Shown here: positions 1 through 64,000 of the stretch, piece by piece
Position numbering within the stretch: the first letter of the stretch is position 1
Layout: every line of letters starts with the position of its first letter
DNA from: Serripes groenlandicus
Lineage: Eukaryota > Mollusca > Bivalvia > Cardiida > Cardiidae
Assembly: GCA_031761405.1 (NCBI GenBank)
Contig: JASEVX010000003.1
Coordinates: forward strand, 148,276,555 to 148,340,554
Direction: 5' to 3'
DNA length: 64,000 bases
Notes under the pieces: model-generated
What the model saw: only the letters and a program-made list of their open reading frames with translations
Databases searched by the model: none
What the model was told of the DNA's origin: nothing
Position numbers and translations under genes: made by a program

Positions 1-133
1 ATTTATTGTAAAACTTTCTCTAAAAACCTTGGGTTTTCAAGGTTCTGACTGACCATGACAAACCCCTCCCAACTGCCTATATGGACCACCAACCACTCAT
101 TCAACATACAGGCCTTATAATACAGTTTGAATC

Positions 134-361
134 TTAACCCTTTACCGCATACAACAAATCTGCAGCAGACGACTTTTAAATCAAAGTGACAAAAACCTGA
201 ACATCTCTATTAAAGATAGCTTAATTGTGATATAAAGGTGAAAACATTGTGGTCAAAGCAGAAATTGCTCATTATGAGCAATTTCTCCTTTTGCCACACT
301 GGTTTCAAAAGTCGTCTGCTTCTATTTCAGCAAGATGCGTCTACAGGTGGGAAAGGGTTAA
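134..361 (+). mobile_element. MITE-A copy (piggyBac-like TTAA element)
   Basis: Near full-length copy. It starts TTAACCCTTTACC, carries CTGCAGCAGACGACTTT near the left end, an internal hairpin around GAAATTGCTC/GAGCAATTTC, and ends GGGAAAGGGTTAA. Family features (terminal CCC...GGG next to TTAA) match piggyBac-type ends; no transposase is present. Confidence 0.8.
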
Positions 362-454
362 TTGTAGTGAACAACACCGATGTTGTGGTCAAAAGTAGCA
401 AACAGTAGTACTATGTGTACTGCCCGTAATGGGACCATCAACAAAGTCTTTAAT

Positions 455-600
455 TCAAAGGGATCCGCCGTGGTCGAGTGTTTAGCGTCGAGGATTTGAA
501 ACCGGGCATCACATTTCTTAGCCTAGTAAGGGTTTGTTTACCCAGGGAACACGAATAAGTATACTGTCGACGTTATATAACGGAACAATGTTGAAAACGG
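455..600 (+). mobile_element. tRNA-derived SINE fragment
   Basis: An A-box-like stretch (tggtcgagtgtttagcg) leads into a tail resembling the recurring gatataactgaa...gttgaaaacgg motif found in better copies at 47538 and 34766. Degenerate. Confidence 0.4.
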
Positions 601-1185
601 AAAAAAGGACCAAAAAAACAAACAAAACAAATTAGTTAATTCAATGTACATTCAGGCCTCAATTATAACACTTTTAACAGTTGTTTTCAGGTGACTCAAA
701 TATATCACTGAAAAGAGTGACCCATCCGCTTTAAAGGTGCAGAACTTCAGATAATAGAGTTATAAAACTCTTCAAAAGTTGTCTTGAAATATTAGAATCA
801 TGATTCTTGGATAAAATTAGAGTAATAATTTCCCTTTCCAGTACCATAAACATCTAAATATTTAAAGTATTGATTACTTTCTTTGTTGTCACTATTAGCA
901 ATATTTGCAGAAGTTTCAACATTTCAAAATATTGATCACAATCTGGAGTTCAGCACCTTGAAACAAACATACAGCAAAAGTGGGGCTGCTCGTATTTTAT
1001 AACTAGTAACATATCACTTAAACGTATGAACCATGGTTAAGCAACCCACGAGAACTGGACCAATTGTTTCCCTGTTCATCAGGCAAAGACACCCGGCCAT
1101 GTTTGGCCTATCAGTCACTTTAACATATCTACATAATGAATTGAAATGTGAGATCAATATTAAATATTTCACTGGGTTCACGCTT
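601..1185. other. AT-rich non-coding stretch
   Basis: No gene or recognisable repeat was seen. The text near 720-960 (gtgcagaacttcag..., catctaaatattt..., gcaatatttgcagaagtttcaa) recurs in similar form near 26150-26450, so both may be copies of an unnamed dispersed repeat. Confidence 0.4.
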
Positions 1186-1368
1186 TACACCCATCTACAT
1201 ACATATATACACACATACATACATACATATACACATATATATACGCACATACGTATATACATATACATACCCACACACGTACACACATACATACATATAT
1301 ACATACATGCATACACACATACATACACATACACATTCATACATGCATATGCACACACATACACATCT
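1186..1368. repeat. ACAT/ACAC simple-sequence repeat
   Basis: About 180 bases of cryptically simple acatac/acacat text. The open frames through it are compositional and are not called as genes. Confidence 0.85.
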
Positions 1369-1408
1369 GGAATGATGTTAACACATTTGTTTAGTGAATG
1401 ATAATTTG

Positions 1409-1705
1409 TTAATGATACAATAACAATTTTCTCTTCGACATAGCACTAACTAAATATTTTGACAAGCATATGAACATATTTTTTGTAATATAAATCAGTT
1501 TATTTGAAAGCGATAGATTAGTAAATTCATTGTTTCTCAGGCATGCTTTAGAGATCATTGGCCTTGTTACATCATTGTATATTGGACATACTAAAATGAA
1601 ATGTTCTTCGTCTTCAATACAGTTATTATTGCATAATATACATAATCTTTCATTTACAGTTAAACCCGAGTATCGTCCAGTCTCTACTCTACAGCTGATA
1701 CGTCT
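1409..1705 (-). pseudogene. C-terminal fragment of a non-LTR-type retroelement protein
   Basis: Read on the minus strand from about 1705 down to a TAA at 1411-1409, the frame gives RVETGRYSGL, then ERLCILC, IEDEEHFILVCPIY, and ends near KYLVSAMSKRKLLLYH. The C-x2-C ... H-x4-C spacing after a TGRY motif is a pattern I know from the C-terminal zinc-knuckle region of reverse-transcriptase ORFs common in mollusc and cnidarian genomes. The family name is inference; the motif is directly visible. No reverse transcriptase core lies upstream, because the frame runs straight into the 48-bp minisatellite. It is a 5'-truncated relic with no start codon. Confidence 0.6.
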
Positions 1706-2735
1706 TATTACACACGTTGTAGATTCATATCCATCTGTACAGCTGATACGTCTTATTACACACGTTGTAGATTCATATCCATCTGTACAGCTGATACGTC
1801 TTATTACACACGTTGAAGATTCATATCCATCTGCACAGCTGATACGTCTTATTACACACGTTGTAGATTCATATCCATCTGTACAGCTGAAACGTCTTAT
1901 TACACACGTTGTAGATTCAAAACAATATGTACAGCTGATACGTCTTATTACACACGTTGTATATTCATATCCATCTGCACAGCTGATACGTCTTATTACA
2001 CACGTTGTAGATTCATATCCATCTGTACAGCTGATACGTCTTATTACACACGTTGTAGATTCAAAACAATATGTACAGCTGATACGTCTTATTACACACG
2101 TTGTAGATTCAAAACAATATGCACAGCTGATACGTCTTATTACACACGTTGTAGATTCAAAACAATATGTACCGCTGATACGTCTTATTACACACGTTGT
2201 AGATTCAAAACAATTCGTACAGCTGATACGTCTTATAACACACGTTGTAGATTTATATCCAGCTGTACAGCTGATACGTCTTATTACACACGTTGTAGAT
2301 TCATATCCATCTGCACAGCTGATACGTCTTATTACACACGTTGTAGTTTCATATCCATCTGTACAACTGATACGTCTTATTACACACGTTGTAGATTCAA
2401 AACAATATGTACAGCTGATACGTCTTATTACACACGTTGTAGATTTATATCCATCTGTACAGCTGATACGTCTTATTACACACGTTGTAGATTCATATCA
2501 ATATGTACAGCTGATACCGTCTGATTACACACGTTGTAGATTCAAAACAATATGTAAAACTGATACGTCTTATTACACACGTTGTAGATTCATATCCATC
2601 TGTACAGCTGATACGTCTTATTACACACGTTGTAGATTCATATCCATCTGTACAGCTGATACGTCTTATTAAACACGTTGTAGATTCAAAACAATATGTA
2701 CAATTGATACGTATTATTACACACGTTGACAGCAG
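1692..2735. repeat. 48-bp minisatellite (about 21 units)
   Basis: The unit reads cagctgatacgtcttattac, then acacgttgtagattc, then one of two alternating ends (atatccatctgta or aaaacaatatgta). Being a multiple of three, it keeps frames open. On the minus strand the unit encodes DGYESTTCVIRRISCT and runs in frame into the retroelement fragment at 1409-1705, where RISC directly precedes RVETGRY. A one-base insertion near 2515 and a TGA near 2497 end that frame. Confidence 0.9.
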
Positions 2736-2747
2736 CTTCTTATATGC

Positions 2748-3092
2748 CAGGGGCGTAGCTTTGCAATAATCAATGTGTAGGCCTTCTCGTGAGAAAATCA
2801 ACATTGTGGACTCTGCGTAAAGTATCGACCCGGATCAGCCTAAGCATGCTACACAGGCCTACCCGGATAGATACTTTTCGCCTCCTGTGGATTTTCTGTT
2901 TCAGAAATAACTACTCTATACATCTATCCCCCTAAGACGGAATGTGTCGGCCGGATAAGTCTGCGCAGACAGCGCAGGCTGATCTGGTCGATACATTACG
3001 CAGATGTCTATCGCCGCAGCTGCATTTTGGGGCATTTTGAGAAAAAATGTGTAGGCACGTGCCTATAGTGCCTAAAGGGAGCTACGCCCCTA
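2748..3092. mobile_element. MITE-C copy with a MITE-B core
   Basis: Ends are inverted: AGGGGCGTAGCT on the left and AGCTACGCCCCT on the right. The interior is the palindromic MITE-B text (gtggactctgcgtaaagtat ... gatacattacgcag). A copy at 38384-38680 has the same arrangement in the opposite orientation. Confidence 0.75.
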
Positions 3093-3349
3093 CATTCTTA
3101 AGAAACTTTGTGACAATATGTGAACAATAGTGATCTTGATCATACTGTACTGATTCACAAGTTGATCGGAATGTGCACTATTCAAAAATGTCATTTTCAC
3201 ATGGACTGACTCATTTTCCTAAAAGTTGTCCTCACAATGGCCAACTATTCCAGCGGTCCGATTGCGGTAACCTTGTTACATTTCAATAAGTCAAGGAATA
3301 AAAACGAACAGCCTCTTTTGTTTTGGTAGAGTGTCTTTGATTAACCCAT

Positions 3350-3619
3350 TCCCACATACAGACTATTTCTGGCGCCTCTTATGGATAATCCCAAAGACAG
3401 AACCCGCTCATCACGGGTTCCAAACCAAGAACCCTTAATAAGAGATGCCGATCCTCCACAAATAAAAGTATGACTAATGAATAGAGTTGACAAATAATGT
3501 GACAAAATGAGAAATTGCTCATTATGATCAAGTTCGTTTTTGCCATGTAGTGTTTTTAATAGTCGTCTGTTGCAGATTTATCAAATGAAGTCAACTATAA
3601 GTGCAAGGTTTTTAACAGG
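3350..3619 (+). mobile_element. Degenerate MITE-A copy
   Basis: The left end ttaacccattcccacata and a right half with gtcgtctgttgcag are recognisable; the middle is diverged or replaced. Confidence 0.5.
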
Positions 3620-4156
3620 TAAATTGATGTATTCCGAAGATATGTTCCAAAATTCACGGAAGTAGTGTATCTACCTGGTTCCGGGGAAAGTGGTCTCAAT
3701 CTAAGTCATAACTTGAGTCTTCATGTACCATGTCCAGGGTCGTAATTGAATATGCGAGTTTATTATCAGAGAATTCAATACATATTCATCATATTGCAAT
3801 AACAACTGGAACGCTAGATTAACAGATTGTCCTAAAATTAGAACATAAGTTTTACACTCGTACGACTGATTATAAATACGTTCCAAAGCATCGTGATTTC
3901 GGTAAATACATTGTACATGTCACAAATCCAATAACTCCACGGCGACCCAGCAGTACTAAATGTGTCAAACCAGTGTTTGGCCAGAATGTAGATCAGCCGA
4001 CTCTGTGTTGAACGACGAACTACGGTTCGATCCCCTGTCACGACTGAATTATTGGTGGTTAAAGTGGCGTAACACACCATTGAAAAACTAAAAAGAAGAC
4101 TTCCAAGTATGGAAGAGCTCTCGGGTCATATTGTCAAATAGACTTTCCCAATCTAA
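3620..4156. other. Non-coding stretch, nothing recognised
   Basis: Short open frames on the minus strand have no domain signal or splice support. Confidence 0.4.
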
Positions 4157-4387
4157 TTTGACCCTTTCCCTCATACGACAATTCGGCAGCAGACGACTTT
4201 GAACATATTTTGTCAAAAAATGGAAAAATCTCTATAATTGAATGGATAAACTATGACTAAAAGTGGAAAACATTGTGGCAAAAGGAGAAATTGCTCATTT
4301 TAAGCAATTTCCTCTGTTGTCACTATGTTTTCAAAAAGCCTACTGCTGCAGAGGCGTCAGAAAGCGTCTATATGAGGGTAGTGTTAA
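4157..4387 (+). mobile_element. MITE-A copy
   Basis: Starts accctttccctcatacgac; carries the internal hairpin; ends gcgtctatatgaggg...gttaa. Confidence 0.8.
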
Positions 4388-4989
4388 ACCAGACATAATC
4401 TTCGATGCAGTCGCAAACGTTCGTTAAATCTGATGACTGCCTATTGCAGGTCGTGTCAGATTGACCTTTGCATCAGCCAATCAAAGTTTCGATAACAAGA
4501 TCGTTAGGTATCAACATGGAAGCAAGCACATATAAATAAACGAGATAGAGAAATGGTGAATGCCGAGTGTGGTTGTATATTGCGATTTTATTAGACAGAA
4601 AAAAGAAAACCTGCTCATAGGTAAATTATGTATTGGGTCAATTCGAGATGACCATTTATGGGGTGTCGTCAGAATGTAGAGAATTTCCCTACAATTATAT
4701 AATCTGATGTAAACAACGAAGTATTTCGTCAAATGGAGTATTACATTTAAACATTGTGAAATAATTGCTCATTATGAACATTTATTCTTTTTCCGGGATT
4801 ATTTTAAAAATAATATTCGTGGGAAAAAAACATATTATGTCACAGTTTCCTACATCTTCGAAAGATAATTATAATGAAAATAGCTTCAATAGAATAAATC
4901 TGTATCTTCTATATTGTTTTGGCTAGATTGGCACACTGCAGTGGAAGCACATACACGGATTAAGCGTCACATGGTTATATAAGTACGTT
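4388..4989. other. Non-coding stretch with a MITE-A remnant
   Basis: A decayed internal MITE-A piece (cattgtgaaataattgctcattatgaac) lies at about 4735-4830. Nothing else was recognised. Confidence 0.4.
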
Positions 4990-5219
4990 TTAACCCTTTC
5001 CCTCATATAGACGCTTTCTGACGACTCTGAAGCAGACGGCTTTTTGAAACATAGTGACGGAAGAAGAAATTGCTCATAACGAGAAATTTCTCCTTTTGCC
5101 ACAATGTTTTTCACTTTTAGTCACAGGTTATCCATTCAATTATAGAGATTTTCTATCTTTTTGACAAAATGTGTTCAAAGTCGTCTGCTGCAGAATTGTC
5201 GTATGAGGAAAAGGGTTAA
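4990..5219 (-). mobile_element. MITE-A copy
   Basis: TTAA at both ends (4990-4993, 5216-5219). The left end carries the cctcatatagacgctttctg arm, which marks reverse orientation. Confidence 0.85.
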
Positions 5220-5940
5220 TACTTGATCCCTTGACCGAGGATTATACAGACGGTATTAAGGTATTAACATTGATTTAGATATCTTTGAATAGTAGAAAGG
5301 ATAAATTACTTCAACCCTATGAACGTTTGTGGTTATTTCGAAATAGAAAGGCTATGTACGTCTTACATGTAATATGAACAACAACAACAAGATACGAACT
5401 TTCGTTGAAAATGAATTGACTCGCATTTTTAGAGGTTCAGCTTCTTTCAAAGATAGTGACAAATTGTGATCGTTTTGTGAATGTGATCAATTTGTGATCG
5501 TGGCCAATTTGTGATCGTGGTCAATTTGTGATTGTGTTCAAACTGAAACTGCGAACAAAATGTGGATTCTGTGATATATGTATACACACGAGGTATCACT
5601 TGCAGACTGTTTGCAGCCAATTTGATATCGTTTGTAATGGAAAGTCCGTCGTGTATGATATCAATGATTATATGTTTGTCTTTCTATGGCAATTAGTAGT
5701 CAGCAGATGCTCCCACAATGTGTATTTACAAAATGTAGATGCAAAAATGACAGAACGCAGAATAACGAGTTTGTTAAAAAAAAAAGGTTTATAAAATTGT
5801 AAAACAAAGTGATAACTGATGGAAACAAATAGCTACATGAGCTTGGGTAACACTAGATTAAGGAATCGTACATTTTTCTTTAAAGATTTTATTCAACCAA
5901 GGTTTGAAATCGGAGTCTCTCAGATCCCAAGACGATAGCA
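5220..5940. other. 5' flank of the PY-tail membrane protein gene
   Basis: AT-rich, with three short near-repeats of gatcgtggycaatttgtgatc at about 5467-5535. A pyrimidine-rich stretch ending in AG at 5885 could be a 3' splice site for a 5' UTR exon. No TATA box was called. Confidence 0.3.
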
Positions 5941-6166
5941 ATGGATACTTCATTTATTGGGCTCGTTGTTACAGTATGTGTTATATTTATGATTGGACTT
6001 ACGACATTGATTGTTGTCGGATATTTTAAGTGGAAGGAGTATAAACATGGACGAATAAGACACAATGACTCCAGACGACGATCCCGTGCGACAACGGTAA
6101 ACCATAGAAGACGAACGAGGCGTATACGTGTACGCAATACGGCTGCTGCAACAGTCAATAACTCGG
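5941..6166 (+). CDS. PY-tail single-pass membrane protein, exon 1
   Basis: The ATG at 5941 has G at -3 and +4. The exon encodes residues 1-75: five outside residues (MDTSF), a hydrophobic segment at about 6-29 (IGLVVTVCVIFMIGLTTLIV onward), then KWKEYKHGR and an arginine-rich stretch to residue 65, which fits an N-out, C-in reverse signal anchor. The exon ends at a consensus GTAAGT donor (6167-6172), leaving one base (phase 1). The acceptor at 21052-21053 supplies the matching two bases, giving a total coding length of 612 bases (203 residues plus stop). Residues 62-75 (IRVRNTAAATVNNS) are the source of the 51-bp array that follows. The protein was not recognised; the layout resembles Shisa- or WBP1-like adaptors, without their cysteine-rich ectodomain. 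Confidence 0.6.
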
Positions 6167-9100
6167 GTAAGTGTAACGGGTACGCAATACGGATGCTGCA
6201 ATACTCAATAACTCGGGTATGTGTATACGGGTACGCAATACGGCTGCTGCAATACTCAATAACTCGGGTATGTGTATACGGGTACGCAATACGGCTGCTG
6301 CAACACTCAATAACTCGGGTATGTGTATACGGGTACGCAATACGGCTGCTGCAACACTCAATAACTCGGGTATGTGTATACGGGTACGCAATACGGCTGC
6401 TGCAACACTCACTAACTCGGGTATGTGTATACGAGTACGCAATACGGCTGCTGCAACACTCAATAACTCGGGTATGTGTATACGAGTACGTTATACGGCT
6501 GCTGCAACACTCAATACCTCGGGTATGTGTATACGGGTACGCAATACGGCTGCTGCAACACTCAATACCTCGGGTATGTGTATACGAGTACGCAATACGG
6601 CTGCTGCAACACTCAATAACTCGGGTATGTGTATACGAGTACGCAATACGGCTGCTGCAACACTCAATACCTCGGGTATGTGTATACGGGTACGCAATAC
6701 GGCTGCTGCAACACTCAATAACTCGGGTATGTGTATACGGGTACGCAATACGGCTGCTGCAACACTCAATAACTCGGGTATGTGTATACGGGTACGCAAT
6801 ACGGCTGCTGCAACACTCAATAACTCGGGTATGTGTATACGAGTACGCAATACGGCTGCTGCAACACTCACTAACTCGGGTATGTGTATACGAGTACGCA
6901 ATACGGCTGCTGCAACACTCAATAACTCAGGTATGTGTATACGGGTACGCAATACGGCTGCTGCAACACTCAATAACTCGGGTATGTGTATACGGGTACG
7001 CAATACGGCTGCTGCAACACTCAATAACTCGGGTATGTGTATACGGGTACGCAATACGGCTGCTGCAACACTCACTAACTCGGGTATGTGTATACGGGTA
7101 CGCAATACGGCTGCTGCAACAGTCAATACCTCGGGTATGTGTATACGGGTACGCAATACGGCTGCTGCAACACTCAATACCTCGGGTATGTGTATACGAG
7201 TACGCAATACGGCTGCTGCAACACTCACTAACTCGGGTATGTGTATACGGGTACGTTATACGGCTGCTGCAACAGTCAATACCTCGGGTATGTGTATACG
7301 AGTACGCAATACGGCTGCTGCAACACTCAATAACTCGGGTATGTGTATACGAGTACGCAATACGGCTGCTGCAATACTCAATAACTCGGGTATGTGTATA
7401 CGGGTACGCAATACGGCTGCTGCAACACTCAATAACTCGGGTATGTGTATACGGGTACGCAATACGGCTGCTGCAACACTCAATAACTCGGGTATGTGTA
7501 TACGGGTACGCAATACGGCTGCTGCAACATTCAATAACTCGGGTATGTGTATACGAGTACGTTATACGGCTGCTGCAACACTCAATACCTCGGGTATGTG
7601 TATACGGGTACGCAATACGGCTGCTGCAACACTCACTAACTCGGGTATGTGTATACGAGTACGCAATACGGCTGCTGCAACACTCAATAACTCGGGTATG
7701 TGTATACGAGTACGCAATACGGCTGATGCAACAGTCAATACCTCGGGTATGTGTATACGAGTACGTTATACGGCTGCTGCAACAGTCAATACCTCGGGTA
7801 TGTGTATACGAGTACGTTATACGGCTGCTGCAACACTCAATACCTCGGGTATGTGTATACGAGTACGTTATACGGCTGCTGCAACAGTCAATACCTCGGG
7901 TATGTGTATACGAGTACGTTATACGGCTGCTGCAACACTCAATACCTCGGGTATGTGTATACGGGTACGCAATACGGCTGCTGCAACACTCACTAACTCG
8001 GGTATGTGTATACGAGTACGCAATACGGCTGCTGCAACACTCAATAACTCGGGTATGTGTATACGGGTACGCAATACGGATGCTACAACACTCAATAACT
8101 CGGGTATGTGTATACGAGTACGTTATACGGCTGCTGCAACACTCAATAACTCGGGTATGTGTATACGAGTACGCAATACGGCTGCTGCAACACTCAATAA
8201 CTCGGGTATGTGTATACGAGTACGCAATACGGCTGCTGCAACACTCAATAACTCGGGTATGTGTATACGAGTACGCAATACGGCTGCTGCAACACTCAAT
8301 AACTCGGGTATGTGTATACGGGTACGCAATACGGCTGCTGCAACACTCAATAACTCGGGTATGTGTATACGAGTACGCAATACGGCTGCTGCAACACTCA
8401 ATAACTCGGGTATGTGTATACGAGTACGCAATACGGCTGCTGAAACACTCAATAACTCGGGTATGTGTATACGAGTACGCAATACGGCTGCTGCAACAGT
8501 CAATCATTCGGGTTAGTGTTAGCGATTACGCAATACCACTGAGGCAACACTCAATAACTCGGGTATGTGTATACGAGTACGCAATACGGCTGCTGCATTA
8601 CAAAATAACTCGGGTATGTGTTTACGAGTACGCAATACGGCTGCTGCAACACTCAATAACTCGGGTATGTGTATACGAGTACGCAGTACGGCTGCTGCAA
8701 CACTCAATACCTCGGGTATGTGTTTACGAATACGCAATACGGCTGATGCAACACTCAATACCTCGGGTATGTGTTTACGAATACGCAATACGGCTGATGC
8801 AACACTCAATACCTCGGGTATGTGTATACGAGTACGCAATACGGCTGCTGCAACACTCAATACCTCGGGTATGTGCGAGGTATGTGTATACGAGTACGCA
8901 ATACGGCTGCTGCAACACTCAATAACTCGGGTATGTGTATACGAGTACGCAGTACGGCTGCTGCAACACTCAATACCTCGGGTATGTGTTTACGAATACG
9001 CAATACGGCTGATGCAACACTCAATACCTCGGGTATGTGTATACGGGTACGTTATACGGCTGCTGCAACACTCAATACCTCGGGTATGTGTATACGAGTA

Positions 9101-12100
9101 CGTTATACGGCTGCTGCAACACTCAATACCTCGGGTATGTGTATACGAGTACGTTATACGGCTGCTGCAACACTCAATACCTCGGGTATGTGTATACGAG
9201 TACGTTATACGGCTGCTGCAACACTCAATACCTCGGGTATGTGTATACGAGTACGCAATACGGCTGCTGCAACAGTCAATACCTCGGGTATGTGTATACG
9301 AGTACGCAATACGGCTGCTGCAACAGTCAATACCTCGGGTATGTGTATACGAGTACGTTATACGGCTGTTGCAACACTCACTAACTCGGGTATGTGTATA
9401 CGAGTACGTTATACGGCTGCTGCAACACTCAATACCTCGGGTATGTGTATACGGGTACGCAATACGGCTGCTGCAACACTCAATAACTCGGGTATGTGTA
9501 TACGAGTGCGTTATACGGCTGCTGCAACACTCAATAACTCGGGTATGTGTATACGAGTACGCAATACGGCTGCTGCAACACTCAATAACTCGGGTATGTG
9601 TATACGAGTACGTTTTACGGCTGCTGCAACACTCAATACCTCGGGTATGTGTATACGAGTACGCAATACGGCTGCTGCAACACTCAATACCTCGGGTATG
9701 TGTATACGGGTACGCAATACGGCTGCTGCAACACTCAATACCTCGGGTATGTGTATACGAGTACGTTATACGGCTGCTGCAACACTCAATAACTCGGGTA
9801 TGTGTATACGAGTACGTTATACGGCTGCTGCAACACTCAATAACTCGGGTATGTGTATACGAGTACGCAATACGGCTGCTGCAACAGTCAATACCTCGGG
9901 TATGTGTATACGAGTACGCAATACGGCTGCTGCAACAGTCAATACCTCGGGTATGTGTATACGGGTACGCAATACGGCTCCTGCAACACTCAATAACTCG
10001 GGTATGTGTTTACGGGTACGCAATACGGCTGCTGCAACACTCAATACCTCGGGTATGTGTATACGAGTACGTTATACGGCTGCTGCAACACTCAATAACT
10101 CGGGTAAGTGTATACGAGTACGTTATACGGCTGCTGCAACACTCAATAACTCGGGTATGTGTATACGGGTACGCAATACGGCTGCTGCAACACTCAATAA
10201 CTCGGGTATGTGTATACGAGTACGTTATACGGCTGCTGCAACAGTCAATACCTCGGGTATGTGTATACGGGTACGCAATACGGCTGCTGCAACACTCAAT
10301 ACCTCGGGTATGTGTATACGAGTACGTTATACGGCTGCTGCAACAGTCAATACCTCGGGTATGTGTATACGGGTACGCAATACGGCTGCTGCAACACTCA
10401 ATACCTCGGGTATGTGTATACGAGTACGCAATACGGCTGCTGCAACACTCAATAACTCGGGTATGTGTTTACGAGTACGTTATACGGCTGCTGCAACACT
10501 CAATACCTCGGGTATGTGTATACGAGTACGCAATACGGCTGCTGCAACACTCACTAACTCGGGTATGTGTATACGAGTACGTTATACGGCTGCTGCAACA
10601 CTCAATACCTCGGGTATGTGTATACGAGTACGTTATACGGCTGCTGCAACACTCACTAACTCGGGTATGTGTATACGAGTACGTTATACGGCTGCTGCAA
10701 CACTCACTAACTCGGGTATGTGTATACGAGTACGTTATACGGCTGCTGCAACACTCACTAACTCGGGTATGTGTATACGAGTACGCAATACGGCTGCTGC
10801 AACACTCAATACCTCGGGTATGTGTATACGAGTACGTTATACGGCTGCTGCAACACTCAATACCTCGGGTATGTGTATACGAGTACGTTATACGGCTGCT
10901 GCAACACTCAATACCTCGGGTATGTGTATACGAGTACGCAATACGGCTGCTGCAACACTCAATACCTCGGGTATGTGTATACGAGTACGCAATACGGCTG
11001 ATGCAACACTCAATAACTCGGGTATGTGTATACGAGTACGTTATACGGCTGCTGCAACAGTCAATACCTCGGGTATGTGTATACGAGAACGCAATACGGC
11101 TGCTGCAACACTCAATACCTCGGGTATGTGTATACGAGTACGTTATACGGCTGCTGCAACAGTCAATACCTCGGGTATGTGTATACGAGTACGCGATACG
11201 GCTGCTGCAACACTCAATACCTCGGGTATGTGTATACGAGTACGCAATACGGCTGATGCAACACTCAATAACTCGGGTATGTGTATACGAGTACGCAATA
11301 CGGCTGCTGCAACACTCACTAACTCGGGTATGTGTATACGAGTACGCAATACGGCTGCTGCAACACTCAATACCTCGGGTATGTGTATACGAGTACGTTA
11401 TACGGCTGCTGCAACACTCAATACCTCGGGTATGTGTATACGAGTACGCAATACGGCTGCTGCAACACTCAATAACTCGGGTATGTGTATACGAGTACGT
11501 TATACGGCTGCTGCAACACTCAATAACTCGGGTATGTGTATACGAGTACGTTTTACGGCTGCTGCAACAGTCACTAACTCGGGTATGTGTATACGAGTAC
11601 GCAATACGGCTGCTGCAACAGTCAATACCTCGGGTATGTGTATACGAGTACGTTTTACGGCTGCTGCAACAGTCACTAACTCGGGTATGTGTATACGAGT
11701 ACGTTATACGGCTGCTGCAACAGTCAATACCTCGGGTATGTGTATACGAGTACGTTTTACGGCTGCTGCAACACTCAATACCTCGGGTATGTGTATACGA
11801 GTACGTTATACGGCTGTTGCAACACTCAATAACTCGGGTATGTGTATACGAGTACGCAATACGGCTGCTGCAACACTCAATAACTCGGGTATGTGTATAC
11901 GGGTACGCAATACTGCTGCTGCAACACTCAATAACTCGGGTATGTGTATACGGGTACGCAATACGGCTGCTGCAACACTCACTAACTCGGGTATGTGTAT
12001 ACGGGTACGCAATACGGCTGCTGCAACAGTCAATACCTCGGGTATGTGTATACGAGTACGTTATACGGCTGCTGCAACAGTCAATACCTCGGGTATGTGT

Positions 12101-15100
12101 ATACGAGTACGTTATACGGCTGCTGCAACACTCAATACCTCGGGTATGTGTATACGAGTACGCAATACGGCTGCTGCAACAGTCAATACCTCGGGTATGT
12201 GTATACGAGTACGCAATACGGCTGCTGCAACACTCAATAACTCGGGTATGTGTATACGAGTACGTTATACGGCTGCTGCAACACTCAATACCTCGGGTAT
12301 GTGTATACGGGTACGCAATACGGATGCTACAACACTCAATAACTCGGGTATGTGTATACGAGTACGCAATACGGCTGCTGCAACACTCAATACCTCGGGT
12401 ATGTGTATACGAGTACGCAATACGGCTGCTGCAACACTCACTAACTCGGGTATGTGTATACGAGTACGTTTTACGGCTGCTGCAACAGTCAATACCTCGG
12501 GTATGTGTATACGAGTACGTTATACGGCTGCTGCAACACTCAATACCTCGGGTATGTGTATACGAGTACGCAATACGGCTGCTGCAACACTCAATACCTC
12601 GGGTATGTGTATACGAGTACGCAATACGGCTGCTGCAACACTCAATACCTCGGGTATGTGTATACGAGTACGCAATACGGCTGCTGCAACACTCACTAAC
12701 TCGGGTATGTGTATACGAGTACGCAATACGGCTGCTGCAACACTCAATACCTCGGGTATGTGTATACGAGTACGTTATACGGCTGCTGCAACACTCAATA
12801 CCTCAGGTATGTGTATACGAGTACGTTATACGGCTGCTGCAACACTCAATACCTCGGGTATGTGTATACGAGTACGTTATACGGCTGCTGCAACAGTCAA
12901 TACCTCGGGTATGTGTATACGAGTACGCAATACGGCTGCTGCAACACTCAATACCTCGGGTATGTGTATACGAGTACGTTATACGGCTGCTGCAACACTC
13001 AATACCTCGGGTATGTGTATACGAGTACGCAATACGGCTGCTGCAACACTCAATAACTCGGGTATGTGTATACGGGTACGCAATACGGCTGATGCAACAC
13101 TCAATAACTCGGGTATGTGTATACGAGTACGTTATACGGCTGCTGCAACAGTCAATACCTCGGGTATGTGTATACGGGTACGCAATACGGCTGATGCAAC
13201 ACTCAATAACTCGGGTATGTGTATACGAGTACGTTATACGGCTGCTGCAACACTCAATACCTCGGGTATGTGTATACGAGTACGTTATACGGCTGCTGCA
13301 ACACTCAATACCTCGGGTATGTGTATACGAGTACGCAATACGGCTGCTGCAACAGTCAATACCTCGGGTATGTGTATACGAGTACGCAATACGGCTGCTG
13401 CAACACTCAATAACTCGGGTATGTGTATACGAGTACGCAATACGGCTGCTGCAACACTCAATAACTCGGGTATGTGTATACGGGTACGCAATACGGCTGC
13501 TACAACACTCAATACCTCGGGTATGTGTATACGAGTACGCAATACGGCTGCTGCAACACTCACTAACTCGGGTATGTGTATACGAGTACGCAATACGGCT
13601 GCTGCAACACTCAATACCTCGGGTATGTGTATACGAGTACGTTATACGGCTGCTGCAACACTCAATACCTCAGGTATGTGTATACGAGTACGTTATACGG
13701 CTGCTGCAACACTCAATACCTCGGGTATGTGTATACGAGTACGTTATACGGCTGCTGCAACAGTCAATACCTCGGGTATGTGTATACGAGTACGCAATAC
13801 GGCTGCTGCAACACTCAATACCTCGGGTATGTGTATACGAGTACGTTATACGGCTGCTGCAACACTCAATACCTCGGGTATGTGTATACGAGTACGCAAT
13901 ACGGCTGCTGCAACACTCAATAACTCGGGTATGTGTATACGGGTACGCAATACGGCTGATGCAACACTCAATAACTCGGGTATGTGTATACGAGTACGTT
14001 ATACGGCTGCTGCAACAGTCAATACCTCGGGTATGTGTATACGGGTACGCAATACGGCTGATGCAACACTCAATAACTCGGGTATGTGTATACGAGTACG
14101 TTATACGGCTGCTGCAACACTCAATACCTCGGGTATGTGTATACGAGTACGTTATACGGCTGCTGCAACACTCAATAACTCGGGTATGTGTATACGAGTA
14201 CGCAATACGGCTGCTGCAACACTCAATACCTCGGGTATGTGTATACGGGTACGCAATACGGCTGCTGCAACACTCAATACCTCGGGTATGTGTATACGGG
14301 TACGCAATACGGCTGCTGCAACACTCAATACCTCGGGTATGTGTATACGAGTACGTTATACGGCTGCTGCAACACTCAATAACTCGGGTATGTGTATACG
14401 GGTACGTTATACGGCTGCTGCAACACTCAATACCTCGGGTATGTGTATACGAGTACGTTATACGGCTGCTGCAACAGTCAATACCTCGGGTATGTGTATA
14501 CGGGTACGTTATACGGCTGCTGCAACACTCAATACCTCGGGTATGTGTATACGAGTACGCAATACGGCTGCTGCAACACTCAATACCTCGGGTATGTGTA
14601 TACGAGTACGTTATACGGCTGCTGCAACACTCAATAACTCGGGTATGTGTATACGGGTACGCAATACGGCTGCTGCAACACTCACTAACTCGGGTATGTG
14701 TATACGAGTACGCAATACGGCTGCTGCAACACTCAATACCTCGGGTATGTGTATACGAGTACGTTATACGGCTGCTGCAACACTCAATAACTCGGGTATG
14801 TGTATACGGGTACGCAATACGGCTGCTGCAACACTCAATAACTCGGGTATGTGTATACGAGTACGTTTTACGGCTGCTACAACACTCAATACCTCGGGTA
14901 TGTGTATACGAGTACGCAGTACGGCTGCTGCAACACTCAATACCTCGGGTATGTGTTTACGAGTACGTTATACGGCTGCTGCAACACTCAATACCTCGGG
15001 TATGTGTATACGAGTACGTTATACGGCTGCTGCAACACTCAATACCTCGGGTATGTGTATACGGGTACGCAATACGGCTGCTGCAACACTCAATAACTCG

Positions 15101-16650
15101 GGTATGTGTATACGAGTACGTTTTACGGCTGCTACAACACTCAATACCTCGGGTATGTGTATACGAGTACGCAGTACGGCTGCTGCAACACTCAATACCT
15201 CGGGTATGTGTTTACGAGTACGTTATACGGCTGCTGCAACACTCAATACCTCGGGTATGTGTATACGAGTACGCAATACGGCTGCTGCAACACTCAATAC
15301 CTCGGGTATGTGTATACGAGTACGTTATACGGCTGCTGCAACACTCAATACCTCGGGTATGTGTATACGAGTACGCAATACGGCTGCTGCAACACTCAAT
15401 ACCTCGGGTATGTGTATACGAGTACGTTATACGGCTGCTGCAACACTCAATACCTCGGGTATGTGTATACGAGTACGTTATACGGCTGCTGCAACACTCA
15501 ATACCTCGGGTATGTGTATACGAGTACGCAATACGGCTGCTGCAACACTCAATAACTCGGGTATGTGTATACGAGTACGCAATACGGCTGCTGCAACACT
15601 CAATAACTCGGGTATGTGTATACGAGTACGCAATACGGCTGCTGCAACACTCAATAACTCGGGTATGTGTATACGGGTACGCAATACGGCTGCTGCAACA
15701 CTCAATAACTCGGGTATGTGTATACGGGTACGCAATACTGCTGCTGCAACACTCAATAACTCGGGTATGTGTATACGAGTACGCAATACGGCTGCTGCAA
15801 CACTCAATAACTCGGGTATGTGTATACGAGTACGCAATACGGCTGCTGCAACACTCAATAACTCGGGTATGTGTATACGGGTACGCAATACGGCTGCTAC
15901 AACACTCAATACCTCGGGTATGTGTATACGAGTACGCAATACGGCTGCTGCAACACTCAATACCTCGGGTATGTGTATACGGGTACGCAATACGGCTGCT
16001 GCAACAGTCACTAACTCGGGTATGTGTATACGAGTACGCAATACGGCTGCTGCAACACTCAATACCTCGGGTATGTGTATACGGGTACGCAATACGGCTG
16101 CTGCAACAGTCAATACCTCGGGTATGTGTATACGAGTACGCAATACGGCTGCTGCAACAGTCAATACCTCGGGTATGTGTATACGAATACGCAATACGGC
16201 TGATGCAACACTCAATACCTCGGGTATGTGTATACGAGTACGTTATACGGCTGCTGCAACACTCAATACCTCGGGTATGTGTATACGAGTACGTTATACG
16301 GCTGCTGCAACAGTCAATACCTCGGGTATGTGTATACGAGTACGCAATACGGCTGCTGCAACACTCAATAACTCGGGTATGTGTATACGGGTACGCAATA
16401 CGGCTGCTGCAACACTCAATAACTCGGGTATGTGTATACGAGTACGCAATACGGCTGCTGCAACACTCAATAACTCGGGTATGTGTATACGAGTACGTTA
16501 TACGGCTGCTGCAACACTCACTAACTCGGGTATGTGTATACGAGTACGCAATACGGCTTCTGCATTACACAATAACTCGGGTATGTGTTTACGAGTACGC
16601 AACACGGCTGATGCAACACTCAATAACTCGGTATGTGTATACGATACGCA
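6124..16650. repeat. 51-bp minisatellite (about 205 units) copied from an exon/intron boundary
   Basis: The unit reads tgtatacgRgtacg, YWatacggctgctgcaacaS, tcaataMctcggg, tatg, with recurring two-state sites (cggg/cgag; gcaat/gttat; cactc/cagtc; aataac/aatacc/actaac). Unit 1 is the end of coding exon 1 plus its splice donor. Four of six frames stay open for long distances because 51 is a multiple of three, so the huge ORFs here (up to 2715 codons) are not evidence of translation. An 11-base insertion at about 8874 shifts phase, and a degenerate unit lies at 8500-8545. Higher-order copies exist, including a 17-unit block repeated 867 bp apart. Confidence 0.95.
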
Positions 16651-17940
16651 ATACGGATGTTGTACAAACACTCAATAAGTGTTTGCAAGCAAACAATACA
16701 GATTATGCATAAACACTCAATAGTTCGGATAATTGTACAGGAGCACGCAATACGAAAACAGCGCAAACACTTAATACTTAATATAGTACAAAAACTCAAT
16801 TATTCTGGTAAGCATATGCTATTACGCGATATAGAAACTGTATAAATACTCAATTATTCGGGAAATTCGTTACAGGCACACATAACGAAAACTGCATAAA
16901 TACTCAATAATTCGGGTATGTGTATATGAATACGAAATACTGATACTGCACAAACACTTAGTAATTCGAGTAAGTGTTTACGATTACGCCATACGGATAC
17001 TGAATTAACGTTCAATGATTTGGGTAATTGTATAGGATAACGCGATACGGATATAAAACAAATAATTAAAAATTCGGGTTAAAGTATAGGATAACGCGAT
17101 ACGGATACTGCATAATCACTCAATAGTTCGGGTAATTGTAAATAGGTACGCAACACAGATACTGCACAATCAAATAAATCGGGTAAGTGCTTAAGCGTTC
17201 GCAATGCGGAAACCCTGCAAACACTCAATAGTTCGGGTAATTGTATAGGGGTACGCAATACAGATACTGCACAAACAAATAAATCGGGTAAGTGCATATT
17301 CGTTCGTAATACGGAAAGCGTCAAAACACTCGATAACTCGAGTAATTATATAGGGGTACGCAATACAGAAACTGCACAAACACTCAATAATTCGGATAAT
17401 TGTATAAGAGTATGAAGTACAGATACTGCACAAACACTCAATAATTCGGGTAATTGTATAAGAGTATGAAATACAGAAACTGCACAAACACTCAATAATT
17501 CTGGTAATTGTACAAGAGTACGAATTACAGATACTGCACAAACACTCAATAATTCGGGTAATTGTATAAGAGTTCAAATTCAAAACTGCACAAACACTCA
17601 ATAATTCTAGTAATTGTATAAGAGTTCGAATTACAGATACTGCACAAACACTCAATAATTCGGGTAATTGTATAATAGTATGAAATACAGAAACTTCACA
17701 AACACTCAATACGCAATACAGATACTGCACAAACACTCAATAATTCGGGGAATTGTATACGAGTATGAAATACAGAAACTGCACAAACACTCAATAATTC
17801 TAGTAATTGTATAAGAGTATGAAATACAGAAACTGCACAAACACTCAATAATTCTGGTAATTATATAAGAGTATGAATTACAGACTCTGCACAAACACTC
17901 AATAATCCGGGTAATTGTATAAGAGTATAAATTCAGATAT
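16651..17940. repeat. Decayed 3' tail of the array (about 54-bp units)
   Basis: Units become diverged and longer, of the form caaacactcaataattcggg, taattgtataagagta, tgaaatacagaaactg. They align with the 51-bp unit but differ at many sites and carry indels, so they look like old, no longer homogenised copies. Confidence 0.8.
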
Positions 17941-18143
17941 GTTGACGAATTCGATGCATACTTTTGAACTGAGTATGGGCAAGGGACATATTTTGAAACA
18001 CGAGCGTTTGTGTTCTTTCAAAAACTGTTTTCATGCTGTATGGAATTTACAATTCTCCATATGTTGCCTGTTTTTCTACTGATTTTTTCCAACAAGCATA
18101 CCTCGTTTAAAAATCTTATCATTTCAGGTTCGAACTGTATTTA

Positions 18144-18413
18144 CATATGAGTGGTTCCACAAGAAAACCAACATTGTGGACTCTGCGTAAAGTAACGGTC
18201 CGGATCAGCCTAAGATTGCTGCGTAGGCTAACCCGGATAGACACTTTTTTCCTCCTGTGGATTTTCTGTTTCATAAATCATTACTTTATACTTCTATCCG
18301 CCTGAGACGGAATGTGTCGGCCCGGATTAGCCTGCGCGGACTGCGCAAACTGATCTGGTTCGCTACATTACGCAAAGTCCATAATGTTGGTTTTCTCGTG
18401 GAACGGCACATAT
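18144..18413. mobile_element. MITE-B copy (large palindrome)
   Basis: Ends are inverted: atatgagtggttccacaaga and ttctcgtggaacggcacata. Inside are two related arms with ggatcagcctaag and ggattagcctgcgcgg around a central gtttcataaatcattac. Confidence 0.8.
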
Positions 18414-18425
18414 AGTTGAGTTCTT

Positions 18426-18854
18426 TAAGCCTTTACGACATACGACAAATATGCAGCAGACGACTTTGAAATCATCCAGACAATGATATGGAATCTCACC
18501 TTTAATGAAACCCTTTCCCTCATATAGACGCTTTCTGACGCCTCTGCAGCAGACGGCTTTTTGAAAACATAGTGACAAAAGAAGAAATTGCACAGAACGT
18601 GCAATTTCTCCTTTTGTCACAATGTTTTCCACTTTTAGTCATAGGTTATCCATCTGACAAAATACGTTCAAAGTCATCTGCTGCAGAATTGCCGTATGAG
18701 GGAAAGGGTTAAAAGTTAAATCGCGCGGAAAGCACTGTGGCAAAAGGAGAAATAACTTCGTATGATCTATTTTATCCTTTTTATCACAAGGTTGTTTTCA
18801 AAAGACATGTGCTGCAAATGCGTCAGAAAGCGTCTACATGAGGAAAAGGGTTAA
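18426..18854 (+). mobile_element. Older MITE-A copy split by a younger one
   Basis: The left half (ctttacgacatacgac ... to about 18506) and right half (about 18720, gtggcaaaaggag, to TTAA at 18851-18854) belong to one element interrupted by the copy at 18507-18712. Confidence 0.65.
18507..18712 (-). mobile_element. MITE-A copy nested in another MITE-A
   Basis: Runs from accctttccctcatatagac to gtatgagggaaagggttaa. It lies inside the split copy at 18426-18854. Confidence 0.75.
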
Positions 18855-18931
18855 GCCTTTTAGCAATGGTCTTAACATGATTTAAGATGGATAATTCCGA
18901 ATATTATTCTATTTTGTTTATATAGATTTGT

Positions 18932-19422
18932 GATGTGAGCCGTTCCGGTAGAAAAACAACAGAATTGACTCTGCGTAATGAATCGAACCAGATACGCCGT
19001 TTTCAACATTATTTCAGTTATATCACGGCGACAGTTCACTTATTCATGATCCCTTTGTAAACAAACCAGTACTAGGCTAGAAAATGTGCCTTGCCCAAGG
19101 ACACTCCAACATGACCGTAGTGCCGCGACTGGGGATCGAACCCGGGACACTCCAACATGACCGTAGTGCCGCGACTGGGGATCGAACCCGGTACACTCCA
19201 ACATGACCGTAGTGCCGCGACTGGGGATCGAACCCGGGACATCCGGCGGATTCCTTCTCAAGAGGATAGAGGTATTAGAGTAATCATTCCTGAAACAGAA
19301 AATCCACAGGAAGCGAAAATGTATGTACGGGTTAACCTGCGCGGCATGCTTAGGCTGATCAGGGTCGATACTTTACGAAGGGTCCACAATGTTGGTTTTC
19401 TCGTAATTCGGCTCATATATAA
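18932..19422. mobile_element. MITE-B copy split by a SINE
   Basis: The left end (gtgagccgttccggtagaaa) is separated from the middle and right end (gattccttctcaagagg ... ggttttctcgtaattcggct) by a reverse-oriented SINE at 18987-19246. Confidence 0.7.
18987..19246 (-). mobile_element. tRNA-derived SINE with triplicated head
   Basis: Reverse orientation: tail gccgttttcaacattatttc, body attcatgatccctttgtaaa, then three tandem copies of a 46-bp segment (19101, 19147, 19193) that carry the B-box-like ggggatcgaacccggg. Confidence 0.65.
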
Positions 19423-19515
19423 ATGGTGAAGAAACACTGCTCCTACGTGGAATCTTTTACTTGTCCGCAAAACATGTAGCTTGAGCTACAGTCATGAGTA
19501 CCAGGAGTGGGGATT

Positions 19516-19815
19516 ATGATTAAAGTTTTGATATTCGTCCAAGTCATTTTGTGTACATCGCTCATTGCTTTAAGTAAGGAAAATAAACATCAAGTTCCGA
19601 AATTTTTGAAATTAATGCCAATTGCGAGCGTTTCTGGGAGCATCCGTGTTGATTGTGCGCAAAAATGGCGAACATTGAATACCCTGATAATCTGCGATAA
19701 GGCGCAGTCAACTCCGGATATAAGCTGTACGCAAAGTCTCGAAAGTCGGGATTCGTCTGACGTATTCCTTCTAACCCTTTCCGTCATACGACATTTCTGC
19801 AGCAGACGACTTTGA
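19516..19815 (+). CDS. Candidate small secreted protein exon, ending in a MITE
   Basis: From the ATG at 19516 the frame starts MIKVLIFVQVILCTSLIALS, a plausible signal peptide, followed by KENKHQ. Three cysteines follow (in DCAQKW, ICDKAQ and SCTQSL). The frame enters a MITE-A copy at 19771 and stops at 19815, so the native C-terminus is either lost or spliced away; a GTAAGG just after the signal peptide codons is a possible donor. No family was recognised. It would sit inside the long intron of the PY-tail gene. It could equally be a chance ORF. Confidence 0.25.
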   Translation: MIKVLIFVQVILCTSLIALSKENKHQVPKFLKLMPIASVSGSIRVDCAQKWRTLNTLIICDKAQSTPDISCTQSLESRDSSDVFLLTLSVIRHFCSRRL

Positions 19816-19918
19816 ACGTATTGTGTCAAAAAATAGAATCTTCTTTTGTCACTATGTTTTCAAAAAAGCCGTCTGCTGCAGAGGCGTCAGAAAGCGTCTA
19901 TATGAGGGAAAGGGTTAA
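19771..19918 (+). mobile_element. MITE-A copy, internally deleted
   Basis: Both ends are clear (ctaaccctttccgtcatac and gagggaaagggttaa), but the left arm of the internal hairpin is missing. Confidence 0.8.
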
Positions 19919-20665
19919 CGACCACAAATACATAGCTTATTAAAACACGCTGTTTGAATGAGATTGTTAACAACCCAATTATAATTGATTAAGCAGGATA
20001 TGACTTTTCTTTTGGTGCATCGAAAAGAAGAACTTGGGAATTCAATACATATCTGACTTACCAAAGTGTATTTACTTATTGCAAGCATAAATCTTGGAAA
20101 AATTTCTCTTGACTGTTTCTTAAAACCGAAAAACTGCAGATAATAACAGGTTGATTGAAAATGGTCGCAGTCTAGAAATAGTGCTGTCTACTCGAATTGT
20201 CCATTTTAAAGATATTGTAGTATTAGACAGTTTACTCTTGGCTGTTTCCGGTACTAGCGATATATAAACTATCGTCTCATTCAGTGTCAAGATACGTGTG
20301 TTTATTTCGCCGCCCACGAAATTCTAGCAATTTCATTGGTTAAAGCGTGTCACGTGCAGACCCACTATATTTCTATAGGGAGCGAGTAAATTCCATAGGG
20401 GGGTGAGTAAAGTAAAATAGTCAGTTCAAAGGTTGGTTTTCGTAAAGTGGCTCTCAAATGTTACCAGTTACCCAGAAAAAAATGAAATGAATTGCAATAA
20501 ATGTGTTCATGTTGAACCGGTGTATGTTTTTAAATAATATATCTATTCCAATTCTTTAATCAATATTGATAGATCTTTTACTCGTGACGTCATATTATGC
20601 TATCAACAAATATCAACAAGTTACAGTATAGTTTAGTTTAAAGTGGTCGACGAAATAAATACATC
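19919..20665. other. Intronic stretch, no gene recognised
   Basis: Contains a short piece (ctatatttctatagggagcg, near 20365) related in sequence to the inverted repeat at 20666-20801. Nothing else was recognised. Confidence 0.35.
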
Positions 20666-20801
20666 ATTGGGTTTGTTACTGACCCACTACGGAAATATAG
20701 GGGGTCTGTTGAATGTATAGGGGGACTCGGCTATCGCCTCGCCTCCTATTAATTATACAGACCCCCCTATATTTCCGTAGTGGGTCAGTAACAAACCCAA
20801 T
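20666..20801. repeat. Long inverted repeat (about 44-bp arms)
   Basis: The left arm begins ATTGGGTTTGTTACTGACCC and continues cactacggaaatatagggggtctgt. The right arm is its reverse complement with about one base difference, ending gggtcagtaacaaacccaat. The spacer is about 45 bp. It lies about 250 bp upstream of the terminal exon at 21054. Confidence 0.85.
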
Positions 20802-21053
20802 AACTTATAATATCGAAATAATCGACTTGAATTGGCCTATAGAAAATGATATATTCCATTGGTTATCTCCCCTGATTATAAGTGTCATATGATTTAATAC
20901 TTCCGCTTTTCCACTTGTTACTTATATCTGGACTGGTTTTGCACCATTCAGTTAGCAACATTTTAGTATTAGTTTCATGTTTTGTAAAATTAGCATTCCT
21001 CTGATCTAAAGAAGAGATGACAGAAATCGAATTTCTTAATTCTTCACTTTCAG

Positions 21054-21439
21054 TTCAAATCGTGATGCAACCGCCACCATATTCACTAATTGACGGAGAG
21101 GCCCCGCCCCCTTACACACCTTATGCTGTCCTGGAACCTACTGCTAGACGGGACAGTATAGCTACAAGACCAAGCCCTTGTCATACTCCGAGACCTCTAC
21201 CCAATCTCAATGAACAAACAACACAACCACAACAGTTCTATGGGTCGCATACAACAGAACGACAACAGTTTACCGGGCGACACCGTATGTCACTTCATAC
21301 CGGAAGTACGAACACTCCTATGACAACACCAGCCGGAAGTATGTTTACAACGTCTATAGGAGGGACTCGGGACACATCCGCTTCGTCGAACATGAGATCA
21401 GTGAACATGATTCATATTATAAACGATGTACAAATATAG
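21054..21439 (+). CDS. PY-tail single-pass membrane protein, terminal exon
   Basis: A pyrimidine-rich acceptor (ttcttcactttcag) ends at 21053. The two leading bases complete the codon started by exon 1 (G+TT, Val76). The exon encodes residues 76-203 and stops at TAG 21437-21439. PPPY lies at about 82-85 and PPPYTPY at about 93-99; such motifs bind WW domains, including those of NEDD4-family ubiquitin ligases (general knowledge). The rest of the tail is rich in Thr, Ser, Pro and Gln, with no further membrane segment, as expected for a disordered cytoplasmic adaptor tail. A stand-alone ORF from an ATG at 21017 also exists, but the acceptor and phase match favour splicing. An AATAAA lies at 21740-21745. 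Confidence 0.6.
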
Positions 21440-21776
21440 GTGAATATAAAACATGATATCATCTTGCGGACTTTAAGGCCAAAGAGAAATAACAAAATCC
21501 GCCTTATTTATGCTGGCCATGATAAGGCGAACTAGGACAAGCTCTTAAAATTAGTAGGTACAAATAATAAGTATGTAAAACCTAAACATGGTAGATCTTG
21601 CCGAATGAAGACAAATGTTGAACTAGATTGAGAAAGTTTCCTAAATACGTCCAATACATAACTGCGATATTTTCAAAAAGTATAAGTGAAATGAAAGAGA
21701 AGTAAAATAGAATATATAAATATTTCTTGAGAAAATGAAAATAAAATGATATTCATACGACTATTAATGAGATAGT
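21440..21776 (+). other. Probable 3' UTR of the PY-tail gene
   Basis: AT-rich, non-coding, with a candidate polyadenylation hexamer AATAAA at 21740-21745, just before a MITE-A. Confidence 0.4.
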
Positions 21777-22006
21777 TCAACCCTTTCCCTCATATAGACG
21801 CTTTCTGACGCCTCTGCAGCAGACGGCTTTTTGAAAACATAGTGACAAAAGAAGTAATTGCACAAAACGTGCAATTTCTCTTTTTGCCACAATGTTTTCC
21901 ACTTTTTGTCATAGGTTATCCATTCAATTATGGAGATTTTCTATTTTTTGACAAAATACGTTCAAAGTCGTCTGCTGCAGTATTGCCGTATAAGGGGAAG
22001 GGTTAA
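21777..22006 (-). mobile_element. MITE-A copy
   Basis: Full length; starts accctttccctcatatagac and ends gaagggttaa. Confidence 0.85.
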
Positions 22007-22441
22007 CCGATATTTACGTACCTACATAAATGACATGATTCTTAATTTCACGATCTTCTTAAAATTTGATATGCTCGTTCATGACCAGTTGATGTATCAT
22101 TATTAATTGAGTTTAATCTATATTGCTTACAATCACAACAACAACATATACACATCATTAGAAGAGTCCATAAAAGCTCCCTTACAAACTATGTTTACGA
22201 TGTGTATGTATACATTGTCATGCGTTGCTGTGTAATTAGGTATGAGACGGGTGTCCAACCAGTTTGATTGTCGGTTTGGAATATCCATTAATACAATTCC
22301 AAAAAAACTTTCGAAATAAAAGATGTACCTTCTCACCTAAATTGGGCATTTATATTGTTATGTTTTGTATTTGAGTTTCCTTTATGAAAATTCTATCAAA
22401 ACAATGGTTGTTACAATCAGACAATATACAATGCGTTACCA
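22007..22441. other. Non-coding stretch, nothing recognised
   Basis: AT-rich, without domain-bearing frames or repeat ends. Confidence 0.4.
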
Positions 22442-22670
22442 TTAACACTTTTCCACCTACAACAAATCTGCAGCAGTCGACTTTGAAAGCATACCCGAAA
22501 ATGTTGGAAACTCCCTGTAAAAGAAAGTACAATAATTGAATATTTTTTAAAACATGGTGACAAAAGGAGAAATTGCTCGTTTTGAGCAATTTCTTCTTTT
22601 GTCGCCAGGTTTTCAAAAAGCCGTCTGCCGCAGAGGCATCAGAAAGCGTCTATATAAGGGAAAGTGTTAA
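22442..22670 (+). mobile_element. MITE-A copy
   Basis: TTAA at both ends (22442-22445, 22667-22670), with the internal hairpin gaaattgctcgttttgagca. Confidence 0.85.
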
Positions 22671-23486
22671 CCAATAAGAACAGGAGTTTTATTCGGTCAG
22701 TTCGAATAACCAAGATTCGAGTTCCTACAGGCTATAACATGTATAAGCAATAGTCTGTGGGTTTGTATAAGCATTGGGGGGGGGGGGGGGTTGCTGTTGT
22801 AGCGCTTATATAGTAAGTTTGTATATCCAATAGCTCTCTACATTCTTGGTGACTTTGTACAAACAATATTTACGAACCTGTATAATTTTCAGAATGTTTT
22901 TAAATATATTATGTTATGTAATATAGTCATTATTAATCTCATTAAAATTCAGATTAAAATACTTCACAGCACGTATATTGGATCTGACGACAACGCATAC
23001 AATGCCTTCTCCTATTGACCCTTTATACTTGAATAATCATGAGCAGGTGCTCGTTTTCTGACTAATTGAAATTTACACAATACAACTAAGTATAGATTTT
23101 TTTAGAAGCGGAATCTCGACAATCACCGCTTCTCTACCTCGTTTATTTATAAGGATTATCTCCCCTGTTTTATACTTTTCGATTTTGTAGGCGGAAATTG
23201 GATTTGTTGATGAGACGACCCGAGCGCAGTTTTATGTCTGGATTTAATGCGTAGAGCCAAGAGACGATGTTCGGTTACTTGTATTACCAAGATATGGGTA
23301 CCGTAATGTCATCTAAGATGCTATTTATACCAGCAGATAAACCTTAAAAGACAGTGAATGGTAATAAGACCTGGAATATCCTGTTGACATTATCACTAAG
23401 AACCTTTTTTTTTAAATAATGTCTTACACTTTAATGGAGAAGATCTTGCTACCTATTAATACACTGTTCGCAAATGCACGTGTTGT
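22671..23486. other. Non-coding stretch with a G15 run
   Basis: A run of 15 G lies at 22776-22790. The rest is AT-rich with no recognised gene. Confidence 0.45.
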
Positions 23487-23710
23487 TTAACCCTTCCCCC
23501 ACGTGCAGCGGTCGACTTTCGAAAACTTTGTGGCAAAAAGGAGAAATTTATCATATTCAGTAAATTCTCCTTTTGTCACGATGTTTAAAACTCTTTTCAA
23601 TAATTAAACATTATTTCCTGGAGATTTTGTATATTTTGACTGATATAATATATATATATATATGTTTGAAATCGTCTGCTGCAAATTCTTTATATGCGGG
23701 AAAGTATTAA
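23487..23710 (-). mobile_element. MITE-A copy, diverged
   Basis: TTAA at both ends. The interior has the gaaatttatc/agtaaattctcc hairpin and a short (TA)n insert near 23645. Confidence 0.7.
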
Positions 23711-24155
23711 CAATGCGGATATCGGAATTCCGGCGGAAAACAATAATACAAGATGGGGATAATACTACGCACTGAAATAAAAATAAAAATCATGTGGGTA
23801 CGAATTCTCTAAAATATAGTCATTGTGGCACTACGGAATGTCAGAGACTGTACAAGTGTGGCGATTATCTTCAGAAATTATTATCCACCATTTAGAAATG
23901 CTCATTCTGCTAAACTACTCAATTAGAACTATAGTGCTTGAAATTGACATGTCTTTTGGTTAATGAAGAATGAATAACGTAGGCAAGGCAAAACTACACT
24001 ATATTTTGTTTACACATGTTTGGTGAAATATTATTTACACGTATTCAAATAAAAGTAAAGTAAGTCAAGAATTGTTCGTGTGTTCATTTGTTATAGAATC
24101 ATCCATATTGAAAGGGCCAGTCAATTGTCTGTGTCCTGAACACACAATCTACTTC
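23711..24155. other. Non-coding stretch, nothing recognised
   Basis: No gene or repeat ends were seen. Confidence 0.4.
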
Positions 24156-25192
24156 CCTAGGTGTGTTCGTTATGTTAGGCGCCTCTACTTCCCTAGGTGT
24201 GTTCGTTATGTTAGGCGCCTCTACTTCCCTATGTATGTTCGTTATGTTAGGCGCGTCATGTTCCCTAGGTGTGTTCGTTATGTTAGCGCCTTTACTTCCC
24301 TAAGTATGTTCGTTATGTTAGGCGCGTCATGTTCCCTAGGTGTGTTCGTTATGTTAGGCGCCTCTACTTCCCTAGGTGTGTTCGTTATACTATGCGCGTC
24401 TTGTTCCCTAGGTGTGTTCGTTATGTAAGGCGCCTCTACTTCCCTAGGTGTGTTCGTTATGCTAGGCGCGTCTTGTTCCCTATGTGTGTTCGTTATGCTA
24501 GGCGCGTCTTGTTCCCTATGTGTGTTCGTTATGCTAGGCGCGTCTTGTTCCCTAGGTGTGTTCGTTATGTTAGGCGCCTCTACTTCCCTAGGTGTGTTCG
24601 TTATGCTAGGCGCGTCTTGTTCCCGATGTGTGTTCGTTATGTTAGGCGCCTCTACTTCCCTAGGTGTGTTCGTTATGCTAGGCGCGTCTTGTTCCCTATG
24701 TGTGTTCGTTATGCTAGGCGCGTCTTGTTCCCTAGGTGTGTTCGTTATGCTAGGCGCGTCTTGTTCCCTATGTGTGTTCGTTATGTTAGGCGCCTCTACT
24801 TCCCTAGGTGTGTTCGTTATACTATGCGCGTCTTGTTCCCTAGGTGTGTTCGTTATGTTAGGCGCCTCTACTTCCCTAGGTGTGTTCGTTATGCTAGGTG
24901 CGTCTTGTTCCCTATGTGTGTTCGTCATGCTAGGCGCGTCTTGTTCCCTATGTGTGTTCGTCATGCTAGGCGCCTCTTCTTTCCTATGTGTGTTCGTCAT
25001 GCTAGGCGCCTCTTCTTTCCTATGTGTGTTCGTCATGCTAGGCGCCTCTACTTCCCTAGGTGTGTTCGTTATGTTAGGCGCCTCTACTTCCCTAGGTGTG
25101 TTCGTTATGTTAGGCGCCTCTACTTCCCTAGGTGTGTTCGTCATGCTAGGCGCCTCTTCTTCCATAGTTATGTTCGTTAAGCTAGGCGCCTT
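24156..25192. repeat. 36-bp minisatellite (about 29 units)
   Basis: The unit is ccctaggtgtgttcgttatg + ttaggcgcctctactt, with variant halves (gcgtcttgtt, gcctcttctt). On the minus strand it reads as a 12-residue repeat (EAPNITNTPREV / QDAPSITNTHRE), and two + frames are also open. Open frames on both strands, with no flanking coding signal, argue for a non-coding array. Confidence 0.9.
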
Positions 25193-25199
25193 GCACGCA

Positions 25200-25490
25200 G
25201 GAGTTCGGTAAGATTATTTTATCAGAACGCAGGCCACTGTCGCCTCTGTGATTCGAACCTTTGACCTCCCGCCCCCTAAACGTATAGATGGATTAAACGC
25301 TACACCCTTTCGCACAATCGTCGATTGACAAAAGTCAATGCGACATGCGTCATTCGTCTTCCACCAATGGGCTAAGTCTATGTGGAAAAGCAGCCGGTTG
25401 CTTGGGAAGATTGTTGTGTGGAGTGAGCGGCCGCCGTGATATAACTGAACAATTGTTAAAAACGGCGTTAAACCCCATTCAATCAATCTT
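25200..25490. mobile_element. Two SINE pieces in opposite orientation
   Basis: A reverse head with B-box-like gattcgaacctttgacc lies at about 25230-25300. It is followed by a forward body and tail (caccaatgggctaag ... gtgatataactgaacaattg ... ggcgttaaacccc) shared with the SINE at 34766. Confidence 0.6.
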
Positions 25491-25498
25491 TCGCACAA

Positions 25499-25657
25499 TC
25501 ATGCTCTTTCTGACGCCTCCGCAGCAGACGACTTTTGCCACAAATATTTCAACACTTTTCAGTTAATGTACTTTCATTTACAGAGATGTTTCATATAATA
25601 TTTCTTAATATTTTCAAAGTCGTCTGCTGCAAATTGGTTGAATGTGGGAAAGTTATA
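25499..25657 (-). mobile_element. Degenerate MITE-A copy
   Basis: gctctttctgacgcctccgc and gtcgtctgctgcaaattg are recognisable; the left terminus and central hairpin are lost. Confidence 0.55.
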
Positions 25658-25917
25658 AATCATTTTGATCAGTTTCTTCTGTTTCGCCAATATATGCGTA
25701 AATATTTCAAAAAGTAGCTCTCCTTGGACTAAGTGTAAATTTGGTACAAAATTGAGTCGACTCTAGGAAAGAGACATGTGTAGCAATAAAGGTCGTTATT
25801 AGCTGGGGATAGGTTTGATAGGCTCGGGTAAATTGAGTAAAGTTTAACACCCTTGTTATGGAGAAAGTGACGCATGAGCCTAACCATGCGAAATCCGATC
25901 TCAAAAAGGTTTTGACA
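25658..25917. other. Non-coding stretch, nothing recognised
   Basis: No repeat ends or coding signal were seen. Confidence 0.35.
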
Positions 25918-26147
25918 TTAACTCTTTCCCTGATACGACAATTCTGCAGCAGACGACTTTGAACGTATTTTGTCAAAACATAGAAAATCTCCATAATTGA
26001 ATGGATAACCTATGACAAAAAGTGGAAAACATTGTGGTAAAAGGAGAAATTGCACGTTTTGTGCAATTTCTTCTTTTGTCACTATGTTTTCAAAAAGCCG
26101 TCTGCTGCAGAGGCGTCAGAAAGCGTCTTTATGAGGGAAAGGGTTAA
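25918..26147 (+). mobile_element. MITE-A copy, well preserved
   Basis: TTAA at both ends, with the full hairpin gagaaattgcacgttttgtg / caatttcttcttttgtcact. Confidence 0.85.
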
Positions 26148-26578
26148 AGGTGCTCAACTCCAGATTATATAGTTAGTATAGTCAAAGTTTTAAAACGGTT
26201 CGAAAGTTGTCTGAGATAAGTAAAGATTTCACTTTCCAGTGTATCATAAACATCTAAATATTGATTGTTATGCTTCATTTTTAACCATCAAGTAAAATTG
26301 TGTACATATTCATTGACTTTCAATTGACTGTTTTACAACATTTACTACCAAAATAATTTTGAACTATTTATTACTTACTTTGTTGTAACTATAAGCAATA
26401 TTTGCAGAAGTTTCAATATTTCAAAATTTTGATCTCCAACTGTAGTTCTGCACCATTAAAGGCGACCAGGATCATGTTGCAAACGTTAACTTATTTATTC
26501 GATCTTACAATAATTCTTCGTAACATCACGGAGCTATCGCAGCTCGATTTTAAACGCATATTGTCATTTTGTGGGTAT
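26148..26578. other. Non-coding stretch similar to 720-960
   Basis: Shares runs such as catctaaatattg and gcaatatttgcagaagtttc with the region near 850-920, so it is probably an old dispersed repeat. Confidence 0.4.
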
Positions 26579-26808
26579 TTAACCCTGTCCCACATACAAC
26601 ATCTCTGCAGTACACGACTTTAAAAACATATTGGCAAAAACGTAAAAAATCTACAAAATCTGAAAGCGAATTATTAAATGGACTTGAAAAGATTGTGGCA
26701 AAAGGAGAAATTACTCATAAGGAGCATTTTCTCATTTTGCCACAATGTTTTCAATATTCGTCTACTGCAGAGGCTTCAGAAAACGTATATATGTGGGAAA
26801 AGGGTTAC
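26579..26808 (+). mobile_element. MITE-A copy
   Basis: Starts ttaaccctgtcccacataca; right end gtgggaaaagggtta. Confidence 0.8.
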
Positions 26809-26932
26809 ACCTTTGTTTTATATGATTCCTAGAAGATCTCAATCTGACTGAGGGGTCGTGCAGGTTGACATGAATATTTATTGGTCGCCAATTTTCCTAT
26901 GTCGTGGAGTGATTCATCCACGGTTTAACGAT

Positions 26933-27362
26933 TTAACCCTTTGCAGCAGACAAGATGACTTCGCTATTTGTAATTTAAAAATATATGCCTACTAAAACTA
27001 GGAGAAGAACGATAAGCACCAGTATTTAGTAAGCATGTAGATATGTTTATAGTGTTTATTTGCAGCGTAATTAAATATTAACATATTCATCAAAGTGCAG
27101 CAGACGACTGTGAATGCATCTGGGCAAAACTGCTTAAATTTCCATAAATCATAGCTTAATTTAAATTATTGAATAGAGTTAAAAACATTATGGCAAAAAT
27201 GATAAATCTCTCATTTATGAACAATTTCTTCGGTTGTCACAATGGTGTTTTTTGGTGTTTTTTTTTTTTTATCTTTTTCAATAATCATACTCTTTCATTC
27301 ATAGTAGAGATGTTATTCAAGTCGTCTTTCGCCGGTTTGTTGTATGTGGGAAACGGTTTATC
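26933..27362 (+). mobile_element. MITE-A copy broken by an insertion or rearrangement
   Basis: The left end ttaaccctttgcagcagac at 26933 and a nearly complete body from 27097 (gcagcagacgactgtgaatg) to 27362 are separated by about 140 bp of unrelated sequence. Confidence 0.5.
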
Positions 27363-28920
27363 TTACTTCAATGAACCAGAACGAACAAACAAGTTTAATA
27401 AAACGCTTAAACGAGACATTCTTGCTATAATATATATGCTGAATCAGCAGTCAACTCTTCCACGTTGAAATTTGGATCACTCCATTTTTCATCCAATCGG
27501 AAATTTGGTTATATTTAATGTCTAAGTGGCAAACAATGCAGATTTCGTGAAAGACAGCTCGTTTGGAAAAAAGCCTTTAAATGCCGGAAAGGGTTAACAC
27601 CATGAAGTGAGAACAGCGGACACATTGATCTCTTAATTTACACTACTAGAGGAAAATGGTATATCATTTTACATTTATCATCACTAAGATTGTGAGTTGA
27701 ATGTCCGAACATCAGGAATAGAGCAGAATATCCTAGAACAGAAGCAGGCGAAGTGTTGTAATAGTCCTCTATATATTTAGCACGTAGGGTAATTAACATA
27801 ACCAATTCAAAATATTGGAAAACCACAGTTATGCATGCGATCGAGCTATTTATAGACGGTTTTTTCCAGCTAGACTGATTATGTTTACATTATTATCTTC
27901 TGCGTTTTTTTCCTCGCTAGTTTCACAGAATCATTTAGCAGTATTCTTGGTTCACTGTACTATCGTGTTATTCCTGTAACACTTTTTCGTTTCCCTGTCT
28001 CCTGGAAACAAAATGTAATAAGCACGCGTCAGTAACGACGATCTAAGCTCAAGGAGGATGCTTCGCTCAAGATGACCTCGACCTTATAACCTTGACATTG
28101 AAATTCAAGTGATCGTCTGCTGTAACCTTCACGTAAAATTAAAGGAGGAGCGGTATAACATATAACAAAAAATACGAGAAAATACTTGTTTGTTATTTAA
28201 ATTGTGAATGTATTTTATACTTTAAATAGCACGTAGGTTTAAAATAACGTTTTTGTATTTAAGTTTTAAGGTTTAAACGACACATTTTGTACAAGCCATA
28301 TTGGTCATAGTTTACCCTGCAAGCAGACGATAATCTTTCATCATGGACTAGACCTCACAGATTATGAAATTTTCCGGAAAGTTGTGCGATTATAAGGATA
28401 TAATGATCGGAAAGGAATCAATCTTCGGATATTAGAAGAACGTAACAGACGAATATTTTACAGGTAAGAATAGGATATAATAGATAGATCATTTTACAGG
28501 TAACTCTAGTTTGTATTGCTTTTAAAATTTGTTAGATACACATTTAAATGGGAGTGTGTACTAAATAAGATATTTATCTCCTTTTGATATATTTCTTCTT
28601 ATTTAGTAGTTCTCTTTTCTAAAATAATGCTCATAGCTGTCTTTAATTAATTTATGACTAGCAGTTTTATGACTTCTACAAATTATTTAAATGCGATTAT
28701 TTAGTAAAAATATCCTATTAATTTGTAAAACTAAACATCCAACGATTACTCGGATATGCTAAAAGCGATATATTTCTAATTTGAGGAAAATAAATGACAT
28801 AAAAATGTCGCCATTATCCTTTCACAATTGATGTGTGGACTTTTTTCTACTTTCACCTTCAAGGAAATTGGGAACAAATGTTCATAATTAGGTTGTTTGA
28901 GTTTTTACAACATTGATTTT
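27363..28920. other. Gene-poor stretch
   Basis: A MITE-A right end (gccggaaagggttaac) lies at about 27540-27598. Two acag|gta-type donor-like sites sit at about 28463 and 28500, but no coding frame supports an exon. Otherwise AT-rich. Confidence 0.4.
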
Positions 28921-29276
28921 CAACACGTTTCAAGGACTTAACTTTCAATTATATAAACATTCTATATTTATCACAAGAGAGTTTCCAAGATCGTCTGCTG
29001 CAGATTTGTTTTATGTGGGTAAAGGTCTAATAGCGTTTAATGTTTAACATTTTTGAAAATATTGCAATAAAAGGTGAAATTGCTCGTTTTGAGCAATTTC
29101 ACCTTTTATTGCAATGTTTTCAAACATTATATGGCAAAAACCATTATTGAATAGAGTTGAATACATTTAGCAAAAGGACAAATTGTTCAAGAGCAATTTC
29201 CTCTTTTTCCTAAATGTTTTCAAATGCCGTCTGCTGCAAACTCGTCAAAATATGTCTGCAAGTGGGTAATGGTTAA
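28921..29276. mobile_element. MITE-A-derived cluster with a matched hairpin
   Basis: A reverse right half (gatcgtctgctgcagatttg) ends near 29032. A 31-bp arm / 5-base loop / 31-bp arm hairpin with one mismatch spans 29055-29121. A forward right half (gccgtctgctgcaaactcg) ends near 29276. Confidence 0.65.
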
Positions 29277-29410
29277 TTCTCGCAAGTCATAAAGGTCTCG
29301 AATTTCAGCGCCGACGGGTCCTATTTACCGTCTAGGGTAAGGGTTAATTCTCGCAAGTCGTTAAGGTCTCGAATTTCAGCCCCGACGGGTCCTATTTACC
29401 GTCTACGTAA
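29272..29410. repeat. 71-bp tandem duplication
   Basis: ggttaattctcgcaagtc ... gacgggtcctatttaccgtc occurs twice, 71 bp apart, with a few differences. Confidence 0.8.
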
Positions 29411-29499
29411 TGCGATATGTTTACAGTCTACTTTTAAAACATAAGTATGCACACACATTTATTTTGAAACATTACTCGAAAAATGTATCTTCTCTTTTC

Positions 29500-30975
29500 G
29501 GTTCAGTTCCGGGGTCATGGCTAACTGTTTAAAATGGCTGTAATCTACAAGAGTCGTCTATACAAACAAAGCTGAATGATTAAAAAGGAAGTAATCGATA
29601 AAGTATTTTATACCTCGGTCATGGCTGATTGTTTAAAATGGTATTTATCGATAAGATTCGTCTATACAATGGTCATGGTTGAATGATTAAAATAGTAGTA
29701 ATAGAAAAGAGTTGGTTATATCATGGTCAAAGTTGAATATCTAAAACGGTAGTAATCGATACGGTTGTCAAAACCACTGTCATGGCTGAATGTTTAAAAT
29801 GGTAGTAATCAGTAGGTTTCGTCTATACAAGGGTCATGGTTGAATGTTTAAAATGGTAGTAATCGATAAGGGTCGTCTATACAAGGGTCATGGTTGAATG
29901 TTTAAAATGGAAGTAATCGATAAGGGTCGTCTATACCAGGGTCATGGTTGAATGTTTAAAATGGAAGTAATCGATAAGGGTCGTCTATGCCAGGGTCATG
30001 GTTGAATGTCTAAAATGGTAATAATCGATTGGGGCCGTCTATACCAGGGTCATGGTTGAATGTTTAAAATGGTAGTAATCGATTGGGGCCGTCTATACCA
30101 GGGTCATGGTTGAATGTCTAAAATGGTAATAATCGACTGGGGCCGTCTATACCAGGGTCATGGTTTAATGTTTAAAATGGTAATAATCGATTAGGGTCGT
30201 CTATACCAGGGTCATGGATGAATGTTTAAAATGGTAGTAATCGATTAAGGCCGTCTATACCAGGGCCATGGTTGAATGTCTAAAATGGTAATAATCGATT
30301 AGTGTCGTCTATACCAGGGTCATGGTTGAATGTCTAAAATGGTAGTAATCAATTAGGGCCGTCTATACCAGGGTCATGGTTGAATGTCTAAAATGGTAAT
30401 AATCGATTAGGGCCGTCTATACCAGGGTCATGGATGAATGTTTAAAATGGTAGAAATTGATAAGGGTCGTCTATACCAGGGTCATGGTTGAATGACAACA
30501 ATGGTAGTATTTTATTAGGGTCGTCTATACCAGGGTCATGGTTGAATGATAAAAATGGTAGTAATCGATTAGGGTCGTCTATACAAGGGTCATGGTTAAA
30601 TGTTTAAAATGGTAGTAATCTATTCGTGTCGTCTATACCAGGGTCATGGATGAATGTTTAAAATGGTAGAAATTGATAAGGGTCGTCTATAGCAGGGTCA
30701 TGGTTGAATGTTTAAAATGGTATTAATCGATAAGGGTCGTCTATACCAGGGTCATGGTTAAATGTTTAAAATGGTAGTTATCGATAAGTGTCGTCTATAC
30801 AAGGGTCATGGTTGAATGTTTAAAATTGTAGTCATCGATTGGGGCCGTCTATACCAGGGTCATGATTGAATGTTTAAAATGGTAGTAATCGATAAGGGTC
30901 GTTCCTACAAGGGTTATGGTTGAATGTTTGACATTGTAGTAATCGATAAGGGTAGTCTATACCATAGTCACAGCA
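29500..30975. repeat. 54-bp minisatellite (about 27 units)
   Basis: The unit is gggtcatggttgaatgttta + aaatggtagtaatcgataag + ggtcgtctatacca. Left-edge units are more diverged; central units are closer to each other. Confidence 0.9.
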
Positions 30976-32227
30976 CTTTGGACGGTTAGCAGAGATTTCC
31001 ACATACAGCAGATCTGCAAAAGACGTCTTCGAAGATATTTAGGAAAAATATGGAAAGTTTGTTTTATTTATTATGTATAGCTACATCTAAATTATGTAAC
31101 TGCGTAAAGGGCAATAACATAACCAAATAGACAATCTGATTTAGAATACTGCGTACTGTGATGTAATTAGAAATGCTCCTACCGTTGCGTAAATAATTTA
31201 CATCAATTAAATAAACCTCGTATCGACGACAATGGATTGAGTATTGACGTCACCGATTACTAGACTTTATAAACAAATATTAATTCAAGCCAAGTATCAA
31301 CTATCAGTAAACAAATTTAATTCGACGCTCATTGATATTCACGTTTACAAGTTCTTTCAATTTTATTGAGAATTACAATGGGCAACATATTCATAAGATA
31401 GTTCATGTATATGGTATAACACAAATCTTACAAAATGATTTAGTGTTGATGTAACCGAGTTTGATCTTCTTTAATTCATTTATAAAAAAGTTTTATATGA
31501 CGATGATTACATGTATTGTATAAGTTAATAATATATATTCTATTCTATTCTATCATATATTCATCTAAGTTATAATAAATATAAATAAAGCCTGTTTACC
31601 AATACCTGTCATTTGTTAATATGACTTATTAGTAAACCGCTTTTAGGGGGGGGGGGGGACTCAGCACTCGTTAATAATCATGACGTTTTGTTCGAAATTA
31701 AAAAAAGAATGAGAACCAAGTTTAAACACAATATCCAATTAAATACGGGGTTTCCATAGAAAAGCAATAAGGTCTGTTACGCTAAAGCATATCGGTTGCA
31801 AATACTGCTAGTGCCAAGTATAAAACCTGTTTCATTATAGTTAAGTGGAGGGCGTATCTGAAGTATTGGTAAACAGGTTTGACCTGTCACTCATTATTCT
31901 TCCGACCGTCTTCCGTAACCACTCGGCAGTAGAATCGTTGTTGATTGTTTAACGCCGTTTTAAACAATTTTTCAGTCATATCACGGCGACCAGTTCAGCG
32001 ATCCTGACCACTCAAGTAATATCCTCTCTATATATATTGATATATGAAAAAAACTGTTTTACGCACCCATACGTTAATAATATATAACCCTGAATAATGA
32101 AAATATCGAATAGAGAAAGAAACAGGAGGCAATTTCTCACCATGACTCACATGCTACGTTGTAATTAGTACTCTAATGTCGCGCAAAACCCCGATACATG
32201 TTTATCCTCTGTCCTCAAAGATAACGT
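30976..32227. other. Non-coding stretch with a SINE tail and G13 run
   Basis: A reverse SINE tail (aacgccgttttaaacaattt ... tcatatcacggcgaccagtt) lies at about 31944-32015, and a run of 13 G at 31646-31658. No gene was recognised. Confidence 0.45.
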
Positions 32228-32496
32228 TTGAGCCGGCGTTACACGAGAAACCAACATTATGGAATCTGCGTAATGTATCGAATCAGACAGAGCCTGCGCA
32301 ATCCGCGCACGCTGATCCGGACCGACACTTTCCTTTCAGGGTGATAGGAGATATAGAGTAATAATTCCTGAAACAGAAAATCCACAAGAGGCGAAAGTGA
32401 TCTGTCCGGTTAGCCTGCGCGGCATGCTTAGGCTGATCCGGATCGAATTTTTACGCCGAGTCCACAATGTTGAGTTTCTCGTGGAACGGCTCTCAT
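32228..32496. mobile_element. MITE-B copy
   Basis: Left end gttacacgagaaaccaacat, right end ttctcgtggaacggctctca, palindromic interior with gcgcggcatgcttaggctga. Confidence 0.8.
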
Positions 32497-32712
32497 TTCA
32501 TTTATATCCGGGTTTTATAAATTTCCGATAATGTTTTCGTACATAGTTCTGACTTTCCCAAATAGAAACTGTTTTGGAAAATCAGTAATTCCCCTGAAAA
32601 TATGTTCCTGGTGTGTTCACCATTCAATGCCTCTGTACGACAGATAACCCTATTTACATGAGAGTCGACACACTATCTATAGGGAGAGTAATGGAAGACA
32701 ATGACTATAGAT

Positions 32713-32965
32713 GTTAATGTCTTACACAACATACAGTTGTTATATTTATGTGTATATTCTCCGAAAAGTTAACCCTAATTTGATTGTTGTTACCTGTGGT
32801 GGTAATTGTAGAAGAACACGTGATTTAGAGGTTCAGGTGTTACACAACATACAGCGTTGTTTTTGTGTGGTAAATTCTCCTCGAAAGATAACCCTATTTT
32901 GATTGTTATTACCTGTGAAGCACGTGCCTAGAGGTTATTGTATTACGCAACATATAGTTGTTATT
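32713..32965. repeat. About 118-bp tandem repeat, a little over two units
   Basis: tacacaacatacag occurs at 32723 and 32841 and, altered, at 32944. Shared inner text includes taaccctaatttgattgtt and ttacctgtg. Confidence 0.7.
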
Positions 32966-33014
32966 GTTACATTCTGGACGGCTTTTTGAACAACAATGTG
33001 GAACATGAGAATGT

Positions 33015-33216
33015 TTAACCCTTTCCCTCGTACGACAATTCTGCTTCAGATCGACTTTTAACGTATTTTGACAAAAAATAGAAAATCTCTATAATTGAAT
33101 GGATAACCTATGACTACAGGTGGTAAACATTGTGAGAAAAGGAGGAAATTGCACGTTTTCAAAAAGCCGTCTGCTGCAGAGGCGTCAGAAAGCGTCTATA
33201 TGAGGGAAAGGGTTAA
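33015..33216 (+). mobile_element. MITE-A copy, right hairpin arm deleted
   Basis: TTAA at both ends. The text jumps from ggaaattgcacgttttc straight to aaaaagccgtctgctgc. Confidence 0.85.
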
Positions 33217-33240
33217 CATTATTAACCCGTATATTATGTC

Positions 33241-33438
33241 CGAGCTCTAGATAAGGGAGTTTTTTACCTCTAAAAATCCTTACTTTACCCACTCTAACCC
33301 TGTGATGTGAGTACTCAAAAGAATCGTGTCAATGAGGCGATCCCTTTGAGAACCCAACTCATAGGGTTTGGTTGGATGATAAGAGAGATATTGTATGTGT
33401 ATGTGTGTGTGGGGGGGGGGGGGGGGGGGGGGGGGGGG
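33241..33438. mobile_element. Truncated MITE-D copy ending in a G28 run
   Basis: Starts cgagctctagataaggg and contains the diverged central hairpin (gagtactcaaaagaatcgtg / tttgagaacccaactcatag). It is cut by gtatgtgtgtgt and 28 G at 33411-33438. Confidence 0.65.
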
Positions 33439-33664
33439 TATATACTCCCTCCATATCATATGTAGTTTTTGAAGGCAGACGACCCTAGCTGATATAACAG
33501 GTACACGGACGTATGTAGATCTAAAGAAAAATGCGCTTTGATATGTTAGTGTGTGTTCTAAGGAGGCATGATGAGTCACGTGGTTTTGAACTTGGAATGT
33601 GGGTTGACAAGACGATTTGATGTAAGAAGATGGGGATTAATTCCAAAAACATCCCTGTTTAACT

Positions 33665-33895
33665 GTTAACCCCTTTCCCTAATTCTCGTGGATTTAAAAG
33701 CCTTAGTCATTGACGACTTCTGAAAACATTGTGGAAAGAGGACAGTTTTCTCAAAACGAACTATTCTCCATTTGACATATGGTTTACAATTAGGTGTATA
33801 AAATGTACTTCTATTATTTCTTGGTTGTAACAGTTTTCATGTCAGAGTATTTGTTTGAGACTGACGACACTATACGTATCAGGTAAATGGTCTAA
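33665..33895 (-). mobile_element. Degenerate MITE-A copy
   Basis: gttaacccctttccctaatt, an internal cattgtggaaagaggac hairpin remnant and a weak right end. Confidence 0.5.
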
Positions 33896-34176
33896 TCTGT
33901 TTTTTGCATGACGGGGCAAATCCAAATTATAACGATAACCATACGTCTACTGTTCCAGATTATTAATTCCATCAGTCAAAACAAAGACAATAACTGCCAA
34001 GGTTGACAGTCCTAAAATCACATCACAATTCTGCAGAAACAATGCCGGTGATTATCGTATATCATCAGTATGTGTCAGTTATAGTAGAGTATAATTGGAT
34101 GGTAATTTTACAGCAGGTATCGCTTGTTATCTTGTAACATCTGGAGCAATAACTGACAATTATCATAGCATAGGTA

Positions 34177-34409
34177 CTAAACCCTTTCCCTCATACGACA
34201 ATTCTGCGGCAGACGACTTTGAACGTATTTTTGTCAACACATAGAAAATCTCCATAATTGAATGGATAACTTACGTCAAAAAGTGGAAAACATTGTGGCA
34301 AAAGGAGAAAATTGCACGTTTTGTGCAATTTCTTCTTTTGTCACTATGTTTCAAAAAGCCGTCTGCTGCAGTAGGGCGTCAGAAAGCGTCTATATAGGGA
34401 AAGGGTTAA
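34177..34409 (+). mobile_element. MITE-A copy, well preserved
   Basis: Starts ctaaaccctttccctcatac; hairpin present; ends agggaaagggttaa. Confidence 0.85.
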
Positions 34410-34489
34410 TTACAGGTAAGCCTTTTTCTCAAATAAAAGTGGAGACTTACGAGAATTCCCCTGTAGAGACTAGACGTTGGCCATTCGGA

Positions 34490-34740
34490 CCCGCACCCTA
34501 CTACGGGAATACAACTTTTCAAAACGCCGAGAAAATTGCTCATGGTTGGCAATTTGTTCTTTTCCTAAAATGTTTTAAACTTTCTGGATTAGCTAAACCT
34601 TTCCCGGATACAAGGAATATACAGAAGACGGCTTTGGAAGCATCTCGATCGAAATATGAAACATCTCTATAAATGAAATGATAACTTTTTTATATAGTTA
34701 AAAAACATTGTTGCAAATGGAGAAATTGCTCTCTTCCTTG
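34490..34740 (+). mobile_element. MITE-A fragments
   Basis: A hairpin piece (cgagaaaattgctcatggtt / ggcaatttgttcttttccta) is followed by a left half starting aaacctttcccggatacaag, which stops at gaaattgctctctt. Confidence 0.5.
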
Positions 34741-34765
34741 GGACAAAGTCACTTGAGGGGAACCG

Positions 34766-35035
34766 AGCCCCTGTAGCTCAGTCGGTATCGACGCGTGCTG
34801 TCAATCTAGGGATTGTAAGTTCGAATCCCAGCTCGGCTTCTTTCCGATGTTTGACAAAAGTCATTGTGACAAGCGGTATTCGTCTTTCACCAATGGGCTT
34901 ACAGTCCATGAATAATGTTGTGTGGATTACTGGTGTTAGAAAGCTAGGAAACGCATGAGTAGGTGAACTGGGCCCGGGATATAACTTTTGGAAATGGGTT
35001 GGCACCCATGTTGGTCCAAATCAACATTGACTCCA
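34766..35035 (+). mobile_element. tRNA-derived SINE
   Basis: The head has A-box-like tagctcagtcggtatcg and B-box gttcgaatccc, but the acceptor arms do not pair, so it is not an intact tRNA gene. The body (caccaatgggcttacagtcc) and tail (ggatataacttttggaaatg) match the piece at 25320-25490. Confidence 0.7.
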
Positions 35036-35196
35036 AAAGATGAAGAGTGGTGCTATCCAGTTTAATTCAGTAAACGTCGCTATATGACTGGAATTATGCC
35101 GAGAGCTGTTTTAAACTACTTTATAATAAAGAACAATACCCTTATCCCTCTTTGAGCGACTTTAAACAGCATTTGCTTTATATATTTCACATGACT

Positions 35197-35416
35197 TTAA
35201 CCCTTTCTCAAATATAGACTCTTTCTGAAGCCGACTTTTGAAAACATTGTGACAAAAGTAGAAATTGCTCAAAATGAGCAATTTCTCCTTTTGTCTCACA
35301 ATGTTTTCAACTCTTTTTAATAAATAAACCCTTATTTATGGAGATTTTCTTCTAAGTCTTTGCCATATGTTTTGGAAGTCGTCTGCCTGCGAATTTGTTT
35401 GATGTTGGAAAAGGTA
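35197..35416 (-). mobile_element. MITE-A copy
   Basis: Starts ttaaccctttctcaaata; hairpin gaaattgctcaaaatgagca; right end gttggaaaaggtaaa. Confidence 0.75.
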
Positions 35417-36120
35417 AACTACGATGGCGAATAATGTGAGGTACGTTGTGCTGTCCAATCTTGGTCTACACTGTTTCTCCGCCTCTCTGTATGACATTAT
35501 CTAAAGGTGCATTGCGTTAAACTGATGGGCTTCTAGTGTATTGTCAAAGGACGCGTATAAGTCTCAATTGCGTGTAAACGAACAGTGAAGGCTCTGATGA
35601 GACTGTGGCATGCGTAGGCTCGTCTGAGTCTTCACTGTACGCAGATATATTATAAACCCAAGCGATAAACGCGATACATATCTATTCAAATTGTAGCAAA
35701 AACTGCGCCACGTGTTTATTTGTTTGTTATAACTTCACCGAAATTAATCCTATAACCAAAATGTCATGTTCAAACATAAAAAGCACTTTTTTTCGTCGAT
35801 ACATGAACACCGATATCACGGAAATCGTCCATGACCCATGGCCTTACTCCTTTCCCGGATATAGACGATATTGGATGTCTCTATAACAGGTTATTAAAAC
35901 ATTGTGGAAATGAAAAAAAAATCTCAGTATAACCAATTCTTTTCTCTCACGATGTTCCAAAATGTCTATATGTTACATGTTTGTCCTCAGATGTTTTCAA
36001 AGCAGACGAAGGAATCTAAAACGTTCCCGTCTGGTGAACTGATTTCCAATATGCTTGGCCATTAGATTCCGCAATGCCGATGCAAGAATAACACTCTCTG
36101 GTAATACTGACGTTGTTGCT
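35417..36120. other. Non-coding stretch with a MITE-A remnant
   Basis: A weak copy (cctttcccggatatagacga ... cattgtggaaatg) lies at about 35848-36005. Nothing else was recognised. Confidence 0.4.
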
Positions 36121-36540
36121 GTCACCCTTTCCCACCTACAGCAAATCTGCAGCAGACGGACTTTGAAAATGTCTACTGAAAAAATATGGAAAAGCTCTAT
36201 AATTGTAGATATAATTACTGAAAAAAGTTGAAAAGATTGTGGCAAAAGGCGAAATTGCTCGTTTTTGAGTAATTTCTTCTTTTGTCACGATGTTGTTCAA
36301 AAGTCGTCTGCTGCAGATGCGTCAAAACTGCGTCTGTAGGTGGATAACGGGGTTAAACGCTTCCTCAAATACAACTCATCTGCAGCAGACGACTTTGAAA
36401 ACAACTTAGCAAAACTATGGAACATATCTGTGAACTTTAAGTACATTGTATAATCTACTGCATAGAGATCAAACATTGTGACAAAAGATGAAATCTGCTG
36501 TAGATACGTCGAAATGCGTCTATAAATGGGATAGGGTTCT
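36121..36540 (+). mobile_element. Two adjacent MITE-A copies sharing a TTAA
   Basis: The first copy runs 36121-36356. The second starts at the same TTAA (36353-36356) and ends near 36538 with ctataaatgggatagggtt; its right hairpin arm is missing. Confidence 0.7.
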
Positions 36541-36662
36541 GATTGTCAGCTTAGCTAGCTCGTAATATTGACGAAATGAAACGATGATATCGACCCGTTC
36601 TGTTAGAAATTTCTCTTCTCACTGTTGATGAAAAAAGATGATTTCGAAGTAAAACCAATCTC

Positions 36663-36921
36663 CATATGAGACGTCCCGCGAGAAAAAACAACATTACGGC
36701 CTCTGCGTAATGTATCGACCAAGATCAGCCTGCGCAGTCCGCGCAGACTGGTCCGGGCCGACATATTCCGTCTCAGTGGGATAAAGGTATAGAAGTAATT
36801 ATTCCTGAAACAAAAAAGTGGTCTAATACGGGTGTAAGCCTGCGCGCATGCTTAGGCTGATCCGGGTCGATACTTTACGGCTGAATCCACAATGTTGGTG
36901 TTCTCGCGGGACGGCTCATAT
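36663..36921. mobile_element. MITE-B copy
   Basis: Ends catatgagacgtcccgcgag and ctcgcgggacggctcatata. Both ends carry the matching cgcgggac variant. Confidence 0.8.
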
Positions 36922-37087
36922 ACTGTAAATGACACAGTTTGTTGGGAAGGTTCGTTCGTTCAATATTGTTAGAAATGGTGGTAATCTTGCATTTCCTCAA
37001 ATTGTCTACAAACTATTAGCGAAAATGTTCTCTTTTTATGGAGTTTTATTTTAAATATACATATTATAGGTTTTACAGGGGAAAGGT

Positions 37088-37414
37088 TCTTCTTCTCCTT
37101 CTTTTTCTTCATTCTTCCTTCTTCTTCTTCTTCTTCTTCTTCTTCGTCTTCTTCTTCTTCTTCTTCTTCTTCTTCTTCTTCTTCCTTCTTCTTCTTTCTT
37201 CTTCTTCTTCGTTCTTCTTCTCTCTTCTTCTTCTTCTTCTTCTTCTTCTTCTTCTTCTTCTTCTTCTTCTTCTTCTCTTCTTCTTCTTCTTCTTCTTCTT
37301 CTTCTTCTTCTTCTTCTTCTTCTTCTTCTTCTTCTTCTTCTTCTTTCTTCTTCTTCTTCTTCTTTCTTCTTCTTCTTCTTCTTCTTCTTCTTCTTCTTCT
37401 TCTTCTTCTTCTTC
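37088..37414. repeat. (CTT)n polypyrimidine tract
   Basis: About 325 bp almost purely of ctt repeats on the + strand, with a few one-base phase shifts. The long K/E/R frames it creates are not genes. Confidence 0.95.
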
Positions 37415-37539
37415 AGATGGATCTGCGGTTCGGCCAACTTTCATTTTGGCGAAATCGTATAATGTGCAATGTCATCAATTTTGTCTTAATCTTTCAAGCT
37501 ACCACAACGGACAATCTGTACACGATATTGATGGTATCG

Positions 37540-37685
37540 GTTTAAAACTTTCCCACATACATCTCGAGCAGACGTGTTTTGTAAACGTCTGGAGAAAATA
37601 TGGAAATTGTCTATAAATAAAAAAAAAATAACTATTTTAAAAAAAGTACTGTTGAAACCATTGTAACAAAAAGGAGAAATCATAT
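37540..37685 (+). mobile_element. Truncated MITE-A copy
   Basis: A left half with aactttcccacatacatctc and gagcagacgtg, ending after aacaaaaaggagaaatc. Confidence 0.5.
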
Positions 37686-38118
37686 GATTAATTATATATC
37701 TGCCATTCGTCCCAGTCGCCACTTCTATGATGTCGTATATCACAGACGGTGTATCCCAACATCGAGTAGCGATACTTTCATAGCCAGATGAGAACATTTG
37801 ACACATTCATGGCGATTCATTTGTTGATCGCTGTATAGCGGTAGAAATATCACCTGCTACGACGGGTAATAAATACTATTGATTGATGAGTAAAAGTGTG
37901 CTAGCGTTTGCTTCCTAGATCACATTTACCATCATTGGAATTCCTTCATTTATCATGTAGCAGAAAAAGGATAATGACGGCGGTATCCATTTTCCTTCAT
38001 ATCCATTGTTCGGTGGTTCTTAGAACTATATTTGATGTAATGATTTTGCTTTAAATAAATATGTGTTTTAAAGTAAATGTGCATTATTGTCTTAAATGCC
38101 GATTAGTCCAAATATGCT
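37686..38118. other. Non-coding stretch, nothing recognised
   Basis: No frames with domain signal. Confidence 0.4.
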
Positions 38119-38337
38119 TTAACCCTTCTCAACATATGGACGCTGAATCGGCCGACTTTTTAAAACAATATGACAAAGGGAGAAATTGCTCAAAACGAGC
38201 AATTTCTCCCTTTGTAACATTGTTTTCATCTGTTCTGAAATATAAATATAACTTCATTTATAGAGAATTTCCGTGTTTTTACCTTGATATTTTCGAAGTT
38301 GTCTGCTGCATATTTGTTGTATGTGGGAAATGGTTAA
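38119..38337 (-). mobile_element. MITE-A copy with variant matched hairpin
   Basis: TTAA at both ends. The stem caaagggagaaattgctc is matched by gagcaatttctccctttg, both arms carrying the same departure from the family's aaaaggag. Confidence 0.8.
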
Positions 38338-38383
38338 CAATGCTAGGGGGACTAGTTAGACACGATCCTCGCCATGTTATTAG

Positions 38384-38680
38384 CAGGGGCGTAGCTCCCT
38401 TTAGGCACTGCCCCCAACATACAGCTGCGGCCATAGACATCTGCGTAATGTATCGACCAGACTGATCCGGCCGACACATTCCGTCTTAGGGTGATAATTT
38501 AAGATGTATAGAGTAGTTATTCCTGAAACAGAAAATCCACAGGAGGCGAAAAGTGTCTATCCGGGTACGCCTGTGTGGCATGCTTAGACTGATCCGGGTC
38601 GATACTTTTACGCAGAGTCCACAATGTTGATTTTCTCACGAGACGGTCTACACATTGATTATTGCAAAGCTACGCCCCTG
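38384..38680. mobile_element. MITE-C copy with a MITE-B core
   Basis: Ends CAGGGGCGTAGCT and AGCTACGCCCCTG. The core has cctgaaacagaaaatccaca and gcatgcttagactgatccgg. Opposite orientation to the copy at 2748. Confidence 0.75.
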
Positions 38681-38812
38681 ATTATAGATCTTGTTTATCC
38701 GTTATTGAGTCTGCTGTATGGAACCGTGATGATGTAGCGGTTACGGTGTTTTCATCGAAAACGAAAAACACGGAAAGCGACAGACTTCGCTTGTGTGTTC
38801 GGAGGAAATTAT

Positions 38813-39052
38813 ATATGAGCCGTTCCACGAGAAAACCAACATAATGGACTCTGCGAAATGTATCGACCAATATCAGCCTGCGCAGTCCGCTCATTCTAAT
38901 CCGGGCCGACAAATTCCGTCACAGAGGGATAGAGGTATAGAGTAATGATTCCTGAAACAGAAAAACCACAGAAGGCGAAAAGAGTAAGTCTGGGTTAGCT
39001 TGCGCCGGTCGATACTTTACGCAATGTGGGTTTTCTCGTAATTCGGTTCATA
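38813..39052. mobile_element. MITE-B copy
   Basis: Left end tatatgagccgttccacgag; right end ggttttctcgtaattcggtt; right arm shortened. Confidence 0.8.
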
Positions 39053-39198
39053 TTACGATTAAAGTGTTGGTATTTGGATTAACTTGTAAGCTTCACAAAC
39101 TGGTGTTAAACACAGGAATGCCGTGTTATCGACTGAAATAGAATCGAACTTGTCAATCAATCAAACATGATTACTACCACTGTATTCAATCTAAACCG

Positions 39199-42068
39199 GT
39201 AGACGATTGTTTGGAAATGTCAAACATGATCGATACACATGTTCGTGAGTTATTACAGTATAGGTAGACGTTTGTTTGGAAATGTCAAACATGACCGATA
39301 CACATGTTCGTGAGTTATTACAGTATAGGTAGACGATTGTTTGGATACACATGTTTGTAAGGTTAATGTCAAACATGACCGATACACATGTTTGTAATGT
39401 TAATGTCAAACATGACCGATACGCATGTTTGTAAGGTTAATGTCAAACATGACCGATACGCATGTTTGTAAGGTTAATGTCAAACATGACCGATACATAA
39501 GTTCGTAAGGTTAATGTCAAACATGACCGATACACATGTTTGTAAGGTTAATGTCAAACATGACCGATACGCATGTTCGTAAGGTTAATGTCAAACATGA
39601 CCGATACGCATGTTTGTAAGGTTAATGTCAAACAGGACCGATACACAAGTTCGTAAGGTTAATGTCAAACATGACCGATACACATGTTTGTAAGGTTAAT
39701 GTCAAACATGACCGATACGCATGTTTGTAAGGTTCATGTCAAACATGACCGATACGCATGTTTATAAGGTTAATGTCAAAAAGGACCGATACACAAGTTC
39801 GTAAGGTTAATGTCAAACATGACCGATACACATGTTTATAAGGTTAATGTCAAACATGACCAATACACATGTTCGTACGGTTAATGTCAAACATGACCGA
39901 TACACATGTTTGTAAGGTTAATGTCAAACAGGACCGATACACAAGTTCGTAAGGTTAATGTCAAACATGACCGATACACATGTTTGTAAGGTTAATGTCA
40001 AACATGACCTATACGCATGTTTGTAAGGTTAATGTCAAACAGGACCGATACACATGTTTGTAAGGTTAATGTCAAACAGGACCGATACACAAGTTCGTAA
40101 GGTTAATGTCAAACATAACCGCTACACATCTTTGTAAGGTTAATGTCAAACATGACCGATACACATGTTTGTAAGGTTAATGTTAAACATGACCGATACA
40201 CATGTTCGTAAGGTTAATGTCAAACATGACCGATACACATGTTTGTAAGGTTAATGTTAAACATGACCGATACACAAGTTCGTAAGGTTAATGTCAAACA
40301 TGACCGATACGCATGTGTGTAAGGTTAATGTCAAACATGACCGATACACAAGTTCGTAAGGTTAATGTCAAACATGACCGATACGCATGTGTGTAAGGTT
40401 AATGTCAAACATGACCGATACACAAGTTCGTAAGGTTAATGTCAAACATGACCGATACGCATGTGTGTAAGGTTAATGTCAAACATGACCCATACACATG
40501 TTTGTAAGGTTAATGTCAAACATGACCGATACACATGTGTGTAAGGTTAATGTCAAACATGACCGATACACATGTTTGTAAGGTTAATGTCAAACATGAC
40601 CGATACACATGTTTGTAAGGTTAATGTCAAACATGACCGATACACATGTTTGTAAGGTTAATGTCAAACATGACCGATACGCATGTTCGTAAGGTTAATG
40701 TCAAACATGACCGATACGCATGTTTGTAAGCTTAATGTCAAACAGGACCGATACACAAGTTCGTAAGGTTAATGTCAAACATGACCGATACGCATGTTTG
40801 TAAGGTTAATGTCAAACATGACCGATACGCATGTTTGTAAGATTTATGTCAAACATGACCGATACACGTGTTCGTAAGGTTAATGTCAAACATGACAGAT
40901 ACGCATGTTTGTAAGGTTAATGTCAAACATGACCGATACACATGTTTATAAGGTTAATGTCAAACATGACCGATACGCATGTTCGTAAGGTTAATGTCAA
41001 ACATGACCGATACGCATGTTTATAAGGTTAATGTCAAACATGACCGATACGCATGTTCGTAAGGTTAATGTCAAACATGACCGATACGCATGTTTGTAAA
41101 GTTAATGTCAAATATGACCGATACGCATGTTTGTAAGGTTAATGTCAAACATGACCGATACGCATGTTTGTAAGGTTAATGTCAAACATGACCGATACAC
41201 ATGTTCGTAAGGTTAATGTCAAACATGACCGATACGCATGTTCGTAAGGTTAATGTCAAACATGACCGATGACCGATACACATGTTTGTAAGGTTAATGT
41301 TAAACATGACCGATACACATGTTCGTAAGGTTAATGTCAAACATGACCGATACGCATGTTCGTAAGGTTAATGTCAAACATGACCGATACGCATGTTTGT
41401 AAGGTAAATGTCAAACATGACCGATACACATGTTCGTAAGGTTAATGTCAAACATGACCGATACGCATGTTCGTAAGGTTAATGTCAAACATGACCGATG
41501 ACCGATACACATGTTTGTAAGGTTAATGTCAAACATGACCGATACACAAGTTCGTAAGGTTAATGTCAAACATGACCGATACGCATGTTTGTAAGGTTTA
41601 TGTCAAACATGACCGATACGCATGTTTGTAAGGTTAATGTCAAACATGACCGATACACAAGTTCGTAAGGTTAATGTCAAACATGACCGATACACATGTT
41701 TGTAAGGTTAATGTCAAACAGGACCGATACACAAGTTCGTAAGGTTAATGTCAAACATGACCGATACGCATGTTTGTAAGGTTAATGTCAAACATGACCG
41801 ATACACATGTTCGTAAGGTTAATGTCAAACATGACCGATACGCATGTTCGTAAGGTTAATGTCAAACATGACCGATGACCGATACACATGTGTGTAAGGT
41901 TTATGTCAAACATGACCGATACACATGTTCGTAAGGTTAATGTCAAACATGACCGATACACATGTTTGAAAGGTTAATGTCAAACATGACCGATACACAT
42001 GTTTGTAAGGTTAATGTCAAACATAACAGATACACATGTTCGTGAGTTATTACAGTATAGGTAGACGA
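39199..42068. repeat. 37-bp minisatellite (about 72 units) inside a 66-bp repeat
   Basis: The inner unit is ggttaatgtcaaacatgacc + gatacacatgtttgtaa. At the left edge are two 66-bp units (offset 39261 to 39327) containing taggtagacg and gttcgtgagttattacagta; the same block closes the array at 42040-42068. A gaccgatgaccgat slip recurs at about 41263, 41493 and 41870, marking copied blocks. Confidence 0.9.
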
Positions 42069-42533
42069 TTGGTTTGGAACCGGTTTGTGTTAACGGTGAG
42101 AAGTGATAGTTATACCTATACCCCGTCCCCGTTACACTGGCGTAAAATAATAGATGTTTTCTCATAGCGTCTGCTGCTGATTTGCATACACTGTTTACAA
42201 AAGTGGATTGATACATATGCGGCAAAATAGTCTCAAACAAGAATACCATAGATGTAACATGGATCATCTCCAAGGAAACCAATATGGATACTGATTTGAA
42301 CACGTGACTGTATATATCGAGATGACTCAGAATACGTATTCACGTAGCATTATTACAACAAGTTTCACCTTTGACATTTTCAAACATATTGAACATTAAT
42401 CCATCGCCTGGAACATTCCAAAGAAATACAATTATAAGGCTTGTTCGATTTAAGCTAAAATATGTAAAAGTACATAGACATGGAACTAGGTGGGCTATAC
42501 TTCCATCTGTTTATATGAAGTTACACGTAGGGA
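42069..42533. other. Non-coding stretch, nothing recognised
   Basis: A MITE-A-like gcgtctgctgctgatttg is visible near 42165. No gene was seen. Confidence 0.35.
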
Positions 42534-42792
42534 TATATGAGACGTTCCAAGAGAAAACCATCATTATTGACTCTGCGTAATGTATCGACGCAGACCAGCG
42601 GACACATTCCGTCGCTGGGCCGACACATTCCGTCTCATGGGGATAGAGGTATAAGGTAATGATTCCCGTAACAGAAAATTCACAGAAGGTGAAATGTTTC
42701 TGTCCTGGTTAGCCTGCGCGGCATGCTTAGGCTGTAGCGGGTCGATGCTTTACACAGAGTCCACACAGTGTTCTCGTGGAACGGCTCATATG
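42534..42792. mobile_element. MITE-B copy
   Basis: Ends atatgagacgttccaagaga and tctcgtggaacggctcatat. A short duplication of gacacattccgtc lies inside. Confidence 0.8.
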
Positions 42793-42827
42793 TAGACTGT
42801 ATAGATAAACAGGCTCACCTCAATATT

Positions 42828-43478
42828 CACGTTGCGCAGATCCATATATTCACATTGCGCAGATCCATATATTCACGTTGCGCAGATCCATATATTCACA
42901 TTGCGCAGATCCATATATTCACGTTGCGCAGATCCATATATTCACGTTGCGCGCAGATCCATATATTCACATTGCGCAAATCCATATATTCACATTGTGC
43001 AGATCCATATATTCACGTTGCGCAGATCCATTTATTCACGTTGCGCAGATCCATATATTCACATTGCGCAGATCCATATATTCACGTTGCGCAGATCCAT
43101 ATATTCACGTTGCGCGCAGATCCATATATTCACATTGCGCAAATCCATATATTCACATTGCGCAGATCCATATATTCACGTTGCGCAGATCCATTTATTC
43201 ACGTTGCGCAGATCCATATATTCACATTGCGCAGATCCATATATTCACGTTGCGCAGATCCATATATTCACATTGCGCTGATCCATATATTCACATTGCG
43301 CAGATCCATATATTCACATTGCGCAGATCCATATATTCATGTTGCGCAGATCCATAAATTCACATTGCGCAGATCCATATATTCACGTTGCGCAGATCCA
43401 TAGATTCACGTTGCGCAGATCCATATATTCACATTGCGCAGATCCATATATTCACGTTGCGCAGATCCATAGATTCAT
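42828..43478. repeat. 23-bp minisatellite (about 28 units)
   Basis: The unit is gcgcagatccatatattcac + gtt (or att). A two-base insertion (gcgcgcag) occurs at about 42947 and again 163 bp later, the length of seven units plus two bases, so a seven-unit block was copied. Confidence 0.9.
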
Positions 43479-43612
43479 TCTTTGGTGTTTAACGTCGTTT
43501 TCAACATGTTTTCTGTTATATCACATCATATATTGGGTGTGTTACCAGTACTACTGGTATCCTGACACCAGCCAGTCAGTCGTAATGCTATTACCACAAC
43601 CCTGAGCGCCAA
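43478..43612 (-). mobile_element. SINE fragment
   Basis: Tail gtgtttaacgtcgttttcaa, then agtcagtcgtaatgctatta and ccctgagcgcc, shared with the copy at 43925. Confidence 0.6.
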
Positions 43613-43613
43613 G

Positions 43614-43830
43614 TTAATTTTCCACTTTCACCTCACTTGCAGCAGACGCTGTTGAAACTATCTTGAAAACACTATGGGGGAAAAGCTATATAATTGAAGT
43701 TAAGATTGATTTTGAAACGTAGTGGCAAATAAAATTGCTCATTATGAGCAAATTTCCTTTTGTGACACCGTTTTCAAATGTTTGCTGTCACAGATGCATC
43801 ATAACGCGTCTGCAGGTTAGAACGGGTTAA
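43614..43830 (+). mobile_element. MITE-A copy
   Basis: ttaattttccactttcacct at the left, ttagaacgggttaa at the right, hairpin present. Confidence 0.75.
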
Positions 43831-43924
43831 AAGACGCATTGTTGATAAGGTGTTGCCTGTTTCTCTGTCACTCAAGTTTGAGCGGACTTATTGTCCTTAT
43901 GATTTGAAACGTTCTGTTTGTTCT

Positions 43925-44163
43925 CAGCTTTAAGCGGCTTTTATTCAGTTATATAACGGTTTTTCGTGGGTAAGTTACCAGTACTACTGGTCCATTTATC
44001 CTGACACCAGCGAGTCAGTCGTAATGGTAACTCTACAAGCCTGAGCGCCAAGGGGGAAAGCCATCACAACCATAAATAAAGTATTTGGTATGTGCCGCCC
44101 GGAGATCGAACCCACGACCTCCTGCACTGAAACGGACACTCTACCACTACATCACTGCTTCGG
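43925..44163 (-). mobile_element. tRNA-derived SINE, nearly full length
   Basis: Reverse orientation, with tail agcggcttttattcagttat, body and tRNA-like head. On the minus strand the head shows A-box-like gatgtagtggtagagtg and B-box gggttcgatctcc. Confidence 0.7.
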
Positions 44164-44276
44164 TCAAAACAGATCTCTTGTAGTCGGATTTTTTTTATTT
44201 AGTCAATCGATTCAAATCGCACGTACTAAACCATCCATGGCGTAAAATGAATGATTTCTTACAATTGCTCCCTTTA

Positions 44277-44505
44277 TTAACCCTTTCCCACCTGTAGACG
44301 CATTTCGACGCATGAGCAGCTGACGACGTTTGAAAACATTGTGACAAAAGGAGAAATCGCTCAAAACGAACAATTTCTCTTTTTGCCACTATGTTTTCAA
44401 CTTTTTTCAGTAATTATACCTACAATTATAGAGATTTTCCATGATTTTAAGTAGACATTTTTAACGTCGTCTACTACAGATTTGTTGTATGTGGGAAAAG
44501 GTTAA
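44277..44505 (-). mobile_element. MITE-A copy
   Basis: TTAA at both ends, with hairpin gaaatcgctcaaaacgaaca. Confidence 0.8.
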
Positions 44506-44651
44506 AATAACCGCCTAACATGAAGAAGATTCGCACGATCCTTCCGTAAAAAATAACCTGTCTAGCCAAAAACGTTCGTATGAAGCCCAGCCTTTATATG
44601 TCACAAAAGTGGGATAACTATACCACTGTAATTTGTTTGGCTCACTTAATA

Positions 44652-44895
44652 CATATGAGCCGTTCCACGAGAAAATACTCGTAAAGTTTCGACCCGGATC
44701 AGCCTAAGCATGCCCCGCAGGCTAACCCGGACAGACACTTTTCGTCTCCTGTGGATTTTATGTTTCATGAATCATTACTCTACACCTCTATCCCCCTGCA
44801 ACGGAACGTGTCGGTCTGGATTAGTCTGCGCTGATCTGGCTCGATACATTACGCAGAGTCCATAATGTTGGTTTTCTCGTGGAACGGCTCATATA
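44652..44895. mobile_element. MITE-B copy
   Basis: Ends atatgagccgttccacgaga and tctcgtggaacggctcatat. The left arm is shortened just after the end. Confidence 0.85.
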
Positions 44896-45279
44896 TACAC
44901 TAGTATAGGTAATTATTCTCACAGCCGGTGTTTGTCTGTCTCGTGTGTAGATGTTTTATAAACATCTTATCAATGACTGTGTGTAGGTGTTTTTTTAACA
45001 TCTTATCAATGACACCGTACAATTAGCACTCTAATATCATTGTCTCTTAACAGTTATTTTAATGAGGTATTGTTCATAACACATACTTCAAAAACACGCC
45101 AAGGTTAAAACAGAACAACACAACCAGTAAACAATGTGATCTGTCGGATAACGTCACTATGTTGATGAACTGTAAATGCATATAACATAAGATGAGATAT
45201 TATAATTGGCGTATCATTCGGATCATGCGTGAACCATTTATGAGGTGTTTTTTTTAAAGTGTCAGCCTGAATAGACTCC
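44896..45279. other. Non-coding stretch with a small local duplication
   Basis: tgtgtagatgttttataaacatcttatcaatgac-type text occurs twice at about 44942-45015. No gene was recognised. Confidence 0.4.
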
Positions 45280-45523
45280 CACTTATGTTCTCTGCGTAAT
45301 GTATCGATCCAGATTAGCCTGTTCAGACCGCTCAGGCTAATCCGGGCCGACACATTCCGTCTCAGGAGGATAAAGGTATAGAGAAATATTTCCTGAAACA
45401 AAAAATCCACAGGAGGTTTAAAGTCTATGTCTGGGTTAGCCTGCGTGGCATGCTTAGGCTGATTCGGGTCGATACTTTACGCAAAGTCCATTTTGTTGGT
45501 TTTCTCGTGGAGCGGCTCATTTG
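45280..45523. mobile_element. MITE-B copy
   Basis: Central cctgaaacaaaaaatccaca and right end tctcgtggagcggctcattt; the left end is eroded. Confidence 0.75.
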
Positions 45524-45744
45524 AGTGTAGCGTCGTTTCAACCGTTTTTATGTTATATTACGGCGGCCCATTCACACAACAACACATGTACTTGCTTCGT
45601 CGAACCGGTATTCCATCCATCAATCTTACCAGACAACTGCCTAACTTCCTATATAGGATGTTGCTATTTTCATGAAAGACGAAAGGCACAAGTCACACTG
45701 GATTTGTTCAACCATCGGAACGTTTGGGTTAGTACTTACAACCC
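45524..45744. other. SINE tail piece and unassigned sequence
   Basis: gtagcgtcgtttcaaccgtt ... atattacggcggcccattca (45527-45575) matches the reverse SINE tail. Confidence 0.45.
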
Positions 45745-45975
45745 TATCCCTTTCCCTCATACGACAATTCTGCAGCAGACGACTTTGAACGTATTTTGTA
45801 AAAACATAGAAAATCTCCATAATTGAATGGATAACCTATGACAAAAAGTGAATAACATCGTGGCAAATGGAGAAATTGCACGTTTTGTGTAATTTCTTCT
45901 TTTGTCACTATGTTTTCAAAAAGCTGTCTGCTGCAGAGGCATCATCAGAAAGCGTATATATGAGGGAAAGGGTTA
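45745..45975 (+). mobile_element. MITE-A copy, well preserved
   Basis: Starts tatccctttccctcatacga; ends gagggaaagggtta; a small atc duplication occurs in the right arm. Confidence 0.85.
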
Positions 45976-47212
45976 GATCGATACGAATCTCCCTAATTGA
46001 CTGAGCTATCGCAGTTCCAAACAACTACCACCTGTCACCTGTCACGTACACTGGCTGGTTTCCGGTAAGAATGTGGCCCCACATGAATGTTATTCAGACG
46101 ATTGCTTTGAACGTTACCCAACACTGAGTTGGTGAACCGAGTTGTTGTCCATATTTATAACAGTTCTGTTATTGTTTATTCCTGTATGCCGCTGAGTTTT
46201 AATTTGAGTTCAAGAGTCTCAAGGAGAGGGGATCCGATAGACAACATCAATAAAGATCTCCTCTTGTCTGTTCCGGGAAACAGGTGTGCCTTCACTAAAC
46301 AGTAAACACTAAATATTTACCGTTAGACATGTAAACCCATTTCGTTCTGCCAACTTGAAGTCGGTATTCACGGAAATAACCGAACCATTTTCGGTTTTCA
46401 CGAAACATGTGCGGGTTTCTGGTTCTACTGAACATAGGGCGGTTTACGCATGCGCACAACGCACCCGACAGTGACACTTCTTAAATAGGGATTTAGGGAA
46501 GGTTTTAACTCGGGGTGGATTTAGATACATAGTAAGATAAAGACAACATACGTGAACACTGTTAATGAGTCACGTCAGGTAATAGGCCTATCTCAAATTA
46601 TATGCATAACTTACATTCCATCACCAGAACGAGGCTAACTAAGCAAGATGTAAACAATGGCTGAACAAATGATAAGCCCAAACATCAAAACTTAAAGTAA
46701 AATCTGTCTTACATTGTTTTGTTCCACTATGCAATTTATTCAGATTCAAAATATGATAATTTATTCAATGGCAACAAAATACATTGCTTTAAAACAAAAT
46801 ACAGCAATAAATGATCATGAACAAAGAAGGGATACAGGAGAACACACCAATGTAAATTTCTTCTTTTTATTAACATAACGCTATTTATTCCATAAACTTA
46901 CAAAATATTTTTCAACAATTTCCTTTCGTAGATGATTGTACAAAAAAATATTTAGCTTTTACATATTAGAACTGAACTATCAAAATACATTTCAAGTGTT
47001 TAATAAGGTAGAATGTTCCGTGTTATATAGGCCACTACACCAGTTAGACCAATACAGTTACCGTATTTATGCTAAACAGCTCTGACTTGCACCTTCAGAC
47101 TTTATTTTGAATTGTGACAAACTTATTAGTAACCAAGGCGAGCAATACAGAGGAACATATACACAATGTTTTTAAAATGTAATTTTTAGAAAGGTTTAAC
47201 GGTTTTATTTGG
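45976..47212. other. Gene-poor stretch with a GCATGCGC palindrome
   Basis: acgcatgcgcacaac at about 46446 resembles an NRF1-type site. A 60-codon minus-strand frame (46295-46477) starts just downstream on that strand but shows no domain. One half of a distant inverted repeat lies at 46583-46650. Confidence 0.35.
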
Positions 47213-47330
47213 GATTTTTACCATTTTCAGCAATATTTCAGTTTTATCGCGAGGACAGTTCACTTATTCATGATCCCTGGCCAATCAAACTAGGCATGAC
47301 CTGTCGACCATGACCGCCCCGACTTAAGGT
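47213..47330 (-). mobile_element. SINE fragment
   Basis: cagcaatatttcagttttat and gttcacttattcatgatccc match the SINE at 18987. Confidence 0.6.
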
Positions 47331-47537
47331 GTAACTAACAATTTGATGTATAATATGTTATCAAATAGATGTACACGCATTCAAAATGAAAATTTCAGTA
47401 AATCTGAAGACACCTTTCATTGCTACACCTATTGACATTATTTGCAATACACATGGAAAGAAAAATTCACAGCAAAAAGAAAACATACACCAATCTACAG
47501 AAACTTATTTGCAATTAAAATTCCTCATAACAAAAAT

Positions 47538-47757
47538 GGATTCCGCCATAGTCAGGTGGTTAGCACCGGGGACTTGAACTCGGATGTCAGGGTTTGATCT
47601 GCAGTCACGACGGTCATGTTGGGGTGCCCTTGGGCAAAGCATATTTCATAGCCTGGTACTTGTTTGTTTACCATAGGAATATAAATAAATGAATGGTTGT
47701 CATGATATAACTGAAATAATGTTGAAACTGCATTAAAGCCCAATTAAACTAAACAAA
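47538..47757 (+). mobile_element. tRNA-derived SINE, nearly full length
   Basis: Head with agtcaggtggttagcaccgg and B-box-like gggtttgatctgcag; tail gatataactgaaataatgtt followed by gcattaaagccc. Confidence 0.7.
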
Positions 47758-48157
47758 ACGAAATTGAACGTTGTTGAACAAACAGCTTTTTGAATGCTGA
47801 CAGTTGCATATCCTTTGTTACAGGATATGTTCTTCTTATCTGTCTTTTCTTAAATTGTTCTATATTCAAATCTCAGCCTTGCCTTGATTGTAGACATCAG
47901 TGAGTAAATGGAATGTTTGTGGACAACTTATTTTTTAACATCTTCTGCAAGTGTATTGTGTCCAATAGCTTTGTAATTTGCAAGCTGGTACAGGATACCA
48001 ACATCATGACCTATAGCCTAGACATACCAATTGGACATGAGCAAAACGCTAGAAATGTGTCAGCGTCCTCCTTAGACTTAATTGCTATCTGTTTTCGAAA
48101 ATAAGATGAACACAGATTATCTATTTGAATCATGTTCTGATATCTAGTTTTAACTTT
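47758..48157. other. Non-coding stretch, nothing recognised
   Basis: No domain-bearing frame or repeat ends. Confidence 0.4.
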
Positions 48158-48515
48158 CCTATGTTTCCCTTTTCCATATACAAAACAGACGACTTTGAAA
48201 ACATGTGGGCAAAATTAAGTAAAATATCTATAAAACGACGTTTGATATTGAATTGAGTTGAAAACATTGTGGCAAACGGAGAAATTGCTCTACTGTTGCC
48301 ACAATATTTTAACAAAATCCCTCTGCTGCAGACGGCTTTAAAAAGCATAGTGACAAGAAATAGAAATTGCACAAAACGTGCAATTTCTCCTTTTGCCACA
48401 ATGTTTTCCACTTTTTGTCATAGGTTATCCGTTCATTTGTGGAGATTTGCTATTTTTTGACACAATACGTTCAAAGTCGTCTGCTGCAGAATTGCCGCAT
48501 GAGGGAAAGGGTTAA
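48158..48515. mobile_element. Two MITE-A copies fused head to head
   Basis: A forward copy (ttcccttttccatatacaaa ... gttgccacaatattttaac) passes at ctctgctgcagacggcttt into a reverse copy that ends gagggaaagggttaa at 48514. Confidence 0.7.
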
Positions 48516-48976
48516 GCTGATCGTTCAGATAAAGATGTGACTTTCGGTCGGTCGGAGCAATGAAATACTGATAAGAAGAGAAATGTCTCAAATACTGACC
48601 TGGCTATAACAAAGTAAGACGGAAATGTAATCACCTCTTGAATATATGCCGTCTCTATAATAGTTTTCGCTTTTTTTATTGATCTATCCACAGAAGACTT
48701 TTTATAGCATTTCATGAAGTTTTCAACAAAATAAAATAAACAAATGGTATACAAGTTCAAGATCTCTATTACTGCAAAATATTGCAATAGTGTATAGTAT
48801 GTACATGTAGCTTTTTGGGAGCTTGCTTAGTTAGCCTCGTTCTGAGAAATACATACATATGCATGAGGCTATATTAAGAAGGGCCTATGGGAGAGCATAG
48901 CGCGTGCCCGTACAATGAACCAGGTGAGCATGTACATACGAACAGCCTCATCAGGGTATTCACTGTCCGTCTTCGT
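48516..48976. other. Non-coding stretch with half of an inverted repeat
   Basis: cttgcttagttagcctcgtt at 48824-48843 is the reverse complement of text at about 46626-46648. Confidence 0.4.
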
Positions 48977-49084
48977 ATATGAGCCGTTACACGAGAACAC
49001 CAACAGTATGGACTCTGCGTAATGTATCGAACCAAATCAGCCTGCACAGTCACAAGGAGACAGAGGTATCCAGTAATGATTCCT

Positions 49085-49120
<36 letters not shown>
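48977..49120. mobile_element. Truncated MITE-B copy ending in a G36 run
   Basis: Left end tatatgagccgttacacgag to taatgattcctg, then 36 consecutive G (49085-49120). Confidence 0.75.
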
Positions 49121-49121
<1 letters not shown>

Positions 49122-49396
49122 AGGGTAAATAACAAAAAGAACAACCTGCTGTAGAATCTGCCAGTCAGCATAACGCTATTTCTGTTGACAATTTCTGTTG
49201 CAAAAGTAACCAGTGACATTTTACAATGTTATCTGAAATCAATACTTCTTCACACATGCGAGCTTATTCTTGAGGAATGTAGGGACATCTCCAAAAGAAA
49301 TGAAAACCTATAGGAATAAGATAAATGAACAGCAGACATATGAGTTTTTGATTTGCAAAGATTTGTAGTGAATCAAAGTAAACCATAATGCGTTTT
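49121..49396. other. Non-coding stretch, nothing recognised
   Basis: No gene or repeat ends. Confidence 0.35.
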
Positions 49397-49677
49397 CAGG
49401 GGCGTAGCTGGACCTAAATGTGGTCTACGCACCATCCTAGGGGGGTCCGGGGGCCAGCTCCCCCGGGAAAAAAAATTCGTCTAAGGTGACTTCTGGCGTA
49501 TATTTAACAATATCTTAAAAGCCTACTTGAATTGTTCTGATTTGTCCGTGTTCACCCTTTCCCCCCTTAGGGTCCAGTTTTTATTGCATTTTTCGCATTT
49601 GTTTCATTTTTATTTTTGGAACTCTCAAGATATTTCTTACGCACGTGCGTACGTGCGTAAGCCTAGCTACGCGCCTG
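49397..49677. mobile_element. MITE-C relative without the MITE-B core
   Basis: Ends CAGGGGCGTAGCT and AGCTACGCGCCTG. The interior has cttacgcacgtgcgtacgtg and is unlike the other two copies. GTTTT on both flanks may be a target duplication. Confidence 0.65.
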
Positions 49678-49728
49678 GTTTTGTTATTGAACTAGTCGGT
49701 GAACACTATAACACTCTCAGTCCATCGT

Positions 49729-49945
49729 TCAACCGTTTCCAACATACAGACGCTTTCTGACGGCTCTGCAGCAGACGACTTTTGAAAACATTGTGACAAA
49801 AGGAGAAATTGCCTACAATGTTTCCAAATATATTCAATAACTGTTGTTGCATTCATATAGTGTTTTAATATGTTTTGCCTTGATGTGTTTAATGTCGTCT
49901 GCTGCAATGTGTTGTATGTGTTGTATGTGGCAAAGATAGGGTTAA
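49729..49945 (-). mobile_element. MITE-A copy
   Basis: Left end caaccgtttccaacataca and right end with a duplicated tgttgtatg before gggttaa; hairpin partly deleted. Confidence 0.75.
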
Positions 49946-50155
49946 TTGGAGACTTCCGCATGATACAGACAATTTAATAGGAATTGATTTTAGTTATGGA
50001 AAAAACAAACAGCGCATAACGACTGAGTTCTTATTTTCTATTAATGTTGCAGTTCCAAATGAAAACAAAAGAAATTACGCTGTTCATATGATCTTTTTAA
50101 GGCAAAATATTCTAAAAACAGTAAAATGTAAATTGTCAATTCATTCGATACAATC

Positions 50156-51105
50156 GTGAGTTTGTGTGCGTGCGTTTGTGTTCGTGCGTATGTGTGTTGT
50201 GTTCGTGCGTATGTGTGCGTGTGTGCGTGTGTTTGTGTTCGTGCGTATGTGTGTTGTGTTCGTGCGTATGTGTGGGTGCGTTTGTGTTCGTGTGTTTGTG
50301 TTCGTTCGTTTGTGTGTTGTGTTCGTGCGTTTGTGTGCGTGCGTCTGTGTTCGTGCGTTTGTGTTCGTGCGTATGTATGTGTGCGTTTGTGTTCGTGCGT
50401 ATGTATGCGTGCGTTTGTGTTCGTGCGTATGTATGCTTGCGTTTGTGTTCGTGCGTCTGTGTTCGTGCGTATGTGTGTTGTGTTCGTGTTCGTGCGTTTG
50501 TGTGCGTTCGTATGTGTGTTGTGTTCGTGCGTATGTGTGCGTGTGTTTGTGTTCGTGCGTATGTGTGCGTGCGTTTGTGTTCGTGCGTGGATTTGTGTTG
50601 TGTTCGTGCGTATGTGTGTTGTGTTCGTGCGTATGTGTGCGTGTGTTTGTGTTCGTGCGTATGTGTGCGTGTGTTTGTGTTCGTGCGTATGTGTGCGTGC
50701 GTTTGTGTTCGTGCGTATGTGTGTTGTGTTCGTGCGTATGTGTGCGTGCGTTTGTATTCGTGCGTTTATGTTCGTGCGTATGTGTGCGTGCGATTGTGTT
50801 CGTGCGTTTATGTTCGTGCGTTTGTGTTCGTGCGTATGTGTGTTGTGTTCGTGCGTATGTGTGCGTGCGTTTGTGTTCGTGCGTTTGTGTTCGTGCGTTT
50901 GTGTTCGTGCGTATGTATGCGTGCGTTTGTGTTCGTGCGTCTGTGTTCGTGCGTATGTGTGCGTGCGTTTGTGTTCGTGCGTATGTGTGCGTGCGTATGT
51001 GTGTTGTGTTCGTGCGTATGTGTTCGTGCGTATGTGTGCGTGTGTTTGTGTTCGTGCGTATGTGTTCGTGTGTTTGTGTTCGTGCGTGGATGTGTGTTGT
51101 GTGCT
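50156..51105. repeat. GT-rich tandem block (gtgcgtatgtgtgcgtgcgt type)
   Basis: About 950 bp built from gtgcgt, atgtgt, ttgtgttc words in shuffled order, nearly free of A on the + strand. Three + frames stay open, so the C/V/R-rich ORFs are compositional. Confidence 0.9.
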
Positions 51106-51700
51106 TAAATGTGTTTTATCTGATTATAACTATCGATGTTATACAAGTTATTAATATTAGTATATGTTCTCTTTTGTTCAATAGAAGTCACATTATTGCA
51201 GGATAAATTTCCGACCCTGGCATATCAAAGGTTATGTTTTATTCTGCTACTCAATGTTCAAGGTTTACCTCTAGCAAAAGTAGTATGTGAAAATTCAATT
51301 ATATTGAAAATAATATAAATTGAACAGGAACACATCTGACCCACTGCTCTTTCACATGATTATTTGGTTTATCATTTCCCATATACGAGGGGAATTCTGA
51401 TGCATCTGAGGCAGACGGGCTTTGAAAACATTGTGGTTAAATGAGAAATTGCTCATTAGTAACTTCTTCTTTCACCACGCGTTTACAATTATATTCAATA
51501 ACTTAAGGTGTACTTTCATTTTAATGAGATATATACCAGCTTTTGCACAGATACTTTTAAAGTGTTTTGCTGAAAATTCAAAGTTTGTGGGGAAGAGAAC
51601 GATTACTTTGAAAACATTGTGGCCAAAATTGGGAATTGCTGATAGTCTCCTTTTGCCACATTGTTTTTTACAACTCTATTCAATAATTCAAATAATGCTT
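51106..51700. other. Non-coding stretch with MITE-A remnants
   Basis: cagacgggctttgaaaacat at about 51412 and cattgtggccaaaattggga at about 51617 are decayed MITE-A pieces. Nothing else was recognised. Confidence 0.45.
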
Positions 51701-51702
51701 TC

Positions 51703-51898
51703 ACAGAGGTCCAGATAAGGAGGGGGTATTCAGCTCTTTTCCCACAATTTCTCTCGTATTATTAAAAACAAACCTATGTTGTTGGTACTCAAGAGAATCG
51801 TCTCACTGAGACGATTCTTTTGAGTACCCACAACATAGAGTTAGAGGGTCAAATGAGGATATCAGATCATGCAAAACGCCCCCTTATCTAGAGCTCTG
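51703..51898. mobile_element. MITE-D copy
   Basis: Ends cagaggtccagataagg and ccttatctagagctctg. The central hairpin at about 51774-51838 (arms with ggtactcaagagaatcgtct / agacgattcttttgagtacc) has two or three mismatches. Confidence 0.8.
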
Positions 51899-51986
51899 CT
51901 TTCATTTATTGAGATTGTCCAACCCTGTTGCCCAGATTGCCTGCAAAGTACTCTTCTACATGTTGATATACGTAAGTGTGAAAGTG

Positions 51987-52217
51987 TTAACCCTTTCCCC
52001 TCATATAGACGCTTTCTGGCGCCTCTGCAGCAGACGGCTTTTTGAAAACATAGTGACAAAAGAAGAAATTGCTCAGAACGAGCAATTTCTCCTTTTGCCA
52101 CAATGTTTTCTACTTTTAGTCATAGGTTATCCATTCAGTTATAGAGATTTTCAATTTTTTGACAAAATATGTTTAAAGTCGTCTGCTGCAGAATTGTCGT
52201 TTGAGGGAAAGTGTTAC
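51987..52217 (-). mobile_element. MITE-A copy, about 120 bp upstream of the SLC17 start codon
   Basis: Starts ttaaccctttcccctcatat; full hairpin; ends gagggaaagtgtta. Confidence 0.85.
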
Positions 52218-52300
52218 TATTCAATAAGGCTCAAGATTACCACTCTGTACACGTTACCCGATTACTGGTGCTTAACTATCCATCTTTCCCTATTTTTCAG

Positions 52301-52332
52301 ATAGTTATTATTTAATTACAAAGAGCTAAGTC
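52301..52332 (+). other. Probable 5' UTR part of the SLC17 exon
   Basis: A clear acceptor (tctttccctatttttcag, ending 52300) precedes the ATG by 32 bases, so at least one upstream non-coding exon is expected. Confidence 0.5.
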
Positions 52333-52720
52333 ATGTCGTCACCTCCACCCAAACCAAGTGCACTAGTGATGGGATCGTCACCACCATTAAAACCAAGCCC
52401 TTTGGTGGGCGGGACATCACCACCAAACAAGTCAAGTCCTCTCTTCACAGGGGTGTCACCTGGGTCCAGGGGACTCGCTAAGTCCCCGGGCGACGGACCA
52501 ACAAAACCAAAAAAGGAAACACAATTAGCAAAACTACAACGTCAAGCAAGCACTGATGCTCCGACAGGACTTCGATCTGTAGGCAGTACAACGAGTTTTA
52601 GAGGGAGGGCAGACTCGACTTCCAGTGGTATGCGTAGACCCAGTTTGAGTTTGGGACATTCCAACAGTATTCCGTTCCACCTTGATGTCCCTACAGCAGA
52701 CGAAATTGATCTCGATCAAG
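52333..52720 (+). CDS. SLC17-family (sialin-like) transporter, N-terminal cytoplasmic exon
   Basis: Encodes residues 1-129 plus one base, and ends at a GTATGC donor (52721). The N-terminus is a proline/serine-rich, probably disordered cytoplasmic domain. It begins with three 13-residue repeats: SSPPPKPSALVMG, SSPPLKPSPLVGG and TSPPNKSSPLFTG. Basic Ser sites follow (RQAST, GRADS, RRPSLS; the last fits the PKA consensus). The exon ends DVPTADEIDLDQ. It joins exon 2 in phase 1 (G+TT, Val130), giving EIDLDQVPWW before the first membrane helix. Known SLC17 members have short cytoplasmic N-termini, so about 130 residues is long for the family. The link to exon 2 rests on phase, order and spacing, not on homology of this domain. 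Confidence 0.7.
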
Positions 52721-53018
52721 GTATGCATGCATTATTTGTTGTTTATGTGAGTCATTGGGCACACACACACAAAATCGTTTACATAATGAAACGATCGAAC
52801 TATCGATTTGAACATCTGGAGTATGTGAGATATACATGTACAATGTATGTCAGAAGCTTCCTTGATGCTTTGTTGGCTTGTTAGCGAACATTTTGGATCC
52901 AGATCAGACTGTGGTCGTGCACGGAGTAATCTTAATCTACGCTGGTCGCCAATAAGGTTTGGTTGGATATTTCCTGTAGCGCTGTTTATATATATACTAA
53001 TAAATTGTGTTTTATGTT

Positions 53019-53220
53019 TTAACCTTTTCCGACATATAACAAGTCTGCAGCAGACAACTTCGAAAACATGTATGTAAAACTATTGACAATTTCCAAAAAT
53101 GAAATTTCAATTAACAATGTGGCAAAAGGAAAAATTGCTTATCATGAGCAAATTCTTCTCGTCCACAATAATTTCAAAACTCGTCTGCCTCAAATATGTC
53201 TGCATGTGGGACAAGGTTAA
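53019..53220 (+). mobile_element. MITE-A copy
   Basis: TTAA at both ends (53019-53022, 53217-53220). Confidence 0.75.
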
Positions 53221-53414
53221 AGTTAGGATTTGCCCTGTTGCATTTTACATATAACTTCTACGTTCATACATTTAATTGACGGAGGGGATTTATTGTTTAA
53301 ATTATATTATCATTGTGTGTAATCGGTGTATATACATGGACTCGTATTTAATGAGTGAATATATCACTGTAAGTAACATTAAATGTATATGAAAGTAAAA
53401 ATACAGTTATTGAA

Positions 53415-53578
53415 ACATTGTGACAAAAGAAGAAATGGCCTCATGATGAGCATTTTCTACATTCGTCACAATTCTTTCAATTGTCTGGATCTGTTACATT
53501 TTCATTCGTACAGATTCTCAATATTTTAAATAGATGTTTTCAAAGACGCCGGATACAGATTTGTTGAAACGAGTTAAC
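53415..53578 (-). mobile_element. MITE-A fragment
   Basis: Hairpin cattgtgacaaaagaagaaa / catttttctac-type remnant and a right end gagttaa that is also the left TTAA of the next copy. Confidence 0.55.
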
Positions 53579-53791
53579 CCTTTCCCTCATACAACAAGTA
53601 TGCAGCAGACGACTTTGAACATATTTTGTCAAAAAATGGAAAATCTCTTTAATTGAATGGAAAAAGTGGAAAACATTGTGGCAAAAGGAGAAATTGCACG
53701 TTTTGTGCAATTTCTTCTTTTGTCACTATGTTTTCAAAAAGCCGTCTTCTGCAGAGGCGTCAGAAAGCGTCTATATGAGGGAAAGGGTTAA
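53574..53791 (+). mobile_element. MITE-A copy, well preserved
   Basis: TTAA 53574-53577 and 53788-53791. Abuts the older fragment, so it probably inserted at that element's terminal TTAA. Confidence 0.85.
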
Positions 53792-54259
53792 AGTAAGGAT
53801 TGGCATCGTTCCAAATGGAATTAAAATTGTCCGAACAAACGTCTCCATTAACACCTATCTTGATCAAAGATTGATAACTGACCAAATATATGTGTTATCT
53901 ACTAAAGTCATATCAGGGACGTAGATACGTCCCTGGTCATATTGATCAATTTTTCGTCTACATTTTTCTTAATTCCCAATTAGTTAATTTTAAGTTAACC
54001 TTGTTAATTCTTTACCTATATAACCAAAACGTTTTATTAACTTTGGAATGCATCGTTTGGACTAATAATTGACGTTCTGGTTGTTTTTAAGAGGAAACTG
54101 GTATGTTATATTGTTATTCTTTACTAACCTCACACTCATCCACTCATTGTGCATATCATTGCGACGGACGAATAATTTCTAACATTTCTATTTTAAGACA
54201 TTGCATGTAAATTGGGATAAATACTGACTCGTCGCATCCTTCACCGTCCGTCCTCGTGC

Positions 54260-54490
54260 ATAAAGCCTTTCCCACATACAGCAAATCTGCAGCAGAAGAC
54301 TTTAAAAACATGGTGACAAAAACCTGAAAAATCTCCATAAAACATAGCTTAATTGTTAAAAAAATAAATGAAATCATTGTAGCCAAAGGGGAAATTGCTC
54401 ATCATGGGCAATCTTACCTTTGGCCACAATGTTTTCAAAAGTCGTCTGCTGCTATTGCGTCAAAATGCGTCTGCAGGTGGGAAAAGGTTA
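54260..54490 (+). mobile_element. MITE-A copy
   Basis: agcctttcccacatacagca to gcaggtgggaaaaggtta. Confidence 0.8.
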
Positions 54491-54525
54491 TCTATGCAGA
54501 GACCTAAACGTGGTAAACGACTCAA

Positions 54526-54755
54526 TTAACCACTTTCCAACTTACACCAATTCTGCAACAGACGACTTTGCAAATAAATATGTAAATACATAGAATACCC
54601 CAATAAATGCGAGTTGAACAATTTAAAACAGTTGTAGACATTATAGCAAAAGGGTAAATTGTTCAAACTAAGCCATTTCTACTTTTGCCACAATATTTTC
54701 ATAATTCATCTGCAGCAGAGACGCCAGAAAGCGTCTGTATGGGGGAAATGGTTAT
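54526..54755 (+). mobile_element. MITE-A copy, diverged
   Basis: ttaaccactttccaacttac to gtatgggggaaatggtta. Confidence 0.7.
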
Positions 54756-54973
54756 ATAACTATAGGAGTGGGTACTCAAAATAACTGCTCTACAGAGAAC
54801 ATTCGTAAATGCACCCATCGCATTGAGTTAGTAGGTCTCATGCGGATTTAGACTTGTTTCTAGATCCAAGCCTGTTGATTTAACTTACAAAACACTAGAT
54901 TCAATGGTCAACCATGTTCATCTGATCGAACAGAAACAATTCATATCCCAGTTTTATCCCAGTTTGCTTAATG

Positions 54974-55160
54974 CGTTAATCCTTCCACACATACAACACA
55001 TTAGCAGCAAACGACTTTGAACAGATATCTATAAATGGAAGTATACTTGTCGAATAAAGTTGAAAACAGTGTGGCAAAAACACCTTGATCAGTATGATCA
55101 ATATCTTATTTTGCAAAATGTTTTTAAACGTCTTATGCTGATGAATAGACTGGTAGATGA
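54974..55160 (+). mobile_element. MITE-A copy, degenerate
   Basis: ttaatccttccacacataca and gcagcaaacgactttgaaca; the right end is lost. Confidence 0.55.
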
Positions 55161-55594
55161 CATATACGCCTTTGAACATATTTGATCTCTTTCATTCTAT
55201 CATACTAACCTCGAATTATTTCTGCTTGTGTTTAATATGGTCGTAGAGACCAAAGGATACAGAATAGCTTGATATAAATCCTTCAAATATTAATTTCATC
55301 CAATATGTAACTTGTTCATGCCAACTGGTACAACAGCGAGCAGGGTCTTTATGGTGGCTTCCCTCCTTGTTATTCAGAGTTGTTCGGTGGTATCAGTACA
55401 TACTGACCAGCAGTGCAAGTAACCGAGGTTACCGCCGTGGTATGACTGTATACTGTTAAAAGTGGCATAAAACATGGTGTCGAAAGGTTTATGACTTGAC
55501 TGAAATCTTATGAATGATATTAAACTATAATTTAAAGGAAGAATCAAAGTTATACAACAACATAATTAATTCGAACAAAATGAAAGCAGTATTA

Positions 55595-55975
55595 TTAACT
55601 CTTGCAGCGCCGAATTCCCTTAAATAGAATATTCCTTGTTAAAAAACGGGCGACTCTATTTTTAATGAGATAAGAATTTTCGAATATTTTAGTTACTAAA
55701 AGACAAACGGTGATGATTTCAGGTGCGACAGCTCGTTACGAGGTTGGAGTGTTTACAAAAACCTCAATTATGCTATCGGCTCTGAAAGAGCCGAATTCCC
55801 TTAAATAGAATATTCCTTGTTAAAAAACGGGCGACTCTATTTTTAATGAGATAAGAATTTTCGAATATTTTAGTTACTAAAAGACAAACGGTGATGATTT
55901 CAGGTGCGACAGCTCGTTACGAGGTTGGAGTGTTTACAAAAACCTCAATTATGCTATCGGCTCTGAAAGAGTTAA
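55595..55975. mobile_element. MITE-E: TTAA-flanked element as a tandem dimer
   Basis: Begins TTAACTCTTGCAGCGCCGA and ends with the near-exact inverse (tcggctctgaaagagttaa). Between them a 181-bp unit occurs twice head to tail (55609-55789, 55790-55970), apparently identical by eye. Confidence 0.8.
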
Positions 55976-56848
55976 TAAGAATCTTGAAATAAATAATTAT
56001 ATAAATCATAACGAATCCACAGCAGAGGACTGCGAAAACATCTAACAAACGTGTCTGCTATAAATGAAAGAATGATTATGGAATTGAAAACAAAAGAAGA
56101 AAGTGCCTTTGATGTTGCAATATATGTCCGTCCAAAGGGATTAAACGCGATTCTTGGTAAGACATAGCATCACGAAATCAACAGTCATTTAATGAAAATA
56201 ATAACATCTTGCTGTGTTTGTTCTTCAAGAGGATGATGGTATGTTTAGCACAGTATTCACTTCCCGTTTTAATACAAGCATGTCTCTCTATTTTGCATTA
56301 ATCGGATGATCTCGGCTAAATACGTTTTTATTCTCAGTTTGATCAATAGTATTGTTCGATGTGTTCAATAATGTAAGGCGAATAATTTCTCGGGTATTTC
56401 ACACTGTCCGAAGCCGCCCGCATGATTTCCTTATTTCGGTGTGGATTCGTACCAGTCATTTGATTTTCAAAAAGTAGTTCTAAATAGCGGATGAATATTC
56501 CGGAGGTCTAATTCCGTATATAGCCGAGCGTGATCCGAGTGGCTTTACACGTCCATCGTCAAGGTGACAGATCGTCCATAGAAAACACTGCGTTCAGTCA
56601 AATTGTATTGTAAACGAATCAAACCACAGCTTCTAAAAGTTTGATGGAATTGAATGCATTGATATAACTGATCGCGAGCTTACTGCTGACCCGCGTCTGA
56701 CGATTTAGGGTAGAATTGCACTTGCGAACAGTGAAGACTCAGGTGAGCGCAAATGCCCACTAGATCCTCCACTGTACGTCTTCGTGTAACACATTCCAAC
56801 AAGTTTATGTTACAGGGGACAAAAACTACTACAAGTATGTAGCCTCCT

Positions 56849-57042
56849 CAGAGCTCTAGATAAGGGGCATTTTTTAAATTCTAAAATGCTTATTTGACTT
56901 ATAAACCCTATGTTGTGGGTACTCAAAAGAATCGTCTCAGTGAGACGATTCTTTTGAGTACCCACAACATAGGATTTGGTTGAGTTATAAGAGAAATACT
57001 GTTGGGAAAATACCTGTTCGCTCCCTCTTATCTAGTCCGCTG
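56849..57042. mobile_element. MITE-D copy with a perfect central hairpin and target duplication
   Basis: Ends cagagctctagataagg and ccctcttatctagtccgctg, flanked by direct repeat GCCTCCT (56842-56848, 57043-57049). The centre at 56907-56973 is a perfect palindrome, 33 bases each side of one G. Confidence 0.85.
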
Positions 57043-57838
57043 GCCTCCTGTAGATAAACAACAATGTGATGCCAAACCGGAAAGACAATAAACGTCAGAC
57101 GCGATTTATTACTGAACGCGCAGCCATTGCTTATTTACTACATTTCATCTTTTTTCTTAAAAGTTCGCATCCTGCACTTTCCTGACATTTTCATACAAAA
57201 TACGTGTAGATTATAATGCTTAATCGCGACAAGTAGGCAAACAAGACAACATTTCAGTTTATATAATTATTTAAAATTTATTTTTATTAAAATAAACTGG
57301 TAAATGAGTGTACATGTACATTGCCAGAGATTGAATGCAGTGAGTGATATTCTCGTTATTTGAAACTGTAGATAAAATCTAAAAATAACTCTAGACGTCA
57401 AATATGACACTTCTATGGACTCTCGTATTGGTTTTTTTTATCACAATCCCTATCTATACCAAAGTATCTATTTTATTTATGACACATGATTTACAGCGAA
57501 TGATCTACATGTATTTGCTTATTCATTGATGGTGTAATATATTGAGTAACATCGAGACAAAGACCGACAACTTTCGAACTCTGAGTACGTTATTTGTGTT
57601 CAGAAATGATCTCTGTATTCAAAACTTGATTTCTGACTGGTCAATTCCACAGTTCTTTTGGATTGACCTATCAGATATTGTTTGCACATACTCTGAGCAT
57701 AGAGAATAACTATACAGTTTGGGAATCACGTCTTATTCATTATTGGTTTATCATGAAAGTCCTTCATTGCATAACTAACACAAGTGCTTGTTTATCTTGT
57801 AGCTACAAATAGTTTTGATTTTATCCCTTTAGATACCC

Positions 57839-58137
57839 ATTAACCTATTCCCTCATACAATCACTCTGCACACTGAGGCATAAGAATGGAAGATCTCTAT
57901 CACTAACATTATGATCATTAGTCTGCTGCAGATTCGTCAGAAACATTTTCCCAAATGCGGACTCATCTGTGACAGACGACTTTTGGAAACGTTGCCAATG
58001 ATGAGCTATTTCTCCTTTTGCGAAAATGTTTTCAACTGTATTCAATTGTCATATTGTTATATATATGCATTTTACATTTTTGCCTAGATGTTTTTAAAGT
58101 CACCTTCTGAAGGTTTGTTGTATTATGGAAATGGTTA
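57839..58137. mobile_element. Two fused MITE-A remnants
   Basis: A forward left end (ttaacctattccctcatac) and right arm (gtctgctgcagattcgtcag) run into a reverse copy that ends ggaaatggttaa. Confidence 0.55.
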
Positions 58138-58149
58138 AAAACCGTTTAT

Positions 58150-58260
58150 GATATCAAACCCTTGGTTGTGGTACGCACAAGAATATTTTCAGTTTGTTAA
58201 TTCTTTTGAGTACCTAAACCATATAGTTTGGTTGAGATAAATTAGAACGTGTTTGGAATG
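58150..58260. mobile_element. MITE-D copy, decayed
   Basis: Only the hairpin zone is visible (ggttgtggtacgcacaagaa / ttcttttgagtacctaaacc). Confidence 0.5.
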
Positions 58261-58301
58261 ACCGGTTTACACTTTTATCTAGGCCTTTATTAACCCCAGT
58301 A

Positions 58302-58496
58302 CAGAGCTATAGATAAGGGGCATTTTAATGTTCTGAAATACTTATTTGATACTCAAAGCCTATGTTGTGGGTACTCTAAAGAATCGTCTAAGTGAGACGA
58401 TTATTTTGAGTACCCACAACATAGGATTTGGTTTAGTAATAAAATAGATTTTGTGGGGAAAAAGGACCTGTTCACTCCCTCTTATCTAGTCCTCTG
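58302..58496. mobile_element. MITE-D copy
   Basis: Ends cagagctatagataagg and ctcttatctagtcctctg. The central hairpin has a few mismatches. Confidence 0.8.
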
Positions 58497-60315
58497 CCCA
58501 TCTACATAATATTAACACCATAACCCCGTTCACTTTTTAAACTATTTAAATTAATATTCTATATACACAGTGGGATATTACAGAATTAGTTTTCACGTGA
58601 TTGGTTTGGTAAATAACCCGTGTATGTAAATAACGATGAACTCCCGGTGAGAGTGCTGTTTATAAAGATGAAATAACTTAAACAGAAGCTTTCATTGACG
58701 CTGCGTGGAACCGCGGCGTCAGTATGGGATAGGTTTTAATTTTGTACCATGGGGTTGACGTAATCGAAAAGGGAGCAACCAACATTATTATTGTTATATG
58801 TTTGAAAAAATATACATATAAATAACTACATTGTATAAAATGATTTAGGAAACAGCAAGATACAAAATACGTATGTCTTCTACCGTTATAACAAAATTTA
58901 ATAGACACATTTAATGGGTATTTAATAACTTTCCCCCAACTTCCTAGGCTACGCTTTTTTATAGTTTGGTTTACAACCCGATTCATCAAAGCTCAGATAA
59001 AAGTTTCTGGCGATGTTTTTGCCTATTTACAATATTGAGATTTTTAAATAAATGGGTAATCTTTAAAAAAATCAATAATTATTAATTTTAATTACTAGAT
59101 ATTACAGTATAATTCTAGAAACTGTAAACACAACGTTAACCCAACTATGCAATAGGCATGGCCGTAACGTGACCCATTCTATTATTTGTAAATGCAACAT
59201 GTCATCGCTCGGCGATTTTGGTCATTATTTTTTAATAGACGACAAGGTGTCATCGGTTCCGATAGAGTAATTAAGTTGTCTCTGCTACCTTCCGTTATGA
59301 ATACTTCTCTGTTTTCACGAATTCATCCGATTTCTAAAATTCATTGGATTTGTACCCAGTTTTTCATGTTTCGTTCGAGATGAACGATTCGTACCAACTG
59401 GTTTTCGCTCTTTGCTATTGGGGTGTTTAATTTCCAGTTTTCTACTGGCATGTTCAAAACGATTAAAGTGACATTACAAACAAACAAAACAGATTTAATA
59501 ATTCTTGCTATATTTTGACTATACATGTGAACTTTCATAATGCTCAATCTTGATCATAAATATCTTCTTTTTTTTTTAAATTACTTCGTATGTTTATATA
59601 CTCCCGTTTTTGCTATCATACTTCTGCTACACTGGAAGGAGAATAGACTCCCCCTCTTCTTCCAAAGCTTGTGTCACACTTAACTTATAACTAGAGGCAA
59701 TAAAGTTTGCTCTTTGTAACCTTTTTATATAGACTATGGAAGCCAGGTGAGCAATATAGGCACATCTTGGCATTCTTGTTTAAAATAACATTTGGCCTTC
59801 TTGTTCGAAATATTTACATCCTGCCCGTTTGCACAGGCTATTTAGATGTACTGAACTGCATCTGCTTTCTTTAAGTCATGCTTTAAAATCATGCTTTGCA
59901 TTAAAATTCGTCTTATTTTAATTTGACCAGTTTCAAAAGGTTGCTTAACAACAACCCTTTCCCTTTTGGTCGAGTATGCATAAATAAAAATGTGTTATGT
60001 CATAAAAACGAAAGGTTACACATTTTGACCATTGATATTCGGCAGAGTATTTATATCAGATTTTACTTATTTCATTATTTACGGTCATTTGGCACTGTGT
60101 TGCAAATTGAAATGCTAGGAAACTCTGGATAGAAATGGTTGGTAATTGAACTGGACAATAACTGAAATTGTGCAATGCAAGAAAACGTGTTTGCTTCTTT
60201 AAATATTGTATCCAGTATATTTTTGATATGCTATTGTTATGCAACTTGTCTTCTGTTCACCTTATTCCCCAACATGTTTTATAAAAATTAAGAATTTTAG
60301 TCACTAGATAATGAA

Positions 60316-60536
60316 TTAACCCTTTCTCACAAACAACAAATCTGAAGCAGACTACTTTGAAAACATCTAGACAAAAATATGGAAAATATCTACCGACAAA
60401 ATTATAATTATTTAATAGAGCTGTAAATATTGTGACATAAGGAGCCTCGAAAGTAGTCTCTTCTTGTGTCACAATGTTTTTAAAAGTCGTCTGCTGCGGA
60501 GGCGTCCGAAAGCGTTCGTTTATGAGAAAGAATTAA
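60316..60536 (+). mobile_element. MITE-A copy
   Basis: TTAA at both ends; right end tatgagaaagaattaa is diverged. Confidence 0.75.
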
Positions 60537-60689
60537 TTATGGATGGGTAAGTTTACAAATATCATCCTCAGAAATTAACCTAGTATAAAAACAAACTTGT
60601 AATGCTTGTACTAACTTCACGAATGATTCCACGATCACCTTTATTTATGTACAGTTTTATATATATACCTTCAGCTTAAACTATTTCTT

Positions 60690-60790
60690 AGATCACAAAC
60701 ATTATGGCAAAAGGAGATATTGGTCATAATGAGCATTTTCATTTTGTCAAACAGTTTTAAACTCTTGTTCAATTATTATACTTTCATTAA
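60690..60790 (+). mobile_element. MITE-A internal fragment
   Basis: acattatggcaaaaggagat and the facing gagcattttcattttgtc preserve only the hairpin. Confidence 0.5.
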
Positions 60791-61171
60791 CTTTTATCCT
60801 AAGATACTATTTAACAAGTTCAGAGTGCAAGTGTATGCATTAGAGCATACTTGTTTAATACCTAAATGATTTTCAGTCGATGATATATATTGTGTTTTGT
60901 CACATCAGAAAAACTTTACATTTTGAGATCTGGAGCATCATTTCTTTGTGATGAAAAAGACTGCAGGTTAAATACAGTTTAACTATATTTGAATAATTTT
61001 GTGTTTAAATGATAGTTTTTACGTCAATGATTATTATGTTTTTGGAAATATGTAATGTCGTCAAGAATGCCATATTAATAACGTCACTGATATAAAGAAA
61101 GAATGTGATTTTGATAATAACTCGCTGCTATTTATTTTCATAATAACGTTTTATCTTATGTTCCGTTTCAG

Positions 61172-61732
61172 TTCCCTGGTGGACATCAAAGCGGTTACTT
61201 CTCTCCCTGACATGCTTCGTTGGATTCTTCTTCTTATATTCGTTACGTGTTAATCTGAGTACGGCCATAGTATGTATGACGAAAGAGATTCCAGATGTCG
61301 TCACCGTCACCGTAAATACGTCAGATACAGGGCTATATAATTCTAATAATAGTACAATCAAAGTGGTACAAGATGATGGATGTCCAATTATGGCGGGAGG
61401 TCGTGCTATCGAGGGAGAGTTTCTTTGGAGTAAAAGTCTGCAAGGACTCATTCTTGGTGCATTTTTCTGGGGCTATACCATCATGCAAATTCCGTCCGGT
61501 TTTTTAAGTGACAGGTTCGGTGCCCGTTTAACCATATCTCTTGGAATGTTTCCGGTAGCCATTTTGACTATCATTAGTCCATTCCTAGCACGTGGGAGTC
61601 CGTATTTGTTACTAGTAGGCAGAGCCCTGATAGGTCTCGGAGAAGCCATGATGTACCCGGGTATGCAGTCTTTATGGTCGAAATGGTCCCCGCCACATGA
61701 GCGAAGTCGGCTTGTAGGATTTGCCTTTGGTG
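61172..61732 (+). CDS. SLC17-family (sialin-like) transporter, exon 2
   Basis: Acceptor ttccgtttcag ends at 61171; donor GTATGT begins at 61733. Encodes about residues 130-316. The first membrane helix ends with LRVNLSTAIVCM, a hallmark of SLC17 organic-anion transporters (sialin, VGLUT, VNUT, NPT). A luminal loop follows with three N-glycosylation sequons (about N178, N188, N189). Next is EFLWSKSLQGLILGAFFWGY (helix 2), the major-facilitator loop motif GFLSDRFGAR, helix 3, and RALIGLGEAMMYPGMQSLWS then PPHERSR, again family signatures. Members use membrane potential, protons or sodium to move anions such as sialic acid, glutamate or phosphate across vesicle, lysosome or plasma membranes. Sequence resembles the sialin branch most, but the substrate cannot be assigned from this part. 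Confidence 0.92.
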
Positions 61733-62087
61733 GTATGTTAACTGTTCTGTCTGATTTTAGAATATAAACAAATAATCAAATCGACAGTGTGCTCTGTGAG
61801 CCGCTCTGTTAGCCAATGTAGTGTTTATTGTCATAAAATAAGAATTAGAAACTTTGCGACAAAATAGGAAATTGCACATTATGAGCAAATTCTTCATGTT
61901 TCAACATTTTCCTTGAGCATCAAAAATCCATTTAGTCTGATCTACACTAACTGTAGACATAATTGTATTTTGTGGCGACAAACTTATATATGTTTTACTT
62001 ATATTATGGGCCGGCGGTTTAATTGGTTTAATGGAATATTAGAAATCTTGAAAATGTGCACGCCAATCCATCAGTCGTATACTAGCT

Positions 62088-62930
62088 ACTGTGACATAGC
62101 TGTACAATGCTTTATGTATTGGCTACAATTAGCTACTGTGACATAGCTGTACAATGCTTTATGTATTGGCTACAGTTAGCTACTGTGACATAGCTGTACA
62201 ATGATTTATATATTGGCTACAGTTAGCTGCTGTGACATATCTGTACAATGCTTTATGTATTGGCTACAGTTAGCTACTGTGACATTTATGTATTGGCTAA
62301 AGTTAGCTACTGTGACATTGCTGAACAATGCTTTATGTATTGACTACAGTTAGCTACTGAGACATAGCTGTACAATGAGTTATATATTGGCTGCAGTTAG
62401 CTACTGGCTACTGTGACATCGCTGTACAATGCTTTATGTATTGACTACAGTTAGCTACTGAGACATAGCTGTACAATGAGTTATATATTGGCTGCAGTTA
62501 GCTACTGGCTACTGTGACATCGCTGTACAATGCTTTATGTATTGGCTACAGTTAGCTACTGTGACATAGCTGTACAATGAGTTATGTATTGACTACAGTT
62601 AGCTACTGTGACATAGCTGTACAATGCTTTATGTATTGACTACAGTTAGCTACTGTGACATAGCTGTGCAATGATTTATGTATTGGCTATAATTAGCTAC
62701 TGTGACATTTATGTATTGGCTACAGTTAGCTACTGTGACATTTATGTATTGGCTACAGTTAGCTACTATTACATAGATGTGCAATGCTTTATGTATTGGC
62801 TACAGTTAGCTGCTGTACAATGCTTTATGTATTGGCTACAGTTAGCTGCTGTACAATGCTTTATGTATTGGCTACAGTTAGCTACCGTGACATAGCTGTA
62901 CACTGCTTTATCTATTGGCTACAGTTAGAT
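62088..62930. repeat. 47-bp minisatellite (about 18 units) in SLC17 intron 2
   Basis: The unit is gctactgtgacatagctgta + caatgctttatgtattggct + acagtta. Several units are shortened by internal deletion (gtgacatttatgtattgg); a two-unit block with gctactggctactg is repeated at about 62400 and 62503. Confidence 0.9.
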
Positions 62931-63045
62931 TAAGTAAAATTTAATTGAACGCGCTTCTATAATTTTATTGTGCTTATAAAGTACTGAAGAACATCTCGTT
63001 GCAGTTCATATTCTCATGTCATTAAGTCATTATATTTAACGATTT

Positions 63046-63262
63046 TTAACCGTTTACCACATACAACAAATCTGCAGCAGACGACTTTGAAAACAACACC
63101 GAAAAAGAAATTGGAAAGGCACAATAATTGAATAGAGTTAAAAACATAGTGACAAAAGGAGAAATTGCTCGTTTTGAGCAATTTCTTCTTTTGTTGACAT
63201 GTTTTCAAAAAGCCGTCTGCTACAGAGGTGTCAGAAAGCGTCTATATGAGGGAAAGGGTTGA
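63046..63262 (+). mobile_element. MITE-A copy
   Basis: ttaaccgtttaccacataca to gagggaaagggttga; strong hairpin gaaattgctcgttttgagca. Confidence 0.8.
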
Positions 63263-63482
63263 TTAACCTACACTCTATACATTACCTGAATTTACGGTCA
63301 AAGAAAACCGTTAGTTTATCAAACTATAGATACACGTTATTGTATATATGTTATTACAGCCATAACATTTATTGAATGATCAAGACCCAGTTATGATAAC
63401 ACGATTGCATGTGGCTTTAGATTCAATCATATTCAATCGGTTTTTGTTTTATTAAAACGCTTATTAATTCTCTGTATTGCAG

Positions 63483-63578
63483 GTTCTCAATTGGGGAATG
63501 CTCTCACGTTCCCGTTTGCGGGTTTACTCTGTGCCTACGGATTCGATGGTGGGTGGCCCTCGGTGTTCTATATTACAG
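63483..63578 (+). CDS. SLC17-family (sialin-like) transporter, exon 3
   Basis: Acceptor ctgtattgcag ends at 63482 and donor GTAAGT begins at 63579. Both junctions are phase 1. It continues the protein from GFAFGG into SQLGNALTFPFAGLLCAYGF and DGGWPSVFYITG. This is membrane helix 5 and the start of helix 6 of the family fold; SQ-G-----P--G and GGWPS-FY-G are conserved positions in sialin-type members. Only about 348 residues lie in this window, so roughly half of the 12-helix transporter, including the whole C-terminal domain, is to the right. Confidence 0.92.
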
Positions 63579-63787
63579 GTAAGTAGACCTACCTTCTAAA
63601 GCATTCATCTTGCCTTTTAAACAGTTATTATAATGAAAAGAAACGCATCTTCACACAAGGGTGAGTATTGATACCGTATAAGAATTATATCAGTTTACTG
63701 AATGGAATATCATGAAAATATATGCATAAAACAACATCAGCATACACTGCATGTAGGATTCATTAGACAACGAATGTCTTGTTTTCT
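63579..63787 (+). other. SLC17 intron 3 (start)
   Basis: Begins GTAAGT. Nothing else was recognised before the terminal MITE-A. Confidence 0.7.
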
Positions 63788-64000
63788 TTAACCCTTTCCC
63801 ACATGCAACAAATCTGCAGCAGACTTCTTTGAAAGCATGTTGGCAAAAACCCGGAAAAACACTATAAATGAAGGTATCATTGTTGAAAAAAGTTGAACAA
63901 ATTGTGGCAAAAAGGAGAAATTGCTCGTTTTGAGCAATTTCTCCTTTTGTCACAATGTTTTCAAAAGTCGTCTGCTGCAGATGCGTCAAAATTCATCTAT
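63788..64000 (+). mobile_element. MITE-A copy cut by the window edge
   Basis: ttaaccctttcccacatgca with full hairpin gaaattgctcgttttgagca; the last few bases of the right end lie outside. Confidence 0.85.

Follow-up and report, generated by a model that had tools for sequence, protein, structure and literature searches.

A minisatellite that was probably founded on a splice junction fills much of the first intron of a predicted gene in Serripes groenlandicus. In the window analysed (64,000 nucleotides of contig JASEVX010000003.1), the 51-bp repeat unit joins the end of a predicted coding exon to its 5′ splice site, in the manner of the "mirages" of amphioxus, and on the most likely reading of the sequence the first donor would be used and the whole array spliced out as a passive intron. 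The underlying two-exon gene model, with 5941–6166 as an exon, is our inference from the following features:

5941..6166, plus strand: predicted coding exon 1, an ORF from the ATG at 5941 with an in-frame join to exon 2.
6167..6172, plus strand: predicted native 5′ splice site GTAAGT, with a predicted U1 pairing of -13.3 kcal/mol.
6167..21053, plus strand: predicted intron 1, 14,887 bp, core and tail repeats making up about 79% of its length.
21054..21439, plus strand: predicted exon 2, the last coding exon in the model, with two PPxY motifs and a relative, P0001.
5941..8925, plus strand: ORF of 994 aa passing through about 53 units, which a transcript retaining the intron would encode.

The predicted product of exon 1 has a short N-terminus, one transmembrane segment (hydropathy peak of 2.88 over 19 residues) and a basic tail, and it ends in phase 1, the phase that exon 2 needs; the predicted junction 6166/21054 is in frame, and splicing from the first donor would give a full product of 203 aa. 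The relative P0001 is identical to exon 2 in 87 of 126 aligned columns (69% identity). The similarity starts one residue before the junction-spanning valine, i.e. within one residue of the acceptor, and the residues farther upstream differ between P0001 and the predicted protein. The homology search with exon 1 (85-aa query) returned no relatives, so that exon 1 is a predicted exon and the direction from exon to satellite a probable one. Against Pfam the host protein stayed below the curated cut-offs of MLANA (19.9 bits versus 27) and WBP-1 (14.9 versus 28.1). The weak MLANA (Melan-A) match (E 9.4e-4) spans the junction, and was dropped as support for it since shuffle controls showed no specificity: the match was kept in four of four controls with exon 1 shuffled only after the transmembrane segment (E 9.7e-5 to 5.7e-3), while shuffling the whole of exon 1 left E 0.13 in one control and no match in the other three. 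The shuffle controls suggest that the host protein has in common with this family only the layout of a transmembrane segment plus PPxY.

The repeat itself was delineated by Tandem Repeats Finder (period 51, 206.8 copies, 94% matches, score 17890) and by unit-by-unit alignment:

6122..16677, plus strand: 51-bp minisatellite core, 206 aligned units.
6122..6172, plus strand: unit 0, the 5′ edge copy, in which the native donor GTAAGT follows the final 45 bp of exon 1.
6173..6222, plus strand: unit 1, 50 bp, one base short, so that the donors that follow are no longer in the native frame.
8467..8619, plus strand: units 46–48, a divergent internal seam, at distances of 4, 5 and 2 from the nearest other unit.
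8824..8885, plus strand: unit 53, 11 bases longer than the period at 62 bp and bearing two donors, with the exon 1 frame stopping at 8923 beyond it.
12660..13271, plus strand: units 128–139, a block of 12 units that recurs at a shift of 17 units (867 bp).
13527..14138, plus strand: units 145–156, the second copy of this block.
16678..17937 (about), plus strand: degenerate tail of units of about 54 bp, a diverged relative of the 51-bp unit.

These data bear out the tandem array of about 205 copies and 10.5 kb described in a sequence-only reading of this DNA, together with the span of the unit over the end of predicted exon 1 and its 5′ splice site, although the exonic part is 45 bp rather than about 40 and the extent given there leaves out the apparently older 54-bp relative that reaches about 17937. 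The same reading had the donor context preserved in every unit; in fact CGGGTATGT is present in 199 of the 206 aligned units, the other seven comprising three with CAGGTATGT, two with CGGGTAAGT, one with CGGGTTAGT and one with a one-base gap. The two carriers of CGGGTAAGT are unit 0, where it is the exon's own donor, and unit 77. Exactly 51 bp is the length of 203 of the 206 core units, and the mean identity to the consensus is 0.958 (0.71 for the tail against the core consensus); with units 1 and 205 at 50 bp and unit 53 at 62 bp, the array is not in one phase. Only seven units (0, 1, 46, 47, 48, 204 and 205) lie at a distance of at least two columns from every other, unit 0 differing from its nearest neighbour in sequence at three positions. 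This divergence of edges plus a seam is the pattern expected of homogenising tandem arrays, in which unit 0 behaves as an edge copy, and the duplicated 12-unit block is consistent with recent turnover in the one haplotype represented here. Neither the viral contigs nor the GTDB genome contigs contained an exact match to the unit DNA, as expected for an animal repeat, and a search of the window against Rfam gave no matches at the gathering score.

Among 4599 GT sites on the plus strand, one (63579) has a better predicted U1 pairing than the predicted native donor and one (10104, in unit 77) an equal one, as compared with -9.5 kcal/mol for a typical array donor; since unit 77 equals unit 0 and two sites in the tail reach -12.5, the first donor is not marked out by its strength alone. 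At -9.5 or better there are 202 core sites beyond unit 0 (19 per kb), and 13 sites in the 52 kb outside the array family (0.25 per kb). Array and tail together hold 208 consensus donors, of which only the first gives the 203-aa protein; another 53 would truncate it by a stop in exon 2, and the remaining 154 meet the stop at 8923.

As to origin, a short direct duplication at the boundary of exon 1 and intron 1 would have been the seed, and unequal exchange or slippage would then have expanded the array and homogenised its interior; the exon copy (unit 0) and the far end would remain as divergent edges, and an older, decayed 54-bp tail would lie downstream. The first donor (CGG/GTAAGT) would be the normal choice because it comes first and pairs with U1 better than nearly all later ones. 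Given the predicted exon, the claim that the intron opens with a run of decoy donors holds: some 205 consensus-like donors follow, mostly CGG/GTATGT and predicted to be weaker, and the array would leave passively with the rest of the intron. In a hand-laid alignment, seven of the nine substitutions from unit 0 to the tail consensus run from G/C to A/T and none in reverse, a polarity that fits an exon-like founder and subsequent decay.

A less likely account, to which we still give some weight, reverses this order: a 51/54-bp satellite would have reached, or inserted at, the gene, so that exon 1 ends in its first unit and uses a satellite-borne donor. The tail, whose 54-bp units belong to this repeat family and have diverged further, would suit such a history, as would the richness of the window in other minisatellites (the lengths of the 11 compared arrays add up to 19,467 of the 64,000 bases, two of them overlapping by 35 bases), and no relative shows an exon 1 end older than the array. 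The polarity from unit 0 to the tail speaks against it; on the other hand, core versus tail likewise gives eight of nine changes from G/C to A/T, so that the polarity does not single out unit 0, and GC-biased gene conversion could mimic the signal. Moreover, as the tail has 54-bp units while unit 0 and the core have 51, the ancestral unit may have been 54 bp long, unit 0 and the core sharing a loss of 3 bp. What weighs further against a satellite origin is that, when the bases of the unit were shuffled, only 49 of 3000 versions held a donor with a predicted U1 pairing as good as the array's, and that none of the consensus units of nine compared arrays outside the family reaches -9.5 (best -6.1, either strand). 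The end of exon 1 also extends the basic tail of the protein without a stop, and the frame of exon 1 is the only one without a stop in the tail consensus.

Other alternatives concern the working of the array. The sequence-only reading had it that the array might alter splice-site choice, intron retention or co-transcriptional pausing. We regard it as improbable that the array is an active regulatory device, in which its donors compete for U1 or see low-rate use and array length tunes output. Units 1–53 would then yield transmembrane products lacking the PPxY tail and later units transcripts prone to nonsense-mediated decay, and the many U1 sites may also shield the long intron from premature polyadenylation. 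Slightly more doubtful still is the specific version in which the array is a length-variable splicing rheostat, allele length setting the ratio to the full-length protein, with each unit up to 53 adding 17 residues, the transmembrane segment kept and the PPxY tail dropped, and donors beyond leading to decay. The density of core sites and the split of the donors between the exon 2 stop and the stop at 8923 would accord with regulation, as would the reported use of downstream repeat donors in human IFI6 (PMC4526556). So would the lack of AATAAA or ATTAAA in the core, as compared with eight in the tail and remaining intron, except that this absence follows from the repetition of one unit. Against regulation, the variability of the donor columns is just a little below that of the rest of the unit (by variant cells, 5th of 51 six-column and 4th of 51 nine-column windows), tests for selection on the donor or on the frames being negative or weak. 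A three-unit stretch folds no better than shuffles as RNA (z 0.99) or as DNA (z -0.49). The array donors over 5941–9000 are predicted to be less accessible (medians 0.0007 and 0.0011 at two settings) than the unit 0 donor (0.0020 and 0.0053) and than the median of all nine-base sites over most of 5941–9000 (0.0055 and 0.020), all these probabilities being small. The amphioxus cases are reported to leave splicing undisturbed (PMC3087553, PMC3902484).

Two further possibilities at the RNA level were set aside. Units with a C in column 39 (107 of the 206) can fold into a small hairpin that covers the donor, at -2.0 kcal/mol for a 13-base segment taken in isolation and -3.1 for a 16-base one, and sequestration of the donor was considered on this ground; units with C and A were about equally accessible at the short setting, and those with C about threefold less so at the long setting. 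Ratcheting (recursive) splice sites were rejected as well, the core holding too few candidate sites: four occurrences of AGGT and, by a crude rule, only two of YAG after a pyrimidine-rich stretch. This scarcity also makes the units unlikely to serve as exons.

Translation of the repeat within a long repetitive protein we consider very improbable indeed. It is suggested by the 994-aa ORF and by a core consensus open in all three plus-strand frames, a property matched by 696 of 20000 composition shuffles (3.5%). Yet the deficit of one base in unit 1 and the excess of 11 bases in unit 53 shift the frame, and exon 2 needs phase 1, the full product coming from one donor in 208. In two frames the synonymous and non-synonymous variant types stand at 12:25 and 11:26, with 41:112 and 42:111 possible, so that constraint at the protein level is not evident; in the third frame, stops are created by 190 variant cells. 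The 994-aa ORF has no relative at E 0.001 or better among 7991 candidates scored, and its Pfam match to MBB1 (E 4.3e-10, above the cut-off) was put down to a repeat effect. The preferred and fairly likely reading is a boundary-derived array that would be passively removed.

The suggestion that such an array is unusual in kind was not sustained. Minisatellite-like tandem repeats of exon–intron boundaries are described in the amphioxus genes Adh3, globins BflGb6 and BflGb9 and TnC, with similar repeats in PGBD5, and transcript data for Adh3 and the globins are reported to show regular splicing (PMC3087553, PMC3902484). Of the two BflGb6 haplotypes, one is given 6 units and the other 3; BflGb9 has a single duplicate, and PGBD5 a 3 x 108 bp triplication (PMC3087553, PMC3902484). 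The mirages and the present array have in common a repeated boundary (here given the predicted exon), many copies of a splice signal and a homogenised interior from which the edges are excluded; a further parallel lies in degenerate repeats that sit in an intron of a related gene. Set against the counts for the globins and PGBD5, the array has 206 units and 10.5 kb, and its splicing is predicted, whereas that of Adh3 and the globins is reported from transcript data. Its lineage, that of a mollusc, also differs from that of amphioxus.

The human IFI6 minisatellite has a unit of about 12 bp and a few tens of copies. There, too, the repeat unit includes the 5′ splice site that closes an exon, several donors thus standing in tandem, and two downstream repeat units reportedly serve as donors, which yields isoforms (PMC4526556, citing Turri 1995; the report is also cited in PMC2572611 and PMC3618361, and in PMC2915984 on VNTRs in introns); in the clam, by contrast, downstream donors would truncate the predicted product. 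Recent human paralogues bear internal tandem repeats at exon–intron boundaries that alter exon or intron structure, with units averaging about 30 bp and repeated 4 times (PMC2812944), as against 51 bp and 206 units here. Another long minisatellite in the intron of a mollusc gene is that of abalone TSSK1-like, where a 27-bp unit is repeated 62 times in the allele presented and the length varies from individual to individual (PMC6905558), but in the text consulted it is placed in intron 3 and not described as spanning a splice junction. Searches of open-licence papers yielded no boundary-spanning array reported from a mollusc.

Overall, the array joins an already described boundary-spanning class, and its copy number far exceeds the amphioxus counts compared. 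If the model is true, one transcript of a natural gene would hold the real 5′ splice site followed immediately by about 205 near-identical competitors, and donor choice by position versus U1 pairing would be measurable in a single long-read experiment. Use of early decoys would lengthen the product by about 51 nt per step, and unit 77, with a donor equal to the first, would be a built-in control for strength versus order. The model, if correct, would suggest that boundary-spanning minisatellites also occur beyond lancelets and humans and can have copy numbers in the hundreds, and the clam gene would exemplify the idea that repeats of this sort make introns longer or give rise to them.

Cyclic alignment to the 51-bp consensus resolved 6122-18000 into 206 core units (0-205) followed by decayed units of ~54 bp (the tail), the whole lying in a gene predicted from sequence:

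5941-6166, + strand, predicted exon 1, opening with the ATG at 5941
6122-16677, 51-bp core array, 206.8 copies (Tandem Repeats Finder)
6167-21053, + strand, predicted intron
from 16891, in overlapping rows reaching 17937, degenerate period-54 array (Tandem Repeats Finder, separate row)
21054-21439, + strand, predicted exon 2
39344-42040, 37-bp array, 72 copies, elsewhere in the window

The two counts bear out the sequence-only reading of about 205 copies over ~10.5 kb. Unit length is exactly 51 bp in 203 of the 206 core units (units 1, 53 and 205 have 50, 62 and 50 bp, respectively), and mean identity to the consensus is 0.958 in the core versus 0.71 in the tail; the tail value was taken over units 207-231, with unit 206 set aside as transitional and the final unit, 232, as ragged. 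The description of the unit as an exon end plus 5' splice site holds for unit 0 (6122-6172), which consists of the last 45 bp of predicted exon 1 and GTAAGT. The further claim that every unit keeps the donor context was too strong, as CGGGTATGT spans the donor columns in 199 of the 206 core units.

Joining 5941-6166 to 21054-21439 gives a 203-aa protein with a transmembrane segment (hydropathy 2.88), a basic stretch and two PPxY motifs. Its single match at E ≤ 0.001 in a large protein database was P0001 (145 aa, E 3.2e-42). The alignment is confined to exon 2 (identity in 87 of 126 aligned columns) and begins one residue ahead of the junction-spanning valine, residues farther upstream being unlike, so that exon 2 and its acceptor are supported. 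A search with predicted exon 1 returned no candidate relative, so that this exon is supported by its in-frame phase, donor quality and membrane-protein layout. Pfam gives a weak MLANA match that crosses the junction and disappears with either exon alone; since it persisted in 4/4 controls in which the part of exon 1 after the transmembrane segment was shuffled, it is uninformative on where exon 1 ends and was discarded as evidence.

Donors were scored by predicted pairing energy with the U1 5' end. The unit-0 donor (6167) scores -13.3 kcal/mol; of the 4599 plus-strand GT sites, only that at 63579, which lies outside the gene model, surpasses it, and the GTAAGT of unit 77 (10104) ties with it. 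The tail has two GTAAGT sites at -12.5, three CAGGTATGT units reach -10.2, and a typical donor of the array reaches -9.5. This last value is matched or bettered at 202 core sites beyond unit 0 (19 per kb) and at 3 tail sites, versus 13 (0.25 per kb) in the window outside this array family. A donor as good as the array's arose in 49 of 3000 base shuffles of the unit; the best consensus donor among 9 other arrays outside the family scores -6.1, and the 54-bp tail consensus -7.4. The top plus-strand site, 63579 (CAGGTAAGT, -13.7), is close to the window end and possibly belongs to a neighbouring gene.

The pattern [GA]GGTA[AT]GT occurs 208 times in core and tail (205 and 3; none in units 46 and 205, two in unit 53). 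When these donors were joined in silico to exon 2, the full protein was obtained from the first only. A stop followed after about 3 exon-2 residues for 52 donors and after about 13 for one (these 53 lying in units 1-53), while the other 154, from unit 54 onward, meet a stop at 8923 within the array; a separate tally agreed. The later donors fail because unit 1 is one base short and unit 53 then adds 11 bases. By the usual rule of nonsense-mediated decay, and provided that no exon follows exon 2, the 154 transcripts would be targets and the 53 not necessarily.

Tests of donor-column variation, frame and RNA for a function of the array were negative or weak. When the 51 cyclic windows are ordered from least to most variable, the six-column donor window comes fifth, and the nine-column one comes fourth of 51 by variant cells and seventh by variant types. 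Synonymous and non-synonymous variants are near the proportions possible in two frames, giving a negative or weak result for protein constraint, and 190 variant cells create stops in the third; the consensus is open in all three plus-strand frames, as are 696 of 20000 shuffles. Folding of a three-unit RNA showed no advantage over shuffles (z 0.99), and predicted accessibility is lower at array donors than at unit 0 or at the median site of the analysed stretch. AATAAA/ATTAAA is absent from the core, versus 8 in the tail and remaining intron, because the core is one repeated unit. In 107 of 206 units (12 among the first 50 and 95 among the remaining 156), column 39 is a C, allowing a small hairpin over the donor.

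Only units 0, 1, 204, 205 and 46-48 (the last three forming a seam) stand two or more columns apart from every other unit, and a 12-unit block recurs 17 units downstream in the core. In a manual alignment, 9 substitutions separate unit 0 from the tail consensus (7 G/C to A/T, 0 reverse), 9 separate the core from the tail consensus (8 and 0), and 4 separate unit 0 from the core (0 and 1); the sole stop-free frame of the tail consensus is that used by exon 1. Our reading of these sequences is that the founder was probably exon-like and that the tail decayed later. GC-biased conversion in the core is a possible source of the polarity, and a 54-bp ancestor is likewise possible.

The window is rich in minisatellites: 11 compared arrays total 19,467 of 64,000 bases (two overlapping by 35), a sum that leaves out further Tandem Repeats Finder arrays. 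At 24148-25191, 29 copies of a 36-bp unit (containing a pyrimidine stretch, then TAG and GTGTGT) resemble an acceptor plus weak donor (-6.1), with no gene boundary identified there. A compound 33-47-bp array (62083-62883) lies near an ORF (61276-61767) matching the Major Facilitator Superfamily (E 4.5e-26). Several copies of a dispersed element near the gene (18500-23710), with ends by eye like CCCTTTCCCTCATATAGACGC and its inverse, are possibly a short inverted-repeat transposon. Three 46-bp copies at 19099-19241 contain GGGGATCGAACCCG, reminiscent of a tRNA B box or of part of a SINE; an Rfam scan of the window had no match at gathering score.

In amphioxus, mirages, tandem repeats of exon-intron boundaries in Adh3, globins and TnC, with similar ones in PGBD5, are reported to leave splicing undisturbed (PMC3087553, PMC3902484). 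The divergent edge and seam units here resemble the mirages' cluster boundaries, reported to be excluded from homogenisation (PMC3087553). The present array differs in its size (206 units, 10.5 kb) from the amphioxus cases whose copy numbers were compared, and in its out-of-frame later donors. In human IFI6, downstream repeat units are reported as used donors (PMC4526556), and recent human paralogues are described with shorter repeats at boundaries (PMC2812944). In an abalone gene, an intronic minisatellite of 27-bp units (62 repeats in the shown allele) is polymorphic and is not described there as boundary-spanning (PMC6905558). Boundary repeats being known in amphioxus and IFI6, the array is therefore of a known kind, differing in size and frame. 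Overall, of the original judgement that this minisatellite is unusual, the size stands: the array is striking for that and for its built-in read-out, and its principle is not new.
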